Origin: Pseudochelatococcus lubricantis
GTDB taxonomy: Bacteria > Pseudomonadota > Alphaproteobacteria > Rhizobiales > Beijerinckiaceae
Length of the DNA: 64,000 nucleotides
Assembly (NCBI RefSeq): GCF_011762225.1
Contig: NZ_JAASQI010000001.1
Span: 620,001-684,000, forward strand
Direction of reading: 5' to 3'
Both the position numbers and the translations under genes were made by a program. Below are positions 1-64,000 of this stretch, in pieces; position 1 is the first letter of the stretch, and every line of letters begins with the position of its first letter. The notes beneath the pieces were generated by a model. The model was given only the letters and a program-made list of their open reading frames with translations. It did not search any database and had not been told where the DNA came from.

Positions 1-48
1 TCACCCGGATACGGCCGTTGACGGCCGTATCGACAGGAAGGTGAGCCA

Positions 49-201
49 ATGACCTCTGCGAAGATCAATCGCAGCCTGGCGGCTGCAAGCTACGAAGAAA
101 CCCGCGCCGATCGTTCCGTCGCGTGGCTGCTCGTATTGATGCTCGTCCTCGTCTTTCTCCCCGTGATGGGAGTATGGATGACGGCCTTTTTCACGCGCTG
201 A
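49..201 (+). CDS. small single-pass membrane protein, unknown function
   Basis: A 50-residue reading frame starts at an ATG preceded by AGGAAGGTG, a good ribosome binding site. Residues 1-23 are polar and charged (Arg8, Glu16, Glu17, Arg19, Asp21, Arg22). Residues 24-43 form one strongly hydrophobic helix rich in Val and Leu, and the tail ends TAFFTR. By the positive-inside rule the orientation is not clear, since basic residues occur on both sides. I do not recognise the family. It lies at the left edge, so any operon partner upstream is not visible. icd, on its right, is on the opposite strand. The RBS and coherent amphiphilic layout make it a likely real gene. Confidence 0.6.
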   Translation: MTSAKINRSLAAASYEETRADRSVAWLLVLMLVLVFLPVMGVWMTAFFTR

Positions 202-507
202 CTGTCGGAACCCGGCAGCGCACGGATACGCAGGCGTGATCCCGGAAAGCGTTGCCCGCTTTCGGGAAGGGATCAGGCATAAACAGACGGTGCGGCGATA
301 CGGCTTCGATTGGCTGTCCGCCGCTCCATATGTATCGATCGCGGCATCGCACCAGCGGGAAGGCTTCCCGGCAGGGCGGTGCCGTAATCGTTTATGGGAC
401 GGCTGCGGATGGGACCGGCTTCCCGATGGGGCGCCTGCGCGATCCATCCATCCGTCGGTCCGGGCGCCAAAGCCTTCCGGGGCTGTCCCGGAAGGCCGTT
501 GCCGCAA
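202..507. other. intergenic stretch with two hairpins, no gene
   Basis: This 306-bp gap separates the small membrane protein from the 3' end of icd. It holds an imperfect palindrome at about 237-274 (TGATCCCGGAAAGC against GCTTTCGGGAAGGGATCA), which resembles short dispersed rhizobial repeats. The hairpin at 472-496 is listed separately. Reading frames crossing the gap lack ribosome binding sites and look like noncoding artefacts of high GC. Confidence 0.5.
472..496 (-). terminator. putative terminator of icd
   Basis: A perfect 10-bp inverted repeat (GCCTTCCGGG / CCCGGAAGGC, loop of 5) begins 12 bases past the icd stop codon. On the minus strand it is followed by only three T residues, so it is a weak rho-independent terminator or an mRNA 3'-end stabiliser. 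Confidence 0.5.
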
Positions 508-1719
508 TCAGCCGATAGCCTTCTGCAGGTTTTCGTCGACCTTGTCGAGGAAGCCGGTCGTCGACAACCACTTCTGGTCCGCGCCGACGAGCAGGGCCAG
601 GTCCTTGGTCATGGAGCCGGATTCGACCGTGTCGATCACGACCTTCTCAAGAGTCTCGACGAAGTTCTTCAGCTCCGCGTTGTCGTCGAGCTTGGCCCGA
701 TGGGCCAGGCCGCGCGTCCAGGCGAAGATCGAGGCGATGGAGTTGGTGGAGGTCTCCTTGCCCTTCTGGTGCTCGCGGTAGTGGCGGGTCACGGTGCCGT
801 GGGCGGCTTCCGATTCCACGATCTTGCCGTCGGGCGTCAGCAGCACGGAGGTCATCAGGCCGAGCGAGCCGAAGCCCTGCGCCACGGTGTCGGACTGCAC
901 GTCGCCGTCGTAGTTCTTGCAGGCCCAGACATAGCCGCCGGACCACTTCAGCGAGGAAGCGACCATGTCGTCGATCAGGCGGTGCTCGTAGTGGATGCCG
1001 GCCTTCTCGAAGTCCGCCTTGAATTCGGTTTCGTAGATCTCCTGGAAGATGTCCTTGAAGCGCCCGTCATAGGCCTTCAGAATGGTGTTCTTCGTGGAGA
1101 GATACACCGGATACTTGCGCGACAGGCCGTAGTTGAGGGAGGCGCGGGCGAAGTCACGGATCGAGTCGTCGACGTTGTACATCGCCTGCGCGATGCCGGA
1201 GCTCTTGAAGTTGAACACCTCGCGCTCGATCTTCTCGCCGTTGTCGCCGACAAAGGTGATGGTGAGCTTGCCGGGGCCGGGCACGCGGAAGTCCTGCGCA
1301 CGGTACTGGTCGCCGTAGGCGTGGCGGCCGATGATGATCGGCTGCGTCCAGCCGGGCACGAGGCGCGGCACGTTGCGGGCGATGATCGGCTCGCGGAAGA
1401 TGACGCCGCCGAGAATATTGCGGATGGTGCCGTTCGGCGATTTCCACATCTGCTTGAGGTTGAATTCCTTCACCCGCGCCTCGTCGGGGGTGATGGTGGC
1501 GCATTTCACGCCCACGCCGTATTGCTTGATCGCCTCGGCGGCCTCGACGGTGACCCGATCCTCGGTGGCATCACGGTGCTCGATGCCCAGGTCGTAGTAC
1601 TTCAGGTCGATGTCGAGATAGGGGTGGATCAGCTTGTCCTTGATAAGCTTCCAGATGATCCGGGTCATTTCGTCGCCGTCGAGTTCGACGACCGGGTTCG
1701 CCACCTTGATCTTGCTCAT
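508..1719 (-). CDS. icd: NADP-dependent isocitrate dehydrogenase
   Basis: A 403-residue cytosolic TCA-cycle enzyme converting isocitrate to 2-oxoglutarate with NADP+ and Mg2+. The length and sequence match the homodimeric, eukaryote-like class of about 404 residues rather than the E. coli type. Visible family blocks are [16 protein letters not shown] at the N-terminus, the substrate-binding stretch [19 protein letters not shown] near residue 95, and the metal/substrate region [18 protein letters not shown]. The start at 1719 is chosen because [11 protein letters not shown] is the family N-terminus and GAGGTG lies just upstream. An in-frame extension to 1830 has no family support. It is monocistronic, with a 600-bp gap upstream and a hairpin downstream. 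Confidence 0.96.
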
Positions 1720-2319
1720 GGGTCTTTTCACCTCGCACGGGACAACAGCGTAGGGGGGCCTCGGCGCGGGTCCCCGTGCGCAACCCACACCGGCAGACTG
1801 CCTATACGCACTTTCGCAGTGGAATGTCACGTGTGGCGGCGATGAAACAGTGACAAAATCGAGATTTTGAACGGGGGTGTGGGCGCGGGGCAGGTTGCGC
1901 GGGGCCGTTCATCACGATTCGTGTCGATTCGGCCGGCAATGTCTCGCCGTGCTTTCCAGCGGCGCGCTGTCCCGCCTCCCGCCCTGGCCGCATCCACCCG
2001 CGTCAGACGCGCGGCATCGCACCTTTCCGCCTCAAGCGGCACACTGGAACCCTCACGGTTTAGTGAAAGTGTGACGCAGGACAAGCGACACATGTTGCAC
2101 AAAATGGTAAACGCGAGATTCTTGTGTTGTATCAGATGGTTGGCTCAGGTGGCATACGCTGCTTGCGGGTCGTGGGGCCTTCGCGGCCCGCTGGACTGGC
2201 GGTTATGCGGGGGGACGCCCTTGCGCCCGCGTATGATTCGGTTCACACATGCAAGTGGCTGACGTTGGCGGAAATTCTGTCCGCATCGCGTCGGGGTTGG
2301 GAAATCGGGACTACTCATC
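1720..2319. other. 600-bp intergenic region, no gene recognised
   Basis: This gap lies between the divergent icd and L,D-transpeptidase genes and must hold both promoters. Part of it (about 2040-2150) is less GC-rich. I could not assign clear -35/-10 boxes, and frames crossing it have no convincing ribosome binding site. Confidence 0.4.
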
Positions 2320-2901
2320 ATGCGCCTTATTGCCGCTGTTGCCGGGCTGTGCGCCGCCTTTGGCGTCATGCCCGCGGTTACGCCTGCCGCCGCCTACCAG
2401 ATCGACCCGCTGACGCGGGAAATCCTGCCGGAGCCGGAGAACTTCGGCCCGCGCGCGTCGCCCATTCCGCGCGAAACGGTGGATTACCAGGGGCCGCACA
2501 AGCCGGGCACGATCATTGTCGCGACGCAGGAACGCCGCCTCTATCTGGTGCAGCCGGGTGGGAAGGCGCTGAAATACGGTATCGGCGTCGGCCGTCAGGG
2601 CTTCCAGTGGGGCGGCAAGCAGGTCGTCACCCGCAAGGCCGAGTGGCCGGGCTGGACGCCGCCGCCGCAGATGCGCAAGCGCCGTCCCGACCTGCCGAGG
2701 TTCATGCCCGGCGGTCCCGACAATCCGCTTGGCGCCCGCGCGCTTTATTTGGGCTCCACGCTCTATCGCATCCACGGCTCGAACGAGCCGGAGACGATCG
2801 GCCAAGCGGTTTCGTCCGGCTGCATCCGCATGATGAACCAGGACGTCATCGACCTCTACAAGCGCGTCAAGGTCGGCACCACGGTCGTGGTGCAGCGCTG
2901 A
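2320..2901 (+). CDS. L,D-transpeptidase (YkuD/ErfK family), exported
   Basis: A 193-residue periplasmic protein that would cross-link peptidoglycan by 3-3 bonds or attach proteins to it. Residues 1-25 form a Sec signal peptide ending ATPAAA-like (cleavage near Ala25). The YkuD catalytic domain spans about residues 63-192. The signature is complete: His152 in IHGSN, then SSGCIR with catalytic Cys168 and Arg170. No SH3 or peptidoglycan-binding domain is attached. This is the short single-domain form, common in several copies in Rhizobiales, so the exact paralogue cannot be named. It stands alone and is followed by a strong hairpin. Confidence 0.92.
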   Translation: MRLIAAVAGLCAAFGVMPAVTPAAAYQIDPLTREILPEPENFGPRASPIPRETVDYQGPHKPGTIIVATQERRLYLVQPGGKALKYGIGVGRQGFQWGGKQVVTRKAEWPGWTPPPQMRKRRPDLPRFMPGGPDNPLGARALYLGSTLYRIHGSNEPETIGQAVSSGCIRMMNQDVIDLYKRVKVGTTVVVQR

Positions 2902-2908
2902 CCGCGCG

Positions 2909-2935
2909 GCCGGAACGGCGTCAGTCCGTTCCGGC
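2909..2935 (+). terminator. hairpin downstream of the L,D-transpeptidase gene
   Basis: A perfect 10-bp inverted repeat (GCCGGAACGG / CCGTTCCGGC) with a 7-nt loop starts 7 bases after the stop codon. There is no T tract, so termination efficiency is uncertain. It lies between convergent genes and may serve both strands. Confidence 0.5.
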
Positions 2936-2999
2936 GTCGGGATGGCGTTTTCTCGAATCGCCGCTCCTTTTCATGCATCCGCCGGCGTGACCGCGCGGC

Positions 3000-5267
3000 T
3001 CAGGCGGCCTTCCTGTCCCGCGCGCCGGCCTCGTCCTCCCGGGCGGTCGGCAGGCGCGCCAGCAGGTCGAGCAGCGCGCGGTCGGTGTAGAGCACCGTGC
3101 GCTCCTTCGGCGAGAGCCAGGCGCGCACATCGGCGAGCGACTCGGCGTCAACAAGCTTGGCCTGCGCCAGCGTCCGGTCCGTGTCGAATTCGCCGCGCCT
3201 GCGCGTGCGTGCGGGCGGCAGCAGGCTTTCGTGCCACGAGCGCGCCTGCGCGTCCTCATGCAGCACGGCGAGGCTGTCGGCGTCGTCATAGCCCAGCGCC
3301 GCGAACTCTTCCGCGATCTCCTGCGCCCGCGTCGCGATGCGGGGCCGAGATGTTTCCTCCGGAATCATCAGCAGACCCGCGCGCCGCAGTGCAAGCCCGA
3401 TGGCGAGCTTGCCGCTCGCCCACGAGATCGGGATCGCCAGCACGAGGCCCAGGATGGTGGGCGACATCCACGCGAACAGCGACGGCGCGATCATGAAGGC
3501 CGAGATGCCGGTCGCCACGCCGAGCAGCACATGCCAACGGTGGCGGCGGACGATGTCGCGGAAGGGGATGGAGCCGTCGTCGCGCCGCTGCGGCTGCCAG
3601 CCGGTGTCGCGCCCGGCCAGAATCTGCGTCACCGCGCCGGACTGGATCACCATCATGATCGGCGCCAGCAGCGCCGACATCAACACCTCGAACAGCATCG
3701 ACAGGAACAGCAGCACGCCGCCGCCGGAAGCGCGCCGCATGCTGCGGTCGAGCAGCGCGAGCAGGAAGCCAAGGAACTTGGGCGCGAGCAGGATGCCCAT
3801 CGTGAGCGCGAACAGCGCCAGCGCGCGCTCGGAGTCGAAGCGCGGCCAGACGGGGAACAGCGAGAAATCGCGGGTGAAGTATTCCGGCCTCACGTAGTGC
3901 GTCTGCAGCACGAGCAGGATACCGACGAGGAGCTGCGTCAGCCAGAAGGGCGAGGAGAGATAGGATATGATGCCGGTGGCGAAGTGCTGGCGCGTGGCGA
4001 GCTTCAGACCGGCCGCGCCGATAACCCGGCTGTGCTGGAGATTGCCCTGGCACCAGCGCCGGTCGCGCGCCGCGACGTCGATCAGCGACGGCGGGCTTTC
4101 CTCGTAGCTGCCCGAAATCTCCGGCAGCATGTAGACGGACCAGCCCGCGCGCCGGATCAGCGCCGCCTCGACGAAATCGTGGCTGAGGATATGTCCGCCG
4201 AAAGGCGGCTTGCCCTTCAGGTCCGGCAGGCCGCAATGGGCGGCGAAAGCCGCCGTGCGGATGATGGCGTTGTGGCCCCAGTAGTTGCCGTCCCGCCCCG
4301 ACCACACGGCGAGCCCCTTGGCGATGACCGGGCCATAGATGCGGCCGGCGAACTGCTGGATGCGCGCGAACAGCGTATTGCGGTTGATGATGAGCGGAAG
4401 GCTCTGGATGATGCCGGCGTCCGGGTCAGCCTCCATCGCGGCGGTAAGGCGCACGATCGCGCCGCCGGTCATCAGGCTGTCGGCGTCCAGCACCACCATG
4501 TGGGCATAGGCGCCGCCCCAGCGCGTGACGAAATCGGCGATGTTGCCCGCCTTGCGGTGCGTGTTCTTCGGCCTGCGCCGGTAATAGATGCGCGCGTCCT
4601 CGCCGGCCTGCTCGCGCAGCGCGAGGAACATGCGCTCCTCCGCGATCCAGATATCGGGATTGGTGGTGTCGGAGACGATGAAATAATCGAAATGACGGCC
4701 GAGGCCCGTCTCCTCCACCGATTCGCGGATCGCGGCGACGGCGGCGAACACCTGCGAGGGCGTCTCGTTGTAGATCGGCATCACCACGGCCGTGCGTTCC
4801 CGCAGGGCGGTGGGCAGCGGACCCTCCTGCGGGCGACGTAGCAGCACGGCGAAGCCCACGATGGCGCTGGTGAAGGCAAGCGCGATCCACGAGAAGTTGA
4901 TGGTGAAAAGCACCAGCAGCACCCACTGCAGCACCGTGGTGCGGCTGACGGACACGACCTGGTACATCTGCCACGCGCCATAGGCCGTGAGTAGCAGCGC
5001 CCCGCCGAAGATGACGATCCGCGCGATCCAGCTGCCGATTCGGCGGTGCTGCTGCCCCACCGGCTGGCGTTCTTCGTCCCGCCGCCAGTGACGCAGCGAT
5101 TGCACCGGCATGTCGAGCCGGTGCTCTTCCGGCGTCGCCGGCGGCCAGATCGCTTCCTCCGTCGCGGGGACGCCGCCGGGGGGAGGGGGGACGGGCGTCT
5201 TGTCGTGCATGGCGCTGTCACTCATGGCGCTATCGTTCGTGGCGCTGTCGTTCATGGCGTTTGGCAT
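3000..5267 (-). CDS. opgH: glucans biosynthesis glucosyltransferase H
   Basis: A 755-residue inner-membrane family 2 glycosyltransferase (MdoH/OpgH) that polymerises the beta-glucan backbone of osmoregulated periplasmic glucans from UDP-glucose. Two membrane helices (about 80-150) precede the catalytic domain. The domain shows AVVMPIYNE, the DADS metal-binding motif near residue 260, and the acceptor/processivity block DRRWCQGNLQ near 403. Several membrane helices follow, with an extended cytosolic tail. The ATG lies one base after the opgD stop codon, so translation is probably coupled. The N-terminus carries 15-bp tandem repeats encoding MNDSA, TNDSA and MSDSA, so the start could lie slightly inside. 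It is the downstream gene of a two-gene operon. Confidence 0.93.
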   Translation of the reverse strand: MPNAMNDSATNDSAMSDSAMHDKTPVPPPPGGVPATEEAIWPPATPEEHRLDMPVQSLRHWRRDEERQPVGQQHRRIGSWIARIVIFGGALLLTAYGAWQMYQVVSVSRTTVLQWVLLVLFTINFSWIALAFTSAIVGFAVLLRRPQEGPLPTALRERTAVVMPIYNETPSQVFAAVAAIRESVEETGLGRHFDYFIVSDTTNPDIWIAEERMFLALREQAGEDARIYYRRRPKNTHRKAGNIADFVTRWGGAYAHMVVLDADSLMTGGAIVRLTAAMEADPDAGIIQSLPLIINRNTLFARIQQFAGRIYGPVIAKGLAVWSGRDGNYWGHNAIIRTAAFAAHCGLPDLKGKPPFGGHILSHDFVEAALIRRAGWSVYMLPEISGSYEESPPSLIDVAARDRRWCQGNLQHSRVIGAAGLKLATRQHFATGIISYLSSPFWLTQLLVGILLVLQTHYVRPEYFTRDFSLFPVWPRFDSERALALFALTMGILLAPKFLGFLLALLDRSMRRASGGGVLLFLSMLFEVLMSALLAPIMMVIQSGAVTQILAGRDTGWQPQRRDDGSIPFRDIVRRHRWHVLLGVATGISAFMIAPSLFAWMSPTILGLVLAIPISWASGKLAIGLALRRAGLLMIPEETSRPRIATRAQEIAEEFAALGYDDADSLAVLHEDAQARSWHESLLPPARTRRRGEFDTDRTLAQAKLVDAESLADVRAWLSPKERTVLYTDRALLDLLARLPTAREDEAGARDRKAA

Positions 5268-5268
5268 T

Positions 5269-6981
5269 TCATGGCGTCCATCGGAAAAGCCAGCTTTCGC
5301 TCACCGGCTTTTCGGCGGCCGTCAGTTCCAGCCGCAATTCGCTGCTCGCTTCGTTGCCGGGATCGAGATCGAACAGAACCCGCACCAGCTTGCGCTCGGG
5401 ATAGGTCCACACCCGCGTGTTGCCAACTGTTCCGCGCGAGGCGGACAGCGACACCTTCACCGCGGTGCCGATGTCCGGCCGCGCAAGCTCATCCCCCACG
5501 AAGGAGACGGCGAAGCGGCGCACGCGGCTGCCCGGCAGCGCGCCGATGCGCGTGCCGCGCACCAGCGCCAGGTTGGGCCGCTCGGGCAGGGACCAGCACC
5601 AGAACAGGCGCCACGAGAAGCGGGCCTCGGTGCCGGCCTCGATGGCCTGCGTCGGCCGCCAGTAGGAGATGATGTTGGGCGTGCCTTCCGACGTGGTGGG
5701 CACCTCGATGAGTTGCACCGCGCCCTCGCCCCATTCCTGCAACGGCTCCACCCACAGGCTGGGGCGACGCTCGAAATGCTGCACATCGTCCTCATAGGCG
5801 CCAAAATCGCGCCCGCGCTGCAGCAGGCCGAAGCCCTTGGGACTCACGTCGAGGAAGGCGGATATCTGCAGCGTCTGCGGGTTGTCGACCGGCCGCCACA
5901 GCCATTCCGACCGTCCATTGTGGATTTGCAGGCCGCCGATGTCGTGGACCGCGACGCGCGTATCCGGAACGGTCGACTGACGGATGGGGCCGAACAGGAA
6001 ATTGGCGGTCGAGCCGCCGATGCCGATATGATCAAGGCGCGCGCGCGGAATGAGCGTGGCCTCGACATCGGTGATCGCCGTGTCGCCGGTGCGGAAGGTG
6101 AAGCGCACGACGCCGGCGACGCTTTCCGAATCGAGCAGGGCGTGGATGACGAGCACGCCCGAGCCCGCGAGCGGGCGCTCGATCCAGAAGGCGCGGAACT
6201 GCGGCAGTTCCTCGCCCTTGGCGTCCGCGGGGCGCAGCATGAGCGTGTGCGCGTGCACGCCGTAGTTCTGCCCGCGTGCCTTGGCGCGGAAGAACGTCGC
6301 GCCCTGGAAGATGGCGACTTCCTGCGGCGCCTCGCCGGGAACGTCGGTATACATGCGGAAGCCGGAGAAATCGAGCGGCTCTTCAGCTGGTGCTGCGGGT
6401 GCGTTGGCGGCCTGTGCCGCAGCGGCCGGTGGCGTCCCGCCCGCTCCCGGCGCCGGCTGTCCGGCGGTGGCCGGCTTGCCGAAATCGAACAGGTCGCGGG
6501 CATAGCGGACGCGCCGGATCGCGCCGTCGTCGACGGCGTAGAGCCGCACCGGGCTGGCGAAGATGAAGCCGCGGTGCAGCGGCTCGACCGTGAAGCCGCG
6601 CCCTTCGCCGTGCCAGAGATAGGAACCGGGCTTCGCGCGGATGCCGATATACTGGTCGTAAGTCAGGTTGCTGAAATCGTCCGGCAGTTCCGACGGGCTG
6701 TCGGTGTAGGGGCGCTTGGCGAGCAGGCGCGCGATCTCCAGCAGCCTGGCGGGATCGAACGTCTCCCCGTCGCCGACCGTCGCCAGCGCGGCTTCCAGAA
6801 AGGAGGGCTCCTGCGCGCGCGCCGGGCCCAGACCCGTGACCGTCGCGCCGGCAGCGGCAAGCCCGAGCGCCAGCGCGGCACGGCGGCTGACGGAGAACGC
6901 GCGGCTGTCGTCCGCCGCCGGAATCGGCGCGGTTTTTCCGGCAGAGGCGGTCTCACCAGCCATTGCAGCACTCTTCAGCAT
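5269..6981 (-). CDS. opgD: glucan biosynthesis protein, Tat-exported (OpgD/OpgG family)
   Basis: A 570-residue periplasmic protein of the MdoG family, needed with OpgH to make osmoregulated periplasmic glucans. A twin-arginine signal (SVSRRAALALG followed by a hydrophobic stretch and an Ala-rich cleavage region) lies at about residues 30-60. This favours OpgD, which is Tat-exported, over Sec-exported OpgG. The MdoG domain follows to the end (for example RGFIFASPVRLYAVDDG and YWRP...EAGTEARFSWRL). A Pro/Ala-rich low-complexity segment near 6380-6470 interrupts it. The start at 6981 has GAGGTG 5 nt upstream. Longer and shorter in-frame Mets exist. It is transcribed with opgH. Confidence 0.88.
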   Translation of the reverse strand: MLKSAAMAGETASAGKTAPIPAADDSRAFSVSRRAALALGLAAAGATVTGLGPARAQEPSFLEAALATVGDGETFDPARLLEIARLLAKRPYTDSPSELPDDFSNLTYDQYIGIRAKPGSYLWHGEGRGFTVEPLHRGFIFASPVRLYAVDDGAIRRVRYARDLFDFGKPATAGQPAPGAGGTPPAAAAQAANAPAAPAEEPLDFSGFRMYTDVPGEAPQEVAIFQGATFFRAKARGQNYGVHAHTLMLRPADAKGEELPQFRAFWIERPLAGSGVLVIHALLDSESVAGVVRFTFRTGDTAITDVEATLIPRARLDHIGIGGSTANFLFGPIRQSTVPDTRVAVHDIGGLQIHNGRSEWLWRPVDNPQTLQISAFLDVSPKGFGLLQRGRDFGAYEDDVQHFERRPSLWVEPLQEWGEGAVQLIEVPTTSEGTPNIISYWRPTQAIEAGTEARFSWRLFWCWSLPERPNLALVRGTRIGALPGSRVRRFAVSFVGDELARPDIGTAVKVSLSASRGTVGNTRVWTYPERKLVRVLFDLDPGNEASSELRLELTAAEKPVSESWLFRWTP

Positions 6982-7636
6982 GTCGCACCTCGGCATGTCG
7001 CACTTGAATATCTCGAAAAATCCGGCTTCGTGGGAGATTTGCGGGAAAATCATATCCTGAAAAGCAGCATATCCTGAAACATCGCATCAGAAGGCCTTGT
7101 TTAGCCGGGTCTGGTGGCGATTTGGGGGCGGGCTGCAACAGTTTTTCGTGTTGTGGCACAGAGACCGGCAGGCAACGCGCCGCCCTTGCCGCGCCGGGAC
7201 GCCCCCGGCAACGCTTGTTGGCGCCCTTCCCGCCGGGGTTGTCGCCGCCGCGACCGTAAAAACGCGCAAGACCTGAAGGATGACACAACATCGCGATTTC
7301 TGCTGGATTGAAACGTGCCGGGCGCTTTGTAGCACGTCTGAATCACTCCATGTGAGGCCCGTTTATGTTTATTTTCAAAGTCGTTAAAAGAAGCTGCATC
7401 GCGGCCCGCCACCGGCCGGGAAAGGGCGGGCGCGGGTGCGCGAAAACCGGACCGGCTTCTGCGCGGCGCGCCACATCCGTCACGGCGGCGGTCTTTTTTA
7501 CGTCGTATTCGCCGCGTCATTTTTCCTTTGTTCATTAACCTCTGCACGTTAACGTCCGCCGTTATTGAGCCGCTGCGGGCGACCGGGCCCGTGCCGGCGA
7601 CGGGAGCCTCAGCTTCCTGAACCATCGGAGCGGTCT
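6982..7636. other. 655-bp intergenic region, no gene recognised
   Basis: The shared upstream region of the divergent opgD and glmU genes. It contains an AT-richer patch around 7350-7400 and 7490-7560 with two TTAA half-sites at 7535 and 7549. The short frames across it have rambling Arg/Ala-rich translations and no Shine-Dalgarno sequence, so I call none. Confidence 0.4.
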
Positions 7637-9043
7637 ATGTCTGCAGATCACGCTACCTTCTCCGCCGCTTCCGGCGCTTCGTTTCCGGCGCAAGGCCGCC
7701 GCGCGCTTGCGGTGGTGCTGGCGGCGGGCGAGGGCACGCGCATGCTTTCGCGCCTTCCCAAGATCCTGCACAGGATCGCCAACCGTCCGATCGTCTCCCA
7801 CGTTCTGGACTCCGTCAGGGCGGCGGGCGTGGAATCGGTCGCCGTGGTCGTCGGGCCGGGGCGCGAGGACGTCGCGGCCGAGGTGCGCAGCACCGCACCC
7901 GGAGCCACCATCCACATCCAGCAGGAGCGGCTCGGCACCGCCCATGCCGCGCTGGCGGCGCGCGCCGCGCTCGAAGCCGGGGCTGACGACGTCATCATCG
8001 CCTTCGGCGACACGCCGCTTGTCGAACCGCAGACCTTCGACCGCCTGCGGGCCGTGCTGACAAAGGGCGCCTCGGTCGTCGTACTCGGCTTCGAGGCGAA
8101 GGACCCGACGGGCTACGGACGCCTGCTGATCGAGGACGGCGAACTCGTCGCCATCCGCGAGCATCGGGATGCAAGCGAGGCCGAGCGCGCCATCCGCCTC
8201 TGCAACGGCGGCATCATGGCCATCGCCGGCGCGCACGCGCTTCCCCTGCTGGAGAAGATCGACAACGCGAACGCGAAGGGCGAATACTACCTCACCGACG
8301 TGGTGGCGCATGCCCGCGCCGCCGGCCTGCATGCGAAGGCGCTGGTCGCCGGGGAGGAGGAACTCCTCGGCATCAACGATCGCGCGCAACTCGCCGCGGC
8401 GGAAGCCGTCATCCAGAATCGCCTGCGGCTCGCGGCGTTCCGGGCCGGCGTCACTCTCGTGGCGCCGGAAACCGTGTTCTTTTCCTGGGACACGGCGCTG
8501 GGGCGCGATGTTGTCGTGGAGCCGCATGTGGTCTTCGGCCCTGGCGTCACTGTCGAGGAAGGAGCCGTGGTGCATGCCTTCTCGCATCTTGCCGGCGCGG
8601 TGGTGCGCTCGGGCGCGGATGTCGGGCCGTTCGCGCGGCTGCGTCCCGGCGCGGACGTCGGCACGGGCGCGCATGTCGGCAATTTCGTCGAGATCAAGAA
8701 CGCGAAGCTCGGCGAGGGCGTCAAGGCCGGCCATCTCTCCTATCTGGGCGATGCCGAGATCGGTGCGGGCACCAACATCGGCGCCGGCACGATCACCTGC
8801 AACTACGATGGCTACAGCAAGCACCGCACGCTGATCGGCAGCGGGGCGTTCATCGGCTCGAACTCGTCGCTGGTCGCGCCCGTCAGCATCGGCGACGGTG
8901 CCTACACCGGTTCGGGCTCCGTGGTGACGCGCGATGTGCCCGCCGACGCGCTGGCCCTGGGGCGCGCGCAGCAGGTGGTCAAGGAGGGCTGGGCGGCGAG
9001 ACTGCGCGAGTTCCGCGCCGCCGTGAAAACCGGCAAGTCATAA
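7637..9043 (+). CDS. glmU: bifunctional GlcN-1-P acetyltransferase / GlcNAc-1-P uridyltransferase
   Basis: A 468-residue cytosolic enzyme catalysing the last two steps to UDP-GlcNAc: acetylation of glucosamine-1-phosphate, then UTP-dependent uridylylation. The N-terminal pyrophosphorylase domain carries [10 protein letters not shown] near residue 25 and GDTPLVE. The C-terminal left-handed beta-helix runs from about 265. It includes the hexapeptide repeats and the acetyltransferase block [14 protein letters not shown] with [13 protein letters not shown]. The start was set at 7637, where GGAG precedes the ATG and MSADHATF leads into the domain. It is a little longer than the usual 450-456 residues because of an N-terminal extension. 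glmS follows 84 bp downstream and works earlier in the same pathway. Confidence 0.96.
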
Positions 9044-9127
9044 ACGGTCATCTAACGTGATTTGGGCTGTCCGCTGCGGTTCGGCTAAACATGTGCCGCG
9101 ATTCACTGGCAACGATTGGAAGTGTGC

Positions 9128-10954
9128 ATGTGCGGCATCATCGCTATTCTTGGTAAGTCGGCAGTTGCGACGGCTCTCGTCGATGCGCTGAAGCGGCTGG
9201 AATATCGGGGTTACGATTCGGCCGGCGTCGCCACACTTGAGGACGGGGTGCTGACGCGCGTGCGGGCGGAGGGCAAGCTGCGCAATCTGGAAGCGCGGCT
9301 CGCCGAGCATCCGCTCCATGGCCATGTCGGCATCGGCCACACCCGCTGGGCGACGCACGGCCGCCCGACCGAGATCAACGCCCATCCGCACGCCACCGGC
9401 CGCGTGGCCGTGGTGCACAACGGCATCATCGAGAACTTCCGCGAACTGCGCGACGCGCTTGCCCGCGAGGGCGCCGTGTTCCATACGCAGACGGACACCG
9501 AGGTCGTCGCGCTGCTGGTTGACCATGCGCTGGAGCGGGGGCTTTCGCCTGTCGAGGCGGTGTGCGAGACGCTTCCGCGCCTCAAGGGCGCCTTCGCGCT
9601 GGCCTTCCTCTTCGCGGGCGAGGAGGATCTGCTGATCGGCGCCCGGCAGGGCGCCCCGCTCGCCATCGGCTTCGGCGACGGCGAGAACTATCTGGGATCG
9701 GACGCGCTGGCGCTCGCGCCCTTCACGGACCGCATCGCCTATCTGGAAGACGGCGACTGGGCCGTGCTGTCGCGGTCCGCCGTCACCGTCTACGACGCCG
9801 GCAACCGGGAGGTGACACGCCCTGTCAGCCTGATTCCCGCCGGCACGCTGCTCGCGGACAAGGGCAACTACAGCCATTTCATGGCGAAGGAAATTCACGA
9901 GCAGCCGGAAGTGGTGGGCCGCACCGTCGCCCATTATGTCGACCTCGCGACGGGCACGGTGCGTTTGCCGGAGGAGGTGGCGATCGACTTCGCGGCCATC
10001 GACCGGCTGGCGATCGCCGCCTGCGGTACGGCCTATTATGCCGGCATTATCGCCAAATACTGGTTCGAGCAGCTTGCCCGCCTGCCGGTCGAGATCGACG
10101 TCGCCTCCGAGTTCCGCTATCGCGAACCGCCGCTGACCGGGCGCGGGCTCGCACTGTTCATCTCGCAATCGGGCGAAACGGCGGATACGCTTGCCTCCCT
10201 GCGCTATGCGAAAGCGGCCGGCTGGCCGGCGCTCGCCGTGGTGAACGTCGCGACCTCCACCATCGCGCGCGAAAGCGACGTGGTGGCGCCGACGCTGGCG
10301 GGCCCCGAGATCGGCGTAGCCTCGACGAAGGCTTTCACCTGCCAGCTCGCGGTGTTGCTGGCGCTCGCCATCCACGCCGGCCGCGCGCGCGGCGTTCTTT
10401 CGGCGCAGGAGGAGCAGGAACTTGTCGACGCGCTCGTCGGCGTGCCCTCCCATATGACGAAGGTGCTGGCGCGCGAGACGCAGGTCGAGCAGGTGGCGCG
10501 CGACCTGGCGAAGGCCCGCGATGTGCTCTATCTCGGGCGCGGCCTGTCCTATGCGCTGGCGCTCGAAGGCGCGCTGAAGCTGAAGGAACTGTCCTATATC
10601 CACGCCGAGGGCTATGCCGCGGGCGAACTGAAGCACGGTCCCATCGCGCTCATCGACGAGGCGATGCCGGTCATCGTGCTGGCGCCGCGCGACAAGGTTT
10701 TCGAGAAGACGGTCTCCAACGTACAGGAAGTCGCCGCGCGCGGCGGCCGCATCATCCTGATCGGCGATGCGCATGCGGCCGGGGAGGCTGGCCTTGCCGG
10801 CGAAACGGCTGTCGTGATGCCGGAGGTGCACCCGGCCGTTGTGCCGCTGCTCTATGCGCTGCCGGTGCAGCTTCTGTCCTACCACACGGCCCGCGTAATG
10901 GGGAAGGACGTCGACCAGCCGCGCAATCTGGCGAAATCCGTGACGGTGGAATAG
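9128..10954 (+). CDS. glmS: glutamine-fructose-6-phosphate aminotransferase (isomerizing)
   Basis: A 608-residue cytosolic enzyme making glucosamine-6-phosphate from fructose-6-phosphate and glutamine, the first committed step to UDP-GlcNAc. The start is fixed by MCGIIAILG: removal of Met exposes the catalytic Cys of the N-terminal Ntn glutaminase domain. TRWATHGRP and HNGIIENF follow in that domain. Two SIS sugar-isomerase domains occupy about 285-590 (ACGTAYYAG, ISQSGETADT, ELSYIHAEGYAAGELKHGP). The C-terminus NLAKSVTVE is the conserved family end. It lies just downstream of glmU and is probably co-transcribed. No glmS ribozyme signature is expected or seen in this gap. Confidence 0.97.
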   Translation: MCGIIAILGKSAVATALVDALKRLEYRGYDSAGVATLEDGVLTRVRAEGKLRNLEARLAEHPLHGHVGIGHTRWATHGRPTEINAHPHATGRVAVVHNGIIENFRELRDALAREGAVFHTQTDTEVVALLVDHALERGLSPVEAVCETLPRLKGAFALAFLFAGEEDLLIGARQGAPLAIGFGDGENYLGSDALALAPFTDRIAYLEDGDWAVLSRSAVTVYDAGNREVTRPVSLIPAGTLLADKGNYSHFMAKEIHEQPEVVGRTVAHYVDLATGTVRLPEEVAIDFAAIDRLAIAACGTAYYAGIIAKYWFEQLARLPVEIDVASEFRYREPPLTGRGLALFISQSGETADTLASLRYAKAAGWPALAVVNVATSTIARESDVVAPTLAGPEIGVASTKAFTCQLAVLLALAIHAGRARGVLSAQEEQELVDALVGVPSHMTKVLARETQVEQVARDLAKARDVLYLGRGLSYALALEGALKLKELSYIHAEGYAAGELKHGPIALIDEAMPVIVLAPRDKVFEKTVSNVQEVAARGGRIILIGDAHAAGEAGLAGETAVVMPEVHPAVVPLLYALPVQLLSYHTARVMGKDVDQPRNLAKSVTVE

Positions 10955-11045
10955 CGCATCAAACCGAAAAACGGATTCTGTTTCTTGGTAAGCTCGATGC
11001 ACATCCAAACGGCACGGACACCGGGCTGCCCCTATCGTCTGCCTT

Positions 11046-11084
11046 AGATCATGTCAGCATTTCACCGAAACGCTGACATGATCT
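11046..11084. repeat. palindromic repeat module M4
   Basis: A perfect 13-bp inverted repeat, AGATCATGTCAGC and GCTGACATGATCT, flanks a 13-nt loop. It forms one end of the mosaic element after glmS and may double as a terminator for glmS. No second copy was seen in this window. Confidence 0.7.
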
Positions 11085-11098
11085 AACTCTTTGATTTT

Positions 11099-11250
11099 GA
11101 GCGAATTCTGATCGATCAAATGATTCCATTTGATCGGAACGCGCTCTAAAGCGTTTTCAAGCAAAGTGGATACCGGTTTGCGTTAAGAAAGCGCGTAATA
11201 TCAAAAACTTATAGCATTTCTGCGTTTCAATGAAATGTCGAAATGCTATA
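11099..11250 (-). repeat. mosaic intergenic element, modules M3-M2-M1
   Basis: Read on the minus strand, this is M1 (11210-11250, a palindrome beginning TATAGCATTTCGACATTTCA), then M2 (11148-11209, beginning AGTTTTTGATATTACGCGC). M3 (11099-11147, beginning AGAGCGCGTTCCGATCAAAT and ending GAATTCGCTC) follows. The same modules recur in other orders at 15467, 39347, 60221 and 62324. Such short mosaic elements are known from rhizobia. Confidence 0.85.
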
Positions 11251-11294
11251 GCCGGCATGCGTGCCGGAGGAGGGGGGCACGGTCTTGGCCGCGC

Positions 11295-12407
11295 TCACTC
11301 CGCAAGCTCGGCTGCGACATACTCGGCGATCGCGAGGGAGGCGGTGAGACCGGGGCTTTCGATGCCGAAGAGGTTCACCAGCCCCGGCAGGCCGTGCGTT
11401 GCCGCTCCGTCGATGCGGAAATCGGCTGCGGGCTCGCCGGGTCCCGATATCTTGGGGCGCACGCCGGAGAAGGTGGCCTCCAGCGCATCGGCTGGCAGCG
11501 CCGGCCAGTATTTGCGGATCTCGCGCTCGAAATGCGCCTTGCGCCCGCCGTCGACGCTGTAATCCACCTCCTCGATCCATTCGACATCCGGACCGAAACG
11601 CATGCCGCCGCCGAGGTCCAGCGTGAGATGTACGCCGAGGCCGCCGGGTTCCGGCACCGGATAGACGAGATGCGAGAACACAGGGCGCCCGGGAAGGGCG
11701 TAATAGGTGCCGCGCGCAAAGTAGGCTTTCGGCACATGGGCGGAAGACAGGCCCGCGATCCGCCCCGCCACACGGGGCGCCGCGCAGCCGGCGGCGTTGA
11801 TCAGCAGGCGCGTCGCCAGCGTGAAGCCGTCCCCGGTGGCCGTGTTCACGGTGTCGACTTCGAAACCTGCCGGGGTGGCGCGGATGGCGGTGGCCTCGGT
11901 GTTGAGGCTGAGCATGGCGCCGAGCGCCTCGGCCTCGCCCAGCAGGGCCAGCATGTAGCCGTGGCTGTCGATAATGCCCGTCGACGGTGACATCAGCGCC
12001 GAGACGCAATGCACCTCGGGCTCGATTTCGTGCGTCTCCTCCGCGCTCAGGCGATGCAGATCGTTGACGCCGCAGGCGGCCGCGCGGTGCAGGATTTCGT
12101 CCAGCACCGGCTGCTGGGCAAGATCGGTCGCCACGATGAGCTTGCCGCAGCGGCTGTGCGCGACGCCGTGGCTGGCCGCGAACGCATAGAGCATGTCGCG
12201 ACCGCGCACGCATAGCCGCGCCTTCAGGCTTCCGGGAGTGTAATAGAGCCCGGCGTGGATGACTTCCGAATTGCGCGAACTCGTTTCGGTCCCGAAGGCG
12301 TCGTTGCGTTCGAGAACAACGGTCTCGCGTCCCGCGGCGGCCATGGCGCGCGCCACGGCCAGCCCCACCACACCGGCGCCGATCACAACGCAGTCTACAT
12401 GCTCCAT
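11295..12407 (-). CDS. FAD-dependent oxidoreductase, L-2-hydroxyglutarate oxidase-like
   Basis: A 370-residue flavoprotein of the DAO superfamily. The N-terminal Rossmann motif [19 protein letters not shown] binds FAD, and the block [13 protein letters not shown] near residue 43 is characteristic of LhgO/L2HGDH enzymes. These oxidise L-2-hydroxyglutarate to 2-oxoglutarate, feeding electrons to the respiratory chain. [16 protein letters not shown] and the C-terminal [18 protein letters not shown] agree with that family. The CsiD hydroxylase partner of the glutarate pathway is not in the window. The actual substrate could instead be another 2-hydroxy or 2-amino acid released by the neighbouring hydantoinase-type system. 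The gene ends in the cluster of mosaic repeats and follows livF by 24 bp, so the two are probably co-transcribed. Confidence 0.78.
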
Positions 12408-12431
12408 CGGCTTCCCCTGTTCATCCGGCCG

Positions 12432-13148
12432 TCACGCAGCAGTGTAGCCGAAATAGGCCTGTTCCAGGGCCTCGTCGCTGCCGATTTCGTCGACGCGGGC
12501 GTTCAGGACCACCTGGCCGTTACGCAGGATGTAGATATGTGTCGCAAGATCGAGGATACGAGCCGTCGACTGCTCGACGATCAGCAGCGTCAGGCCGCTT
12601 TCCTTGTTGAGCTGCCGCAGGCTCTCGTAGACCTGGTCGATGATGAGGGGGGCGAGGCCCAGCGACGGCTCGTCGATCATGATGAGCGAGGGTTGCTGCA
12701 GAATGGCGCGGGCGATGGCGAGCTGCTGCTGTTCGCCGCCGGACAGGTGGCCGGCGATGCCCTTGTAGCGTGCGCGCAGGACCGGAAAGGTATCGAGCAC
12801 CCCCTCGACGTCGCGCTGGACGCCCGCCCGATCACCGCGCCCCATCCCGCCGAGGGCGAGGTTTTCTTCCACGCTGAGGGTGCGGAAGATGCTGCGCCCT
12901 TCCGGCACAAGGACGAGGCCTTCGCGGCAGAGCTGCTCCGGGGCCCGGCCCACAATGCTCTTGCCGTTGAAGGTGATGGTGCCGCCGAAGGGCGCCTGCA
13001 GCCCTGAAATGGTTTTCAGCAGAGTCGATTTGCCGGCGCCGTTGGGCCCGACCACGAAGACGATTTCACCCTTGCCGACGGCAAGATCGATTCCCCCGAG
13101 CGCCGTCAGGCGCCCGTACCCGGCGCGAAGGCCTTCCACTTTCAGCAT
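12432..13148 (-). CDS. livF: branched-chain-amino-acid-type ABC transporter ATP-binding protein
   Basis: A 238-residue LivF-class ATPase. Walker A is GPNGAGKST near residue 37, the signature is LSGGEQQQLAIARA, Walker B is LIMIDEPSLGLAP, and an H-loop follows. It belongs with the LivJ, LivG, LivH and LivM homologues encoded divergently at 13372-17651. The start was put at MLKVEGLRAGYG, 13148, with AGGGGA upstream. A longer in-frame extension would run through the operator region. The split of livF onto the opposite strand from the other four genes is unusual and puts the regulatory gap between them. The substrate is not determined. Context suggests a cyclic amide or amino-acid derivative. Confidence 0.9.
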   Translation of the reverse strand: MLKVEGLRAGYGRLTALGGIDLAVGKGEIVFVVGPNGAGKSTLLKTISGLQAPFGGTITFNGKSIVGRAPEQLCREGLVLVPEGRSIFRTLSVEENLALGGMGRGDRAGVQRDVEGVLDTFPVLRARYKGIAGHLSGGEQQQLAIARAILQQPSLIMIDEPSLGLAPLIIDQVYESLRQLNKESGLTLLIVEQSTARILDLATHIYILRNGQVVLNARVDEIGSDEALEQAYFGYTAA

Positions 13149-13234
13149 GTTTTCCCCTGTCTGTCCGGACGCTCCTGCGGCTTGTCGGAGCCGGGGCGTC
13201 TCTCTCGACGATGGTTGGAGCATAGCCTTCAAAT

Positions 13235-13337
13235 CTGTCCACAGTCCACTGTTTGACGCCTCCGGTTGTGAAATTTTTTGTTGACTCGGGGCCGGTGTGC
13301 GTTTCTTCTGTCCACAGTCCACGATTTAAGCGTGGAC
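13235..13337. promoter_or_regulatory. repeated GTCCAC operators in the divergent livF/livJ gap
   Basis: CTGTCCACAGTCCAC occurs twice as an exact direct repeat (13235-13249 and 13308-13322, 73 bp apart). The second copy runs into a perfect 7-bp inverted repeat, GTCCACG and CGTGGAC (13317-13337, spacer ATTTAAG). Identical boxes in a shared divergent promoter suggest a regulator site. The GntR protein encoded at 17677 in the same run is the obvious candidate. Binding is inferred. Confidence 0.6.
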
Positions 13338-13371
13338 AACAATAAAAATTGATCCACAGGGGTAAAGCAAT

Positions 13372-14574
13372 ATGGGTGCCAAGTTTACACTTGGGCTGGC
13401 GTTCGCTGCTGGCCTGGGGCTCCTGTCCGCTGCGGGAGCGCGGGCTGAGGAGCCGATCCGTATCGGCTTCGCGATCGCGCAATCGGGCTGGCTGTCGAAC
13501 TACGATCTGCCCCCGTTCCGGGCGGCTGTGACGAAAATTGACGAGATCAACGCGGCCGGCGGCCTGCTGGGCAGGCAAATTGCCTATACCGCCGCCGACA
13601 CCAAGACCGACCAGGAGCGTTCCGCCTCCATCGGTTCCGAGATGGTCAACGGCGGCGTGGACCTGCTCGTGGTCTCCTGCGACTACGACTTCGGCGCCCC
13701 GGCGGCACTCGCCGCCAATCAGGCCGGCATCATCACCATCAGCCTCTGCGCCGCCGATCCCAAGATGGGGGTTCAGGGTGTCGGCCCGTATGCCTTTACG
13801 GCAACTTCCGCTGCCCAGGCAGAGGGCGTGGCCATGGCGGAATACGCCCGGACCAAGATGGGGCTCAAGACCGCCTATGTTCTTGAGGATTCCATCATCG
13901 AGTACAACAAGTCCGCCTGCGCGGGCTTCAGGTCCGCCTTCACGGCGGCCGGCGGCGCGGCGGCGATCCTCGGCTCCGACACGTTTCGCAACGAGGATCC
14001 CTCGATCGCGGCGCAGATCACCCGCATAAAGGCGCTACCGGCAGCGCCCGATGCGATCTATCTCTGCTCGGTGACGCCGGGTGGCGCCTCGGCCGTCCGC
14101 CAGTTGCGCGCCGCGGGCATCGACACGCCGATCCTTGCCAGCACTGCCATGGTCGACAACTATTGGCTGAACGCCGTGCCGGGCCTCAAGGACTTCTATC
14201 TGCCCGGTCTGATGTCGCTCTACGGCGACGACCCGCGTCCCGAGATGGCGACCTTTCTGGAGGCATTCCGGAAGCGCTGGAACGAGCCGCCGGTCTCCTC
14301 CTACGCGGTCCTCGGCTACAGCATGATCGAGGCCTGGGCGCGGGCGGTCGAGAAGGCGGGCACGGTGAAGGCCGATCCCGTGCTCGCGGTGATGAACAGC
14401 TTCCGGGACGAGCCGTTCACCGCTGGCCCCACCACTTTCACCGACCAGATGCACATCCAGCTCAACCGCCCCTGGCTCATCATGAAGGTCGAGAACGACT
14501 CCTTCCACGCTGTCGAACTCTTCCGCAACACGATCGTGCCGGACATGAAGCTGCTGTTCCGCGTCGGGCAATGA
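13372..14574 (+). CDS. ABC transporter substrate-binding protein, Leu/Ile/Val type
   Basis: A 400-residue periplasmic binding protein (peripla_BP_6 / LivJ class). A Sec signal peptide covers residues 1-24 (hydrophobic core LGLAFAAGLGLLSAAG, cleavage after ARA). The mature protein starts EEPIRIGFAIAQSGW, typical of the class. It captures the substrate for the LivH-LivM-LivF-LivG transporter. Urea, amide and aromatic binders share this fold, so the Leu/Ile/Val name should not be taken as substrate. It is the first gene of a rightward run through livG, livH, livM, gntR, hyuA and hyuB, preceded by the GTCCAC operators. Confidence 0.88.
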   Translation: MGAKFTLGLAFAAGLGLLSAAGARAEEPIRIGFAIAQSGWLSNYDLPPFRAAVTKIDEINAAGGLLGRQIAYTAADTKTDQERSASIGSEMVNGGVDLLVVSCDYDFGAPAALAANQAGIITISLCAADPKMGVQGVGPYAFTATSAAQAEGVAMAEYARTKMGLKTAYVLEDSIIEYNKSACAGFRSAFTAAGGAAAILGSDTFRNEDPSIAAQITRIKALPAAPDAIYLCSVTPGGASAVRQLRAAGIDTPILASTAMVDNYWLNAVPGLKDFYLPGLMSLYGDDPRPEMATFLEAFRKRWNEPPVSSYAVLGYSMIEAWARAVEKAGTVKADPVLAVMNSFRDEPFTAGPTTFTDQMHIQLNRPWLIMKVENDSFHAVELFRNTIVPDMKLLFRVGQ

Positions 14575-14709
14575 TGCGTTTTCCGCCATCGGCCTGATAA
14601 GTCCAGGTTTGCCGCGCAATCCCTTGCGGTGCGCCTGGTCCCGGTCCCTCCGTCGTCGCCGTATCCGTCTTCCGGGCGAGGGAGAGGTGCATCTTCACGG
14701 AAAGCAGCA

Positions 14710-15468
14710 ATGACGACACAGACCCTTCAGACGCTGGAAGCGCGGGATGTGCATATCTCCTTCGGGGGTATCCGCGCCCTTTCCGGTGTTAACATGAAGC
14801 TCCGGCGCGGCGTCGTCTTCGGACTGATCGGGCCGAACGGCGCGGGCAAGACCACGATGGTCAACGTCCTGTCCGGTTTTCAGCGCCCAACCTCGGGCAC
14901 GGTGAACCTCGACGGTGCCGACGCCTCCGGCATAGGCCCCCAGAAGATGGCGCGCGCCGGGATAGGGCGCTCGTTTCAGGCCGCGCGGCTCTTTCGCGAC
15001 ATGACGGTGGAGCAGAACCTCATGGTCGCGGCCTTCGGCGCCGGATTGCCGGCCGCCCGGGCGGCCCGCGCCGCGCACGAGATCCTGGAATGGATGGGGC
15101 TCGCCGCGGCGGCCGGAAAGCGCTGCGACACGCTTTCATACGGCGACGAGCGCCGGGTGAGCATCGCGCGGGCATTGGCGCTCGACCCGGCCTTCGTTCT
15201 GCTCGACGAGCCCGCCTCGGGCATGAACGACGCCGAGTGCGACGCGCTCATGCATACAATCGCGCATCTTCCGGCGCGCTTCGGCTGCGGCGTGCTGCTC
15301 ATCGAGCACAACATGAAAGTCATCATGGGAGTCTGCGACCGCGTGCATGTGCTCGACGGCGGCCGCAGCCTCGCCGAGGGCACCCCTGTCGAGGTGCAGA
15401 ACGATCCGACTGTCCGGCGCGCCTATCTCGGCGAGAAAGCCGCGCCGAAATCCGCCGCCCTCTTCTAG
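14710..15468 (+). CDS. livG: branched-chain-amino-acid-type ABC transporter ATP-binding protein
   Basis: A 252-residue LivG-class ATPase, the second nucleotide-binding subunit of the Liv-type importer. Walker A is GPNGAGKTT near residue 40. The signature region LSYGDERRVSIARALA replaces the canonical LSGGQ with LSYGD, as is usual in LivG. Walker B is FVLLDEPASG, followed by IEHNM with the switch His. The start at 14710 (MTTQTLQTLEARDVH) fits the family better than an upstream in-frame Met. The TAG stop codon is the first three bases of a mosaic repeat (TAGAGCGCG), so the repeat has defined this C-terminus. Confidence 0.9.
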   Translation: MTTQTLQTLEARDVHISFGGIRALSGVNMKLRRGVVFGLIGPNGAGKTTMVNVLSGFQRPTSGTVNLDGADASGIGPQKMARAGIGRSFQAARLFRDMTVEQNLMVAAFGAGLPAARAARAAHEILEWMGLAAAAGKRCDTLSYGDERRVSIARALALDPAFVLLDEPASGMNDAECDALMHTIAHLPARFGCGVLLIEHNMKVIMGVCDRVHVLDGGRSLAEGTPVEVQNDPTVRRAYLGEKAAPKSAALF

Positions 15469-15519
15469 AGCGCGTTCCGATCAGATGGAGCATCTGATCG
15501 ATCAGAATTCGCTCAAGAT
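15467..15519 (+). repeat. mosaic element, module M3
   Basis: A single M3 copy between livG and livH. It contains a perfect 10-bp inverted repeat, CGATCAGATG and CATCTGATCG, around GAG (15478-15500) and ends GAATTCGCTCAAGAT. It begins inside the livG stop codon. It may attenuate transcription within the liv run or protect the upstream mRNA. Confidence 0.85.
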
Positions 15520-15654
15520 AAGGATTTCAGGGGGCTTGCCAGAGCGGGATGAGCCTGCCGTCGAGACGTCATTCCGCTCCGTCGCTTTGTTGACGCACGA
15601 TCTCTTTCCGGAAGGCGGGAGCCGCTTCCGGGATATCGGTCCAGGAGAACGTCA

Positions 15655-16569
15655 GTGTCCAATATCGTCCAGATTCTGGCGGATGCGATCTCGCTCGGCA
15701 GCCTCTACGCGCTGGTCGCTCTCGCCATCGGGCTGGTCTTCGGGGTGATGAAGCTCATCAACTTCGCCCAGGCCGACTATATCACCATTGGCGCCTATGC
15801 ACTGGTCGTCCCCAGCGCCAGCGTCACACCCGTGCTGTTGCTCGGCGCCCTGCCGGTCGCGCTCATGGTGCCGGGGGTCATGCTCGTGGTGACGCTGCTC
15901 GCGCTCGCCACCGAGCGGCTCGCCTTCCGCCCCATGCGTAACGCCAATCCGGCGACGCTGCTCATCTCGTCCTTCGCGGTGAGCTACTTCCTGCAGCACC
16001 TCGTGATGATGGTCCACACGGGCCGACCGAAATCCGTGGGCATCGGCAACAGCCTTGCGGGGGCGGTCGAGGTACTGGGTGTCCGCCTGCCGGGTAACCA
16101 GATCCTGACCATGGCCGTCGCGGCCGTGCTGCTGGTGGCGCTGGTGTTCTTCCTGAAGAAGACACCCATGGGCATCCAGATGCGCGCCGCAGCGGAGAAC
16201 TTCCAGATGGCGCGTCTCATGGGCGTGCGCGCCAACCGCGTCATCGCCGTGGCGTTCGTCATGAGCGGCATCATGGCGGCAACGGTCTCGCTGCTGCTCG
16301 TGATCCAGACTGGCACGCTCGATATCCGCATGGGCCTGATGCCGGTGATCTTCGCCTTCTTCGCCACCGTCATCGGCGGCATGGGCTCGCTTCCCGGAGC
16401 GGCGCTCGGCGGCTTCATCGTGGGCTTCATCTCGGTGCTGCTGCAGGCATTCCTGCCGGCCGAGCTGCGCGCCTTCCGCGATGCGGGCGTCTTCCTGCTG
16501 GTGATTCTGATCCTGCTGGTGCGGCCCCAGGGCCTGATTGTTGACCGCGCCGCAAAGGAGCGTGTGTGA
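15655..16569 (+). CDS. livH: branched-chain-amino-acid-type ABC transporter permease
   Basis: A 304-residue integral membrane protein of the LivH class, about eight hydrophobic segments, forming half of the translocation pore. Family features include LGSLYALVALAIGLVFGVMKL near the N-terminus and the coupling region GIQMRAAAENFQMARLMG, followed by the GGMGSLPGAALGG loop. It starts at GTG (15655) with AGGAG 8 nt upstream. Its TGA overlaps the livM ATG by one base (TGATG), indicating coupled translation. Confidence 0.9.
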   Translation: MSNIVQILADAISLGSLYALVALAIGLVFGVMKLINFAQADYITIGAYALVVPSASVTPVLLLGALPVALMVPGVMLVVTLLALATERLAFRPMRNANPATLLISSFAVSYFLQHLVMMVHTGRPKSVGIGNSLAGAVEVLGVRLPGNQILTMAVAAVLLVALVFFLKKTPMGIQMRAAAENFQMARLMGVRANRVIAVAFVMSGIMAATVSLLLVIQTGTLDIRMGLMPVIFAFFATVIGGMGSLPGAALGGFIVGFISVLLQAFLPAELRAFRDAGVFLLVILILLVRPQGLIVDRAAKERV

Positions 16570-17651
16570 TGTCTGTTTCGCCCCTTTCCCCCCATGCCCC
16601 GGCGACGACGGACCGGGGCCCGGCCGAGCGCCTGCTCCGCTGCTGGTTTCCGGTCCTCGCCCTGATCGTGCCGCTGTTCGCCGTCGCGATCGTGAGCGAT
16701 CTCGCGGGCTCGGTGATGATCCAGCGCACGGTCACGGAGGCGCTGATCCGCATTGTCGTGGTGGTCGGCATCTATGTCTTCGTCGGCAACACGGGTGTCA
16801 TCTCCTTCGGCTCGGTGACCTTCATGGCCATCGCCGCCTATGCAACCGGCTGGCAGACCTGCTGCGAGGCGCTCAAGCCGATTACGATGCCGGGCCTGCC
16901 CGAGTTCCTGCGCGACCACAGCTATTCGCTGTTTCCGGCGGCGCTCGCCGCGGTGGCGCTGGCGGCGCTGGCGGCTTTCGTCACCGGCCTGGTCCTGATG
17001 CGGATGAGCGGCCTTGCCGCTTCCATATCCACGCTCGCCGTACTGTTCATCGTGAACGTGGTCTATTCCAACTGGGATAGCGTCACGATGGGAACCGCCT
17101 CGATGGTCGGCCTGCCGCGCTACGTGACGCTCTGGGTCGCGCTCGGGGCGGCGGTCCTCGCCATCGTGGTGGCATGGCTCTACCAGTCGTCCCGCTTCGG
17201 GCTCGCGGTGCGCGCCACCCGTGCCGACGAGGTGGCGGCGGCGGCCTGCGGCGTGTCGCTCTACCGGGCGCGTCTGCTGGCCTTCACCCTGTCTGGAGCG
17301 CTCATGGGACTGGGCGGTGTGCTGACGGCGCATTTCCTCGGCACGGTCTCGATCAACTCCTTTTTCCTGAAGCTCACCTTCATCGCGCTCGCAATGCTGG
17401 TCGTGGGTGGCATGGGAAGCCTCGCCGGCGCGGTGGCGGGCGTGGTCGTGACGAGCGTCGTGATCGACGTCTTCCGCCGCCTGGAAAGCGGCTTCTCCAT
17501 CGCGGGCGCGAACTGGTCGCTTCCCGCGGGCACCCAGGAGCTGGTCCTGGCGGGCGTGATGCTGCTGATCCTCATCTACCGCAAAGATGGGCTCATGGGC
17601 GGGCGCGAGTTCCATTGGCCCAGCAATAGGGGCAAGATCGCCGGAACGTAG
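16569..17651 (+). CDS. livM: branched-chain-amino-acid-type ABC transporter permease
   Basis: A 360-residue LivM-class permease with about ten hydrophobic stretches, partner of LivH. Seen are VGNTGVISFGSVTFMAIAAY, the EAA-like cytoplasmic loop RATRADEVAAAACGVSLYR, and VVGGMGSLAGAVAGVVVTS. ATG at 16569 is preferred over the adjacent GTG at 16566 because AAGGAG at 16555-16560 is then optimally spaced. It ends 25 bp before the GntR gene in the same run. Confidence 0.9.
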   Translation: MSVSPLSPHAPATTDRGPAERLLRCWFPVLALIVPLFAVAIVSDLAGSVMIQRTVTEALIRIVVVVGIYVFVGNTGVISFGSVTFMAIAAYATGWQTCCEALKPITMPGLPEFLRDHSYSLFPAALAAVALAALAAFVTGLVLMRMSGLAASISTLAVLFIVNVVYSNWDSVTMGTASMVGLPRYVTLWVALGAAVLAIVVAWLYQSSRFGLAVRATRADEVAAAACGVSLYRARLLAFTLSGALMGLGGVLTAHFLGTVSINSFFLKLTFIALAMLVVGGMGSLAGAVAGVVVTSVVIDVFRRLESGFSIAGANWSLPAGTQELVLAGVMLLILIYRKDGLMGGREFHWPSNRGKIAGT

Positions 17652-17676
17652 CCCACTCCGACGGAGACATTCTTAA

Positions 17677-18411
17677 ATGAGCCAGACCCTTGGAAGCGAA
17701 GGACGAATTTCGGCCGAGTACAGCGCGGCGCGCCTCGACAACCGCATGCTCTCGGACCAGGTGGCGAGCTTCCTGATTCGCGAGATCATGCTCGGCAAGC
17801 TGAAGCACGGCCAGCGCATCAACGAGGCGGAGATCGCGCGTCATCTCGGCATCAGCCGCAACCCCATCCGCGAGGCGGTGCGGCGGCTGGAGGAGCGGGG
17901 TGTGCTGGTCTCGGCGCCGCGCCGCGGCACCTTCGTGCGTACCTTCACGAAGAAGGACATCGACGACATCTTCGCATTCCGGCTGCTGGTCGAGAACTTC
18001 GCGCTCGAAAACGGCCTGGCCGCGATGACGGACGCGCATCTGCGCGAGATCACCTCCTATGCCGTGGCCATGGAAGACGCCGCGCGCAACAACGACGAAA
18101 TCGCGCTGGTGGAGAACGATCTCGCCTTTCACCTCGCGCTCTGCAAGCTCTCCGACAATCACCAGACCCTGCATGCCTTTCTCAATATCCAGGCCGAGCT
18201 GCAGTTGGTGATCACCATGGCTGAACAGCGTTTCGAGACGCTGGAGGAAGCGGCGACGGACCATTGGCCCGTGGTGCGCGCGCTGGAGACGCGCGACCTC
18301 GACAAGGCCCGCACGGCCCTTCGCGAACACATCGAGGATTCCTGGAGCCGGCTGGCGGACGTCTACGAGCGACATGATGCCGGCTCAACACCACCACCCA
18401 AGCCAGACTGA
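17677..18411 (+). CDS. GntR-family regulator with FCD domain
   Basis: A 244-residue DNA-binding regulator. The winged helix-turn-helix spans about residues 28-95, with GQRINEAEIARHLGISRNPI and REAVRRLEERG as the recognition region. The C-terminal FCD all-helical ligand-binding domain (about 105-225) carries ENDLAFHLALCKLSDNH, where His can ligate a metal. FadR/VanR-type proteins of this class usually repress a nearby catabolic operon until an acidic ligand binds. It sits between the transporter and the hydantoinase genes, so it likely controls them through the GTCCAC boxes upstream of livJ. Its 3' end lies only 13 bp before the hyuA start. Confidence 0.9.
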   Translation: MSQTLGSEGRISAEYSAARLDNRMLSDQVASFLIREIMLGKLKHGQRINEAEIARHLGISRNPIREAVRRLEERGVLVSAPRRGTFVRTFTKKDIDDIFAFRLLVENFALENGLAAMTDAHLREITSYAVAMEDAARNNDEIALVENDLAFHLALCKLSDNHQTLHAFLNIQAELQLVITMAEQRFETLEEAATDHWPVVRALETRDLDKARTALREHIEDSWSRLADVYERHDAGSTPPPKPD

Positions 18412-18424
18412 AAGGAATGAGGCC

Positions 18425-20449
18425 GTGAGCACAATCATCGGCATCGATATCGGCGGGACTTTCACGGACTTCGTGTCCTATGATACCGACACCGGCCATA
18501 TCGAGAACTGGAAGAACCTCACCACCCCCGCCGAGCCGATCGTCGGCGTCATGGAAGGACTGGGCAAGCTCGACGATCTCGGCGTCGTCAGCAAAGCGCG
18601 CCTCGGCACCACCATCGCCACAAATGCCCTGCTGACGCGCCGCGGCGCCAAGGTCGCCTACATCACCACGCAGGGGTTCCGCGACGTGCCCTTCATCCAG
18701 CGTGGCGACCGGCGCAGCCACTACGACATCACCTGGATCAAGACGCGCCCGCTCGTCGCCCGCGCCGACTGCCACGAGGTCGCGGAGCGGCTGACCGCCA
18801 AGGGCGCGGTGCACACGCCTCTCGACGAGGAGGCGGTGCGCGAGCTTGCGGCCAGGATCCGCGCCGACGGCACGATCGAGGCCGTGGCGGTCTGTACGCT
18901 CTTTTCCTACATCGACCCGGGCCATGAGCAGCGCATCCGCGAAATCCTGGCGGAGGAACTGCCCGGCATGCCGATCTCGATTTCCTACGACGTGTTGCCG
19001 AAATGGAAGGAATACGACCGCGCCTCGACCACCATCGCCGACGCCTATCTCAAGCCGGTCGTTTCCGAGAACTTCCGCGAGATGAAGGCCCGTTTCGCGC
19101 AGGCGGGCATCGGCAGCAAGGTCGGTGTGATCAAGTCGAACGGCGGCGAGGCCACGCTCGCGGGGGCCGCCGACGCGCCGGTGCAGATAACTCTTTCCGG
19201 CCCCACGGGCGCCGTGGTCGCCACGCGCATCATGTCGGAACTCACCGGCATTCCGAACCTCGTCGTCTTCGACATGGGCGGCACCTCCACCGACTGCTCC
19301 ACGGTGGTCGCCGGCAAGGAGCACGTCACCACGAGCTTCGAGATCGAATGGGGCATCCCGATCCAGATACCCATGATCGACATTCACACCATCGGCGCGG
19401 GCGGCGGCTCGATCGCATGGATCGATAAGGGCGGCATGCTGCGCATGGGGCCGCAATCGGCTGCCGCCGTGCCGGGCCCTGCCTGCTACGGCCGCGGCGG
19501 CACCGACGCGACCGTGACCGATGCCAACGTGGTTCTGGGCCGCATTTCGCCCGACAACTTTCTCGGTGGCCAGATGAAGCTGGACGCCGCCGCCGCCCGC
19601 GCGGCCGTCGCGCGCGTGGCCGAAAAGCTCGGCATGGACGTGGACGAGTGCGCCTTCGCCATGGTCCAGATCGCCAACAACAACATGCTGGGCGCGCTGC
19701 GCGCTGTCCTTCTGCAGCGCGGCCTCGACCCGCGTGATTTCACGCTCGTCGCTTCCGGCGGCGCGGGGCCGGTCCACATCTGCGATCTCATGGAGATCGC
19801 GGGCATTCCGCAGGGCCTTGTCCCGAACTATCCCGGCCAGTTCTCGGCTTTCGGTTTCATCATGACCGACGCTCGCGTCGACCGGCATCGCACCGTGCAG
19901 CAAATCTCGAAATACTTCGACGGGGAGCGCGCCACCCGCGCCATGACCGAGTTGGTCGAGGGGGCGATCGATGAGCTGAAATCGCAGGGCTACACGCAGC
20001 GCATCGAGATCCACCGCTCGATTGAGGCGCGCTACATGGGGCAGAACCACGAACTCGAACTCTCCTTTCCGGCCGACGAGTTCAGCGAGGACAACATCGC
20101 CGACATGTGGGAACGTTTCCACAGGGAGCATGAGGCCCGCTTCGGCTTCTCGATCCCCGGCGAGACTATCGAGACGGTGAATCTCAAGGTCGTGGCTGTA
20201 GCCGTTTCCGACAAGCCGGAGATGCGCGAGCTGCCGGTGACGGACGCGCCGCCGCAGCCTGCCTCGCGCCGCAAGGTGCACTTCGCCGACGGCTGGCACG
20301 AGGTGCCGGTCTACGACCGCGCGACCTTCCGGCAGGGAGACAGGATCGCCGGCCCCGCCGTGGTCGAGGAAAGCGCCTCCGTGACCATCCTTCAGCCCGG
20401 CCAGGCGCTTGGCGTCGACCGCATCGGCAACCTGATCATCTCCGCCTGA
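18425..20449 (+). CDS. hydantoinase/oxoprolinase subunit A (HyuA family)
   Basis: A 674-residue ATP-binding subunit of an ATP-dependent amidohydrolase. Family members hydrolyse N-methylhydantoin, 5-oxoproline or lactams, or act as carboxylases (acetone, acetophenone). The actin-like ATPase core shows IDIGGTFTDFVSYD near residue 7, the DMGGTSTDCS phosphate loop near 284, and GAGGGSIAWID. The GTG start at 18425 with AAGGA upstream is preferred over an ATG overlapping gntR. hyuB follows after 14 bp. Which member of the family this is cannot be decided from sequence. The Liv importer and the downstream aminotransferase favour a cyclic amide. Confidence 0.88.
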   Translation: MSTIIGIDIGGTFTDFVSYDTDTGHIENWKNLTTPAEPIVGVMEGLGKLDDLGVVSKARLGTTIATNALLTRRGAKVAYITTQGFRDVPFIQRGDRRSHYDITWIKTRPLVARADCHEVAERLTAKGAVHTPLDEEAVRELAARIRADGTIEAVAVCTLFSYIDPGHEQRIREILAEELPGMPISISYDVLPKWKEYDRASTTIADAYLKPVVSENFREMKARFAQAGIGSKVGVIKSNGGEATLAGAADAPVQITLSGPTGAVVATRIMSELTGIPNLVVFDMGGTSTDCSTVVAGKEHVTTSFEIEWGIPIQIPMIDIHTIGAGGGSIAWIDKGGMLRMGPQSAAAVPGPACYGRGGTDATVTDANVVLGRISPDNFLGGQMKLDAAAARAAVARVAEKLGMDVDECAFAMVQIANNNMLGALRAVLLQRGLDPRDFTLVASGGAGPVHICDLMEIAGIPQGLVPNYPGQFSAFGFIMTDARVDRHRTVQQISKYFDGERATRAMTELVEGAIDELKSQGYTQRIEIHRSIEARYMGQNHELELSFPADEFSEDNIADMWERFHREHEARFGFSIPGETIETVNLKVVAVAVSDKPEMRELPVTDAPPQPASRRKVHFADGWHEVPVYDRATFRQGDRIAGPAVVEESASVTILQPGQALGVDRIGNLIISA

Positions 20450-20463
20450 GAGGAGCCCGCACC

Positions 20464-22161
20464 ATGGATTTCGTGACGATGAACATCCTCGATTCGGCGA
20501 TGGTATCCATCTGCCGGGAAATGGGGATCACCCTCATGAAGACGTCCTACTCGACGATCTTCAACGAAGCGCTCGACTTCACCTGCGGTCTTGCCGACAT
20601 GAGCGGCGACATGATCGCCGTGGCCGACTACTGCCCGGCCCAGATCGGCGGCATGCCGCTTCTGGTGAAGTCCTGCCTCAAGGAAATCCCGATCGCCGAG
20701 CTGGAGGAAGGGGATATCATCCTCCATAACGATCCCTATCGGGGCGGCCTGCATACGCCGGAACACACTTTCTTCAAACCGATCTTCGTCGAGGGCGAGG
20801 TCATGGGCTTTGCAGTCGCCATCGGCCACATCGCGGAGGTCGGCGGCATGGCGCCCGGCGGTTTCTGCGGCGAGGCGACGGAGATCTTTCAGGAAGGCCT
20901 GCGCATCCCCCCGGTCAAGATCGTCAAACGCGGCGTCGACAACGTCGAGGTGTGGAAGCTGCTGCTGGCGAACGTGCGCACCCCGCGCGTGAACTACGGC
21001 GACCTCAAGGCCCTTATCGCGGCCGTCGATCTCGGGGAAAGGCAGATGCGCGGCATCTACGCCAAGTACGGCAAGGAGAAGATCCGCGAGACCGTCGCCG
21101 ACCTGCTGCTCTACTCCGAGCGCCGCATGCGCGCCGAACTGGAGGCCATTCCCGACGGCATCTATTCCTTCCACGATTTCGTGGAAAGCGACGGCGTCGA
21201 CTCTGACAGGCACTATCGTATCCAGGTCGAGGTTCACAAGAAGGGGGGCTCGATCATCGTCGACTACCACGGCTCCTCGCCACAGGCGGCGGGTCCGATC
21301 AATGCGACGCTGGGCGTTGCGACGTCGGCGGCCTACAACGCCGTGCTGCACATGACCGACCCGACGATCCCGCGCAACTCCGGCTGCTTCCGCCCGATCG
21401 AGGTCATGGCCCCTCCCGGCACCATCGTGAACGTGGACTTCCCAGCGCCCGAGGTGGGCGGCAACACGGAGACGCATCCGCGCATCGTCGGCACCATCCT
21501 GGGCGCCATGCACAGTGCCGTGCCGAACCGTGTCATGGCGGCGGAAGGCGCCACGCACTGCAATTTCGTCTTCGGCGGGGTCGATGCGGAAACGGGCGAG
21601 TACTTCGCCTGCTACGATCTCGAAGGCGTGGGCTGGGGCGGCCGCGCATTCGCGGACGGTAACGACGCGGTCGACTCCATCAACGGCAACTGCCGCATCA
21701 CGCCGGTGGAGGTTTACGAGACCCGCTTCCCGTGGCTCATCGAAGGCCTCGCCTTCAACGTCGACTCCTGCGGGGCGGGCGAGTACCGCGGGGGCGTGGG
21801 CTATACCAAGCAGATGCTCTGCGTGAACAGGGAAATCATCTGCTCGCAGATGACGGACCGGCACGTGCTGCCCCCGTGGGGGCTTGAGGGCGGCCTTGAG
21901 GGCGGGTGCGGCGCCACGCTGGTGCAGAAGGCCGGCCGTGACGATTGGCAGACGATGCGCGATGCCTACGGCAAGCCGTCGACCAGCCGCTATTCGAACG
22001 TCGCCATCAAGGAAGGCGATCGCGTACGTCTCGTCATGCCCGGGGGCGGCGGCTACGGCAATCCGCTTGCGCGCGACCGCGCGGCCGTCGCCCACGACCT
22101 GCGCGAAGGCTACATCTCACCCGAGGCTGCCGGGAAACTCTATGGGTATCGGGAGGTATAA
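20464..22161 (+). CDS. hydantoinase/oxoprolinase subunit B (HyuB family)
   Basis: A 565-residue partner of the HyuA subunit, carrying the second half of the amidohydrolase active site. Family blocks are SYSTIFNEALDFTCGL, the strongly conserved HNDPYRGGLHTPEH near residue 90, GNTETHPRIVG and the glycine-rich end VMPGGGGYGNP. Length is typical for separate B subunits. AGGAG precedes its ATG, and it ends 3 bp before the small zinc-ribbon gene. With that protein, HyuA and HyuB may form a three-subunit enzyme. Confidence 0.88.
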   Translation: MDFVTMNILDSAMVSICREMGITLMKTSYSTIFNEALDFTCGLADMSGDMIAVADYCPAQIGGMPLLVKSCLKEIPIAELEEGDIILHNDPYRGGLHTPEHTFFKPIFVEGEVMGFAVAIGHIAEVGGMAPGGFCGEATEIFQEGLRIPPVKIVKRGVDNVEVWKLLLANVRTPRVNYGDLKALIAAVDLGERQMRGIYAKYGKEKIRETVADLLLYSERRMRAELEAIPDGIYSFHDFVESDGVDSDRHYRIQVEVHKKGGSIIVDYHGSSPQAAGPINATLGVATSAAYNAVLHMTDPTIPRNSGCFRPIEVMAPPGTIVNVDFPAPEVGGNTETHPRIVGTILGAMHSAVPNRVMAAEGATHCNFVFGGVDAETGEYFACYDLEGVGWGGRAFADGNDAVDSINGNCRITPVEVYETRFPWLIEGLAFNVDSCGAGEYRGGVGYTKQMLCVNREIICSQMTDRHVLPPWGLEGGLEGGCGATLVQKAGRDDWQTMRDAYGKPSTSRYSNVAIKEGDRVRLVMPGGGGYGNPLARDRAAVAHDLREGYISPEAAGKLYGYREV

Positions 22162-22164
22162 GAC

Positions 22165-22374
22165 ATGAAATTCTCTCAGAACGGCTTCTATATCGAAAGC
22201 TACAGCAAGTGCCCGAACTGCGGCCAGCTGATGTACGAGGATGCGGAGGCGGATCGCGCGCGCCGTGTCACTCACGAAGGCAAGACCTATTGTTCCCGGC
22301 GCTGCGTCGACTGGAAGCTCGACCGCGAGGCGCGTCATGCTGCTGCGGAGAAGCTTGCGCAGCACGCTCCCTGA
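22165..22374 (+). CDS. small zinc-ribbon protein, likely third subunit of the HyuAB enzyme
   Basis: A 69-residue protein with four Cys in zinc-ribbon spacing, Cys16-x2-Cys19 (CPNC) and Cys43-x3-Cys47 (CSRRC). A basic helical tail of Arg/Lys/His/Ala follows. GGAGG lies upstream of its ATG, and only 3 bp separate it from the hyuB stop, so it is translated with HyuB. Acetone carboxylase, whose large subunits are HyuA/HyuB relatives, has a small metal-binding gamma subunit. By analogy this could be a structural or metal-binding third subunit, but that is inference. An RNA-binding or transcription-related ribbon is the alternative. Confidence 0.75.
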   Translation: MKFSQNGFYIESYSKCPNCGQLMYEDAEADRARRVTHEGKTYCSRRCVDWKLDREARHAAAEKLAQHAP

Positions 22375-22398
22375 GGCGCCGGCACCCTGAAGTGTGAT

Positions 22399-22418
22399 GG
22401 CGGGCCCGGGCGCCCGCC
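22399..22418 (+). terminator. GC-rich hairpin after the hyuAB block
   Basis: A 7-bp inverted repeat GGCGGGC / GCCCGCC with a 6-nt loop lies 25 bp after the zinc-ribbon stop codon. Only a scattered T-run follows. It probably marks the end of the liv-hyu transcript. Confidence 0.45.
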
Positions 22419-22512
22419 GTCGTTTCCCGTCTCATCTGGCCGGATGCACGGCGATCTTAGCGACGCATGTTCCATGCGCCGTGCGCTTCGGCTCGTCCCG
22501 AGGACTTCTATC

Positions 22513-23817
22513 ATGACGACCAATTCAGAATTGACGCAACGGCGGATCGACGCCATCCCGACCGGCCTCTCGCGGCACCTCGACGTCTTCATCAGCCGCG
22601 CCGAGAACGCGGAATTGTGGGATGTCGAGGGCAACCGCTACATAGACTTCGCCTCCGGCATCGCCGTGACCAATACCGGCCACCGTCACCCTCGTGTGCT
22701 GGCTGCCGTGCGCGCGCAGCTCGATTCCTTCACGCACACCTCGTTCCAGACGACGCCCTACGCCAGCTATGTCGAGGTTTGCGAGCGGCTGAACGCGCTG
22801 GTGCCCGGGGACTTCGCCAAGAAGACCTATCTCGTTTCCACCGGCGCCGAAGCCGTCGAGAACGCGGTCAAGATCGCCCGCGCGGCCACCGGACGCCCGG
22901 CCTTCGTTGCTTTCGCCGGCGCTTTCCACGGCCGCACGCTGATGGCGACGACGCTGACCGGCAAGACGACGCCCTACAAGTACGGCTTCGGGCCCCTGGT
23001 GCCCGACGTCTTCCATGTTCCCTTTCCGAGCGCCTATCACGGTGTAAGCGTCGAACAGTCGCTGGCTGCGCTCGACTTCCTGTTCAGGACAAGCGTTCAT
23101 CCCGAGCGTGTGGCGGGCATCATCGTCGAGCCGGTGCAGGGTGAGGGCGGCTTCAATCCGGCCCCGCCCGAGTTCCTGCAGGCGCTGCGCAAGGTCTGCG
23201 ATACCCACGGCATCCTGCTGATCGCCGACGAAATCCAGACGGGCTTCGGCCGGACGGGCCGCATGTTCGCCATCGAGCACGCGGGCATCGCCGCGGATCT
23301 CGTGACCTTGGCGAAAGGTCTCGGGGGCGGTTTTCCCATCGCCGGCGTCACGGGCCGCGCCGACGTGATGGAGAAGGTGCCGCCGGGTGGCGTGGGCGGG
23401 ACGTTCGCCGGCAGCCCCTTGTCCTGCGCCGCCGCGCTCGCCGTGCTCGACGTCATCGAGGAGGAGGGTCTCGTCGCGCGTGCAGCCGACATCGGCAGCA
23501 GGATTCGCACTGTTCTGGATGGCTGGCAGGGCTCCAACGCCTTCGCGGCCTGCATCGGCGATATCCGCAACCTGGGCTCCATGGCAGCCCTTGAGCTTGT
23601 GCACGATCGGGACGGCGAGCGCCCGTGGCCGGAACTGACACGCTTGCTGACCCGAAAGGCCGCGGCCAACGGTCTCGTCCTGCTGACCTGTGGCGTTCAC
23701 GGCAATGTAATCCGGCTGCTCCCGCCGCTCACGATTCCGGACGCGATTCTCGACGAAGGGATCGCGATCATGGAACGCAGCCTGCATGAAGCGCTGCAAG
23801 AGCTGTCCGTGCAATGA
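22513..23817 (+). CDS. gabT: class III aminotransferase, 4-aminobutyrate transaminase-like
   Basis: A 434-residue PLP enzyme transferring the omega-amino group of GABA (or a related omega-amino acid or diamine) to 2-oxoglutarate, giving succinate semialdehyde. Seen are TGAEAVENAVKIARAATGRP and AFHGRTLMATTLTGK. LIADEIQTGFGRTG carries PLP-contacting Asp238, and TLAKGLGGGFPIAGV carries the Schiff-base Lys268. The start at MTTNSELTQRR (22513) has GAGGA upstream. A longer frame from 22444 is less likely. It follows the hyu block by 138 bp and is convergent with puuB. In this setting it would consume GABA made by putrescine breakdown. PatA/SpuC-type diamine activity is possible. Confidence 0.9.
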   Translation: MTTNSELTQRRIDAIPTGLSRHLDVFISRAENAELWDVEGNRYIDFASGIAVTNTGHRHPRVLAAVRAQLDSFTHTSFQTTPYASYVEVCERLNALVPGDFAKKTYLVSTGAEAVENAVKIARAATGRPAFVAFAGAFHGRTLMATTLTGKTTPYKYGFGPLVPDVFHVPFPSAYHGVSVEQSLAALDFLFRTSVHPERVAGIIVEPVQGEGGFNPAPPEFLQALRKVCDTHGILLIADEIQTGFGRTGRMFAIEHAGIAADLVTLAKGLGGGFPIAGVTGRADVMEKVPPGGVGGTFAGSPLSCAAALAVLDVIEEEGLVARAADIGSRIRTVLDGWQGSNAFAACIGDIRNLGSMAALELVHDRDGERPWPELTRLLTRKAAANGLVLLTCGVHGNVIRLLPPLTIPDAILDEGIAIMERSLHEALQELSVQ

Positions 23818-23821
23818 CGAT

Positions 23822-23853
23822 CCGGCGGCGGGAGCATGCTCTGCCGCCGCCGG
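23822..23853. terminator. bidirectional hairpin between gabT and puuB
   Basis: A 10-bp GC-rich inverted repeat (CCGGCGGCGG pairing with GCCGCCGG-rich arm ending CCGG) encloses the palindrome GAGCATGCTC. It lies between two convergent stop codons and could end both transcripts. It lacks a clear T tract. Confidence 0.5.
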
Positions 23854-23857
23854 GACT

Positions 23858-25138
23858 CTAGATGCCTAGCCGGTCGCGCAGCCCGTACCACCAGGCGCCG
23901 AGAACCGTGAGCGGCACCCGCAGGGCGCGACCGCCGGGGAAGGGGACATAGGGCAGGTTCGCGAAAGCGTCGAAGCGCGTGGCATCGCCGTCGATGGCCT
24001 CCGCTATCAGCCTGCCGGCGAGGTGGGTGCTGGTGACGCCATGGCCGCTGCAGCCGTGCGCGAAGTAAAGGTTGTTGCCGATGCGGCCGAGGTGCGGAAT
24101 GCGGGTGAGCGTCAGCGCAAAGTTGCCGCTCCACAGATAGTCGAAACGGACGTTCCGCAGCGCCGGGAAGACCTTCGCGAAATGCGGCCGCAGCCGCGCC
24201 TCGATGTCGGCGGGTTCGTCGCCGCCATAGACGATGCCGCCGCCGAACAGGATGCGGTGATCGGCTGTCGGCCGGTAGTAGTCGAGCACGTAGTTGGCAT
24301 CCTCCACCGCCGTGAGCGTCGGAAACAGGTCTCTGATGGTCGCTTCGCCAAGCACCTCCGTGGTCACGACCTGGGTGGAGACCGGCATTACCTTGTCCTC
24401 AAGGAACGGGATGACGCCGTTGAGATAGGCATTTCCGCACGCCACGGCGAAGGTGGCCCGCACTTCGCCGGTCGCTGTCGCCACCACGGCCTTGCCGCCT
24501 TCTGTCCGCACGCCGATCACGGGGGATTGCTCGAAAATCCTGCCGCCAAGAGATTCGACGGCGGCGGCCTCGCCGAGCGCGAGGTTGAGCGGGTGGATGT
24601 GCCCGCCGCGGTGGTCGATGAGGCCGCCGACGTAGCAATCGGCCTTCACTTGCCGGCGCAGGCCCTCCCTGTCCAGCAGTTCGAGCCCGTCGTGGCCGAA
24701 GCCCGCCCAGTGGTCGCGGACATGCGCGAGTTCGCGCAACTGCTTGGCGTTGAAGGCCGCGAAGACGTTGGTGGGGCGATAGTCGCAGGCGATGCCGTAC
24801 TTTTCGATCCGTTCGCGGATTATGTCCCCGCCTTCGAGCGACATGGCGCCCAGCGCCTTCGCCGCTGCGTTGCCATAGCGCCAGGCGATGTTTTCGAGAT
24901 CGCGGCTGTAGCCGTTGACGATCTGCCCGCCGTTGCGGCCGGACGCGCCCCAGCCCACTTTCGCGGCTTCGAGGACAACCACCCTGTACCCGCGCTCGGA
25001 TAGATGAAGTGCGGTCGACAGGCCCGTATAGCCCGCGCCGATGACACAGACATCGGTTTCGATGCTGCCTTCCAGCGAGTTGCGCAAGGGGAACGGGTTT
25101 GCCGTCGCGGCGTAGTAGGAGGCAATATGGCTGGTCAT
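23858..25138 (-). CDS. puuB: FAD-dependent gamma-glutamylputrescine oxidase
   Basis: A 426-residue DAO-family flavoprotein close to PuuB, which oxidises gamma-glutamylputrescine to the aminobutyraldehyde with release of ammonia and H2O2. FAD motif VIGAGYTGLSTALHLSERG begins near residue 31. GWGASGRNGGQIVNGYSRD and the C-terminal FAHGCSGHGVTSTHLAGRLI are characteristic of the PuuB group. It follows puuA by 12 bp on the same strand, the first two steps of the Puu pathway in order. The start has no rival in-frame Met nearby. Confidence 0.88.
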   Translation of the reverse strand: MTSHIASYYAATANPFPLRNSLEGSIETDVCVIGAGYTGLSTALHLSERGYRVVVLEAAKVGWGASGRNGGQIVNGYSRDLENIAWRYGNAAAKALGAMSLEGGDIIRERIEKYGIACDYRPTNVFAAFNAKQLRELAHVRDHWAGFGHDGLELLDREGLRRQVKADCYVGGLIDHRGGHIHPLNLALGEAAAVESLGGRIFEQSPVIGVRTEGGKAVVATATGEVRATFAVACGNAYLNGVIPFLEDKVMPVSTQVVTTEVLGEATIRDLFPTLTAVEDANYVLDYYRPTADHRILFGGGIVYGGDEPADIEARLRPHFAKVFPALRNVRFDYLWSGNFALTLTRIPHLGRIGNNLYFAHGCSGHGVTSTHLAGRLIAEAIDGDATRFDAFANLPYVPFPGGRALRVPLTVLGAWWYGLRDRLGI

Positions 25139-25150
25139 CGAAGTTCCGTT

Positions 25151-26521
25151 TCAGAGCACGCCGAGATACGAGGAGTATTCCGCATCGGTGACGCGGCGCG
25201 CCATCTTGTTGCGCTCCTGCCATTTCACCGCGAGAAACACCTTGTGGAAGTCCACGCCGAGGCTGTCGCGCAGCAGCGGACTGTCGCGGAAAAGGTCGAT
25301 CGCCCAGTCCCAGTCGCTCGGCAGCGGCTTGTTGACGGAAGAGCGCACGTAGGCGCTGCCCTGCACCGGCTCGCCGGGGTCACACTTGTTCTCCAGCCCG
25401 TAGAGCACGCCGGCTATGATGGCAGCGAGCACCAGATAGGGGTTGCCATCGGCGCCGGCGACGCGGTGCTCGAAACGCCGTGCCTTCGGGCTGCTGTTGG
25501 GGATGCGCACGGAGGCGGTGCGGTTCTCGTAACCCCAGTTGCCGTAGGTGGGCGCATGGGTGCCGGCCTGAAAGCGGCGGTATCCGTTGAGGTTGGGCGC
25601 GAAGACGAGCATCGACGGCCCCATGAATTCGAGCACGCCGCCCACCGCGTGTCGCAGGGCATCGGACCCGCGCTCGGTCCCGTCGTCGAAGATGTTGTTT
25701 CCCTCCGCGTCGAGCGCGCTGCAATGGATGTGGAAACCCGATCCGGACTGGCTGCCGTAGGGCTTGGGCATGAAGGTGGCGTGCAACTGGTGACGCCGGG
25801 CGACGCTGCGCACGATACGCTTGAAAAGCACCGCCTGATCGGCCGCGAGCACCGGATCATCGATATGTTCGAGGTTGATCTCGAACTGTCCTGGCCCATT
25901 CTCGACGATGCAGGTGTCGCCAGGGACATCCTGGGCCGCGCAGGCATCCCGGATCTCCGTGAAGACACTGGAAAACTCGTCGAGTTCATCCATCGAGTAG
26001 AGCTGAGAGACTTCAATAGGGTAGCCGGATTCCGGCGCGGCCGGGGGGCGTGGACGGCCTGTCTTCAGTACATCGCCGTTCATCAGATAGAATTCCAGCT
26101 CCGTGGCCACGACGAGCCTGAGCCCTATTGTCCGGGCGCGTTCTACCTGGTGCACCAGCACCTGGCGCGGGTCCACCATGAAGGGCGTGCCATCAGGGTT
26201 GTTCATGGAGAGCAGCATTTGTGCCCTCGGGCGCTGCGCCCACGGCACGGAGGTCAGCCCCGAGCCGCATGGCATGCAGGAGCCGTCGCTGTCACCGGTT
26301 TCCCATACGAGGCCGTTCTCCGGAACGTCCTCTCCCCAGATGTCGAGGGCGAGCGCAGAACGTGGCAGCTTCATGCCGCTTTCGTAGAGTCTGTCGAGGC
26401 TGGAGATGGGAACGCGCTTGCCGCGCAGGATGCCGTTCAGGTCGGAGATCAGCAGGTCGACCTCCTCTATGTTCTCGTTCCGACGCAGGAATGCGTGCGC
26501 CTGCTCAAGGTCCAATGACAC
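25151..26521 (-). CDS. puuA: gamma-glutamylputrescine synthetase (glutamine synthetase family)
   Basis: A 456-residue ATP-dependent ligase joining glutamate to putrescine, the entry step of the Puu pathway. The GS fold is clear: VDLLISDLNGILRGKRV at the N-terminus and NGPGQFEINLEH (metal-binding Glu). GSGFHIHCSA and NRTASVRIPNS follow, then RFEHRVAGADGNPYLVLAA for ATP and glutamate. It lacks the adenylylation loop region of true GlnA and is the length of PuuA. It is the first gene of the puuA-puuB operon. Paired TGATCA boxes lie 100-140 bp upstream and suggest control by the divergently encoded GntR protein. Confidence 0.87.
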   Translation of the reverse strand: MSLDLEQAHAFLRRNENIEEVDLLISDLNGILRGKRVPISSLDRLYESGMKLPRSALALDIWGEDVPENGLVWETGDSDGSCMPCGSGLTSVPWAQRPRAQMLLSMNNPDGTPFMVDPRQVLVHQVERARTIGLRLVVATELEFYLMNGDVLKTGRPRPPAAPESGYPIEVSQLYSMDELDEFSSVFTEIRDACAAQDVPGDTCIVENGPGQFEINLEHIDDPVLAADQAVLFKRIVRSVARRHQLHATFMPKPYGSQSGSGFHIHCSALDAEGNNIFDDGTERGSDALRHAVGGVLEFMGPSMLVFAPNLNGYRRFQAGTHAPTYGNWGYENRTASVRIPNSSPKARRFEHRVAGADGNPYLVLAAIIAGVLYGLENKCDPGEPVQGSAYVRSSVNKPLPSDWDWAIDLFRDSPLLRDSLGVDFHKVFLAVKWQERNKMARRVTDAEYSSYLGVL

Positions 26522-26623
26522 GATATCTTCCCCTTATTGTTACTGATCCGGAAGCGTAGGCGTTGGATGCACGCGACCACACCGGGCATCGCGAGGCCCT
26601 TCTTCCAGCAGTCTCCTATAATG

Positions 26624-26663
26624 TGATCAAAAGCGAGTGGTTTAGTCAATCGGATTTTGATCA
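26624..26663. promoter_or_regulatory. paired TGATCA boxes upstream of puuA
   Basis: TGATCA at 26624-26629 (context TAATGTGATCAAAA) and at 26658-26663 (context ATTTTGATCATAAAAT, nearly a full palindrome) start 34 bp apart. They lie about 105 and 140 bp before the puuA start codon. Spacing and form match the pair near gntR. The GntR protein encoded at 27196 is the likely ligand, by inference. Confidence 0.6.
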
Positions 26664-26828
26664 TAAAATCGTGCGGAAGCGTCGTTATTGTCGCCGTCCC
26701 TTTTCATTACCTTTGAGAAGCGGCGCGGCCGGGGGCTTTCCATCAGATTTGGACCGAAAGAGGGGGCAGGATGATTCCCGCAAATTCCCCGCGGGAGAAA
26801 TAAAGGTCGTTGACATGTAGCGAAAATG

Positions 26829-26849
26829 GAATAAATTTATAATTTATTC
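26829..26849. promoter_or_regulatory. perfect AT-rich palindrome
   Basis: Nine-base arms GAATAAATT and AATTTATTC flank TAT, a 21-bp perfect inverted repeat midway between the two TGATCA pairs. It overlaps a TATAAT word (26838-26843). It could be an operator for another regulator or a cruciform-prone site. Confidence 0.5.
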
Positions 26850-27019
26850 TACTAAAATAGAAATCTATATGACTTCAGGAAATAATATGCGGTTTGGCGG
26901 GAACTGGGTTTGAATGTCTCCCGGGTTTCTATATGACGAGTTCTCATTCGTTGCCGGACCTAACGAACGAAAGGGCGCTTAGGCGTCTCTTGTGCCTTCT
27001 TCCGAAGGGCTGAAAAATA

Positions 27020-27059
27020 TGATCAAATTTTTAGTTTTCAATCCATGTTAATGTGATCA
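27020..27059. promoter_or_regulatory. paired TGATCA boxes upstream of gntR
   Basis: TGATCA at 27020-27025 (context AATATGATCAAATT) and 27054-27059 (context TAATGTGATCATAA) start 34 bp apart, the same spacing as the puuA pair. They lie 137-176 bp before the gntR ATG. Autoregulation is the simplest reading. Confidence 0.6.
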
Positions 27060-27195
27060 TAATCTATCCTGTTGGAGTGGGGTGAACGCTTGTGTTAGAC
27101 GCTGTGTGAGTGCGGGCGGGGCGCTCGCCGTGATAGCCTTTTTTCCTCTGTCGCTTTTGAGCGTACACATGCGCTATTCGGGTTCCGGAGACCGG

Positions 27196-27936
27196 ATGAA
27201 ATCAAATTCCTGCCTCGATCTTCCTCTCTTGCCCAGACTGGAGAAGGAGACAGCCAGCCAGTTCGTCTACAGGTGCCTCAGACATGCTGTCATGATCGGG
27301 CGCGTCTCCCCTGGCCGTGCGCTGACCATTCGGGAAATTGCCGAAGCGCTGAACGTGAGCATGATGCCCGTGCGCGAAGCGTTGAGGCTGCTGGCTGCGG
27401 AGCGGGCGCTGGAGATGCGCGACAATCGCCGCGTTCAGGTTCCGAACATGACTGCAATACGCTTCCGCGAACTCTGCGAGCTGCGTGTCGTGCTGGAAAC
27501 CCATGCCGCGCTGGGCGCCATGTCCTATGTCACGGCCGAACGCCTCGCCACCCTCGCAGGCCTCGATCGCCGCATCGATATCGACGAAGCCAACGCGCGG
27601 GGGGATTTCGAGCAGGCGATCGTTGTGAATCAGGAGTTTCACCGCACGATCTATACGGCCAATCCCTATCAGGAGAGCCTTCCGCTCATCGAGAGCGTGT
27701 GGCTGCAACTCGGCCCGTTCCTGCGTCTGGCTCTCGCGAAGCTGGGCGGCTTCTATCAGATCGACCGGCATGTGGAGGCGATGGAAGCGCTTCGCCGCCG
27801 GGATCCTATCGCCCTGCGTGTGGCCATAGAGGCCGACATCCGCGACGGCATCATGCACGTGGGCACTGCCGATCTGCTGAATGCGTACACGCAGGCAATT
27901 GACGCCGAAAGGCCGCCGAGGCGCAGAGCGATATGA
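27196..27936 (+). CDS. GntR-family regulator with FCD domain
   Basis: A 246-residue regulator divergent from puuA-puuB. The N-terminal winged helix includes LTIREIAEALNVSMMPVREA (about residues 39-58). The FCD domain follows, with the metal-ligand candidates in NQEFHRTIY and the His of DRHVEAMEALRRRD. The start MKSNSCLDLPLL at 27196 has GGAG at a good distance. An upstream GTG would add a hydrophobic stretch foreign to the family. The stop codon is part of a fifth TGATCA box (27934-27939). It probably senses a polyamine-pathway acid and controls puuAB and itself. Confidence 0.88.
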   Translation: MKSNSCLDLPLLPRLEKETASQFVYRCLRHAVMIGRVSPGRALTIREIAEALNVSMMPVREALRLLAAERALEMRDNRRVQVPNMTAIRFRELCELRVVLETHAALGAMSYVTAERLATLAGLDRRIDIDEANARGDFEQAIVVNQEFHRTIYTANPYQESLPLIESVWLQLGPFLRLALAKLGGFYQIDRHVEAMEALRRRDPIALRVAIEADIRDGIMHVGTADLLNAYTQAIDAERPPRRRAI

Positions 27937-28094
27937 TCAAAATGTGCCGGCGGCAGGATGCGTAACCGGCGCCTCCTGCCTGCGTGAAGCGCCCTTGCCC
28001 GAACAGTCGTGCGACAAATATCCATGGTACGGCTGTCGGGCAAGCGATCGACGTTCCTCGGGACGGAAAGCGCCTTCCTGAAGTGAGGGCGGGG

Positions 28095-28454
28095 TCAGCT
28101 GCCGTCGTGGTGCATGACGTACAGCTTGCGGGTCTTTTCCAGCACGGTCCATGCGCCCGTCCAGCCGCGGGGCAGCACGAGCACGTCGCCGGGGCCGATC
28201 TCGCGCACCTCGCCGTCGCGGCGTGCCAGCGTCGCCCGGCCGGCGATGATATGGCAGACCTCCGAGGAGGTGGAGCGGTCGGCGGTGAAATGGCCGGGCG
28301 TGCACTCCCACACGCCGATCTCGACCAGCCCGTCCTCCGAGGTGAACAGCGTCCGCGTGGCCTCGAACTGATCGCCGTTCGTCGATGTCGGCTTGGGGTG
28401 CGCCGGCCCGAGATCGATGGCGGCGGCATCGAGATAGGTTTCCAGATCAATCAT
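28095..28454 (-). CDS. cupin-domain protein (Cupin_3 / DUF861 type)
   Basis: A 119-residue single-cupin protein. The barrel motifs are recognisable (WECTPGHFTADRSTSSEVCH, then GDVLVLPRGWTGAWTVLE). The usual first-motif histidines are mostly replaced, so a bound metal is doubtful. Small cupins of this type commonly accompany amine-oxidase and ABC operons and may bind or tautomerise a pathway intermediate, but no activity is established for this one. The start at 28454 has GGAG upstream. The upstream oxidoreductase stop is 44 bp away, on the same strand, so it is the last gene of the Pot-type operon. Confidence 0.8.
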   Translation of the reverse strand: MIDLETYLDAAAIDLGPAHPKPTSTNGDQFEATRTLFTSEDGLVEIGVWECTPGHFTADRSTSSEVCHIIAGRATLARRDGEVREIGPGDVLVLPRGWTGAWTVLEKTRKLYVMHHDGS

Positions 28455-28498
28455 GCGAAGCTCCAAAGCGGTGGGGGCGAATCCGTCCGGAAGCCGGA

Positions 28499-29884
28499 TC
28501 AATGCCCGGTGATGAGATCGGCGAGGTGTGCGAGCCGCGAGGTGTGATCGAGCCCGGCTTCCTCACGCGCGTCCGCGATGCGGTAAAGCTGGTACATGGA
28601 ATGGACGCCGAGCCAGCGCAGCGGCTCCGGCTCCCACTGCCGCACGGTGCGGTTCACCCATGGCAGCCGCGTGAGTTCCGTGTCCCGGCGCAGGATGAGG
28701 TCCCGCAGCGTGCGGCCCGCGAGGTTGGAACTCGACACGCCGAGCCCCACGTAGCCGCCTGCCCAGCCGATGCCGGTTTGCGGGTCGAGACCGGCGCTCG
28801 TGCACCAGTCGCGCGGCACGCCGAGCACGCCGCACCAGGCATGGTCGATCCTCGCGCCCGACGCCTGCGGCAGCAGCCGGGTCAGGATGGCGTGCAGCTT
28901 CTCGATGGTGGCCTGCTGCGTCTGTCCGCGCACGTCTGTCCGCGAGCCGAAGCGATAGGGAACGCCGCGCCCGCCCATGGCGATGCGGCCCTCGCGGGTG
29001 CGCTGGGCATAGCAATAGGCGTGGGCGGTGTCGCCGAGGAGTTCGTGGCCGTTCCAGCCGATCTCGTCCCAGAGCGCCTGCGGCAATGGTTCGGTCACGA
29101 TCAGCGCGCTGTTGAGCGGCAGGATCGCCCGCTCGTAGCCCGGCAGCCCCGGCGTGAACCCCTCGGTGGCGCGGATGATGACGGGCGCGCGCACCGTGCC
29201 GCGCCGGGTCGTCACCTTGCCCTTTTCGATGCCGGTGACTTCGGTTTGCTCATAGATCGGTACGCCGAGACGCTCTACGGCGTCGGCGAGGCCGCGCACC
29301 AACTTCGCCGGCTGCACCCGTGCCATGTCGCGGATGACGAATGCACCCTGCGCGTTGCGAATGTTGATCCGCGCCTTGGCCTCGGCCGCACCGATCATCT
29401 CCATCCGCTCGGGCGGCATGTCCCAGCGCAGGAACTCCTCGTATTCAGCCCGGGCGCGATCGAGCTGGGGCTTGTTGACCGCCACGTTCAGATTGTCGAC
29501 CCGGCGGATATCGGCATCGATGCCTTCCGCGCCGGTGACGGCGATCACTTCGTCCACGGTTCCCGCCATGGCGCGCTGCATGTCGATGACGGCGCCCCGC
29601 GTCGACGACTTCAGATACTTTTCCCGCGACCACCAGAAGCCGCCCGAGAGCCAGCCGCCGTTGCGGCCGGACGCGCCGAAGCCGGCGAATTCCCGCTCGA
29701 CGACGGCGATGCGGATCGACGGATCGGCCTTGCGAAGGTAGTAGGCCGTCCACAGGCCGGTGAAGCCCGCGCCGACGATACATACGTCTGCCTCGATATC
29801 GCCGGGGAGCGCGCCGCGATAGGCCGGTATGCCGCCGATGTCGGCGTACCAGAAAGAGATATTGCCGTTTGTTTTGACATCCAT
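28499..29884 (-). CDS. FAD-dependent amine oxidoreductase (DAO/PuuB-like)
   Basis: A 461-residue flavoprotein, a second paralogue of the PuuB type in the island. The FAD motif VGAGFTGLWTAYYLRKADP starts near residue 31. GFGASGRNGGWLSGG, ATEGFTPGLPGYERAILPL and the C-terminal GYVGLGVSSSNLAGRTLRDL match the group. It is longer than the 23858 enzyme. Its place directly after a Pot-type transporter suggests oxidation of the imported amine or its gamma-glutamyl derivative. The start MDVKTNGNISFWY at 29884 is chosen. The longer frame reads into the upstream ATPase gene. Confidence 0.85.
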   Translation of the reverse strand: MDVKTNGNISFWYADIGGIPAYRGALPGDIEADVCIVGAGFTGLWTAYYLRKADPSIRIAVVEREFAGFGASGRNGGWLSGGFWWSREKYLKSSTRGAVIDMQRAMAGTVDEVIAVTGAEGIDADIRRVDNLNVAVNKPQLDRARAEYEEFLRWDMPPERMEMIGAAEAKARINIRNAQGAFVIRDMARVQPAKLVRGLADAVERLGVPIYEQTEVTGIEKGKVTTRRGTVRAPVIIRATEGFTPGLPGYERAILPLNSALIVTEPLPQALWDEIGWNGHELLGDTAHAYCYAQRTREGRIAMGGRGVPYRFGSRTDVRGQTQQATIEKLHAILTRLLPQASGARIDHAWCGVLGVPRDWCTSAGLDPQTGIGWAGGYVGLGVSSSNLAGRTLRDLILRRDTELTRLPWVNRTVRQWEPEPLRWLGVHSMYQLYRIADAREEAGLDHTSRLAHLADLITGH

Positions 29885-29909
29885 GACAAGTTCTCGTTTC
29901 AAAACTGTT

Positions 29910-31034
29910 CTACGTAAGGGTGAGGTCGGCGCGGCCGTCGTCGGCCAGAAGCTTGGCGTCGGTTTCTGCGAAGGTGAGCGATACGGCATCGCCGATGGCG
30001 AAAATCTCCGCCTCCAGCGGCGAGCGGACGATGGCTGTCGAGCCGTCGCGCAGCCGGACCTCGTATTTCGAGCCGGAGCCGAGGTAGATCGCCTCGGTGA
30101 TCTGGCCGGGAAGCCGGTTGCGTCCGTTCGCGGCCTGGCCGGGGCGCGTGAGGGAGAGCTTTTCCGGGCGCAGCAGCATCACCGGTTTCATGGTGCCGGG
30201 AAGGCGCTTGCGCGTCACCACGGTTTCGCCCGCGACCGCGATCGCGGTTTCCTCGCCCGAGGTCCGGACGTCGCCACGCAAGACGGTGGAATCGCCGATG
30301 AACTTGCCGACGAAGAGCGTCGCCGGTTCGTCGTAGAGCTGGCGGCCGGTGCCGATCTGCTCGATCTTGCCTTGGTTGAAGACCGCGATCCGGTCGGAGA
30401 GCACCAGCGCCTCCTCCTGATCGTGCGTGACGTAGACGAAGGTGGTGCCGAGTTCCCGGTGGATGCGTTTGATTTCGAGCTGCAGCCATTCGCGCAGCTT
30501 CTTGTCGAGCGCGCCGAGCGGCTCGTCCATCAGCAGGATCGGAGGATCGAACACGATGGCGCGGGCCAGCGCCACACGCTGCTGCTGGCCGCCCGAAAGC
30601 TCGCTCGGATAACGATGGGCGAAATCCGCCATCTTCACCATGTCGAGCGCGCGCGCCACGCGCTTCTCGCGTTCCGCCCGGCCGATTCCGCGCAGCGTCA
30701 GCGGATAGGCCACGTTGCGGCCGACGTTCATGTGCGGAAACAGCGCGTAGTGCTGGAACACGACGCCGATGTTACGCTTGTGCGCTGGCGTGCCGACCAT
30801 GCTGGCACCGCCGACGTCGAGGTTGCCGGAGGTGACCTCGGTGAAGCCGGCGACGACGTTGAGCGTGGTCGTCTTGCCCGATCCGCTGGGGCCGAGCAGC
30901 GTCATGAACTCGCCTGCTTCGATGTGGAGCGACACGTTGTCCAGCGCGACGAAACCGCCGTAGCGCTTGCTCGCGGAGACGATGTCGATGGCCGCGCCTC
31001 TTGCGGGAGCACCGGTTGCGGAAATGCTCGTCAT
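29910..31034 (-). CDS. spermidine/putrescine-type ABC transporter ATP-binding protein
   Basis: A 374-residue PotA-class ATPase. Walker A is GPSGSGKTT near residue 50, the Q-loop region is [13 protein letters not shown], the signature is [14 protein letters not shown], and Walker B is [13 protein letters not shown]-terminal TOBE_2 domain (about 290-370) regulates activity. It follows the PotC-like permease by 3 bp and precedes the flavin oxidoreductase. It energises the importer formed by the two permeases and binding protein at 31038-34014. Confidence 0.9.
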
Positions 31035-31037
31035 GGA

Positions 31038-31826
31038 TCAGCCCTTTCTCTGCCGGTTTCCAAGGAGGAGGCCGCCTGCGATGATGAACGACGTGGCGAG
31101 GAACAGGATGGTGCCGACCGCGGCCACCGTGGGATCGGCGTCGCGGGTGATGCTGGTGAAGATCTGCACGGGGAGGGTCTTCAGATATGGATTGGAGATG
31201 AACAGCGCCACGATGATCTCGTCGAAGGACGTGACGAAGGCGAACAGCAGGCCGGAAAGAATGCCCGGCAGGATCAAAGGCAGCGTGACGGTGCGGAACG
31301 CCGTCAGCCGACCGGCGCCGCAACTCGCCGCCGCCGTTTCCAGCCGCTTGTCGAATACCTCCAGACTGGCGGAAACGGCGATGAGCACGAACGGTATCGC
31401 CAGAATGGTATGGGCCAGCACGAAGCCCGTGAGCGTGCCGACAAGCCGGGTGTCGAGATAGACGGCGTAGATGCCGATGGCCAGCACGACGCCGGGCACC
31501 ACCATGGGCGTGATGAGCAGCATGCGCAGGAAGCCGCTCGTGGTGACGTTCCTCATGCGGTCGAGACCGAAGGCGGCGAGCGTGCCGAGCACGGTGGCCA
31601 CAACGGCCACGAGCGATGCCACCTTCAGCGAGTTGAAGAAGCTCGACGACCACTCCGGATTGGTGAGGAAGTTCTCGTACCACTGCCACGAGAAGCCTAC
31701 CGGCGGAAACGCAAGCGACTTGTTCTCGTTGAACGACATGGGGATGACGACCAGCGTGGGCGCGACCAGCCATACGGCGACCAGCATGCAGACGAGGCCG
31801 AGGACGATGCGGGTGTGTATCTGCAT
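31038..31826 (-). CDS. spermidine/putrescine-type ABC transporter permease (PotC class)
   Basis: A 262-residue permease with six predicted membrane helices. The EAA coupling loop is ETAAASCGAGRLTAFRTVTL near residue 180. The start ATG shares one base with the TGA of the upstream permease (TGATG), so translation is coupled. A longer frame extending upstream lies inside that gene and is spurious. It works with the PotB-like protein to form the pore. Confidence 0.9.
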   Translation of the reverse strand: MQIHTRIVLGLVCMLVAVWLVAPTLVVIPMSFNENKSLAFPPVGFSWQWYENFLTNPEWSSSFFNSLKVASLVAVVATVLGTLAAFGLDRMRNVTTSGFLRMLLITPMVVPGVVLAIGIYAVYLDTRLVGTLTGFVLAHTILAIPFVLIAVSASLEVFDKRLETAAASCGAGRLTAFRTVTLPLILPGILSGLLFAFVTSFDEIIVALFISNPYLKTLPVQIFTSITRDADPTVAAVGTILFLATSFIIAGGLLLGNRQRKG

Positions 31827-32731
31827 CAGCGGCGCGCTCCCTGCCTGTGGCGCTGCCGCATCAGGGGCGCGGCAAGCGCCAGCAGAATGAATGTCGCGAC
31901 CAGAAGCACGACGCCCATGGCGCCGCCGCGCCCCCAGTTCAGCAGGCTCAGCACCTGGTTCTGCACCAATGTCGAGAGCATGGTGCTGCGCGGGCCGCCG
32001 AGCAGCGCGGGGGTGATGTAGAAGCCGAGCGCCAGAATGAAGACGATGATGGCCCCAGCATAAACGCCCGGCAGCGACAGCGGCAGGTAGACCTGCAGGA
32101 AGGCGCGGGAGGGCCGGGCGCCGAGGCTGCGGGCGGCCTGCACGAGCCGCAGGTCGATGCCCCTCATCACCGAATAGAGCGGCAGGATCATGAAGGGCAG
32201 CAGCACCTGCGTCATCCCGATCACGACGCCCTGCTGGGTGCGGATCAGCCGCACGGTGCCGAACCCGGCCCACCTCAGCGCGGAGTTGATCACGCCGGAA
32301 TCCTGCAGCAGGATCACCCATGCCATGGTGCGCACCACGCCGCTGACCCAGAACGGCACCAGCACGCACAGGACGAGCAGCATCCGCAACAACGGCCCCA
32401 CGGCGGTCATCATATAGGCGTAGGGGTAGGCGCATATCACACACGCCAGCGTCACCCAGGCCGAGACCTCGAAGGTGCGTTGCAGCACGACGAGGTTAAC
32501 CGGTGTCCCGAAGAACCAGACGTAGTTCTGAAGGCCCCACATGGGTTCGGAAAAGCTGCGCAGCACGATGGTCAGTAACGGATAGCCGACGACACCCAGC
32601 AGAAGCAGAAGGGCCGGCACCGTCAGCCACAGGGCGTTGCCCGCCAGATGAAGCCGTCGTCGCGGAGGCGGTTTTGCCGGCTCGCTCGCCGCTTCCGCCG
32701 TGGATGCCAAACCTGTCTGGGAAATACTCAC
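31826..32731 (-). CDS. spermidine/putrescine-type ABC transporter permease (PotB class)
   Basis: A 301-residue permease with an N-terminal cytosolic Pro/Arg stretch and about six membrane helices. The EAA loop is LVQAARSLGARPSRAFLQV near residue 215. The GTG start at 32731 with GAGG 8 nt upstream is preferred over an ATG at 32815, whose extra residues lack family character. It follows the binding-protein gene after a 176-bp gap. Confidence 0.88.
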   Translation of the reverse strand: MSISQTGLASTAEAASEPAKPPPRRRLHLAGNALWLTVPALLLLLGVVGYPLLTIVLRSFSEPMWGLQNYVWFFGTPVNLVVLQRTFEVSAWVTLACVICAYPYAYMMTAVGPLLRMLLVLCVLVPFWVSGVVRTMAWVILLQDSGVINSALRWAGFGTVRLIRTQQGVVIGMTQVLLPFMILPLYSVMRGIDLRLVQAARSLGARPSRAFLQVYLPLSLPGVYAGAIIVFILALGFYITPALLGGPRSTMLSTLVQNQVLSLLNWGRGGAMGVVLLVATFILLALAAPLMRQRHRQGARR

Positions 32732-32907
32732 GCCGAATACCTCGCACGGATGGGTGTCGCGGATATGGAGCGGGATTTCGCGGGCCTGAATCCAGTTCCC
32801 GGGAAAATGTCGCATGCTCCGTCAAGGCGTGCGGAGCCGCCCGGAGGGGCGAAGCGACCGCCCCTCCTTCAACCCGCCCCGATATGATGGGACTGGTATT
32901 ATCGGCC

Positions 32908-34014
32908 TCAGTTCCCCGCCATCAATTCCGTCCACTTTTCGACGGTGGGCGCGTAGTGCTGCACCCAGAACGGGATGTTGTGCTGGTAGCCCTGACGGAT
33001 CCGCTCCGGCGTGCTGGTGAGGTAGGCGGCCGTGGTCTCGTCGACTTTCGGTTGCGCCTCGTTGTGGATCGGCGAATAGGAGGTCTTCTCGGTCAGGATT
33101 TCCTGCGACTTGCGGCCGAGATAGGCGTTGATGAGGGCATAGGAGGCATCGGGGTCCCTGGCGCCGACCGGAATGGCGAGATGGTCCATCACCACCAGCC
33201 AGTCCTTCCAGACCGGGGTGTACTTCGCACCGTTGCGCGCCGCCGTCATGGCACGGCCCGTCCACATCATGATCAGGTCGGCTTCGCCCGCCTCGGCGAG
33301 CTGCTGGGATTCGGCGCCGGTTTTCCAGAAGATGGTGTCCGGGCCGAGTTCCCTGATCTTCGCGATGCCCTTATCGATGTCCGCCGCGGTCATCTTCGAG
33401 GCGTCGCCGCCGGCGGCGATGAAGGCCTGTTCGATCAGGCCCGCGATCGGATCGCCGCTGCCGTCGATAGCGCGCACGCCGGGGAATTTCTCCGTATCGA
33501 AGAAGTCTTTCCAGTCCTTCGGCGGGTTATCCTTGTACTTTTCGGTGTTGTACATGATGATCATGCCGTAGTTCATCGCCGGCACGTTGCATTCACCGAC
33601 CTGACCGGGCGGAATGTGCGATGTATCGAGCTTCGACAGGTCGAGTTTCTGGAACAGCTTGCCGCAATGGACGTAGGGCGCGAAGTCGGCGGTGTCGACC
33701 ACATCCCACGTTACGTTGCCGGACTCCACCTGCGCCTGCAGTTTGGCCATCTCGGTGGGGCCGTCGCTGAGAAGCCTCACGCCGGACCTGTCGATGAATT
33801 CCTGCAGCGCGGCGATCTGCCCGTCCTGATAGATCCCGCCGAAGGATACGAAAGTGAGCGTCTTGCCCTTGAGGGAGCCTTCCTTCACCTCGCCCGCCAC
33901 CGGCTTATCCTGCGCGGCGGCGATCGTCGCCGTCGCCAGTGGCATGGAGACGGCCAGCATTCCCAGCAGGGCCACGAGCCGGCTCCTGCCAAACTCTTTT
34001 CGCGAGTACAGCAT
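32908..34014 (-). CDS. spermidine/putrescine-type ABC transporter substrate-binding protein
   Basis: A 368-residue periplasmic protein of the PotD class (SBP_bac family). Residues 1-35 form a signal peptide with a basic start (YSRKEFGRSR) and a hydrophobic core, with cleavage after Ala-Ala-Ala near Gln35. The mature part has LTFVSFGGIYQDGQ, WDVVDTADFAPY and YGMIIMYNTEKY, typical of polyamine binders. The exact ligand is not determinable. Its 5' leader contains tandem TGTATCGTT repeats. It lies 67 bp after the XRE-cupin regulator on the same strand. Confidence 0.88.
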   Translation of the reverse strand: MLYSRKEFGRSRLVALLGMLAVSMPLATATIAAAQDKPVAGEVKEGSLKGKTLTFVSFGGIYQDGQIAALQEFIDRSGVRLLSDGPTEMAKLQAQVESGNVTWDVVDTADFAPYVHCGKLFQKLDLSKLDTSHIPPGQVGECNVPAMNYGMIIMYNTEKYKDNPPKDWKDFFDTEKFPGVRAIDGSGDPIAGLIEQAFIAAGGDASKMTAADIDKGIAKIRELGPDTIFWKTGAESQQLAEAGEADLIMMWTGRAMTAARNGAKYTPVWKDWLVVMDHLAIPVGARDPDASYALINAYLGRKSQEILTEKTSYSPIHNEAQPKVDETTAAYLTSTPERIRQGYQHNIPFWVQHYAPTVEKWTELMAGN

Positions 34015-34026
34015 TGTATTTCCCTC

Positions 34027-34077
34027 TGTATCGTTTGTATCGTTGCCGTTTTATTTTATTTTTTATTGTTTATCGTT
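34027..34077 (-). promoter_or_regulatory. TATCGTT repeats in the leader of the PotD-like gene
   Basis: TGTATCGTT occurs twice in perfect tandem (34027-34044), and a third copy, TTTATCGTT, lies at 34069-34077. All are within the 67-bp gap before the binding-protein start. They could be a regulator array or a leader-RNA feature. Confidence 0.4.
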
Positions 34078-34081
34078 CAGG

Positions 34082-34753
34082 TTATGCTTTTCCGCCATTG
34101 ATGGGCGGTTTCCATGCAACGTATCGATCGAGTTCAGCCGCCGCCGATGTCGCGGGTGCGATGATCCACATGACTTCCGCGCGCCCGTTGCCGATATTGG
34201 TCGTCTTGTGCGGCGTCGACGGTGCGTATTCGATGCTGTCGCCTTCCTCCAGCACGTGGCTGTCGGCTCCGAGATTGACTTCGACGATGCCGCGCAGCAC
34301 CACCAGCATCTCATGGTTGCCGCCGTGCGTGTAGGGTAACTCTCCCGTCGAGCCGCCGATATCGAACTCGCCGATATAGACCTCGAACTCGTGAAGCGGC
34401 CGCTGCGATACCAGTGTCTTGCGGCAGCCCCTGTTTTCGGGAAGCGCGGGCCGCTGGCTGCGCTTCAGGACGATATGGGTCCGGGCGTCTGCATCCTCGA
34501 ACAGGTCGGCGACGCGAATGCCCAGCGCCACCGCGATATGGATGAGGGTTGAGGCGCTTGCGCCGGAACGCCCGCGCTCAAGCTGGCTGAGGAAACTGGC
34601 GCTCGTTCCCGTCATCTCGCCGAGCTGACGGAGCGACAGCCGGCGCGCCAGCCTGAAACGTTTCAATCGTGCAGCCAGAACGCTTGCATCTTGCCCTGCC
34701 GAGGCAGTTTCTTCAGGCTGTGTTTGTGCCAGAGCATTGCTCGCTTCCGTCAT
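34082..34753 (-). CDS. XRE-family regulator with C-terminal cupin (PuuR-like)
   Basis: A 223-residue regulator. After a polar N-terminus, an HTH_3 domain occupies about residues 28-85 (LRQLGEMTGTSASFLSQLER). A cupin sensor domain follows at about 135-205 (THGGNHEMLVVLRG, HVLEEGDSIEYAP). This layout is that of PuuR, the repressor of putrescine utilisation in E. coli. A 17-bp palindrome 21 bp before its start codon suggests autoregulation. It heads the run through the PotD, PotB, PotC and PotA homologues and the flavin oxidoreductase. Confidence 0.88.
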   Translation of the reverse strand: MTEASNALAQTQPEETASAGQDASVLAARLKRFRLARRLSLRQLGEMTGTSASFLSQLERGRSGASASTLIHIAVALGIRVADLFEDADARTHIVLKRSQRPALPENRGCRKTLVSQRPLHEFEVYIGEFDIGGSTGELPYTHGGNHEMLVVLRGIVEVNLGADSHVLEEGDSIEYAPSTPHKTTNIGNGRAEVMWIIAPATSAAAELDRYVAWKPPINGGKA

Positions 34754-34773
34754 GATTGAAAGGCTAGCAAGCT

Positions 34774-34790
34774 CTTTACATCGTGTAAAG
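34774..34790. promoter_or_regulatory. 17-bp palindromic operator near the XRE-cupin start
   Basis: Seven-base arms CTTTACA and TGTAAAG flank TCG, a perfect inverted repeat 21 bp upstream of the XRE-cupin ATG. The position fits repression by steric block of its promoter. A related site lies at 34893. Confidence 0.65.
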
Positions 34791-34892
34791 TGCTATTTGC
34801 TGCAATTCTGCCCGAACGCGACGCCGCCGATGCTTGTAGCTCCTCCACAAAAGCGATTTCCCTTGATTTCCGATGGCCTTCCGGAAGGTGAT

Positions 34893-34909
34893 CTTCACGC
34901 GGTGTGAAG
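34893..34909. promoter_or_regulatory. second 17-bp palindrome, same layout
   Basis: Arms CTTCAC and GTGAAG flank GCGGT. Overall length and half-site layout match the 34774 palindrome (CTTnAC...GTnAAG). The centres are 119 bp apart, and both are upstream of the XRE-cupin gene and just past the patD stop codon. Confidence 0.55.
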
Positions 34910-34930
34910 TCGACATCGCATCCGGCCGCC

Positions 34931-36358
34931 CTATCCGTGGGCGACCATGATGTGGCGCACGGCGGTGTAGTCCTCCAGCGCATAGATCGACATGTCCTTG
35001 CCGTAGCCGGACTGCTTCAGGCCGCCATGCGGCATTTCGTTGGCCAGCATGAAGTGGGTGTTGATCCAGGTGCAGCCATAGCGCAGCCGTGCCGCCGTCT
35101 GCATGCCCTTGCCGACGTCCTTTGTCCAGACCGACGAGGCGAGGCCGTAATCGCTGTCGTTGGCCCAGCCGACGGCTTCCTCGACATCGTGGAAACGGGT
35201 CACGGAAACCACCGGCCCGAACACCTCCCGGCGCACGATTTCATCCTCCTGCAAGGCGCCGGCGACGACCGTCGGTTCGAAGAAGAAGCCGCTTTCGCCG
35301 GCAGGCTTGCCGCCGGTTGTTACCTCGATGTGCTTGTGGTCGCGGGCGCGTGCGACGAAGCTCTCCACACGGTCGCGCTGACGGCGGGAGATGAGGGGGC
35401 CGATCTCGTTACAGGTGTCGTCCTCGATGTTGTAGCGGATCGTCGAGACCGCCGCCGACAGGTCGGCGACGAAGCGGTCGTAGATCCGCGCGTCGGCATA
35501 GATGCGGCAGGCCGCGGTGCAGTCCTGCCCGGCGTTGTAGTAGCCGAACGTGCGGATGCCGTTGACCGCGGCCTCCAGATCGGCGTCGTCGAAGACGATC
35601 ACCGGCGCCTTGCCGCCAAGCTCCAGATGCGTGCGCTTCACGGTTTTTGCCGCCGCCTGCAGCACCTTCTTGCCCGTCGCCACGTCACCCGTGATGGAAA
35701 CCATGTCTATGCCGGGATGGTTGATGAGCCCGTTGCCCACGCTCTCGCCCCGTCCGAGCACGATGTTCACCACGCCTTCCGGCAGGATGCCGGCAAGGAG
35801 CCTGGCCATCCTGAGGGCAGTCAGCGGCGTCTGTTCGGACGGCTTGAATACAACCGTGTTGCCGCCCGCGACGGCGGGTGCGATCTTCCACGCCATCATC
35901 ATCAGCGGATAGTTCCACGGCGCGATCGAGCCGACGATGCCGACGGGATCGCGGCGGACCATCGAGGTATGCCCCGGGAGGTACTCGGCCGAGACAGGCC
36001 CGTGCAGGTTGCGCACCGCGCCCGCGAAATAGCGGTAGCAATCGACGACGGCCGGCAGCTCGTCATTAAGGACGGCGTTGATCGGCTTGCCGCAGTTGAG
36101 CGCCTCAAGCGCGGCAAAGCCCGCGGCATCTCGCTCGATGGCGTCGGCGATCCTGAGGAGATGGTTGGAGCGTTCGGCCGGCGTCGTGCGCGACCAGCGC
36201 TCGAAGGCCTTTCCGGCAGCTTCCACGGCAGCGTCGACCTGGCCGAGGGAGGCTTCCGGCAGTTTCAGCACGGTTTCCCCCGTCCTGGGGTTGAGGATGC
36301 TTTCCTCCGCTTCCGTTCCGGCCTCGAAGCGCGAGCCGATCAGCATTTCAGTATCCAT
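34931..36358 (-). CDS. patD: gamma-aminobutyraldehyde dehydrogenase
   Basis: A 475-residue NAD-dependent aldehyde dehydrogenase converting 4-aminobutyraldehyde to GABA. NAD-binding [12 protein letters not shown] precedes the catalytic Glu near residue 247 (HLELGGKAP) and nucleophile Cys near 280 ([13 protein letters not shown]). The [11 protein letters not shown] block is the form seen in E. coli PatD (YdcW). The start [14 protein letters not shown] at 36358 has GGGAGA upstream. It is the last gene of an operon ordered exactly like E. coli ydcS-ydcT-ydcU-ydcV-ydcW. It supplies GABA for the aminotransferase at 22513. Confidence 0.9.
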
Positions 36359-36387
36359 GATATTCTCCCTCATGTCGTTATCCGGGA

Positions 36388-37203
36388 TTATTTGCCATGA
36401 CCGGCGATCTGGTCGCCGTCGCGCGTGAGATAATAGGCGGCGAGGATAGGCAGGAAGGTCACGAGCACCACCACCATGGCCACCACGTTGGTGACCGGCC
36501 GCTGGCGGGGCCGGATCAGCTCCTGAAGCATCCAGATGGGCAGGGTCGTCTGCTGTCCGCCGGTGAAGGTGGTGACGATGACCTCGTCGAAGGAAAGCGC
36601 GAAGGCGAGCATGCCGCCGGCGAGCAGCGCCGTCCCTATATTGGGCAGGATGACATAACGGAAGGTCTGGAAGCTGTCCGCGCCGAGATCCATCGAGGCC
36701 TCGATCAGCGAACCCGATGTGCGGCGGAAGCGGGCGACCGCGTTGTTATAGACCACCACCACGCAGAAGGTGGCATGGCCGAGCACGATGGTCCAGACGG
36801 AGAAGGGGACGTCGAGCAGCGAGAATGCCGAGCGAAGCGCGATGCCGGTGACCACGCCGGGCAGGGCGATGGGCAGGATCACCAGCAGCGAAATGCTCTC
36901 CCGCCCGAAGAATCGCGTGCGGCTGACGGCGGCGGCGCAGAGCGTGCCGAGCACCAGCGCGATCAGGGTGGCAATGGCGGCCACCTGGAGGGAAAGCGCC
37001 AGCGATGACCAGACGTCTGGCCGGTTCCACGTCGCCTCGAACCATTTCAGCGTGAAGCCCGGAGGTGGCCACTGATAGCTCTTGTCCTCGGTCGTGAAGG
37101 CATAGACGAAGATGAGCAGGATCGGCAGGTGCAGGAAGGCCAGCCCGCAACCGGCGGCGATTTTCAGGGTGAGCGAGGCGCGGTTGCCGCGATCAGAGCG
37201 CAT
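36388..37203 (-). CDS. ydcV: polyamine-type ABC transporter permease (YdcV/PotC class)
   Basis: A 271-residue permease with six membrane helices and the EAA loop [18 protein letters not shown] near residue 185. The start [12 protein letters not shown] at 37203 has GGGAG upstream and overlaps the preceding permease gene by 11 bp. Its place before patD matches ydcV. Confidence 0.88.
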
Positions 37204-38173
37204 CGAAAGCTCCCTGTTTCCTGGCGATCCAGAGATAGATGGCCATGATGACGATCGGCACGACGGAAAAGGCGGCGGCAAGCGGTACGTTGCCGGCGGT
37301 GCCCTGCTGGGTATAGACGGCCTGGCCGATGAAAAGGCGGGAGGAGCCGATGATCTGCGGAATGATGTAATCCCCGAGCGTGAGCGAGAAGGTGAAGATC
37401 GAGCCCGCGATCACGCCGGGGAGCGCCAGCGGCAGCAGCACGGTGCGGAAGGTTTGCGCAGGCGTTGCGCCGAGATCGGAGGAGGCCTCGATGAGGCTGC
37501 CCGGCACGCGCTCAAGAGCTGCCTGCGTTGGCAGGATCATGTAGGGCAGCCAGATATAGACGAAGACAAGGAAGGTGCCGATATAGCTGACGGACAGCGA
37601 GTTGCCGCCGACGACGGGCAGCGCGAGCATGCCTTCGAGCAGCCATGAGAGGTGCAGCCTGGCGAAAATCCAGGTGAGGATGCCCTCCTTGGCGAGGATC
37701 AGCTTCCACGCATAGACCTTGACCAGATAGCTCGACCAGAGCGGCATCATCACGCCTATATAGAACAGCGCCTTCCATCGGCCGCGGGCATAGCGCGCCG
37801 CATAATAGGCGATGGGGAAGGCGATGAAGGCGGAAGCGATGGTGACCAGTGCCGCCATGAGCACCGTGCGCAGGATGATGTCGAGATTCGCCGATTGCAG
37901 GAGCTGGGCATAGGTCGACAGCGTGAACTGATAGTCGATCATGCCGGAGAAATCGTCGATCGAGAAAAAGCTCTGCAGCAGCAGTGCGATCAGCGAGCCG
38001 ATATAGATGATGCCGAGCCAGAGCAGGGGCGGCGTGAGCATCAGGAACAGCAGCAGCCCGGGACGGCGCCAGAAGAGATCGGAAAGCCGGCCGAGGAAGC
38101 CGCCGCGCTGCGGCAGGATGGATGTCCGGGGCGCCGCCGGTCCCGGGAGCGTTGTAGCGGGAGAAGCGTTCAT
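37193..38173 (-). CDS. ydcU: polyamine-type ABC transporter permease (YdcU/PotB class)
   Basis: A 326-residue permease with a Pro-rich cytosolic N-terminus and about six membrane helices. The EAA loop is [20 protein letters not shown] near residue 230. The ATG overlaps the TGA of the ATPase gene by 4 bp (ATGA). It pairs with YdcV. Confidence 0.88.
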
Positions 38174-39159
38174 GCCGCCTGATCCATGTAGTGAACATCA
38201 CCCGGAAGCCAGGTGAGGTAAACGTCTGTGCCCGCTTCCGGCACTGCGGCGCCGGCGGGCAGCATGACGTGGAAGCGCGTGCCGGCCGTCTCGACAGCGA
38301 GCCGGGTTGCGGCGCCGAGAAAGTTCACGGTTTCGACGCGCGCCGGCACCCTGCCGCCTTCCGCGAGCCGGATGACTTCGGGCCTGAGGCTCGCCCAGCG
38401 CCGCTCGCCGCCCAATGCCGCCATGACGTCCGGCGCGACCACGTTGGAAGATCCGACGAAATCCGCGACGAAGCGGGTTTTCGGGCGGTTGTAGATTTCC
38501 TGCGGTGTGCCCGCCTGCACGATGCGGCCGTCGTTGAACACAGCCACGCGGTCGGCCATGGAAAGCGCCTCGCCCTGATCGTGCGTGACGAAGACGAAGG
38601 TGATGCCGAGGGCCCGTTGCAGGCTTTTCAACTCCTCCTGCATCTGTTCGCGCAGCTTCAGATCGAGCGCGCCGAGCGGTTCGTCGAGGAGGAGCACCTT
38701 CGGCTTGTTGACGAGCGCCCGGGCGAGCGCGACGCGCTGGCGCTGCCCGCCGGACAGTTGCCCCGGCTTGCGTGCGCTGTAGCCCGGCAGCTTCACCAGT
38801 TCCAGCATCTCCGCGGCGGCGCGATGTCGCTCCGTCTTGCCGATGCCGTTCACCATCAGCCCGTAGGCGACGTTGTCGATGATGTCGAGATGCGGAAAAA
38901 GCGCGTAGTCCTGAAACACGGTGTTGACGTTGCGCCTGTAGGGAGGCACGCCGCCCGTGCTTTCGCCAAAGATCTCGATTACGCCGCCGGTCGGCTGCTC
39001 GAAACCGGCGATGAGCCGCAGGCAGGTCGTCTTGCCCGAGCCGGAGGGGCCGAGCATCGCGAAGAATTCGCCCGGTGCGATCGTCAGGCTGACCCGATCC
39101 ACGGCGCGGACTGCACCGAAATGGCGGCATACATTGTCGAAGCGGACGGCTGCTGTCAT
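38170..39159 (-). CDS. ydcT: polyamine-type ABC transporter ATP-binding protein (YdcT/PotA class)
   Basis: A 329-residue ATPase. Walker A is GPSGSGKTT near residue 38, the Q-loop is VFQDYALFPHLDI, the signature is [14 protein letters not shown], Walker B is [11 protein letters not shown], and a TOBE domain follows from about 255. It is shorter than the PotA paralogue at 29910. The start MTAAVRFDNVCRHF at 39159 lacks a strong Shine-Dalgarno, but the family alignment supports it over the frame reaching 39252. Confidence 0.88.
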   Translation of the reverse strand: MTAAVRFDNVCRHFGAVRAVDRVSLTIAPGEFFAMLGPSGSGKTTCLRLIAGFEQPTGGVIEIFGESTGGVPPYRRNVNTVFQDYALFPHLDIIDNVAYGLMVNGIGKTERHRAAAEMLELVKLPGYSARKPGQLSGGQRQRVALARALVNKPKVLLLDEPLGALDLKLREQMQEELKSLQRALGITFVFVTHDQGEALSMADRVAVFNDGRIVQAGTPQEIYNRPKTRFVADFVGSSNVVAPDVMAALGGERRWASLRPEVIRLAEGGRVPARVETVNFLGAATRLAVETAGTRFHVMLPAGAAVPEAGTDVYLTWLPGDVHYMDQAA

Positions 39160-39480
39160 GTTTTCTGACCGTTCTGACACTGGAAGTAATGACGTGAAGG
39201 AGCCGCCTGCTTCAGGGTTATTCTGGACAGAAACAGATAAAGGAAGCGGCAAGCCGGATTTTTAAACCCGGGAAGATGTGTTTTTATCTCTATTTTAAAG
39301 CAATTTAGGATGAAAAAGGTACACCGGATATTGCTGGAGTTGCGATAGAGCGCGTTCCGATCAGATGGAATATTTGGTCGATAAGAATTCGCTCAAAATC
39401 GGGAAATTTTTTGGAGTACAGCTTCCATCTGCCCCTCCTTTACGGGAGGAGAGGCGCCGGTTACGTCTGCCGTGGGGTTG
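39160..39480. other. gap between ydcS and ydcT with one mosaic repeat
   Basis: A 321-bp gap unusually long for inside an operon. It holds an M3 repeat (39347-39399), an AT-richer stretch (39260-39340) and a small inverted repeat CTCCT / AGGAG near 39433-39455. No gene is seen. The gap may reduce transport-subunit expression relative to the binding protein. Confidence 0.5.
39347..39399 (+). repeat. mosaic element, module M3
   Basis: An M3 copy beginning AGAGCGCGTTCCGATCAGAT and ending GAATTCGCTCAAAAT. Its inner palindrome is partly degraded (CAGATGGAATATTTGGTCG). It lies inside the ydc operon, between the binding-protein and ATPase genes. Confidence 0.85.
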
Positions 39481-40641
39481 TCAGCGTCCGCCGATCACGC
39501 CGATATAGTCGGACACCCAGCGATGATAGGGCACGCATTCGCCCTGGGTCTCGCACTTCGCGGTGGGGGTGCGCCAGAAACTGATCTTCTCGAAATTGTC
39601 GAACCCGTTCGCGGCGCAGCCCTGGTCCGTGAGAAGCGCGTTGCCCTTGCAGGCAGCGGGCACCGACGGCACCGCGCCGAACCACGCGGCCGCGTCGCCC
39701 TGAACCTTCGGCTTGAGCGAATGCTCCATCCACATATAGGCGCAATTGGGGTGCTCGCTGTCCACGTGCAGCATGGTGGTATCGGCCCAGCCGGTGGTGC
39801 CTTCCTCGGGGAAGGTGGAGCCGATGTCCGCATTCTCTCCTTTCAGGAGGTTGACCATGAAAGGCCAGGAACTTGAGGCGACGACACCCTCGTTCTTGAA
39901 GTCATCGATCTGGATCATCGCGTCGTGCCAGTAGCGGCTGACGAGTTTACGCTGCCCCCGCAGCAGTTCGAGCGCTGCCTTGTACTGGTCTTCGTTCAGC
40001 TCGAACGGGTTCCTGATGCCCAGTTCAGGCTTGTGTTTCATGAGATAGAGGGCGGCATCGGCAACATAGATCGGCCCGTCATAGGCCTGCACGCGGCCCT
40101 TGTTCGACTTCCCGTCGGGCAGTTGCGTTTCCTCGAAAACGACTTTCCAGCTCTCGGGAGGCGTGTCCTTGAAGGCAGCCTTGTTGTACATGAGGACGTT
40201 CGGTCCCCACAGATACGGCACGCCGTAGTGGACGCTCTTGACCGTGAACCACGGCGCGTTCTGCAGGCGTTCGTCAATAGTCTTCCAGCTGGGAATGAGA
40301 TCGGTATTGATCGGCTGGACGCGCTTTCCGGCGATCAGGCGCAGGGAAGCATCACCCGAGGCGGTGACGAGGTCGAAACCGCCCTCGTTCATCAGCGCCA
40401 CCATTTCGTCGGATGTGGCGGCGGTTTTCACGCTGACCTTGCAGCTTGTCGCCTTTTCGAATTCGGTGACCCAGTCGTAGTTCTTGTCCGTGTCGCCGCG
40501 TTCGATATATCCCGCCCATGCCACGATGCTGAGCGCACCTTCGCCCTTGCCGAGTTCCTTCAGCGGTTCGGCGGCGCATACCTGCGCGGTAAAGCCGGCA
40601 ACAGCCATCAACGCCGTACAGGACCTGAGAGAATACTTCAT
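39481..40641 (-). CDS. ydcS: polyamine-type ABC transporter substrate-binding protein (YdcS class)
   Basis: A 386-residue periplasmic binding protein. The signal peptide is residues 1-23 (core TALMAVAGFTAQVCA). The mature chain begins EPLKELGKGEGALSIVAWAGY, a YdcS hallmark, followed by SYDLVTASGD-like and WGPNVLMYNK regions. Four Cys near the C-terminus could form disulphides. It is the first gene of the ydcSTUV-patD operon, so it likely binds putrescine or a related diamine. Confidence 0.9.
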   Translation of the reverse strand: MKYSLRSCTALMAVAGFTAQVCAAEPLKELGKGEGALSIVAWAGYIERGDTDKNYDWVTEFEKATSCKVSVKTAATSDEMVALMNEGGFDLVTASGDASLRLIAGKRVQPINTDLIPSWKTIDERLQNAPWFTVKSVHYGVPYLWGPNVLMYNKAAFKDTPPESWKVVFEETQLPDGKSNKGRVQAYDGPIYVADAALYLMKHKPELGIRNPFELNEDQYKAALELLRGQRKLVSRYWHDAMIQIDDFKNEGVVASSSWPFMVNLLKGENADIGSTFPEEGTTGWADTTMLHVDSEHPNCAYMWMEHSLKPKVQGDAAAWFGAVPSVPAACKGNALLTDQGCAANGFDNFEKISFWRTPTAKCETQGECVPYHRWVSDYIGVIGGR

Positions 40642-40860
40642 TGATCACTCCCGTTTTGCTCACTTGACGTGATGCTTTGTTCCCCGGCACGGATGGTGAT
40701 CCGAATTACCCGTATTCGCAAATTCATTTACAGGAAACCTGCTATCGCTTTTTCCGATATCGGGTGCCGGAGCTGGATAATCTCTGTTGACGCGGGAAGC
40801 TGGTGAGCCGCGTGGAAACCCCGGTAGTGACGATTGTTAACCGGCTAGGCGGGAGCGATT

Positions 40861-41769
40861 TCAGCGCAGCCGGCCCGAGCGGGAGGCCTCGGCAATGCCG
40901 ATGAAATCGCGGGCCGATTGCGGCAGGCTGGAGCCCTTCCGCCATGCCATGCCGATCTGCACGACGGGGAGGGAGCCGGAAACGTCCCGGCTTTCGATGC
41001 GGTCGCCTTCCAGCGACCAGGGGCGGTAGACGAGATCGGGCAGCAACGCGACACCAGCGCCCGTGGCGACGAGGCTGCGCACGGCCTCGACCGAGCGGGT
41101 GCGAAAGGCGACATGCGGGCGCGCACCGAGCGCGGCGAGCAGCTTGCCGGTATTTTCCTCGATTTCGTCCACGGTCAGCATGATGAGAGGCTCCCTGGCG
41201 ATATCGCTCACGGATATGCTGTCGGCCGATACCAGCGGGTGCCCGAGGGGAAGCCACAGCCTGTAGGGCGAGGTTTCCAGAATCTCCGCGTGCAGCGCCA
41301 TCCGGTCGCGCAGATTGGAAATGACCATGACCGCCACGTCCAGCTCGCCCCCGATGAGGAGGTGTTCGAGATAGGAGCCGTTATCCTCGATGGCGCTGAC
41401 CTCGATGCCCGGGAAGGCACGGCGATAGCGCGCCAGAAGGTCTGAAAGCACATAGCCGGCGACAAGGGACGTCACACCCAGATTGAGCCTGCCCTTCCTC
41501 GCAACCCGCTTGTCCGAAAAGGATCGGCGCGCATCGGAGACATCGGCCAGAATTTTCGTCGCGTGACGGAGAAACTGGTGGCCGTTATGTGTCACCGTGA
41601 GGCCACGCGGATGGCGCTCGAACAGTTCCACATTGAGGTCGGTCTCAAGTTCCTTGATGGCCTCGGTGATGGACGATTGTGAGATGGACAGTTTCTGCGC
41701 GGCACGGGTGACCGACCCCAGCTCCGCCGCCGCCACGAAATACTGCAATTGTCTGAGCGTGAACGACAT
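40861..41769 (-). CDS. LysR-family transcriptional regulator
   Basis: A 302-residue regulator. The N-terminal winged HTH covers residues 1-60 (LRQLQYFVAAAELGSVTRAA, then SQSSITEAIKELE). The LysR substrate domain covers about 90-295, with LNLGVTSLVAGYVLSDLLARY at its start. It is encoded just upstream of ydcS on the same strand with a 219-bp gap, not divergently as LysR genes usually are. Control of the ydc operon is plausible but not shown. The start at MSFTLRQL is standard for the family. Confidence 0.88.
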   Translation of the reverse strand: MSFTLRQLQYFVAAAELGSVTRAAQKLSISQSSITEAIKELETDLNVELFERHPRGLTVTHNGHQFLRHATKILADVSDARRSFSDKRVARKGRLNLGVTSLVAGYVLSDLLARYRRAFPGIEVSAIEDNGSYLEHLLIGGELDVAVMVISNLRDRMALHAEILETSPYRLWLPLGHPLVSADSISVSDIAREPLIMLTVDEIEENTGKLLAALGARPHVAFRTRSVEAVRSLVATGAGVALLPDLVYRPWSLEGDRIESRDVSGSLPVVQIGMAWRKGSSLPQSARDFIGIAEASRSGRLR

Positions 41770-42102
41770 GTCTATGGCAAGGTATGTATCGAATTCCCGT
41801 CCGGCATATTTTTCCCGCATGGTAGCCGCTTATTCGTATTTTGCAACTATTATGGATGCATCGCAAAATCCGGAAAAGTGAAAATCAACGGATTGTTTAT
41901 AAAAACGAAGTATTTTATAATATGTATCATGTATACTCCGTTTTAACGGGCCGGCACGCGCCGCCTTTCAGGGCGGCCGCTGGAAACGACGATGTCGTGG
42001 CCGTAAGCTCGCGGCTTCCGGGACGGCGCGCGGCGGAGGGTTGCAGCTTTCGGGTAAAGGGCTAAAAGGCCCTTTCTGAACCTGCAGTCCGAAAGAACCT
42101 TG
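41770..42102. other. divergent gap between the lysR and trmJ genes
   Basis: A 333-bp region with low GC at 41870-41945. This is where promoters for the LysR gene and trmJ are expected. No gene is supported, and I could not fix -35/-10 boxes with confidence. Confidence 0.4.
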
Positions 42103-42903
42103 ATGACCGGCGCCGGAACCAATCACAGCCTCTCGCCCCTGACGGGCGGACCGAAAATCATCCTTGTCGAGCCGCAGATGGGCGAGAACATCGGCATGGC
42201 GGCACGTGCCATGGCGAACTTCGGCCTGTCCGGGATGCGCATCGTCAATCCGCGCGACGGCTGGCCCAACGAGCGCGCCGTCGTGACCGCGGCGAATGCC
42301 GCCCATGTGCTGGAAAAGGCGGAGGTATTTCCCGATCTGCTCTCGGCGGTGGCGGATCTCAACGCCGTCTATGCCACCACGGCGCGCGAGCGTGGGCAGA
42401 TGAAGCGCGTGCTGGATGCCGACGAGGCGGTGACGCAGGTGGTGAGCCGCATGCACGGTGGCGAGGAGGTCGGCATCCTGTTCGGGCGTGAGCGCACCGG
42501 GCTCGACAACGACGAGGTGGCGCTGGCGGACGCGATCATCACCTTCCCGGTCGATCCCGCCAACGCCTCGCTCAACCTGGCGCAGGCGGTGCTGCTCGTC
42601 GGTTACGAATGGTTCAAGAAGGCGCATGGGCAACTGCCGTTCAATCTGGAGGAGCGCTCGCCGCCGGCGAAGCGGGAGGCGATCGTGTCGTTCTTCGGGT
42701 GGCTGGAGACGGAGCTGGACGCCTGCGGCTTTTTCCCCGCGCCGGAGAAGAAGCCCGCCATGATCCGCAACCTGCGCGACATCCTGCTGCGTCTTTCCAT
42801 GACCGAGCAGGACGTCAAGACCCTGCGCGGCGCGGCCGGCGCGCTGCGGCGCGGGCCGATACCGCCCGCGAAAAGGGATGAACCGTTAACGGATGGGGAA
42901 TAG
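42103..42903 (+). CDS. trmJ: tRNA (cytidine/uridine-2'-O-)-methyltransferase
   Basis: A 266-residue SPOUT (SpoU) methyltransferase that would 2'-O-methylate position 32 of tRNAs using SAM. The knot motifs are complete: NIGMAARAMANFG near residue 25, LFGRERTGLDNDEV near 127, and FPVDPANASLNLAQAV near 148. The C-terminal helical extension typical of TrmJ follows. ATG at 42103 is preferred over the adjacent TTG. It is followed by murI after 35 bp. Confidence 0.88.
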   Translation: MTGAGTNHSLSPLTGGPKIILVEPQMGENIGMAARAMANFGLSGMRIVNPRDGWPNERAVVTAANAAHVLEKAEVFPDLLSAVADLNAVYATTARERGQMKRVLDADEAVTQVVSRMHGGEEVGILFGRERTGLDNDEVALADAIITFPVDPANASLNLAQAVLLVGYEWFKKAHGQLPFNLEERSPPAKREAIVSFFGWLETELDACGFFPAPEKKPAMIRNLRDILLRLSMTEQDVKTLRGAAGALRRGPIPPAKRDEPLTDGE

Positions 42904-42938
42904 AGTCGCGCCGAGTCGCAGGTGAGGAGCGGTCTTGG

Positions 42939-43790
42939 ATGACGGCTGATCGTGTTGCGAAAGGCGAAGCGGCTGCCCCCCGCGTGCTGGTGTTCGATTC
43001 GGGCGTCGGCGGTTTGACCGTCTATTCGGAACTGCGCAAGGCACGTCCCGATGCGCAATTCGTCTATGTGGCGGACGACGCAGGCTTTCCCTATGGCGGG
43101 ATGGACGCCGAAACGCTGCTGGCGCGGGTCGTCGACCTGATGGCCGGGCTGATCGGACGTTTTTCGCCGGATGTGGTGGTGATCGCCTGCAACACCGCGT
43201 CTACCCTCGTGCTGCCCGCGCTGCGGTCGCGCTTCGCGCTGCCGTTCGTCGGCACCGTGCCCGCCATCAAGCCTGCGGCGGAGAAGACGGCCTCCGGCGA
43301 GATCACCATCCTCGCGACGCCGGGCACCGTGGCGCGCGACTACACGCACGACCTCATCCGCAAGTTCGCCGATTCGAGCCATGTGCATCTCGTGGGCTCG
43401 ACGCGGCTCGCAGGCTTCGCCGAACGGGAGCTTGCCGGCCAGCCCATCGGCGATCCGGAGCTGCGGGACGAACTGATGCCCGTCTTCGTCGAGCGTGACG
43501 GCGCGCGCACGGATATGGTGGTGCTGGCCTGCACGCACTATCCGCTGCTGCTGGAACGCTTCCGCCGTCTCGCGCCCTGGCCGGTGACGTGGATCGACCC
43601 CGCGCCCGCCATCGCGCGGCGGATGGTGCATCTGATCGGCGAGGCGTCGGGGGGGCCGGCACAGCCGGCGGCGCAGGCGCTGTTCACCTCCGGCAGGCGG
43701 CCGCCGGCAGCGCTGGAGCGGGCGCTGATGCAGCGCGGGCTCGTCGTCGACGCGCGCGAAAATCTGCTTTCGGATGTGACAGCCGTTTGA
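42939..43790 (+). CDS. murI: glutamate racemase
   Basis: A 283-residue cytosolic enzyme making D-glutamate for peptidoglycan. Both catalytic cysteines are present, in IACNTAS (about residue 88) and LACTHYP (about 194). The N-terminus VLVFDSGVGGLTVY and YVADDAGFPYG are conserved. Length is normal. It lies 35 bp after trmJ and probably shares its transcript. Confidence 0.93.
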   Translation: MTADRVAKGEAAAPRVLVFDSGVGGLTVYSELRKARPDAQFVYVADDAGFPYGGMDAETLLARVVDLMAGLIGRFSPDVVVIACNTASTLVLPALRSRFALPFVGTVPAIKPAAEKTASGEITILATPGTVARDYTHDLIRKFADSSHVHLVGSTRLAGFAERELAGQPIGDPELRDELMPVFVERDGARTDMVVLACTHYPLLLERFRRLAPWPVTWIDPAPAIARRMVHLIGEASGGPAQPAAQALFTSGRRPPAALERALMQRGLVVDARENLLSDVTAV

Positions 43791-43868
43791 CATCGGCGGG
43801 AATCAGCGATAGGAAGCAGCCATCAGCGCGGGCCTAGACGGCTCGCGTTGCCGTTTTGCGCTCCCGTG

Positions 43869-43897
43869 GTCCGCGCCTTCTCCGGAAGGCGGCGGAC
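43869..43897 (+). promoter_or_regulatory. hairpin between murI and rpsD
   Basis: Arms GTCCGCGCCTTC and GAAGGC-G-GCGGAC form a 12-bp stem with one bulge and a TCCG loop, 70 bp before the rpsD start. It could terminate murI or act as a leader structure for S4 autoregulation. The sequence does not decide. Confidence 0.4.
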
Positions 43898-43966
43898 CTG
43901 TCGTCTCCCTCACCGGGGAAGAGGAGGGCGCGTTCCTCATGTTGAGCCTGTTTGAGAGGACACGCG

Positions 43967-44584
43967 ATGTCGAAAAGAATTTCGGCCAAGTATAAAATCG
44001 ATCGCCGCCTTGGCGAGAATATCTGGGGCCGCCCGAAGAGCCCCGTCAATCGCCGCGAATACGGCCCCGGCCAGCACGGCCAGCGCCGCAAGGGCAAGCT
44101 GTCGGACTTCGGCACCCAGCTCCGCGCCAAGCAGAAGCTGAAGGGCTACTACGCCAACATTTCCGAGAAGCAGTTCCACCGCTACTACGTCGAGGCCTCG
44201 CGCCTGCGCGGCGACACCGGCGAGAACCTGATCGGCCTGCTGGAGCGCCGTCTCGACGCGGTCATCTACCGCGCCAAGTTCGTGCCGACCGTGTTCGCAG
44301 CCCGCCAGTTCGTCAACCACGGCCACATCCAGGTCAACGGTCGCCGCGTGAACATCCCGAGCTATCTCGTGCGTCCCGGCGACGTGATCGAGATCAAGGA
44401 GGCGTCCCGCCAGCTCGTCGTGGTGCTGGAAGCCGCCGCCCTCGGCGAGCGCGACGTGCCGGACTACATCGAGGCGGATCACCACAAGGGCAGCGCCCGC
44501 TTCGTGCGCATTCCCACCCTCAGCGACGTGCCGTATCCGGTGCACATGGAACCGAACCTCGTCGTCGAGTTCTACTCGCGCTGA
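43967..44584 (+). CDS. rpsD: 30S ribosomal protein S4
   Basis: A 205-residue primary 16S rRNA-binding protein that nucleates 30S assembly. The N-terminus [20 protein letters not shown] and the S4 RNA-binding domain (about 94-155, [14 protein letters not shown] and [16 protein letters not shown]) are standard. The start has GAGAGGA upstream. It lies outside the ribosomal alpha operon, as is usual in Alphaproteobacteria. A strong terminator follows. Confidence 0.97.
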
Positions 44585-44612
44585 TCGGTCCGGCAAGACG
44601 GATTTCGGAGAA

Positions 44613-44637
44613 GCCGCCCTTCCGGGGCGGCTTTTTT
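44613..44637 (+). terminator. rho-independent terminator of rpsD
   Basis: A perfect 7-bp stem GCCGCCC / GGGCGGC with a 5-nt loop is followed by six T residues, starting 29 bp after the stop codon. It abuts the stop codon of the convergent ligase-like gene. Confidence 0.88.
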
Positions 44638-45818
44638 CATGACTCGCGCCGCGTCTCGCGGCTGCACCAGAAGGCTGTCGCCATCAGCAGGCCGATCCAC
44701 CATCCCTGCCAGGCGCCGTGAAACACGCTCACCACGGCGGCGGCGGCGATGGTGCTCGCGGCGGCGGCGGCGATCATGTCGTGGGGCAGGCGGGCGATGG
44801 CACGCAGGATGAAGAAGCCGTTCAGCGCCGCGAGCAGCGCGCCCACCAGCCCCAGCTCCGCCCATATCTGCAGGAAGCCGTCGTGCGGATGGCCCGCGGC
44901 GAGCAGCCGTCCACGTTCCGGCGGGATCTCGGCGGCGGCGGGCGCCTCGGCCATTTTCGCGCTCACGCCGAAACCCGCTCCGGTCAGCGGGCGGCGCTGG
45001 ACGATGGCGGCGAAGTCCTGCCAGATCTCGATGCGGTCGGCCGCATGCACGGATTCGAGCCGGGCGATGAGCGAGGGCGGCAGGATGCGCTCCAGCAGCA
45101 CGCCCTTGAAGGGCGCGATGACGAGGCATCCCGCCAGCATGGCGCCCGCGAGCAGAAGGCCGGTGCGCCGGCTCCACGAGGCTACGAGAAACGCCGGCAG
45201 CGCCAGCAGCAGCCCCAGCATGGCCGCGCCAGAGGTGGCGCGCTCGACGGTGACGATCAGCAGCGCGCCGAGCGCGAGCGCCCATCTCCCCCAGCCGAGA
45301 CGCTTCATCTGGATAGCGAGCGGCCAGAAGATGAGCAGCAGCGTCATCACCGGCCTGTTGAAGATGAAGGATTGCGCGCGCAGCCCCAGCGCCTCGCGCG
45401 GGGCGAGGCCGGCGGCGAGTTCCGCGACGATCAGCACGCAGGCCGCCGCGAATGCGATGGCCGCCCAGCGCACGAAGGCGGCCGGGATGTCGCGCGGCAG
45501 GCTGATCAGCAGCAGCACGCCGCCGAGAAATGGCAGGCCCGCCTCCGCCGCGACGAACAGCGAGGTTGCCGGGGCATGACTCCAGGCGAGAGAGACGGCG
45601 GCCCAGGCGATGAAGGTGAGCGCGGCGGCAGCAGGTGCGGGCGGCGGCAGCGTGAGGCGTCCGCCGCTGGTGATTCGGGCGAGAAGCGCCAGCACGCCCG
45701 CCACGGCGAGGATGGCGGCGGCGGAACGGTTGGCAAGCGCCATAGCCAACGGCAGGATTGCCAGCAGGCTCAGCGCGGCGCGGTCGAGGAGGGGGCGGCT
45801 GGAAAACGGCATGGACAC
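44637..45818 (-). CDS. O-antigen ligase-like membrane protein (Wzy_C family)
   Basis: A 393-residue multispanning inner-membrane protein with about eleven hydrophobic segments. The periplasmic loop carries LTGAGFGVSAKM and HPHDGFLQIWAELGLVGALL near residues 280-330, the conserved Wzy_C region with the functional His. Such proteins join O-antigen to lipid A-core or polymerise surface polysaccharide. Which of these applies cannot be told. No other polysaccharide genes adjoin except the ExoD-like gene at 45995. Confidence 0.82.
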   Translation of the reverse strand: MSMPFSSRPLLDRAALSLLAILPLAMALANRSAAAILAVAGVLALLARITSGGRLTLPPPAPAAAALTFIAWAAVSLAWSHAPATSLFVAAEAGLPFLGGVLLLISLPRDIPAAFVRWAAIAFAAACVLIVAELAAGLAPREALGLRAQSFIFNRPVMTLLLIFWPLAIQMKRLGWGRWALALGALLIVTVERATSGAAMLGLLLALPAFLVASWSRRTGLLLAGAMLAGCLVIAPFKGVLLERILPPSLIARLESVHAADRIEIWQDFAAIVQRRPLTGAGFGVSAKMAEAPAAAEIPPERGRLLAAGHPHDGFLQIWAELGLVGALLAALNGFFILRAIARLPHDMIAAAAASTIAAAAVVSVFHGAWQGWWIGLLMATAFWCSRETRRES

Positions 45819-45994
45819 TCTGTTGAACGCATGAATTCCGCCGTGATGTGTAGCCGATTTCGCGCGCCGGCGGGATTAATTTACAGGCCTGCCGGGGAAA
45901 CGCCGCTTTCCCCGAGGACCGGGCCGGCGCGCCGATGGCGGCTGTCTCGATATGTCACTTGATATCTCACTTGGCCGGCGGCCTGTCATGGTCT

Positions 45995-46660
45995 ATGCAG
46001 TCTGGCCTGCACGTCACAACCGCGCGGAAGCGCCACCCGACCAATCTGCGGATCGCCATCCTGTCGTCACCCGCCTCCCGTACCTCTTCTGTTCTGATCG
46101 CACTCAGGGATGGCGAGGGGGAGCGTGTAACGCTCTCCGAGATCGTCGATGCGCTGGGGCCGCAGGCGTTCGCGCTGCTGTTCGTGGTGCTCGGCCTGCC
46201 CAATTGCCTGCCGATGCCGCCGCCGATCCCGCTGATCTGCGGCTTTCTGCTGCTCGGCGTCACGGCGCAGATCGTCTACGGGCGCAAGACGCCGTGGATT
46301 CCCAGGCGCCTCCTTGACAGGTCCGTGGCGCGGGCCGAAGTCGCACGGGCGGTGGAGCGGGCCTTGCCCTATGTGCGGCGGCTGGAGCAATGGTCGCGGC
46401 CGCGCCTCGCGTTTTTTGACACGCCGGCGCGGATGCGCCTCACCGGGGTCGCGCTGGTGCTGATCGCCGTCAGCCTGTTGACGGCAGCCCCGATCATAGG
46501 CCAAATCCCGCCCGGAATCGCGATCTGCCTCGTCGGGCTGGGGCTCGTGGAGCGCGATGGCCTCGTCGTCATCTGCGGCCTGGCGGTGGGGGCGGTCGGC
46601 GTCAGTCTGAGCGCCAGCTTCGTCGCTGCCGTCGTTTCCGGCCTCACGGCCGTTCTTTAG
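45995..46660 (+). CDS. exopolysaccharide synthesis protein, ExoD family
   Basis: About 221 residues of the ExoD family, membrane proteins first linked to exopolysaccharide production and nodulation in Sinorhizobium. A soluble N-terminal part leads into GPQAFALLFVVLGLPNCLPM followed by a Pro-Pro-rich turn, the family hallmark. Three to four membrane helices follow. The start is uncertain: 45995 is one of several in-frame codons and none has a strong RBS, so up to 20 more residues upstream are possible. It ends 11 bp before the puuD-like gene. Confidence 0.8.
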   Translation: MQSGLHVTTARKRHPTNLRIAILSSPASRTSSVLIALRDGEGERVTLSEIVDALGPQAFALLFVVLGLPNCLPMPPPIPLICGFLLLGVTAQIVYGRKTPWIPRRLLDRSVARAEVARAVERALPYVRRLEQWSRPRLAFFDTPARMRLTGVALVLIAVSLLTAAPIIGQIPPGIAICLVGLGLVERDGLVVICGLAVGAVGVSLSASFVAAVVSGLTAVL

Positions 46661-46671
46661 GAGAAGACGCC

Positions 46672-47457
46672 ATGCGTCCCGTGATCGGTGTCGTTGCGGA
46701 TGTGAAGCCTTCGCGCAAGTACGTCTGGCACAAGGTGCAGGAAAAGTATCTCTACGCAGTCGCGCGCGGCGCGGATGCGGAAGTGGTGATCCTGCCCGGC
46801 CGCCTCTCCGCCGTGGACGCGGAGGAACGGGCGATCAGCCCCGATCCCGACCGCTTGCTGGCGTTTCTCGACGGCGTGTTCCTGCCAGGCAGCCCCTCGA
46901 ACGTCGATCCGGCCATCTACGGCGACGAGCGCACGTTTGCCGACGAACTGCTCGACCGTAACCGGGACGACCTGTCGCTGCCGCTGGTGCGCGCGGCGGT
47001 GGAGCGGGGGTTGCCGCTTTTCGGCGTCTGCCGCGGCTTTCAGGAGATCAACGCCGCGCTCGGCGGCACGCTGCACCAGCATGTGCAGGACATCGACGGC
47101 TTCGGCGACCATCGCGAGCCGGATGGCGACGTCGAGACGCAATATGGGCTGGCGCACGAGGTGGAACTCGTCGAGGGCGGCGTCCTGCACGGGCTCGCCG
47201 GAGCGGGGCGGGTGAGCGTCAATTCGCTGCACAGCCAGGGCATCGACCGGCTGGCGCCGGGCCTCGTGGCGGAGGCGTATGCGCCGGACGGGCTGATCGA
47301 GGCATTCCACGTCGCGGCGGCGCGGGAGCAGGGAGCCTTCGCGATTGCCGTGCAGTGGCATCCGGAATGGCGGGTCTGGGCCGATCCGCTGTCGACGGCT
47401 CTGTTCCGCGCGTTCGGAGATGCCGCGCGCGGCTACGCGGCGGCGCGTTCGCGCTGA
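46672..47457 (+). CDS. puuD: gamma-glutamyl-gamma-aminobutyrate hydrolase family protein
   Basis: A 261-residue class I glutamine amidotransferase-like hydrolase (peptidase C26). It would cleave gamma-glutamyl-GABA to glutamate and GABA in the Puu pathway. The nucleophile is Cys120 in FGVCRGFQEIN, with His230 and Glu232 in VQWHPEW completing the triad. LHSQGIDRLAPGL is also typical. GGAG precedes the ATG. It lies about 20 kb from puuA and puuB, so it is regulated separately or the substrate may differ. Its last 25 bp overlap the tail of the convergent RND gene. Confidence 0.85.
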   Translation: MRPVIGVVADVKPSRKYVWHKVQEKYLYAVARGADAEVVILPGRLSAVDAEERAISPDPDRLLAFLDGVFLPGSPSNVDPAIYGDERTFADELLDRNRDDLSLPLVRAAVERGLPLFGVCRGFQEINAALGGTLHQHVQDIDGFGDHREPDGDVETQYGLAHEVELVEGGVLHGLAGAGRVSVNSLHSQGIDRLAPGLVAEAYAPDGLIEAFHVAAAREQGAFAIAVQWHPEWRVWADPLSTALFRAFGDAARGYAAARSR

Positions 47458-50400
47458 CCGCCGGCGGGGGCGCCGCGCAGGCGGGTCTGCAGGCGGTCGA
47501 ACAGCACGTAGACGGCGGGCGTGGTGTAAAGCGTCAGCAACTGGCTGAGCACGAGCCCGCCCACGATGGCCACGCCCAGCGGCTGGCGCATCTCCGCCCC
47601 TTCCCCGAGACCGACGGCGAGCGGCACCGCGCCGAGAATCGCGGCGAACGTGGTCATCATGATCGGGCGGAAGCGCAGCAGGCAGGCCTCCACGATGGCG
47701 GCCTCCGGCGCGAGGCCGCGGCTGCGCTCGGCCTCGATGGCGAAGTCGATCATCATGATGGCGTTCTTCTTCACGATGCCGATGAGCAGGAACACGCCGA
47801 TGAGCGCCACGAGGCTGAATTCCATGCCTGCCAGCATCAGGGCCGTCACCGCGCCTATGCCCGCCGAGGGCAGGGTGGAGAGGATCGTCAGCGGGTGGAT
47901 GTAGCTCTCGTAGAGCATGCCGAGCACGATGTAGATGGTGAGAAGGGCCGCGAGAATCAGCCACGCCATCGATGAGGACATCTGCTGAAAGGTACGCGCA
48001 GTGCCCTCGAAACTGCCATGGATGGAACGCGGCACGTTCAATTCCGCCATCACGCGGTTGATGGCGACGACGGCGTCGCTCAGCGCCGCCCCTTCCGCGA
48101 GGTTGAAGGAGATGGTGGAGGCAACGAACAGCCCTTGATGGTTGACGGAGAGCGGCGTGGTGCCGAAGGCGTGGCTCGCGATGGCGGAAAGCGGGATCAT
48201 GTCGCGCTTGGCCGTGCTGACGGCGGAGCCGGTGGAAGCCTGCACGCGCCCCGTCACCGCGATCTGGTTGAGCATCTGGTTGCGCACCGGATCGTTGGCG
48301 ACGTCGGCAGCGCTTGCCGCCTCGCCCCCGGAGGAGACCGTGCCCGCGAGCGCGCCGCTCTGTTGGGTGGCGCTAATGGTGCCGCCCTTCGCGCTGATGT
48401 AGATGGTGTCGAGCGACCGGGGGCTCTCCAGATAGCGCGGCGCCAGCCCCATGACGATGCTGTACTGGTTCAACCGGTCGTAGATGGTGGAGACCGCGCG
48501 CTGTCCGAAGGCGTCATAGAGCGCGCCATTGATCTGGCTCATGCTGAGGCCGAAACGCGCCACGGCGTCGCGGTTGACGGCGAGATCGACCTGAAGGCCG
48601 GCTTCCTCGCGGTCGGAGTCGATGTCGGTCAGCAGCGGCTCGTTCTTCAGCGCCTCGGTGATCTTCGGTACCCATGCGCGCAGCGCGCCGAGATCGTCGC
48701 TCTGCAGGGTGAACTGGTATTGCGAGCTGCTCTCGCGGCCGCCCACGCGCAGGTCCTGCACCGGGAACAGGAAGGTCGACGCGCCTTCCACACGCGCGAA
48801 CTGCGGGCGCAGCCGGTTGATGATCTGCCCGGCCGGAATGCCGCGCTCGGCCAACGGCTTCAACGACACGTTGAGGAAGGCCGAATTGGCGCGCCCACCT
48901 GTGAATACGACGACGTTCTCCACCGCCGGGTCGGCGCGCACGATCTTCTCGAACTCGGCGATCTTGTCGCGCAGGTTGAGGAAGGAGGTGCTCTGGTCCG
49001 CCCGCACGCCGCCGATCAGCGCGCCGGTGTCCTGCTGCGGCAGCAGGCCCTTGGGCACGATCATGAACAGATGGACGTTGAGGCCCGCTGTGACCGCGAG
49101 CGTGAGCACCAGCAGCCAGGGGTGATGCAGGGCGGCGCGCAGCGTGCGCCCGTAGATGCGCGTCGTCGCGCTCATCAGGCGGGAGGGTCGCCGGGTTGCC
49201 TGCGAGCGCCCGAGCAGGCGCGCGCACATCATCGGCGTCGTGGTCAGCGAGACGAGAAGCGAGACGACGATCGTCACCGACAGCACCACCGCGAACTCGC
49301 GGAACATGCGCCCCGGCAGGCCGCCGAGCAGCAGCAGCGGAATGAAGACGGCAATGAGCGATACGCTCATGGACAACACGGTGAAGCTCACCTCCCGCGC
49401 CCCGGTGAGCGCGGCCTTCATCGGCTTCGTGCCGGCCTCCACGTGGCGCATGGTGTTTTCCAGCACCACGATGGCGTCGTCCACCACGAAGCCGGTGGCG
49501 ACGATGAGCGCCATCAGCGAGAAGTTGTTGAGGCTGTAGCCGAGCCAGTACATCGCCCCGAAGCTGACGACGAGCGACACCGGCACCGCCACCGCGGGGA
49601 TCAGCGTTGCCCGCCAGTCGCGCAGGAAGAGATAGACGACGAGGATGACGAGCGCGATGGAGGCGACGAGCGTGAACTGGACGTCGACCATCGAGGCGCG
49701 GATCGTCGTGGTGCGGTCCAGCGCGACGGACAGATCGATGCCCGCCGGGATGGCGGCGCGCAACTGCGGCAGCAGGGCTTTCACCGCGTCGACGGTTTCG
49801 ATGATGTTGGCGCCGGGCATGCGCGAAAGCGTCAGCAGCACGGCGGGCTCGCCGTTGAACAGACCCCGGTTGCGGACGTTCTCGACCGAGTCCGTGACGG
49901 CCGCGACATCGGACAGCCGCACCGGCGCGTCGTTGCGCCAGGCGACGATCAGCGGGCGGTAGTGCTCCGCGAGGCGATAGGGCTCGTTGGTGTAGATCTG
50001 CCAACGCCGGTCGCCGTATTCGATGGCGCCCTTGGGGCTGTTGGCGTTGGCGGCCGAAAGCGCGGCGCGCACGTCTTCGAGCCCGATGCCGTAGTTGAAG
50101 AGGGCGGTGGGGTTGATGTCCACGCGCACCGCCGGCAGCGAACTGCCGCTGACGCCCACCTGCCCGATGCCTTCCACCTGCGACAGCTTCTGCGACAGCA
50201 CGGTGGAAGCCGCGTCGTAGAGATCGCCCAGGCCCAGTGTTTGCGAGGTGAGGGCGAGCAGCATCACCGGCGCGTCGGCGGGGTTCGCCTTGCGGTAGGT
50301 GGGGTTGGAGCGCATGGCGGTGGGCAGGTCCGCGCGCGCGGCGGAAATCGCCGCCTGCACGTCGCGTGCCGCGCCGTCGATGTCGCGGTTGAGGCCGAAT

Positions 50401-50681
50401 TGCAGCACGATGCGCGTCGAGCCCTGCGAACTCGACGAGGTGATCTCCGTCACGTCCGCGATCTGTCCGAGATGGCGTTCGAGCGGCATGGCGACGCTGG
50501 TGGCCATGATCTCCGGGCTCGCGCCGGACATCGAGGCCGTCACCTGGATGGTGGGGAAGTCGACTTGCGGCAGCGGCGAGACCGGCAGGCTGAAATAGGC
50601 GAGCATGCCTGCGAGCGCGAGGCCGATGGTCAGCAGCGTCGTCGCGACCGGTCGGCGGATGAACGGCGCGGAAATGTTCAT
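47433..50681 (-). CDS. mdtC: RND efflux transporter, MdtC class
   Basis: A 1082-residue inner-membrane proton-driven exporter of the HAE1 family. It has twelve membrane helices in two repeats with large periplasmic loops. The N-terminus [15 protein letters not shown] and the proton-relay pair in [14 protein letters not shown] are present. A small Ala/Gly-rich loop near 48300 varies from relatives. ATG overlaps the stop of the MdtB-like gene by 4 bp. A longer frame upstream lies inside that gene. In E. coli, MdtB and MdtC form a mixed trimer exporting bile salts and other drugs. The same is inferred here. Confidence 0.88.
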
Positions 50682-53600
50682 GGCAGCGCCCTGTCCGGCT
50701 CCTCGTCTTCTTCCTCGTCCCTTGTGCGGGTGTCGAGCACGCGCGCCAGCCTGTCGAACGCGAGGTAGATGACGGGCGTCGTGAACAGCGTCAGCGCCTG
50801 GCTGACGATGAGGCCGCCGACGATGGTGATGCCGAGCGGCTGGCGCAGTTCCGAGCCCGCGCCGTCGCCCAGCATCAGCGGCAGGCCGGAAAAAAGCGCC
50901 GCGAAGGTCGTCATCAGGATGGGGCGGAAGCGCAGCAGGCACGCTTCATGGATCGCCGCGCGCGGCGGCAGGCCCCGGTTGCGCTCCGCGTCGAGCGCGA
51001 AGTCGATCATCATGATGGCGTTCTTCTTCACGATGCCGATCAGCAGCACGATGCCGATGATGCCGATGATATCGAGTTCGCGCTGCATCCAGATGAGCGC
51101 CAGCAGCGCGCCGATGCCGGCCGAGGGCAGCGTGGAGAGGATCGTGACCGGGTGCACGTAGCTCTCGTAAAGAACGCCGAGCACGATATACATGGCCGCG
51201 ACAGCCGCGACGAGCAGCAGCACCTGGTTCGTGAGCGCCGCCTCGAACGCCAGCGCCGAACCCTGGAAGGAGGTCGTGACGCTCGCCGGCAAGCCCATGC
51301 CCGCGGCGGTCGCGCGGATGGCGTCCACCGCCTGGCCCAGCGCGACGCCCTGCGCGAGGTTGAAGGAGATGGTGGCGGTCGGGAACTGGCTGCGGTGGTT
51401 GAGCTGCAGCGGCGCGAGCCGTTCCGTCACCGTGGCGATGGCCGACAAAGGCACCTGCCCGCCGCCCGCCGACGGCAGGTAGATGTCCCGCAGCGAGGCA
51501 GGCGTGAACTGCAGCGCGGGATCGGCCTCCAGAATGACACGGTACTGGTTCGCCTGCGTGAAGATGGTGGAGACGATGCGCTGGCCGAAGGCGCTGTAGA
51601 GCGCGTTGTCGACGGTGGCCGTGGTGATGCCGTAGCGCGCCGCCGTGTCGCGGTCGACGGTGACCTGCGCCGCGAGGCCGCGCTCCAGCAGGTTGCTCGT
51701 CACGTCTTCGAGCTGGGGCAGGGCCTGCAGCGACTCCACCATGCGCGGCACCCACGTGGACAGCACGTCCGGATCGGCATCGTCGAGTACGAACTGGTAT
51801 TGCGTGCGGCTCGCGGTGGAATCGATGGTGAGGTCCTGCACCGGCTGCATATAGAGGCTGACGCCGGGCACCCCGGCGGCCTCGGCGGTGATCCTGCGCA
51901 CGATCTCGCTCGCCGGGGCAGTGCGCTCGCTGCGCGGCTTCAGCTCGATCTGGAAGCGGCCTGTGTTGAGCGTCAGGTTGGTGCCGTCGACGCCGATGTA
52001 CGACGTGACGCTCGCCACGTCCGCGTCGGCGAGGATGACGGCGGCGAGCTTCTGCTGCCGCTCCGCCATGCCGGCGAAGGAGACGGACTGCCCGGCCTCG
52101 GAGACGCCGAGAATGAGGCCCGTATCCTGCACCGGGAAAAAGCCCTTCGGAACGACAATGTAAAGCCAGACGGTGAGCGCCAGCGTGCCTGCGGCGACGA
52201 TGAGCGTGATCCAGCCGTGGTCCAGCACGACGTCGAGCATGCGGCCGTAGCCGTCGACGATGCCATCGAACCATGTCCGGCGCGCCGCGCGCGGATCGTG
52301 CCCCGCGCGGCGCAGGATTTTCGCGCACAGCATCGGCACCAGCGTCAGCGAGACCACTGCCGAGATCAGGATGGTGACGGCGAGCGTGATGGCGAATTCG
52401 CGAAACAGCCGCCCCACGACATCGGCCATGAACAGCAGGGGGATCAGCACCGCGATGAGTGAAAGGGTCAGCGATATGATGGTGAAGCCGATCTGCCGCG
52501 CACCCTTCAGCGCTGCGTCCAGCGGCTTTTCGCCCTTCTCGATGTAGCGGGCGATGTTCTCGATCATCACGATGGCATCGTCCACGACGAAGCCGGTGGC
52601 GATGGTCAGCGCCATCAGCGACAGATTGTTGAGGCTGAAGCCGCACAGATACATCACCGCGAAGGTGCCGACGAGCGACAGCGGCACCGAAAGGCTCGGG
52701 ATGACCGTGGCGGGAATGTTGCGCAGGAACAGGAAGATGACGAGCACCACGAGGCCGATGGCCATCATCAGCTCCCGCTGCACGTCCTGCACGGAAGCGC
52801 GGATAGTCTCGGTGCGGTCTGACATCACCGCCACGTCGACCGAGGCGGGCAGCGTTTCCGTGAGCGCGGGCAGCATGGCCTTGACGTTGTCCACGACGTC
52901 GATGACATTTGCGCCCGGCTGGCGGCGGATGTTGATGAGGATGGCCGGCCTGATGTCTGCCCCGCTGTGCCCCGCCCACGCGCCAAGGCGCTCGTTCTCC
53001 GCGCCGTCGACGACTTCCGCCACGTCCGAAAGCCGGACCGGCGCACCGTTCCTGTAGGCGACGACAATATCCCGGAACTCGTCGATGCCCTTCAGCTGGT
53101 CGTTCGACTGGATGGCGTAGGCCTGCTGCGGGCCGTCGAAACTGCCCTTCGGCGTGTTCACGTTGGCGTTGCCGATGGTGGAGCGCAGGTCGTCGATGTT
53201 GAGGCCATAGGCGGCCAGCGCCAGCGTATTGGCGCGCACCCGCACGGCCGGGCGCTGTCCGCCCGCGAGCGTCACCAGCCCGACGCCCGCCACCTGCGAG
53301 ATTCGCTGCGCGAGGCGTGTCTCGACCATGTCCTGCACCTGCGTCAGCGGCAGGGTGGCCGAAGTCAGGGCAAGCGTCATCACCGGCGCATCGGCCGGGT
53401 TGACCTTGGCATAGATCGGCGGCGCGGGCAGGTCGGAGGGCAGCAGGTTGCCCGCCGCATTGATCGCCGCCTGTACCTGCTGGCCCGCGATATCGATGCC
53501 GAGATCGAGATTGAATTGCAGCGTGATGACGGACGCGCCCGCCGCCGATGTGGAGGACATCTGCCGCAGACCCGGCATCTGCCCGAGCTGGCGCTCCAGC

Positions 53601-53845
53601 GGCGCGGTGACGGACGCGACCATGACCTCCGGCGAGGCGCCGGGGTAGAAAGTCTGCACCTGGATGGTGGGATAGTCGACCTCCGGCAGGGCCGCGAGAG
53701 GCAGGTTGCGGAAGGCGATGACGCCGACGATCAGCAGCGCCAGCATCATCAGCGTGGTGGCCACCGGCCGCAGGATGAACGGGCGGGAGATGTTCACCGA
53801 CGTGCCGCCGTCATCCGGCGCGCCGGCATCCCGAGCATCGCTCAT
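50678..53845 (-). CDS. mdtB: RND efflux transporter, MdtB class
   Basis: A 1055-residue HAE1-family exporter. [16 protein letters not shown] at the N-terminus, [15 protein letters not shown] with the essential Asp pair in helix 4, and [12 protein letters not shown] are hallmarks. The first helix follows a 17-residue polar leader. It starts 4 bp inside the end of the MdtA-like gene. Together with the downstream MdtC-like protein and the fusion protein it forms an MdtABC-type pump. The outer-membrane channel is not in the window. Confidence 0.9.
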
Positions 53846-55224
53846 GGCGAAGCGCCGCCGGCTGGCGAAGCACCGCCCGCCGGAGAGGCGCGGCCGGCGG
53901 GGTTGTTGCCGCCGTTCGCCGGGGTGCGGCGCTGACGCGATTCGCGCGGCGGCTGCCCGGCTGCGGCCGGTGCGGCCGGAGACGCCGCGGGAGCCGGGGG
54001 CCTGTCGCCCGGCAGGGAGACCTGCATTCCCTCGCGCAGCCGGTCCGAGCCGTCGGTGACGACAAGATCGCCCGGCTGGAGCCCTTCCTGCACCGCCACG
54101 ACGTCGGAGGTGGAATAGCCAGTGGTGATGGGACGGATGCTGACGGTCTTGCTGTCCTTGTCGATCAGCCAGGCATAGGTGCCGGGCGCACCGCTGAGCC
54201 GCGCCGAGGCCGGGATCACGACAGCGTCCCTCACCGTGTCGATGCGCAGCTCGACATTGACGAACTGGTTCGGAAACAACGCCTTGTCCGCATTGTCGAA
54301 GACGGCGCGCAGGCGCACGGTGCCCGTGGTCGTGTCGATCAGGTTGTCGAGAGTGGCGAGTCGCCCTTCCGCCAGTTTGTTGACGCGGTTGCGGTCGTAG
54401 AGCGTCACGGGCAGCGTCTCGCCGGACGTCAGCCGGCGGTTGATGGCCGTGACCTGATCCTCGGGCACGCTGAACAGCACCGAAATCGGCGCCATCTGGG
54501 TAATGGTGACGAGGCCGTTCGTGTCGCCCGTCTGGGCGTAGTTGCCCTCGTCGATCTGGCGCAGACCGGCGCGGCCGGCGATCGGCGCCGTGGTGCGGGT
54601 GTATTCCAGGTTGAGTTCGGCGGTGCGCACGGCGGCGGCACTGGCCTGCACCGTGGCCTGAAGCTGGCTGACGGTGGCGGTCTGCGTGTCGAGCTGCTGG
54701 CGGGCGATGGCGTTCTGGCGCACCAGCGATTGGTAGCGGGCGAGGTCGGTCAGCGCGCTCTTCAGCTCCGCCTCATCGCGCGCGAGCTGGCCGCGCGACT
54801 GATCGAGCGCAAGCTGGTAGGGACGCGGGTCGACCTCTGCGACGAGCGCGCCCTTCTCCACTTGCTGCCCCTCCGAGAACGCGATGCGCGTGATCTGGCC
54901 GGCGACGCGCGTGCGTGCGGTGACGGTGGCGAGCGGCGTGACGGTGCCGAGCGCCTGCACGGTGACCGGGATGTCGGCGCGTGTCACCGCCGCCGCGCCG
55001 ACGGGCATCGCCGCCGGCTGGCCGGAGCGCGGGCCGAACGAGCGCTGCGCGGTTTGCGCGTTTTCGGCAGGGCGCAGAAAGACGACGACTGCCGCCGTTG
55101 CCGCCGCGAGCACCAGCAGCCAGACGATGCGCACCAGCCACGGCCGCCGGCGCTTGCCGCTGCCCTGTGCGCCGCCGGCCGCCGTTGTGGCTTCATGCTG
55201 CTGCGGCCCGGTGGGTGACAGCAT
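53842..55224 (-). CDS. mdtA: RND periplasmic adaptor subunit, MdtA class
   Basis: A 460-residue membrane-fusion protein. One N-terminal helix (about residues 30-52, [20 protein letters not shown]) anchors it. The lipoyl/alpha-hairpin region follows ([15 protein letters not shown]-like, then [20 protein letters not shown]), then beta-barrel and membrane-proximal domains. The C-terminal 60 residues are Pro/Ala-rich and end in repeats of AGGASP, unlike most adaptors. It is first in the mdtABC operon, divergent from the Ppx/GppA gene across a 322-bp gap. Confidence 0.88.
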
Positions 55225-55546
55225 CCGTCGCTCTCCCGCAATTCTCTCGTCCGGCGGTCGTCACCGTTCCGCAGGACGACGGTTTCCGCATCCCGTGCCT
55301 GAGCTATGGGGGCATGGAAGTCGTTTGATCAAGGCCTTTGCGCTCTTTCTCGGATTAAGATTTGCTCATATTGCGGCAAAGTAAGGCGACGTCTGCCTTT
55401 CGCGTCGGCGACGGACGGGAAATGAGGACTTGGCAACACGGCGCGAGGGCTGCTAGTGTGTTCGCAACTAACAATTCTGGGATGCTCCCCGACGTGTATG
55501 CGGCGAAGACTGCGCGCGCCGGCAGCATCCCGACAGGATCAAGGCC
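55225..55546. other. divergent gap between the mdtA and Ppx/GppA genes
   Basis: A 322-bp region with an AT-richer patch at 55340-55380 that probably holds promoters for both genes. No TetR or two-component gene adjoins to explain control of the pump, and I see no clear operator. No gene is present. Confidence 0.4.
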
Positions 55547-56779
55547 GTGACGGTCAATGACGAAGCTGTGGGCAGCTATGCCGTAGCCACGGCCGAGCCG
55601 GCTGACGTGTGTCAGCGGCGCGGCGCGGCGAGGATGGCGGAGCCATCCGGAGTTGGAGCGCGGACGACGCGCGAGCCAGGGCCGCGTCTTGCCTCCAGAC
55701 AGCGGGAGGCCGCGCGCACCTATGCCGCGCTCGACCTTGGCACCAACAACTGCCGCCTGCTCGTGGCGGAACCAACCTACGATAGTTTCCGTGTCGTCGA
55801 CGCCTTCTCGCGCATCGTGCGGCTGGGCGAGGGGCTGACCAGCGTCAACCGGCTGGGTGAGGACGCCATATCCCGCGCCATAGAGGCGTTGAAGGTCTGC
55901 CGGGCGAAGATGGATGCGCGCCGGGTGGGGCGGGCGCGCATGATCGCGACCGAAGCCTGCCGCGCCGCGGCCAACGGGCAGGACTTCATCGACCGCGTCG
56001 AGGACGAGACGGGACTGATGCTCGAAATCGTCAACCGCGAGACGGAAGCGCTGCTCGCTGTCAGCGGGTGCACCGGGCTCGCCGACCCGGCGGCGGAGAG
56101 CGTGCTCGTGTTCGACATCGGCGGCGGCTCGACGGAACTCGTCTGGACATGCGCGCGCAAGCATGCGGGACGCGGCAACGGCCGCACCCAGGGGGCGCAG
56201 GGGCGCGGACGCCACCACGGCGGCGCCTCGCGCCAAAATGGCCATCACGGCAGGGACGACAGCGGCCATTGCGTGCGCGCGTGGGAATCGCTGCCGATGG
56301 GCGTCGTCACGCTCGCCGAGCGGTATGGCGGCGTCGAGGTCACGCCCGCGGTGTTCGCCGCCATGGTGAGGGAGGTCGAGCGCCACCTCGCGCCATTCGC
56401 CTGGCGCGCGCGCGACGCATCGCGGATGAAGGGCTTCCACCTGCTGGGCACCTCGGGCACCGTCACCACCATCGCCGGCGTCCATCTCGACCTGCCCCGC
56501 TACGACCGGCGGCAGGTTGACGGCCTGTGGATGAAAGACCGCGACGTCAGCGAGGCCATTGCCCATCTGCTGAACTGCTCTTATGCGCAGCGGGTGGCCA
56601 ACCCGTGCATCGGCAATGACAGGGCGGACCTCGTGCTCGCAGGCTGCGCCATTCTGGAGGCTATCCGCCGCGCGTTTCCGAGCCCGCGCCTGCGCGTCGC
56701 CGACAGGGGGTTGCGCGAGGGCATCCTGCTCAACATGATGCGGGAAGATAACGTCTGGGACAGGGGACCGAAGGCGTGA
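55547..56779 (+). CDS. Ppx/GppA-family phosphatase
   Basis: A 410-residue member of the exopolyphosphatase / guanosine pentaphosphatase family, acting on polyphosphate or pppGpp. ASKHA motifs are seen: ALDLGTNNCRLLVAE near residue 61, ATEACRAAANG, DIGGGSTELVW near 193, and LLGTSGTVTT. Residues 203-245 form a Gly/Arg/His-rich low-complexity insert just after DIGGGSTE, before SLPMGVVTL. The N-terminal 55 residues also look non-conserved, so the GTG start at 55547 could be too far upstream. It overlaps rlmE by 4 bp (GTGA). The two are commonly paired in Rhizobiales. Confidence 0.86.
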   Translation: MTVNDEAVGSYAVATAEPADVCQRRGAARMAEPSGVGARTTREPGPRLASRQREAARTYAALDLGTNNCRLLVAEPTYDSFRVVDAFSRIVRLGEGLTSVNRLGEDAISRAIEALKVCRAKMDARRVGRARMIATEACRAAANGQDFIDRVEDETGLMLEIVNRETEALLAVSGCTGLADPAAESVLVFDIGGGSTELVWTCARKHAGRGNGRTQGAQGRGRHHGGASRQNGHHGRDDSGHCVRAWESLPMGVVTLAERYGGVEVTPAVFAAMVREVERHLAPFAWRARDASRMKGFHLLGTSGTVTTIAGVHLDLPRYDRRQVDGLWMKDRDVSEAIAHLLNCSYAQRVANPCIGNDRADLVLAGCAILEAIRRAFPSPRLRVADRGLREGILLNMMREDNVWDRGPKA

Positions 56780-57516
56780 GTACGGAACGGAGCGGCGGCA
56801 AGGGCAAGGCCGGCGAGGGCACGCGCGCGCTGAAGGTGCGTGTGAAGACGGCGGCCAAGCGCTCCGTCGCTTCCGCCCGCTGGCTGGAACGCCAGTTGAA
56901 CGACCCCTATGTGGCACGCGCCAGGCGCGAGGGCTACCGCTCGCGCGCGGCGTTCAAGCTGCTGGAAATCGATGAGAAATACAAGCTGCTGAAGCCCGGC
57001 CAGCGCGTCGTCGATCTCGGCGCCGCGCCGGGCGGCTGGTCGCAGGTGGCGGCGCGCAAGGTCGGCATCGGCGCTGGCAGGGGCCGGGTCGTCGGCATCG
57101 ATCTGCTGGAGATCGAGCCCATGCCGGGTGTGGATTTCATCCAGCTCGACTTCCTCGCCCCCGAGGCTCCCGCGCGGCTGATGGAACTGCTGGGCGGGCC
57201 GGCCGATCTCGTGCTGTCCGATATGGCCGCCAACGCCACCGGCCATAAGAAGACGGACCACCTGAAGATCATGGGGCTGGCGGAAACCGCGCTTGACTTC
57301 GCGCGGCAGGTGCTCGCGCCGGGCGGCGGCTTCCTCGCCAAGGTGCTGCAGGGCGGCACCGAGAACGCATTGCTGGCCGACATGAAGCGCGATTTCACCA
57401 CCGTGCGCCACGTCAAGCCGGCGGCGAGCCGCAGCGATTCGGCGGAACTCTACGTACTCGCGATCGGCTACCGCGGCAGGCCGACCGAGATCTTGACGCC
57501 GGACGACGGGGCATGA
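56776..57516 (+). CDS. rlmE: 23S rRNA (uridine-2552-2'-O-)-methyltransferase
   Basis: A 246-residue FtsJ/RrmJ-type SAM methyltransferase acting on U2552 of 23S rRNA. The SAM motif DLGAAPGGWSQVA lies near residue 81. The catalytic K-D-K-E set is represented by Lys in SRAAFKLLEID, Asp in LSDMAANATGH, Lys in FLAKVLQGG and Glu in SAELYVLA. An N-terminal basic extension of about 35 residues is usual in Alphaproteobacteria. It starts at GTG overlapping the stop codon of the phosphatase gene. Confidence 0.93.
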   Translation: MSTERSGGKGKAGEGTRALKVRVKTAAKRSVASARWLERQLNDPYVARARREGYRSRAAFKLLEIDEKYKLLKPGQRVVDLGAAPGGWSQVAARKVGIGAGRGRVVGIDLLEIEPMPGVDFIQLDFLAPEAPARLMELLGGPADLVLSDMAANATGHKKTDHLKIMGLAETALDFARQVLAPGGGFLAKVLQGGTENALLADMKRDFTTVRHVKPAASRSDSAELYVLAIGYRGRPTEILTPDDGA

Positions 57517-57638
57517 CGCGGCGCTGCCGCGCCGATGCAACGGGGCGATCTTATTTCCCCTTTTTTGACGGGTTTGCGCTTGACCGATCGTTTCGTCTGG
57601 ACTAGCTTTTCAGCAACTTTGAGGAAAGCACGCGCATC

Positions 57639-57689
57639 ATGCACATGAACCTTATCGTAACGGGGGCGCCATCGACGGAGCGGGAATAA
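57639..57689 (+). CDS. ilv leader peptide
   Basis: A 16-residue frame, MHMNLIVTGAPSTERE, starts with ATG preceded by GAGGAAAG about 10 nt upstream and ends TAA. It contains consecutive Leu-Ile-Val codons (CTT ATC GTA), the three end products of the operon, and stops 25 bp before the terminator. Ribosome stalling at these codons would change folding of the following hairpins. The codons are not the most common ones in this GC-rich genome, which would sharpen the response. Confidence 0.7.
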   Translation: MHMNLIVTGAPSTERE

Positions 57690-57714
57690 CCCGCTGATCC
57701 GGCTGATGGCGCAC

Positions 57715-57738
57715 AAGGGTCCTTCGGGGCCCTTTTTT
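57715..57738 (+). terminator. attenuator terminator upstream of ilvI
   Basis: An 8-bp stem AAGGGTCC / GGGCCCTT with one G-T wobble and a stable TTCG loop runs into six T residues (57733-57738). It lies 79 bp before the ilvI start, so it must be read through for expression. Confidence 0.8.
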
Positions 57739-57817
57739 GTTGCCTGAAACGGATCGCCACCGCATCGGAAACGGGAGAATGCCGCAGCGACGGCAGGAAG
57801 TAACGGAGTCTAAGGCG

Positions 57818-59578
57818 ATGAGTGAAACGATAACCGGCGCCGAAATGGTGATACGGGCGCTCCAGGATCAGGGCGTCGAGCATGTTTTCGGCTATCCGGG
57901 CGGCGCTGTCCTGCCGATCTACGACGCGCTGTTTCATCAGGACAAGGTCCGCCATATCCTCGTCCGCCACGAGCAGGCCGCCGTGCACGCGGCGGAGGGC
58001 TACGCGCGCTCGTCCGGCAAGGTGGGCTGCGTGCTCGTGACCTCCGGCCCGGGCGCGACGAACGCGGTTACCGGCCTCACCGACGCCATGATGGACTCGA
58101 TCCCGCTCGTCGTCATCACGGGGCAGGTGCCGACCTATCTCATCGGCTCCGACGCCTTCCAGGAGGCGGATACGGTCGGCATCACCCGCCACTGCACGAA
58201 GCACAACTATCTGGTGAAGGACATCGCCGACCTGCCGCGCATCCTGCACGAGGCGTTCTATGTGGCGAGCCACGGCCGGCCCGGCCCGGTGGTTGTGGAC
58301 ATTCCGAAGAACATCCAGTTCGAGGCCGGCGCCTACGTGCGGCTCGCCGACAACCAGCACAAGACCTACCGGCCCGCGGTGCAGGGCGATCCGGTGCGCA
58401 TCAACGCGGCTGTGGAGCTGATGACGCGCGCGCAACGGCCCGTCTTCTACACCGGCGGCGGCGTGATCAACGCCGGGCCGGAGGCCTCGGCCCTGCTGCG
58501 GGAACTGGCACGCCTCACCGGCTTCCCAGTCACCTCCACGCTGATGGGGCTCGGCGCTTTCCCCGCATCCAGCCCGCAGTTCCTCGGCATGCTCGGAATG
58601 CACGGCACGTATGAGGCGAATCTCGCCATGCACGATGCCGACCTGATCATCGCGGTCGGCGCGCGTTTCGACGACCGCATCACCGGGCGGCTCGACGCCT
58701 TCGCGCCGCACGCGCGCAAGATCCATATCGACATCGATCCCTCGTCCATCAACAAGACGGTGAAGATCGACATCGGCATCGTCGGCGACTGCGCCCACGT
58801 GCTGCGCGAGATGGTGCGCGTGTGGAAGGAGACGGCACCCGCCATCGACAGGCAGCGCTATGCGCCCTGGTGGGCGGACATCGCCCGCTGGCGCGGCCGC
58901 AACTGCCTCGCCTACCGCGCTGACGGCCGCTTCATCAAGCCGCAGTATGCGCTGGAGCGGCTGGAGGCGCTGACGCGCGGCCGCGACCGTTACATCACGA
59001 CCGAAGTCGGTCAGCATCAGATGTGGGCGGCGCAGTTCCTGCACTTCGAGGAGCCGAACCGCTGGCTCACGTCCGGCGGGCTCGGCACCATGGGCTACGG
59101 CCTGCCGGCGGCTATCGGCGCGCAGATCGCCCATCCGGACGCACTCGTCATCGACGTGGCGGGCGAAGCCTCGATCCAGATGAACATCCAGGAGATGTCC
59201 ACCGCGCTGCAATACAGGCTGCCGGTGAAGATCTTCATCCTGAACAACGAATACATGGGCATGGTGCGCCAATGGCAGGAGCTGCTGCACGGCGGGCGCT
59301 ATTCGGAAAGCTATTCCGACGCATTGCCTGATTTCGTCAAGCTCGCCGAGGCCTATGGCGCAACCGGCATTCGCTGCGACAAGGCGGAGGATCTCGACGC
59401 CGCAATCACCCAGATGCTCGACGCGCCGCGCGCGGTGATCTTCGATTGCATTGTGGACCCGGCCGAAAACTGCTTCCCGATGATCCCTTCCGGCAAGGCG
59501 CACAACGAAATCCTGCTGGGCGACGCGGCGACGGACATCGGCTCCGTCATCGACGACAAGGGCAAGGCGCTGGTGTGA
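57818..59578 (+). CDS. ilvI: acetolactate synthase large subunit
   Basis: A 586-residue TPP-, Mg- and FAD-dependent enzyme condensing pyruvate with pyruvate or 2-oxobutyrate, the first common step to Val, Leu and Ile. The N-terminal PYR domain has VEHVFGYPGGAVLPIYDAL with the catalytic Glu in VRHEQAAVHAAEGYAR. The C-terminal PP domain has VAGEASIQMN...ILNNEYMGMVRQWQ. The usual Mg-binding Asp of GDGS/GDAS is Glu450 here (GEAS). The start MSETITGAE at 57818 has GGAG and AAGG upstream. ilvH follows after 110 bp. Confidence 0.94.
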   Translation: MSETITGAEMVIRALQDQGVEHVFGYPGGAVLPIYDALFHQDKVRHILVRHEQAAVHAAEGYARSSGKVGCVLVTSGPGATNAVTGLTDAMMDSIPLVVITGQVPTYLIGSDAFQEADTVGITRHCTKHNYLVKDIADLPRILHEAFYVASHGRPGPVVVDIPKNIQFEAGAYVRLADNQHKTYRPAVQGDPVRINAAVELMTRAQRPVFYTGGGVINAGPEASALLRELARLTGFPVTSTLMGLGAFPASSPQFLGMLGMHGTYEANLAMHDADLIIAVGARFDDRITGRLDAFAPHARKIHIDIDPSSINKTVKIDIGIVGDCAHVLREMVRVWKETAPAIDRQRYAPWWADIARWRGRNCLAYRADGRFIKPQYALERLEALTRGRDRYITTEVGQHQMWAAQFLHFEEPNRWLTSGGLGTMGYGLPAAIGAQIAHPDALVIDVAGEASIQMNIQEMSTALQYRLPVKIFILNNEYMGMVRQWQELLHGGRYSESYSDALPDFVKLAEAYGATGIRCDKAEDLDAAITQMLDAPRAVIFDCIVDPAENCFPMIPSGKAHNEILLGDAATDIGSVIDDKGKALV

Positions 59579-59688
59579 CGGCGCCGCCGCCGTAACACCG
59601 GGCAGAACTGGTAACCGTCATGAAACATTTTTCGCCTTCACTGCTGCAATCTTCACCCACCGGAACGTCATCCCGCGGAACCCTTTCC

Positions 59689-60222
59689 ATGTCATCGATC
59701 TATTCCGACGCACCGCCGCCGACCCCCGAATTCCGCCACACGCTTGCTGTCATCGTCGACAACGAGCCGGGCGTGCTGGCGCGCATCGCGGGCCTGTTCT
59801 CCGGGCGCGGCTACAATATCGAAAGCCTCACCGTTTCCGAGACGCAGCACGAGGCGCATCTGTCGCGCATCACCATCGTCACGGGGGGGACGCGCGCTGT
59901 CATCGAGCAGATCAAGGCGCAACTCTCGCGCCTCGTGCCTGTTCACCGGGTGACGGACCTGACCGTCGAGGGCGAGGCGGTGGAGCGCGAACTCGTGCTG
60001 CTCAAGGTCGTGGGGCAGGGTGAGCATCGCCTGGAGGCGCTGCGGCTGGCGCAGGCGTTCGGGGCGAAGACGGTCGACGCGACGTTGAAGTCGTTCATCT
60101 TCGAGTTCACCGGGGCGTCCGACGAGGCCGAGCGGTTCATCAGCCTGATGACCGATTGCGGCCTCGTGGAAGTGTCGCGGACCGGCATCGCGGCGCTCAG
60201 CCGGGGCGCGGAACCGCTCTAG
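59689..60222 (+). CDS. ilvH: acetolactate synthase small (regulatory) subunit
   Basis: A 177-residue subunit that activates IlvI and confers valine feedback. The N-terminal ACT domain starts HTLAVIVDNEPGVLARIAGL and includes FSGRGYNIESLTVSE. The C-terminal ALS_ss_C domain (about 95-170, ELVLLKVVGQGEHRLEAL) follows. An in-frame ATG at 59620 would add 23 residues. I prefer 59689 because the extra stretch has low third-position GC and no ribosome binding site, but the latter is also weak at 59689. The TAG stop codon is the start of a mosaic repeat (TAGAGCGC). Confidence 0.9.
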   Translation: MSSIYSDAPPPTPEFRHTLAVIVDNEPGVLARIAGLFSGRGYNIESLTVSETQHEAHLSRITIVTGGTRAVIEQIKAQLSRLVPVHRVTDLTVEGEAVERELVLLKVVGQGEHRLEALRLAQAFGAKTVDATLKSFIFEFTGASDEAERFISLMTDCGLVEVSRTGIAALSRGAEPL

Positions 60223-60370
60223 AGCGCTTATCGATCAGATGGAATCATCGGATCGATAAGAATTCGCTTATTGCATTGCGACATTTCATTGAAACGCCGA
60301 AATGCTATAAGTTTTTGATATTGCGCGATTTCTTCACGCAGACCGGTATCCACTCTGCTTGAAAGCGCTT
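60221..60370 (+). repeat. mosaic element, modules M3-M1-M2
   Basis: M3 (60221-60269, AGAGCGCTTATCGATCAGAT to AATTCGCTT), a truncated M1 (60278-60309) and M2 (60310-60370, beginning AGTTTTTGATATTGCGCG) lie head to tail. The module order differs from the copy after glmS, showing shuffling. The 5' edge forms the ilvH stop codon. Confidence 0.85.
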
Positions 60371-60424
60371 GAATGAAAGAATCGCAGAGCATTTGGCGAT
60401 CACGGGTGATTGAAAAATGCTCTA

Positions 60425-60453
60425 GCGTGCTTCCGCTGGAAACGGAAGCACGC
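60425..60453. repeat. 11-bp inverted repeat
   Basis: Perfect arms GCGTGCTTCCG and CGGAAGCACGC around a 7-nt loop, downstream of the mosaic element. It is possibly a further module or the ilvH terminator (no T tract). No second copy was seen in the window. Confidence 0.6.
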
Positions 60454-60512
60454 CGACGTTTGTCTCTGGCTGAAAACGTCGTTTTCCAACGTTCAAGCGC
60501 CGCGTGGGCTCA

Positions 60513-60558
60513 AGAGTTTTTCAGCTTTTTGCTTCAATCAAAATGAGAAAAACTCTAG
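60513..60558 (-). repeat. inverted repeat overlapping the DUF924 stop codon
   Basis: Arms AGAGTTTTTC (60513-60522) and GAAAAACTCT (60547-60556) are a perfect 10-bp match around a 24-nt loop. On the minus strand it begins TAGAGTTTTTC, where TAG is the stop codon of the DUF924 gene. The T-rich arms could also aid termination. Confidence 0.6.
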
Positions 60559-61112
60559 CCTTTGAAACCGCCGCCGTCGAGATACGCCTGTTCATCGGGC
60601 GTCATCTCGCGCCCCAGCATCGGGTTGCGGTGGGGAAAGCGGCCGAAGCGGGCGATGCAGTCGCGGTGGATGAGCGCGTATTTCAATCCTTCCTCATTGC
60701 CGAGCGCTTCATAGAGCGCAACGCAGCGGTCCTGGTCGGCGAGGTTTTCGGAATGCATGAACGGCAGATAGAAAAAGCCGCGCAGATCGGGCGCCACCAG
60801 GTGGTCGTATCCCGCGTCGAGCGCGCGCCGTGCCACGGCGAGTGCCAGCGGATCGGCCGCGAAGGCCCGCGCCGTGCCGCGGAAGATCTGGCGGGGAAAC
60901 TGGTCGAGCACGATGGTGAGCGCCAGCGCACCGTCCGCCGTCGCCTCCCACGGATGGCGGTGGTCGCGGATATGATCGTTGTCCGTGAAGGTCTCGTAAA
61001 GCGCGAGAAAGCGTTCGCGCACGGCCTCATCGAAAGCCTCGTCGTGCGCGAACCACAGGGACGGTCCGGCCTCGCGCCAGAATTCGAGGACCGTTTCGAC
61101 AGCTTCCGTCAT
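60555..61112 (-). CDS. DUF924 family protein
   Basis: A 185-residue soluble protein of the DUF924 family, wide-spread but of unproven function. Its all-helical, TPR-like fold is suggested by the conserved blocks LALTIVLDQFPRQIFRGTA near residue 65, FFYLPFMHSE near 113 and RFGRFPHRNPMLGRE near 155. It starts at ATG 61112 and stands alone between ilvH and ilvC on the opposite strand. It has no evident role in branched-chain synthesis. Confidence 0.88.
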   Translation of the reverse strand: MTEAVETVLEFWREAGPSLWFAHDEAFDEAVRERFLALYETFTDNDHIRDHRHPWEATADGALALTIVLDQFPRQIFRGTARAFAADPLALAVARRALDAGYDHLVAPDLRGFFYLPFMHSENLADQDRCVALYEALGNEEGLKYALIHRDCIARFGRFPHRNPMLGREMTPDEQAYLDGGGFKG

Positions 61113-61201
61113 GGCATTTCCTCCGCCAGGTCGTTGTGATGCCGTGACAGTATACAGGATCCGTATCGCGCTTTCATGGCGCGGGCCGGAAATCCGCTTG
61201 A

Positions 61202-62317
<1,116 letters not shown>

Positions 62318-62323
62318 TGCGCC

Positions 62324-62434
62324 TATAGCATTTCGACATTTCATTGAAACGCCGAAATGCTATAAGTTTTTGATATTACGCGCTTTCTTCACGCAAACCG
62401 GTATCCGCTTTGCTTGAAAACGCTTTAGAGCGCG
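62324..62434 (+). repeat. mosaic element, modules M1-M2 and a fragment of M3
   Basis: A complete palindromic M1 (62324-62364, TATAGCATTTCGACATTTCA to AAATGCTATA), M2 (62365-62426) and the first bases of M3 (AGAGCGCG, 62427-62434). It lies just after ilvC. M1 is in the same relative order to M2 as in the glmS copy. Confidence 0.85.
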
Positions 62435-62453
62435 CCGTCTGGATGGTGAACGA

Positions 62454-62479
62454 GGGCCGCCCCGGGGCGGCCCTTTTTT
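62454..62479 (+). terminator. rho-independent terminator of ilvC
   Basis: A 20-bp perfect palindrome GGGCCGCCCCGGGGCGGCCC is followed by six T residues. It lies beyond the mosaic repeat, 137 bp after the ilvC stop codon. Confidence 0.85.
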
Positions 62480-62810
62480 ATGGCCGCGCGAAGGCAGGTT
62501 GGAACAAGACATAAACGACTTGTTATCCGCAAGATATGGCGATAAGAACGCCATGTCGCGCATTGTTCCGATGGTGCCGATCGACGGTGCATCGAATCGC
62601 GGAACGACTGCCGTTTCTGGATAAATTTGATGCGAAACTAAATAGGTGGCGTGGCCATGCAATTCCCGCTCTACGTCCGCCACTCCAGCACTTCTTTGTT
62701 TTCGTTTTGCAGGGCGCTTTCGTCAGCCGTTCTGCGGCGCTCCATACAGGTTGCGATGGTGCGTGAAGCGATATTCAGGCTGACTATCCATTATTCGAAA
62801 GGTTATTGAT
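62480..62810. other. intergenic stretch before the right-edge gene
   Basis: About 330 bp of lower GC than the surroundings. It presumably holds the promoter of the gene at 62811. Short frames on both strands lack ribosome binding sites and family resemblance, so none is called. Confidence 0.4.
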
Positions 62811-64000
62811 ATGAGCATGCTTCCTGTTCCTTCTACTGCTGCCCTTCCACCCGTTATCCCGACGCTGGTCTATGAAGGGGCGCAGGGCCCCGGCGGCATG
62901 GCCGGGCTCACGTTTCGGCCGCCGGTACACGCGGCGGGCGGCATTCTCGACGCGGCGAACGGCGGCAGAGAGCTTCAGGGCCGGGCGATCCGGCGGTCCC
63001 CCTATGAGGAGGATCTCGTTAAAATTGAGCAGGATTGTGAAAGAATCGGGCAAGATTACAAGCAGCTGGGTAAACTGATCGAGACACAGTTCGCGAGCGC
63101 TACGGCGTTGTTGAGGCGGTTCGACAACGTCAGGACAACGGAAGTGTCAACACAGACGGCCGCGGGTAAGGTGCCGGAGCGGCAGCAGGTGCGTCCTGTG
63201 ACAAGGGACGTGTGCACGCAGACGGATGCCGCCGAGGTGCGGGCGCCAGGTGAGGGCGCCGATGTCCATGCGTTGTCCGGCCCGGCGTACAAGTCCCTGT
63301 TCAATTGGAATGAGTGCCGTGGACGACATGGAGAGATGCTCAGCGGGAACGCGGAGAGCCTCAGGGGGGCATTTATCCTGAAAGAGGGGCCCCTCTATCC
63401 GCTCTTTGTCAACGGGCACGAGCTTACCCCGCGCACACTCGCGCGCCTGCTGGAAGGCGCGAAAAATCTGGACGAGGTCGCGGAACGGCTGGAGGCGCAG
63501 TTCCGCAAGGTGCGCCTGGAGACGATCGGGCCCGACAGGGAGAAGCTGGTGCTGATCAGTGGCACGCCTATCGCCATCAAGTTTGGCAGCGGCAACGAAC
63601 TGGCGAGGTACGACGTCGGCCTCGCCTATCGGCGGCTGCTGAACAACTATCAGCTGTCTTGTGGAAACATGGAACCTGATGAGGTCGGGAAAATCGACCG
63701 TATCATGGCATTCATCGACAGTATAAAATCCGGTCCTCTCCGTCAGAAAATGCGTATCCTGTATAATAAATATACTGATAAAAATATTGCGGAGTCTCTT
63801 AAAGCGTATCTCAAATACGGGCCGTCCGACGAGATGAATGCCTACTCTACCGGAGCATACCTCGATGCGGCAGGCATGCTAAACAGGTTCGTCATCCTGA
63901 AAAACCCCTCCTATGACAACCGGGGGCAGAAGGTGTCCGGCGACGCAGTCAATCTGATGGTCGGGCACGTCCTTGCAAGCCGGATCGAAGCCCAGGTCAA
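62811..64000 (+). CDS. unrecognised protein, truncated by the window edge
   Basis: A frame open for 396 codons to the end of the window, starting at ATG with AAAGG 8-12 nt upstream. The N-terminus is uncharged and rich in Pro, Ser, Thr and Ala (MSMLPVPSTAALPPVIP). Residues 65-105 are a probable coiled coil (EEDLVKIEQDCERIGQDYKQ). The segments VSTQTAAGKV and VCTQTDAAEV, about 25 residues apart, look like an internal repeat. The remainder is charged and helical with no membrane segment or signal peptide. Third-position GC is clearly lower than in neighbours, for example at 63720-63800, suggesting recent acquisition. I do not recognise a family. A secreted effector or host-interaction protein is possible but unproven. 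Confidence 0.65.
   Translation, partial: MSMLPVPSTAALPPVIPTLVYEGAQGPGGMAGLTFRPPVHAAGGILDAANGGRELQGRAIRRSPYEEDLVKIEQDCERIGQDYKQLGKLIETQFASATALLRRFDNVRTTEVSTQTAAGKVPERQQVRPVTRDVCTQTDAAEVRAPGEGADVHALSGPAYKSLFNWNECRGRHGEMLSGNAESLRGAFILKEGPLYPLFVNGHELTPRTLARLLEGAKNLDEVAERLEAQFRKVRLETIGPDREKLVLISGTPIAIKFGSGNELARYDVGLAYRRLLNNYQLSCGNMEPDEVGKIDRIMAFIDSIKSGPLRQKMRILYNKYTDKNIAESLKAYLKYGPSDEMNAYSTGAYLDAAGMLNRFVILKNPSYDNRGQKVSGDAVNLMVGHVLASRIEAQV

Follow-up and report, generated by a model that had tools for sequence, protein, structure and literature searches.

Enzymes that open rings with ATP in the hydantoinase family have so far been described as two-part. In the available text of one study, the hydantoinase (Hyd) branch is described as having only two genes, hydAB, and no small subunit; gene content is used there to sort hydantoinases from carboxylases, and, since hydantoinases lack the small zinc subunit, ATP-dependent activation of amides is argued not to need it (PMC5214803). 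A locus of Pseudochelatococcus lubricantis, in which a 69-residue protein with four cysteines (here Z) is encoded directly behind a hyuAB pair, raises the question of whether one distinct lineage carries a dedicated third part, and whether the resulting enzyme would be an amide hydrolase or a carboxylase.

Within the window (the whole 64,000-nucleotide stretch analysed, from contig NZ_JAASQI010000001.1), hyuA, hyuB and Z are arranged head to tail on the + strand. The ATP-binding (ASKHA-type) subunit HyuA has 674 residues (18425..20449, +), with its start taken as the GTG at 18425; an in-frame ATG lies further upstream at 18374. The metal-site subunit HyuB has 565 residues (20464..22161, +) and is followed after three bases (gac) by Z (22165..22374, +), which runs from the ATG at 22165 to a stop ending at 22374. 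These coordinates bear out the gene order, 3-bp gap and 69 codons given by the initial annotation. A GGGAGG run at 22151-22156, inside the 3' end of hyuB, precedes the start of Z by 8 bases and makes translational coupling of the two genes plausible. Pfam recognises Hydant_A_N, Hydantoinase_A and Hydant_A_C as well as Hydantoinase_B, all far over cut-off, and the open reading frames between 14000 and 27000 include a single hyuA and a single hyuB.

The Z reading frame is constrained beyond chance, as indicated by a motif, KCxxCGxLx[YF]...[YF]CSxxC, present in all 51 of its relatives and by dN/dS values that are finite (0.05-0.52) in nine of ten gap-free pairs, dS being saturated in the tenth. 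Its cysteines (C16-x2-C19 and C43-x3-C47) are invariant among 36 aligned members, with no invariant histidine, and Z would be expected to bind zinc. The predicted structure (pLDDT 88) suggests a treble-clef-like four-cysteine finger, in which the cysteines fit a knuckle followed by a helix start, so that the original label of zinc ribbon probably names the wrong fold. Residues 1-10 are the least certain block of the model (63) yet strongly conserved, which would suit a segment taking up its fold upon a partner.

Matches to known families and folds are weak. The window Z has no Pfam or NCBIfam match at cut-off, and among the 36 members TRASH_ZMYM4, a TRASH/MYM-type finger, is matched by 5 (best E 9.8e-5) and the PP0621 family by 20 (best E 1.4e-4). 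No convincing relative was found among PDB sequences with Z alone (where a consensus C2H2 finger came first, at E 0.0023) or with its profile (best E 0.06), and structural searches with Foldseek and VIA gave weak treble-clef-like matches, none of them significant (Foldseek E>0.8; Z score 3.9 or less). TRASH/MYM (FCS) fingers, the PP0621 family, YacG and ribosomal protein eL24 all resemble Z in having a CxxC knuckle and then YCSxxC at a helix start, but the fold matches are not significant and there is no partner in common.

Relatives of Z were sought in public genomes without using HyuAB, which yielded 52 loci, of which 51 were kept and one was dropped (24 residues, without HyuA or HyuB). HyuA and/or HyuB of a single clade are present at 50 of the 51, the exception being a 4.5-kb contig; conservation of the small gene beside hyuAB, the main test set by the initial annotation, thus came out in its favour. 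The commonest orders are A-B-Z (17 loci), Z-ABC-A (14, with Z 5-6 kb from hyuA and ABC importer genes in between) and A-[Z::B] (14), followed by A-Z-B (3), Z-A-B (1) and B-Z (1). The A-[Z::B] loci encode Z and HyuB as one protein, with Z at the N-terminal end, and such fusions occur at three places in the HyuB tree. A predicted structure of the fusion (pLDDT 67, with no pairwise error given) is too uncertain to show docking; for the separate Z, we infer both contact with HyuB and stoichiometry. A scan of viral contigs gave a single match, of 11 residues.

Genomes with Z and genomes with HyuB of this clade also coincide. In a family-level sample, the nine genomes with HyuB at 774 bits or more are the same nine with Z at E<=1.1e-9, and Z is found in none of nine with HyuB at 371-384 bits, the query being a single Z sequence that a very divergent Z could escape. 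In a class-level sample queried with the 36-row alignment, the eight genomes with clade HyuB are again the eight with Z, which is found in none of 19 others with only the next-nearest HyuB. Pooled, the samples place Z in 16/16 distinct genomes with clade HyuB and 0/28 with only the next-nearest one; these counts exclude weak matches in G009, G031 and G257 (family) and G516 (class), three of these four with internal stops, and include G085, whose match reads through a single stop, its own, close to the C-terminal end. A weak match in L002, from the genome of the window itself (E 0.07), was likewise dropped. With Z accompanying the clade in 16/16 genomes and 50/51 loci, a description by two genes only does not fit this part of the Hyd branch. 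Taken together, conservation with one hyuAB clade, co-occurrence genome by genome and natural fusion fit a third subunit, as had been proposed.

The ratio of genes is less uniform. In four genomes of one family (f82), a single Z gene was seen alongside three or four HyuB genes of the clade, a few of them tandem copies, so by gene count Z:HyuB is not strictly 1:1. For one of these (G661), the contig bearing Z (L130, 10.3 kb) has no clade HyuA or HyuB and only a 35% identical HyuA. Another contig, L129, has clade hyuAB without Z on 9.3 kb and ends just behind hyuB.

The large subunits indicate on which side of the superfamily the enzyme falls. Both phosphate motifs of HyuA are intact (D8-IGGTFTD and D283-MGGTSTD). 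Against solved relatives, HyuA scores 430 bits with N-methylhydantoinase (7hk5) and 407 with caprolactamase CapA (6yra) vs 288 and 238 with carboxylases, and HyuB scores 317 and 245 vs 126 and 72. In the HyuB tree, from which rows scoring under 240 bits and another four that were partial or duplicated had been removed, the clade comprises 59 rows with an SH-aLRT of 100. In the HyuA tree, which omits near-copies, 40 clade rows fall on one side of a branch of support 100, apart from acetone carboxylase, itself a separate long branch. Both are quick trees in which comparison rows drew long-branch warnings. Judged by these comparisons, HyuABZ is on the hydantoinase/oxoprolinase/lactamase (Hyd) side, not the carboxylase side, and ATP-dependent hydrolysis of cyclic amides would be the expected activity of its clade.

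The metal site of HyuB sets this clade apart from its relatives. Three residues of the metal tetrad of caprolactamase, His99, Asp102 and His124, are called fully conserved in the text available from that study (PMC8453981). In the window HyuB, the ligand positions are D38, H97, E100 (Asp in relatives) and H122. Residue 100 is Glu in 63/63 clade rows, here those at 600 bits or more by tblastn and including many near-copies, and Asp in 45/45 comparison rows, as it is in three aligned solved relatives and two acetone carboxylases; residue 125 splits the rows likewise. The other three ligand positions are kept in the clade, which thus departs from the Asp-His-Asp-His tetrad of the Hyd branch at the third ligand. 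The earlier suspicion that this is not the textbook hydantoinase reaction was therefore a fair one, and the clade probably assembles or works unlike its textbook relatives. As Glu100 and Z are both traits of the whole clade, a dependence of either on the other is not demonstrable from them.

Known systems share parts of this arrangement. CapAB, the caprolactamase of Pseudomonas jessenii, resembles HyuABZ in consisting of HyuA and HyuB homologues with the ATP motifs, in sharing three of the four metal ligands and in being encoded together with a class-III omega-aminotransferase and a dehydrogenase, but as described in the available text it has two subunits only, no Z, and Asp102 at the metal site (PMC8453981, PMC6061476). 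N-methylhydantoinase (the PDB 7hk5 group), the best solved relative of both HyuA and HyuB, differs in having A and B in a single chain and Asp at the ligand position, and was not retrieved by the searches of PDB sequences with Z. Acetone carboxylase AcxABC (PDB 5m45/5svb) shares the superfamily architecture and has a small four-cysteine zinc subunit that contacts mainly the HyuB-type subunit; its gamma, according to the portion of the source available, is a 168-residue, Yippee-like protein with other cysteine spacing (PMC5543143). AcxABC belongs to a different branch, and its first metal ligand is Glu and its third Asp, the reverse of the HyuABZ clade. Acetophenone carboxylase ApcABCDE (PDB 5l9w) likewise shares the superfamily and a small Cys4 gamma, but has extra alpha-prime and epsilon subunits (PMC5214803, available text); neither a second HyuA-like alpha-prime gene nor a gamma is found among the open reading frames at the window operon (14000-27000).

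We favour, at a probability of roughly 0.62, the reading that Z serves as a dedicated accessory subunit, bound to HyuB, in a distinct clade of ATP-dependent lactam or cyclic-amide hydrolases, docking on HyuB and supporting its metal centre or assembly. HyuA would bind ATP and activate the amide carbonyl, perhaps bicarbonate too; the activated intermediate would then reach the HyuB metal site, where water would open the ring. Z, a small treble-clef-like zinc finger, would use the 13 conserved residues at its own start to dock close to the N-terminus of HyuB, and would stabilise or shape the metal centre or assembly where the clade has Glu for the usual Asp ligand. A bolder version, which we hold only tentatively and at odds below even, makes HyuABZ a fourth branch of the superfamily, an alpha-beta-zeta enzyme with an independently acquired small Cys4 subunit on HyuB and a metal centre re-tuned from Asp to Glu, its chemistry or metal use unlike that of known hydantoinases and lactamases. 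On that view one superfamily would have gained two zinc-finger subunits of separate origin, hinting at a common need for such a part.

The most serious rival, which we consider unlikely, is that Z acts catalytically as a maturation factor or metallochaperone, loading or guarding the HyuB metal and not remaining as a permanent subunit. TRASH domains serve in metal trafficking and sensing, and the weak matches of Z to such fingers would suit this role, as would a metal ligand changed across the whole clade and the four genomes in which one Z accompanies several HyuB copies and could be a shared maturation or metal-delivery factor. Against it, fusion fixes Z and enzyme at 1:1 in 14 of 51 loci, and among the 36 aligned members only the four cysteines, and no histidine, are invariant. 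Z might instead regulate transcription or translation of the operon and merely travel along, a role hinted at by its small size, its zinc-finger-like appearance and its place directly after the GntR gene in the Methylobacterium-type order. Its fusion to the enzyme speaks against this, as do the varied neighbours of the same finger (regulators of GntR or LacI type, importers of several kinds) and the lack of any confident match to DNA-binding families for the window Z and the 36 members; we regard it as the least probable reading.

That HyuABZ is a true three-subunit ketone or amide carboxylase, with Z in place of the acetone or acetophenone carboxylase gamma, is improbable, and this part of the initial proposal is not supported. 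HyuA and HyuB do belong to the same superfamily, and the idea of a small four-cysteine partner chiefly on the HyuB-type subunit is shared with AcxABC, but the scores of HyuA and HyuB with N-methylhydantoinase and caprolactamase are far above those with carboxylases, acetone carboxylase forms its own long branch, the window genome has an acetone carboxylase gamma of its own, and aminotransferase neighbours point to release of an amine. Nor is Z detectably homologous to gamma: the small subunits of the two carboxylases match each other (E 2.4e-5), whereas hhalign found no homology of Z to acetone carboxylase gamma beyond a 13-column CPxCG knuckle (17%). Pfam searches with the window Z and the 36 members did not bring up PF08882, the gamma-subunit family, and gamma is absent among the 50 matches listed of each structural search, an absence that carries no weight by itself.

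A clade on the hydantoinase side with its own four-cysteine protein, fused in places, runs counter to sorting by gene content and provides a clean setting in which to test the role of the small subunit. Z and Glu100 together provide an annotation handle for vaguely named hydantoinase genes, and HyuABZ is a possible lead for degradation of lactams and nylon monomers. Literature searches on a small zinc protein with a hydantoinase, on acetophenone carboxylase, hydantoinase and zinc, and on 2-pyrrolidinone hydantoinases retrieved no earlier report of this kind among the matches listed, most subscription journals being outside their scope; PMC8305020, considered as a prior report, is unrelated as far as its available text goes.

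Z had been thought to have no other partner besides hyuAB, which is not quite right, since importer and regulator genes and often an aminotransferase lie nearby in the window and in relatives. A branched-chain-amino-acid-type ABC importer precedes hyuA, comprising a periplasmic binding protein (13372..14574, +), an ATP-binding protein (BCA_ABC_TP_C; 14629..15468, +, its start perhaps placed too far upstream), permease 1 (15655..16569, +) and permease 2 (16566..17651, +), an open reading frame whose syntenic Sulfitobacter record is annotated as a branched-chain amino acid permease. Permease 1 is assigned from counterparts at the equivalent place in A-B-Z relatives, with 78-84% identity in the alphaproteobacterial ones showing it and 66% in Caballeronia; the binding protein also occurs in those whose locus extends there (L014, L015, L029). 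A GntR/FCD-family regulator (17677..18411, +) follows, and most A-B-Z relatives also have a GntR of this type ahead of hyuAB. Downstream lies a class-III aminotransferase of the GABA aminotransferase type (22510..23817, +; TIGR00700, 550.5 bits vs a cut-off of 506.65), with 70-71% identical proteins directly after Z in Shinella and Mesorhizobium relatives. Searched with reference proteins from clade loci, an aminotransferase is present in 38/62 clade loci (61 with Z) vs 2/21 comparison loci, counts in which many loci are near-copies and stretch lengths differ, and which omit L033 and the f82 contigs L128, L130, L131, L133-L135, L137 and L139 but keep L129 (showing no Z).

A lactam or cyclic amide is the probable substrate of the window operon; the ABC importer encoded next to hyuAB would take it up and ring opening would yield an omega-amino acid, much as caprolactamase feeds an omega-aminotransferase. 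With an aminotransferase of the GABA type, GABA formed from 2-pyrrolidone would be a fitting product. Other subclades have sugar-type importers and CoA-transferase or aldolase genes nearby, and these differing surroundings suggest that the clade has no single substrate.

The three genes lie on the + strand of the window where the initial annotation had placed them, hyuA at 18425-20449, hyuB at 20464-22161 and the gene for a 69-residue, four-cysteine protein, here called Z, at 22165-22374, 3 bases after hyuB. HyuA and HyuB fall unambiguously into the hydantoinase A and B families, and the window's Z passed no curated cut-off in Pfam or NCBIfam. Used alone as a query, Z matched 12 of the 298 genomes sampled from the window's family (nine strongly, three weakly) and 19 of 72,556 plasmid records, and an alignment of ten Z sequences matched 52 loci in a collection of 84,980 species. 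One of these (L071), a 24-residue, chance-like match, was set aside. The four-cysteine motif is intact in all 51 remaining loci, whose hosts include Rhizobiaceae, Methylobacterium, Geminicoccaceae, Caballeronia, Bacillaceae and one Verrucomicrobiota bin. The claim that Z is conserved with hyuAB held, as 50 of the 51 loci encode HyuA and/or HyuB (≥45% identity) on the same strand; the sole exception is a 4.5-kb contig carrying Z and a binding-protein gene. The common gene orders are A-B-Z (17 loci), Z-(ABC genes)-A (14) and A-[Z fused to B] (14), and the rarer ones A-Z-B (3), Z-A-B (1) and B-Z (1). At Methylobacterium-type loci (L018, 3064-7046 and 14287-16150), two unrelated hyuA genes surround one Z, the distal one alone being a member of the Z clade.

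The strongest single clue to the role of Z comes from the fusions, in which Z forms the N-terminal end of a HyuB 634-664 residues long; after Z and a linker, the HyuB part starts roughly 70-85 residues into the protein. Fused rows occupy three places in the HyuB tree (a group of 12 rows, L055, which adjoins A-Z-B rows, and L048), and the fusion therefore likely arose in separate events, though L048 is a long branch.

Co-occurrence was scored genome by genome. Of the 298 genomes in the family sample, 18 had HyuB at E≤1e-110, nine at ≥774 bits (58-100% identity) and nine at 371-384 bits; the nine higher-scoring genomes are exactly the nine with Z (E≤1.1e-9), and the lower nine yielded no Z at E≤0.01. 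In the class sample, 27 of 385 genomes had HyuB, and Z (E≤1.1e-24) was found in exactly the eight at ≥804 bits and, at E≤0.001, in none of the 19 at 371-442 bits; one further, weak match, in G516, contains stops. As both samples contain the window's genome, 16 distinct genomes carry both genes. No scored HyuB in either sample fell between 442 and 774 bits.

The HyuB and HyuA trees are both quick ones, with long-branch warnings for comparison rows. The HyuB clade (59 rows, SH-aLRT 100) sits on a long stem; the 40 rows of the HyuA clade form one side of a branch with support of 100, and acetone carboxylase is on a separate, distant branch. According to a caprolactamase study, the HyuB metal ligands are Asp41, His99, Asp102 and His124, and replacing any one of them by alanine abolishes activity (PMC8453981). 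The window's HyuB has Asp38, His97, Glu100 and His122, so that three ligand types are the same and the third differs. Across the 108 HyuB rows compared, all 63 clade rows have Glu at position 100 and all 45 others have Asp, and position 125 shows the same split; positions 97 and 122 are always His, and position 38 is Asp wherever a letter exists (three truncated rows are blank). The clade is thus marked by both Z and a changed ligand. The phosphate-site residues of HyuA are unchanged.

Predicted alone (pLDDT 88), Z shows a knuckle of short strands around CPNCG, then a hairpin, and then a long helix (45-66) that opens with YCS-xx-C; the model is treble-clef-like. Its least certain block, residues 1-10 (mean 63), lies inside the strongly conserved MKFSxNGxYIE stretch, as would be expected of a segment that folds on HyuB. 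Weak matches were to PP0621-family and TRASH/MYM-type models by sequence, and to eL24, YacG and MYM-TRASH by fold. The 168-residue acetone carboxylase gamma subunit binds Zn through Cys74, 76, 124 and 127, its role being called not clear (PMC5543143), and its profile matches the acetophenone carboxylase small subunit. Against Z, that profile aligned over 13 knuckle columns and no more (probability 17%), so Z is an analogue of the gamma subunit with no detectable homology to it. The acetophenone carboxylase structure paper describes hydantoinase gene clusters as two genes only and the small subunit as absent from any hydantoinase complex (PMC5214803). In searches of open-access literature, none of the papers listed described a small zinc protein alongside hydantoinases. 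The window's own genome also carries AcxA- and AcxB-like frames followed by a PF08882 acetone carboxylase gamma gene (contig 1, 62500-70000), and both systems therefore coexist in one cell.

The initial annotation had proposed a three-subunit amidohydrolase or carboxylase. A dedicated third partner is supported by the 50 loci and the fusions, and a carboxylase is unlikely, since the highest scores of HyuA and HyuB are with N-methylhydantoinase and caprolactamase. Against NCBIfam caprolactamase they reach 536 and 318 bits, short of the cut-off of 1000 in both cases. Around hyuAB and Z the window encodes a GABA-type aminotransferase that passes its curated cut-off, an ABC importer of the branched-chain type and a GntR regulator. 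In many close relatives this aminotransferase directly follows Z, or alternatively a succinate-semialdehyde dehydrogenase and another aminotransferase. Caprolactamase lies in a similar cluster, which holds an omega-aminotransferase and a dehydrogenase (PMC6061476). An aminotransferase occurs at 38/62 clade loci versus 2/21 comparison loci, counted with references from clade loci and with many near-copies. Our best guess for the window's substrate is a lactam such as 2-pyrrolidone. Other subclades have sugar-type importers and CoA-transferase or aldolase genes as neighbours, and the substrate therefore probably varies between lineages. Beside the GABA aminotransferase, an FAD oxidoreductase (DAO) and a glutamine-synthetase-like gene (23858-26521, -) resemble the gamma-glutamylputrescine pathway. 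A further oxidoreductase of the DAO family lies, together with an ABC ATPase that may be the importer's second, at 11298-13322 (-), divergent from the importer's binding-protein gene, and an NTP-transferase/hexapeptide gene followed by an SIS/glutamine-amidotransferase gene forms a GlmU-GlmS-like pair (7565-10954, +).

Z is genuinely conserved as the dedicated partner of a single hydantoinase-side clade, and most likely a HyuB-bound accessory subunit; the main rival is that it serves as a chaperone for HyuB. Four genomes of one sampled family (f82) have three or four clade HyuB genes each, some in tandem, versus one Z gene, HyuB copy numbers being lower bounds because only 3-4 candidates were scored per genome. 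In three of them Z adjoins clade hyuA or hyuB, and in the fourth (G661) it sits on a 10.3-kb contig without either. These genomes, the unlinked Z included, count against a strict 1:1 subunit; one Z may be shared between HyuB copies, or some copies may not need it. Two or three tandem clade hyuB copies stand behind one hyuA at L128 (7394-12934), L131 (669-4312) and L135 (8892-12353), all on the - strand, each in a genome with a single Z gene found, and mixed HyuB complexes are possible there.
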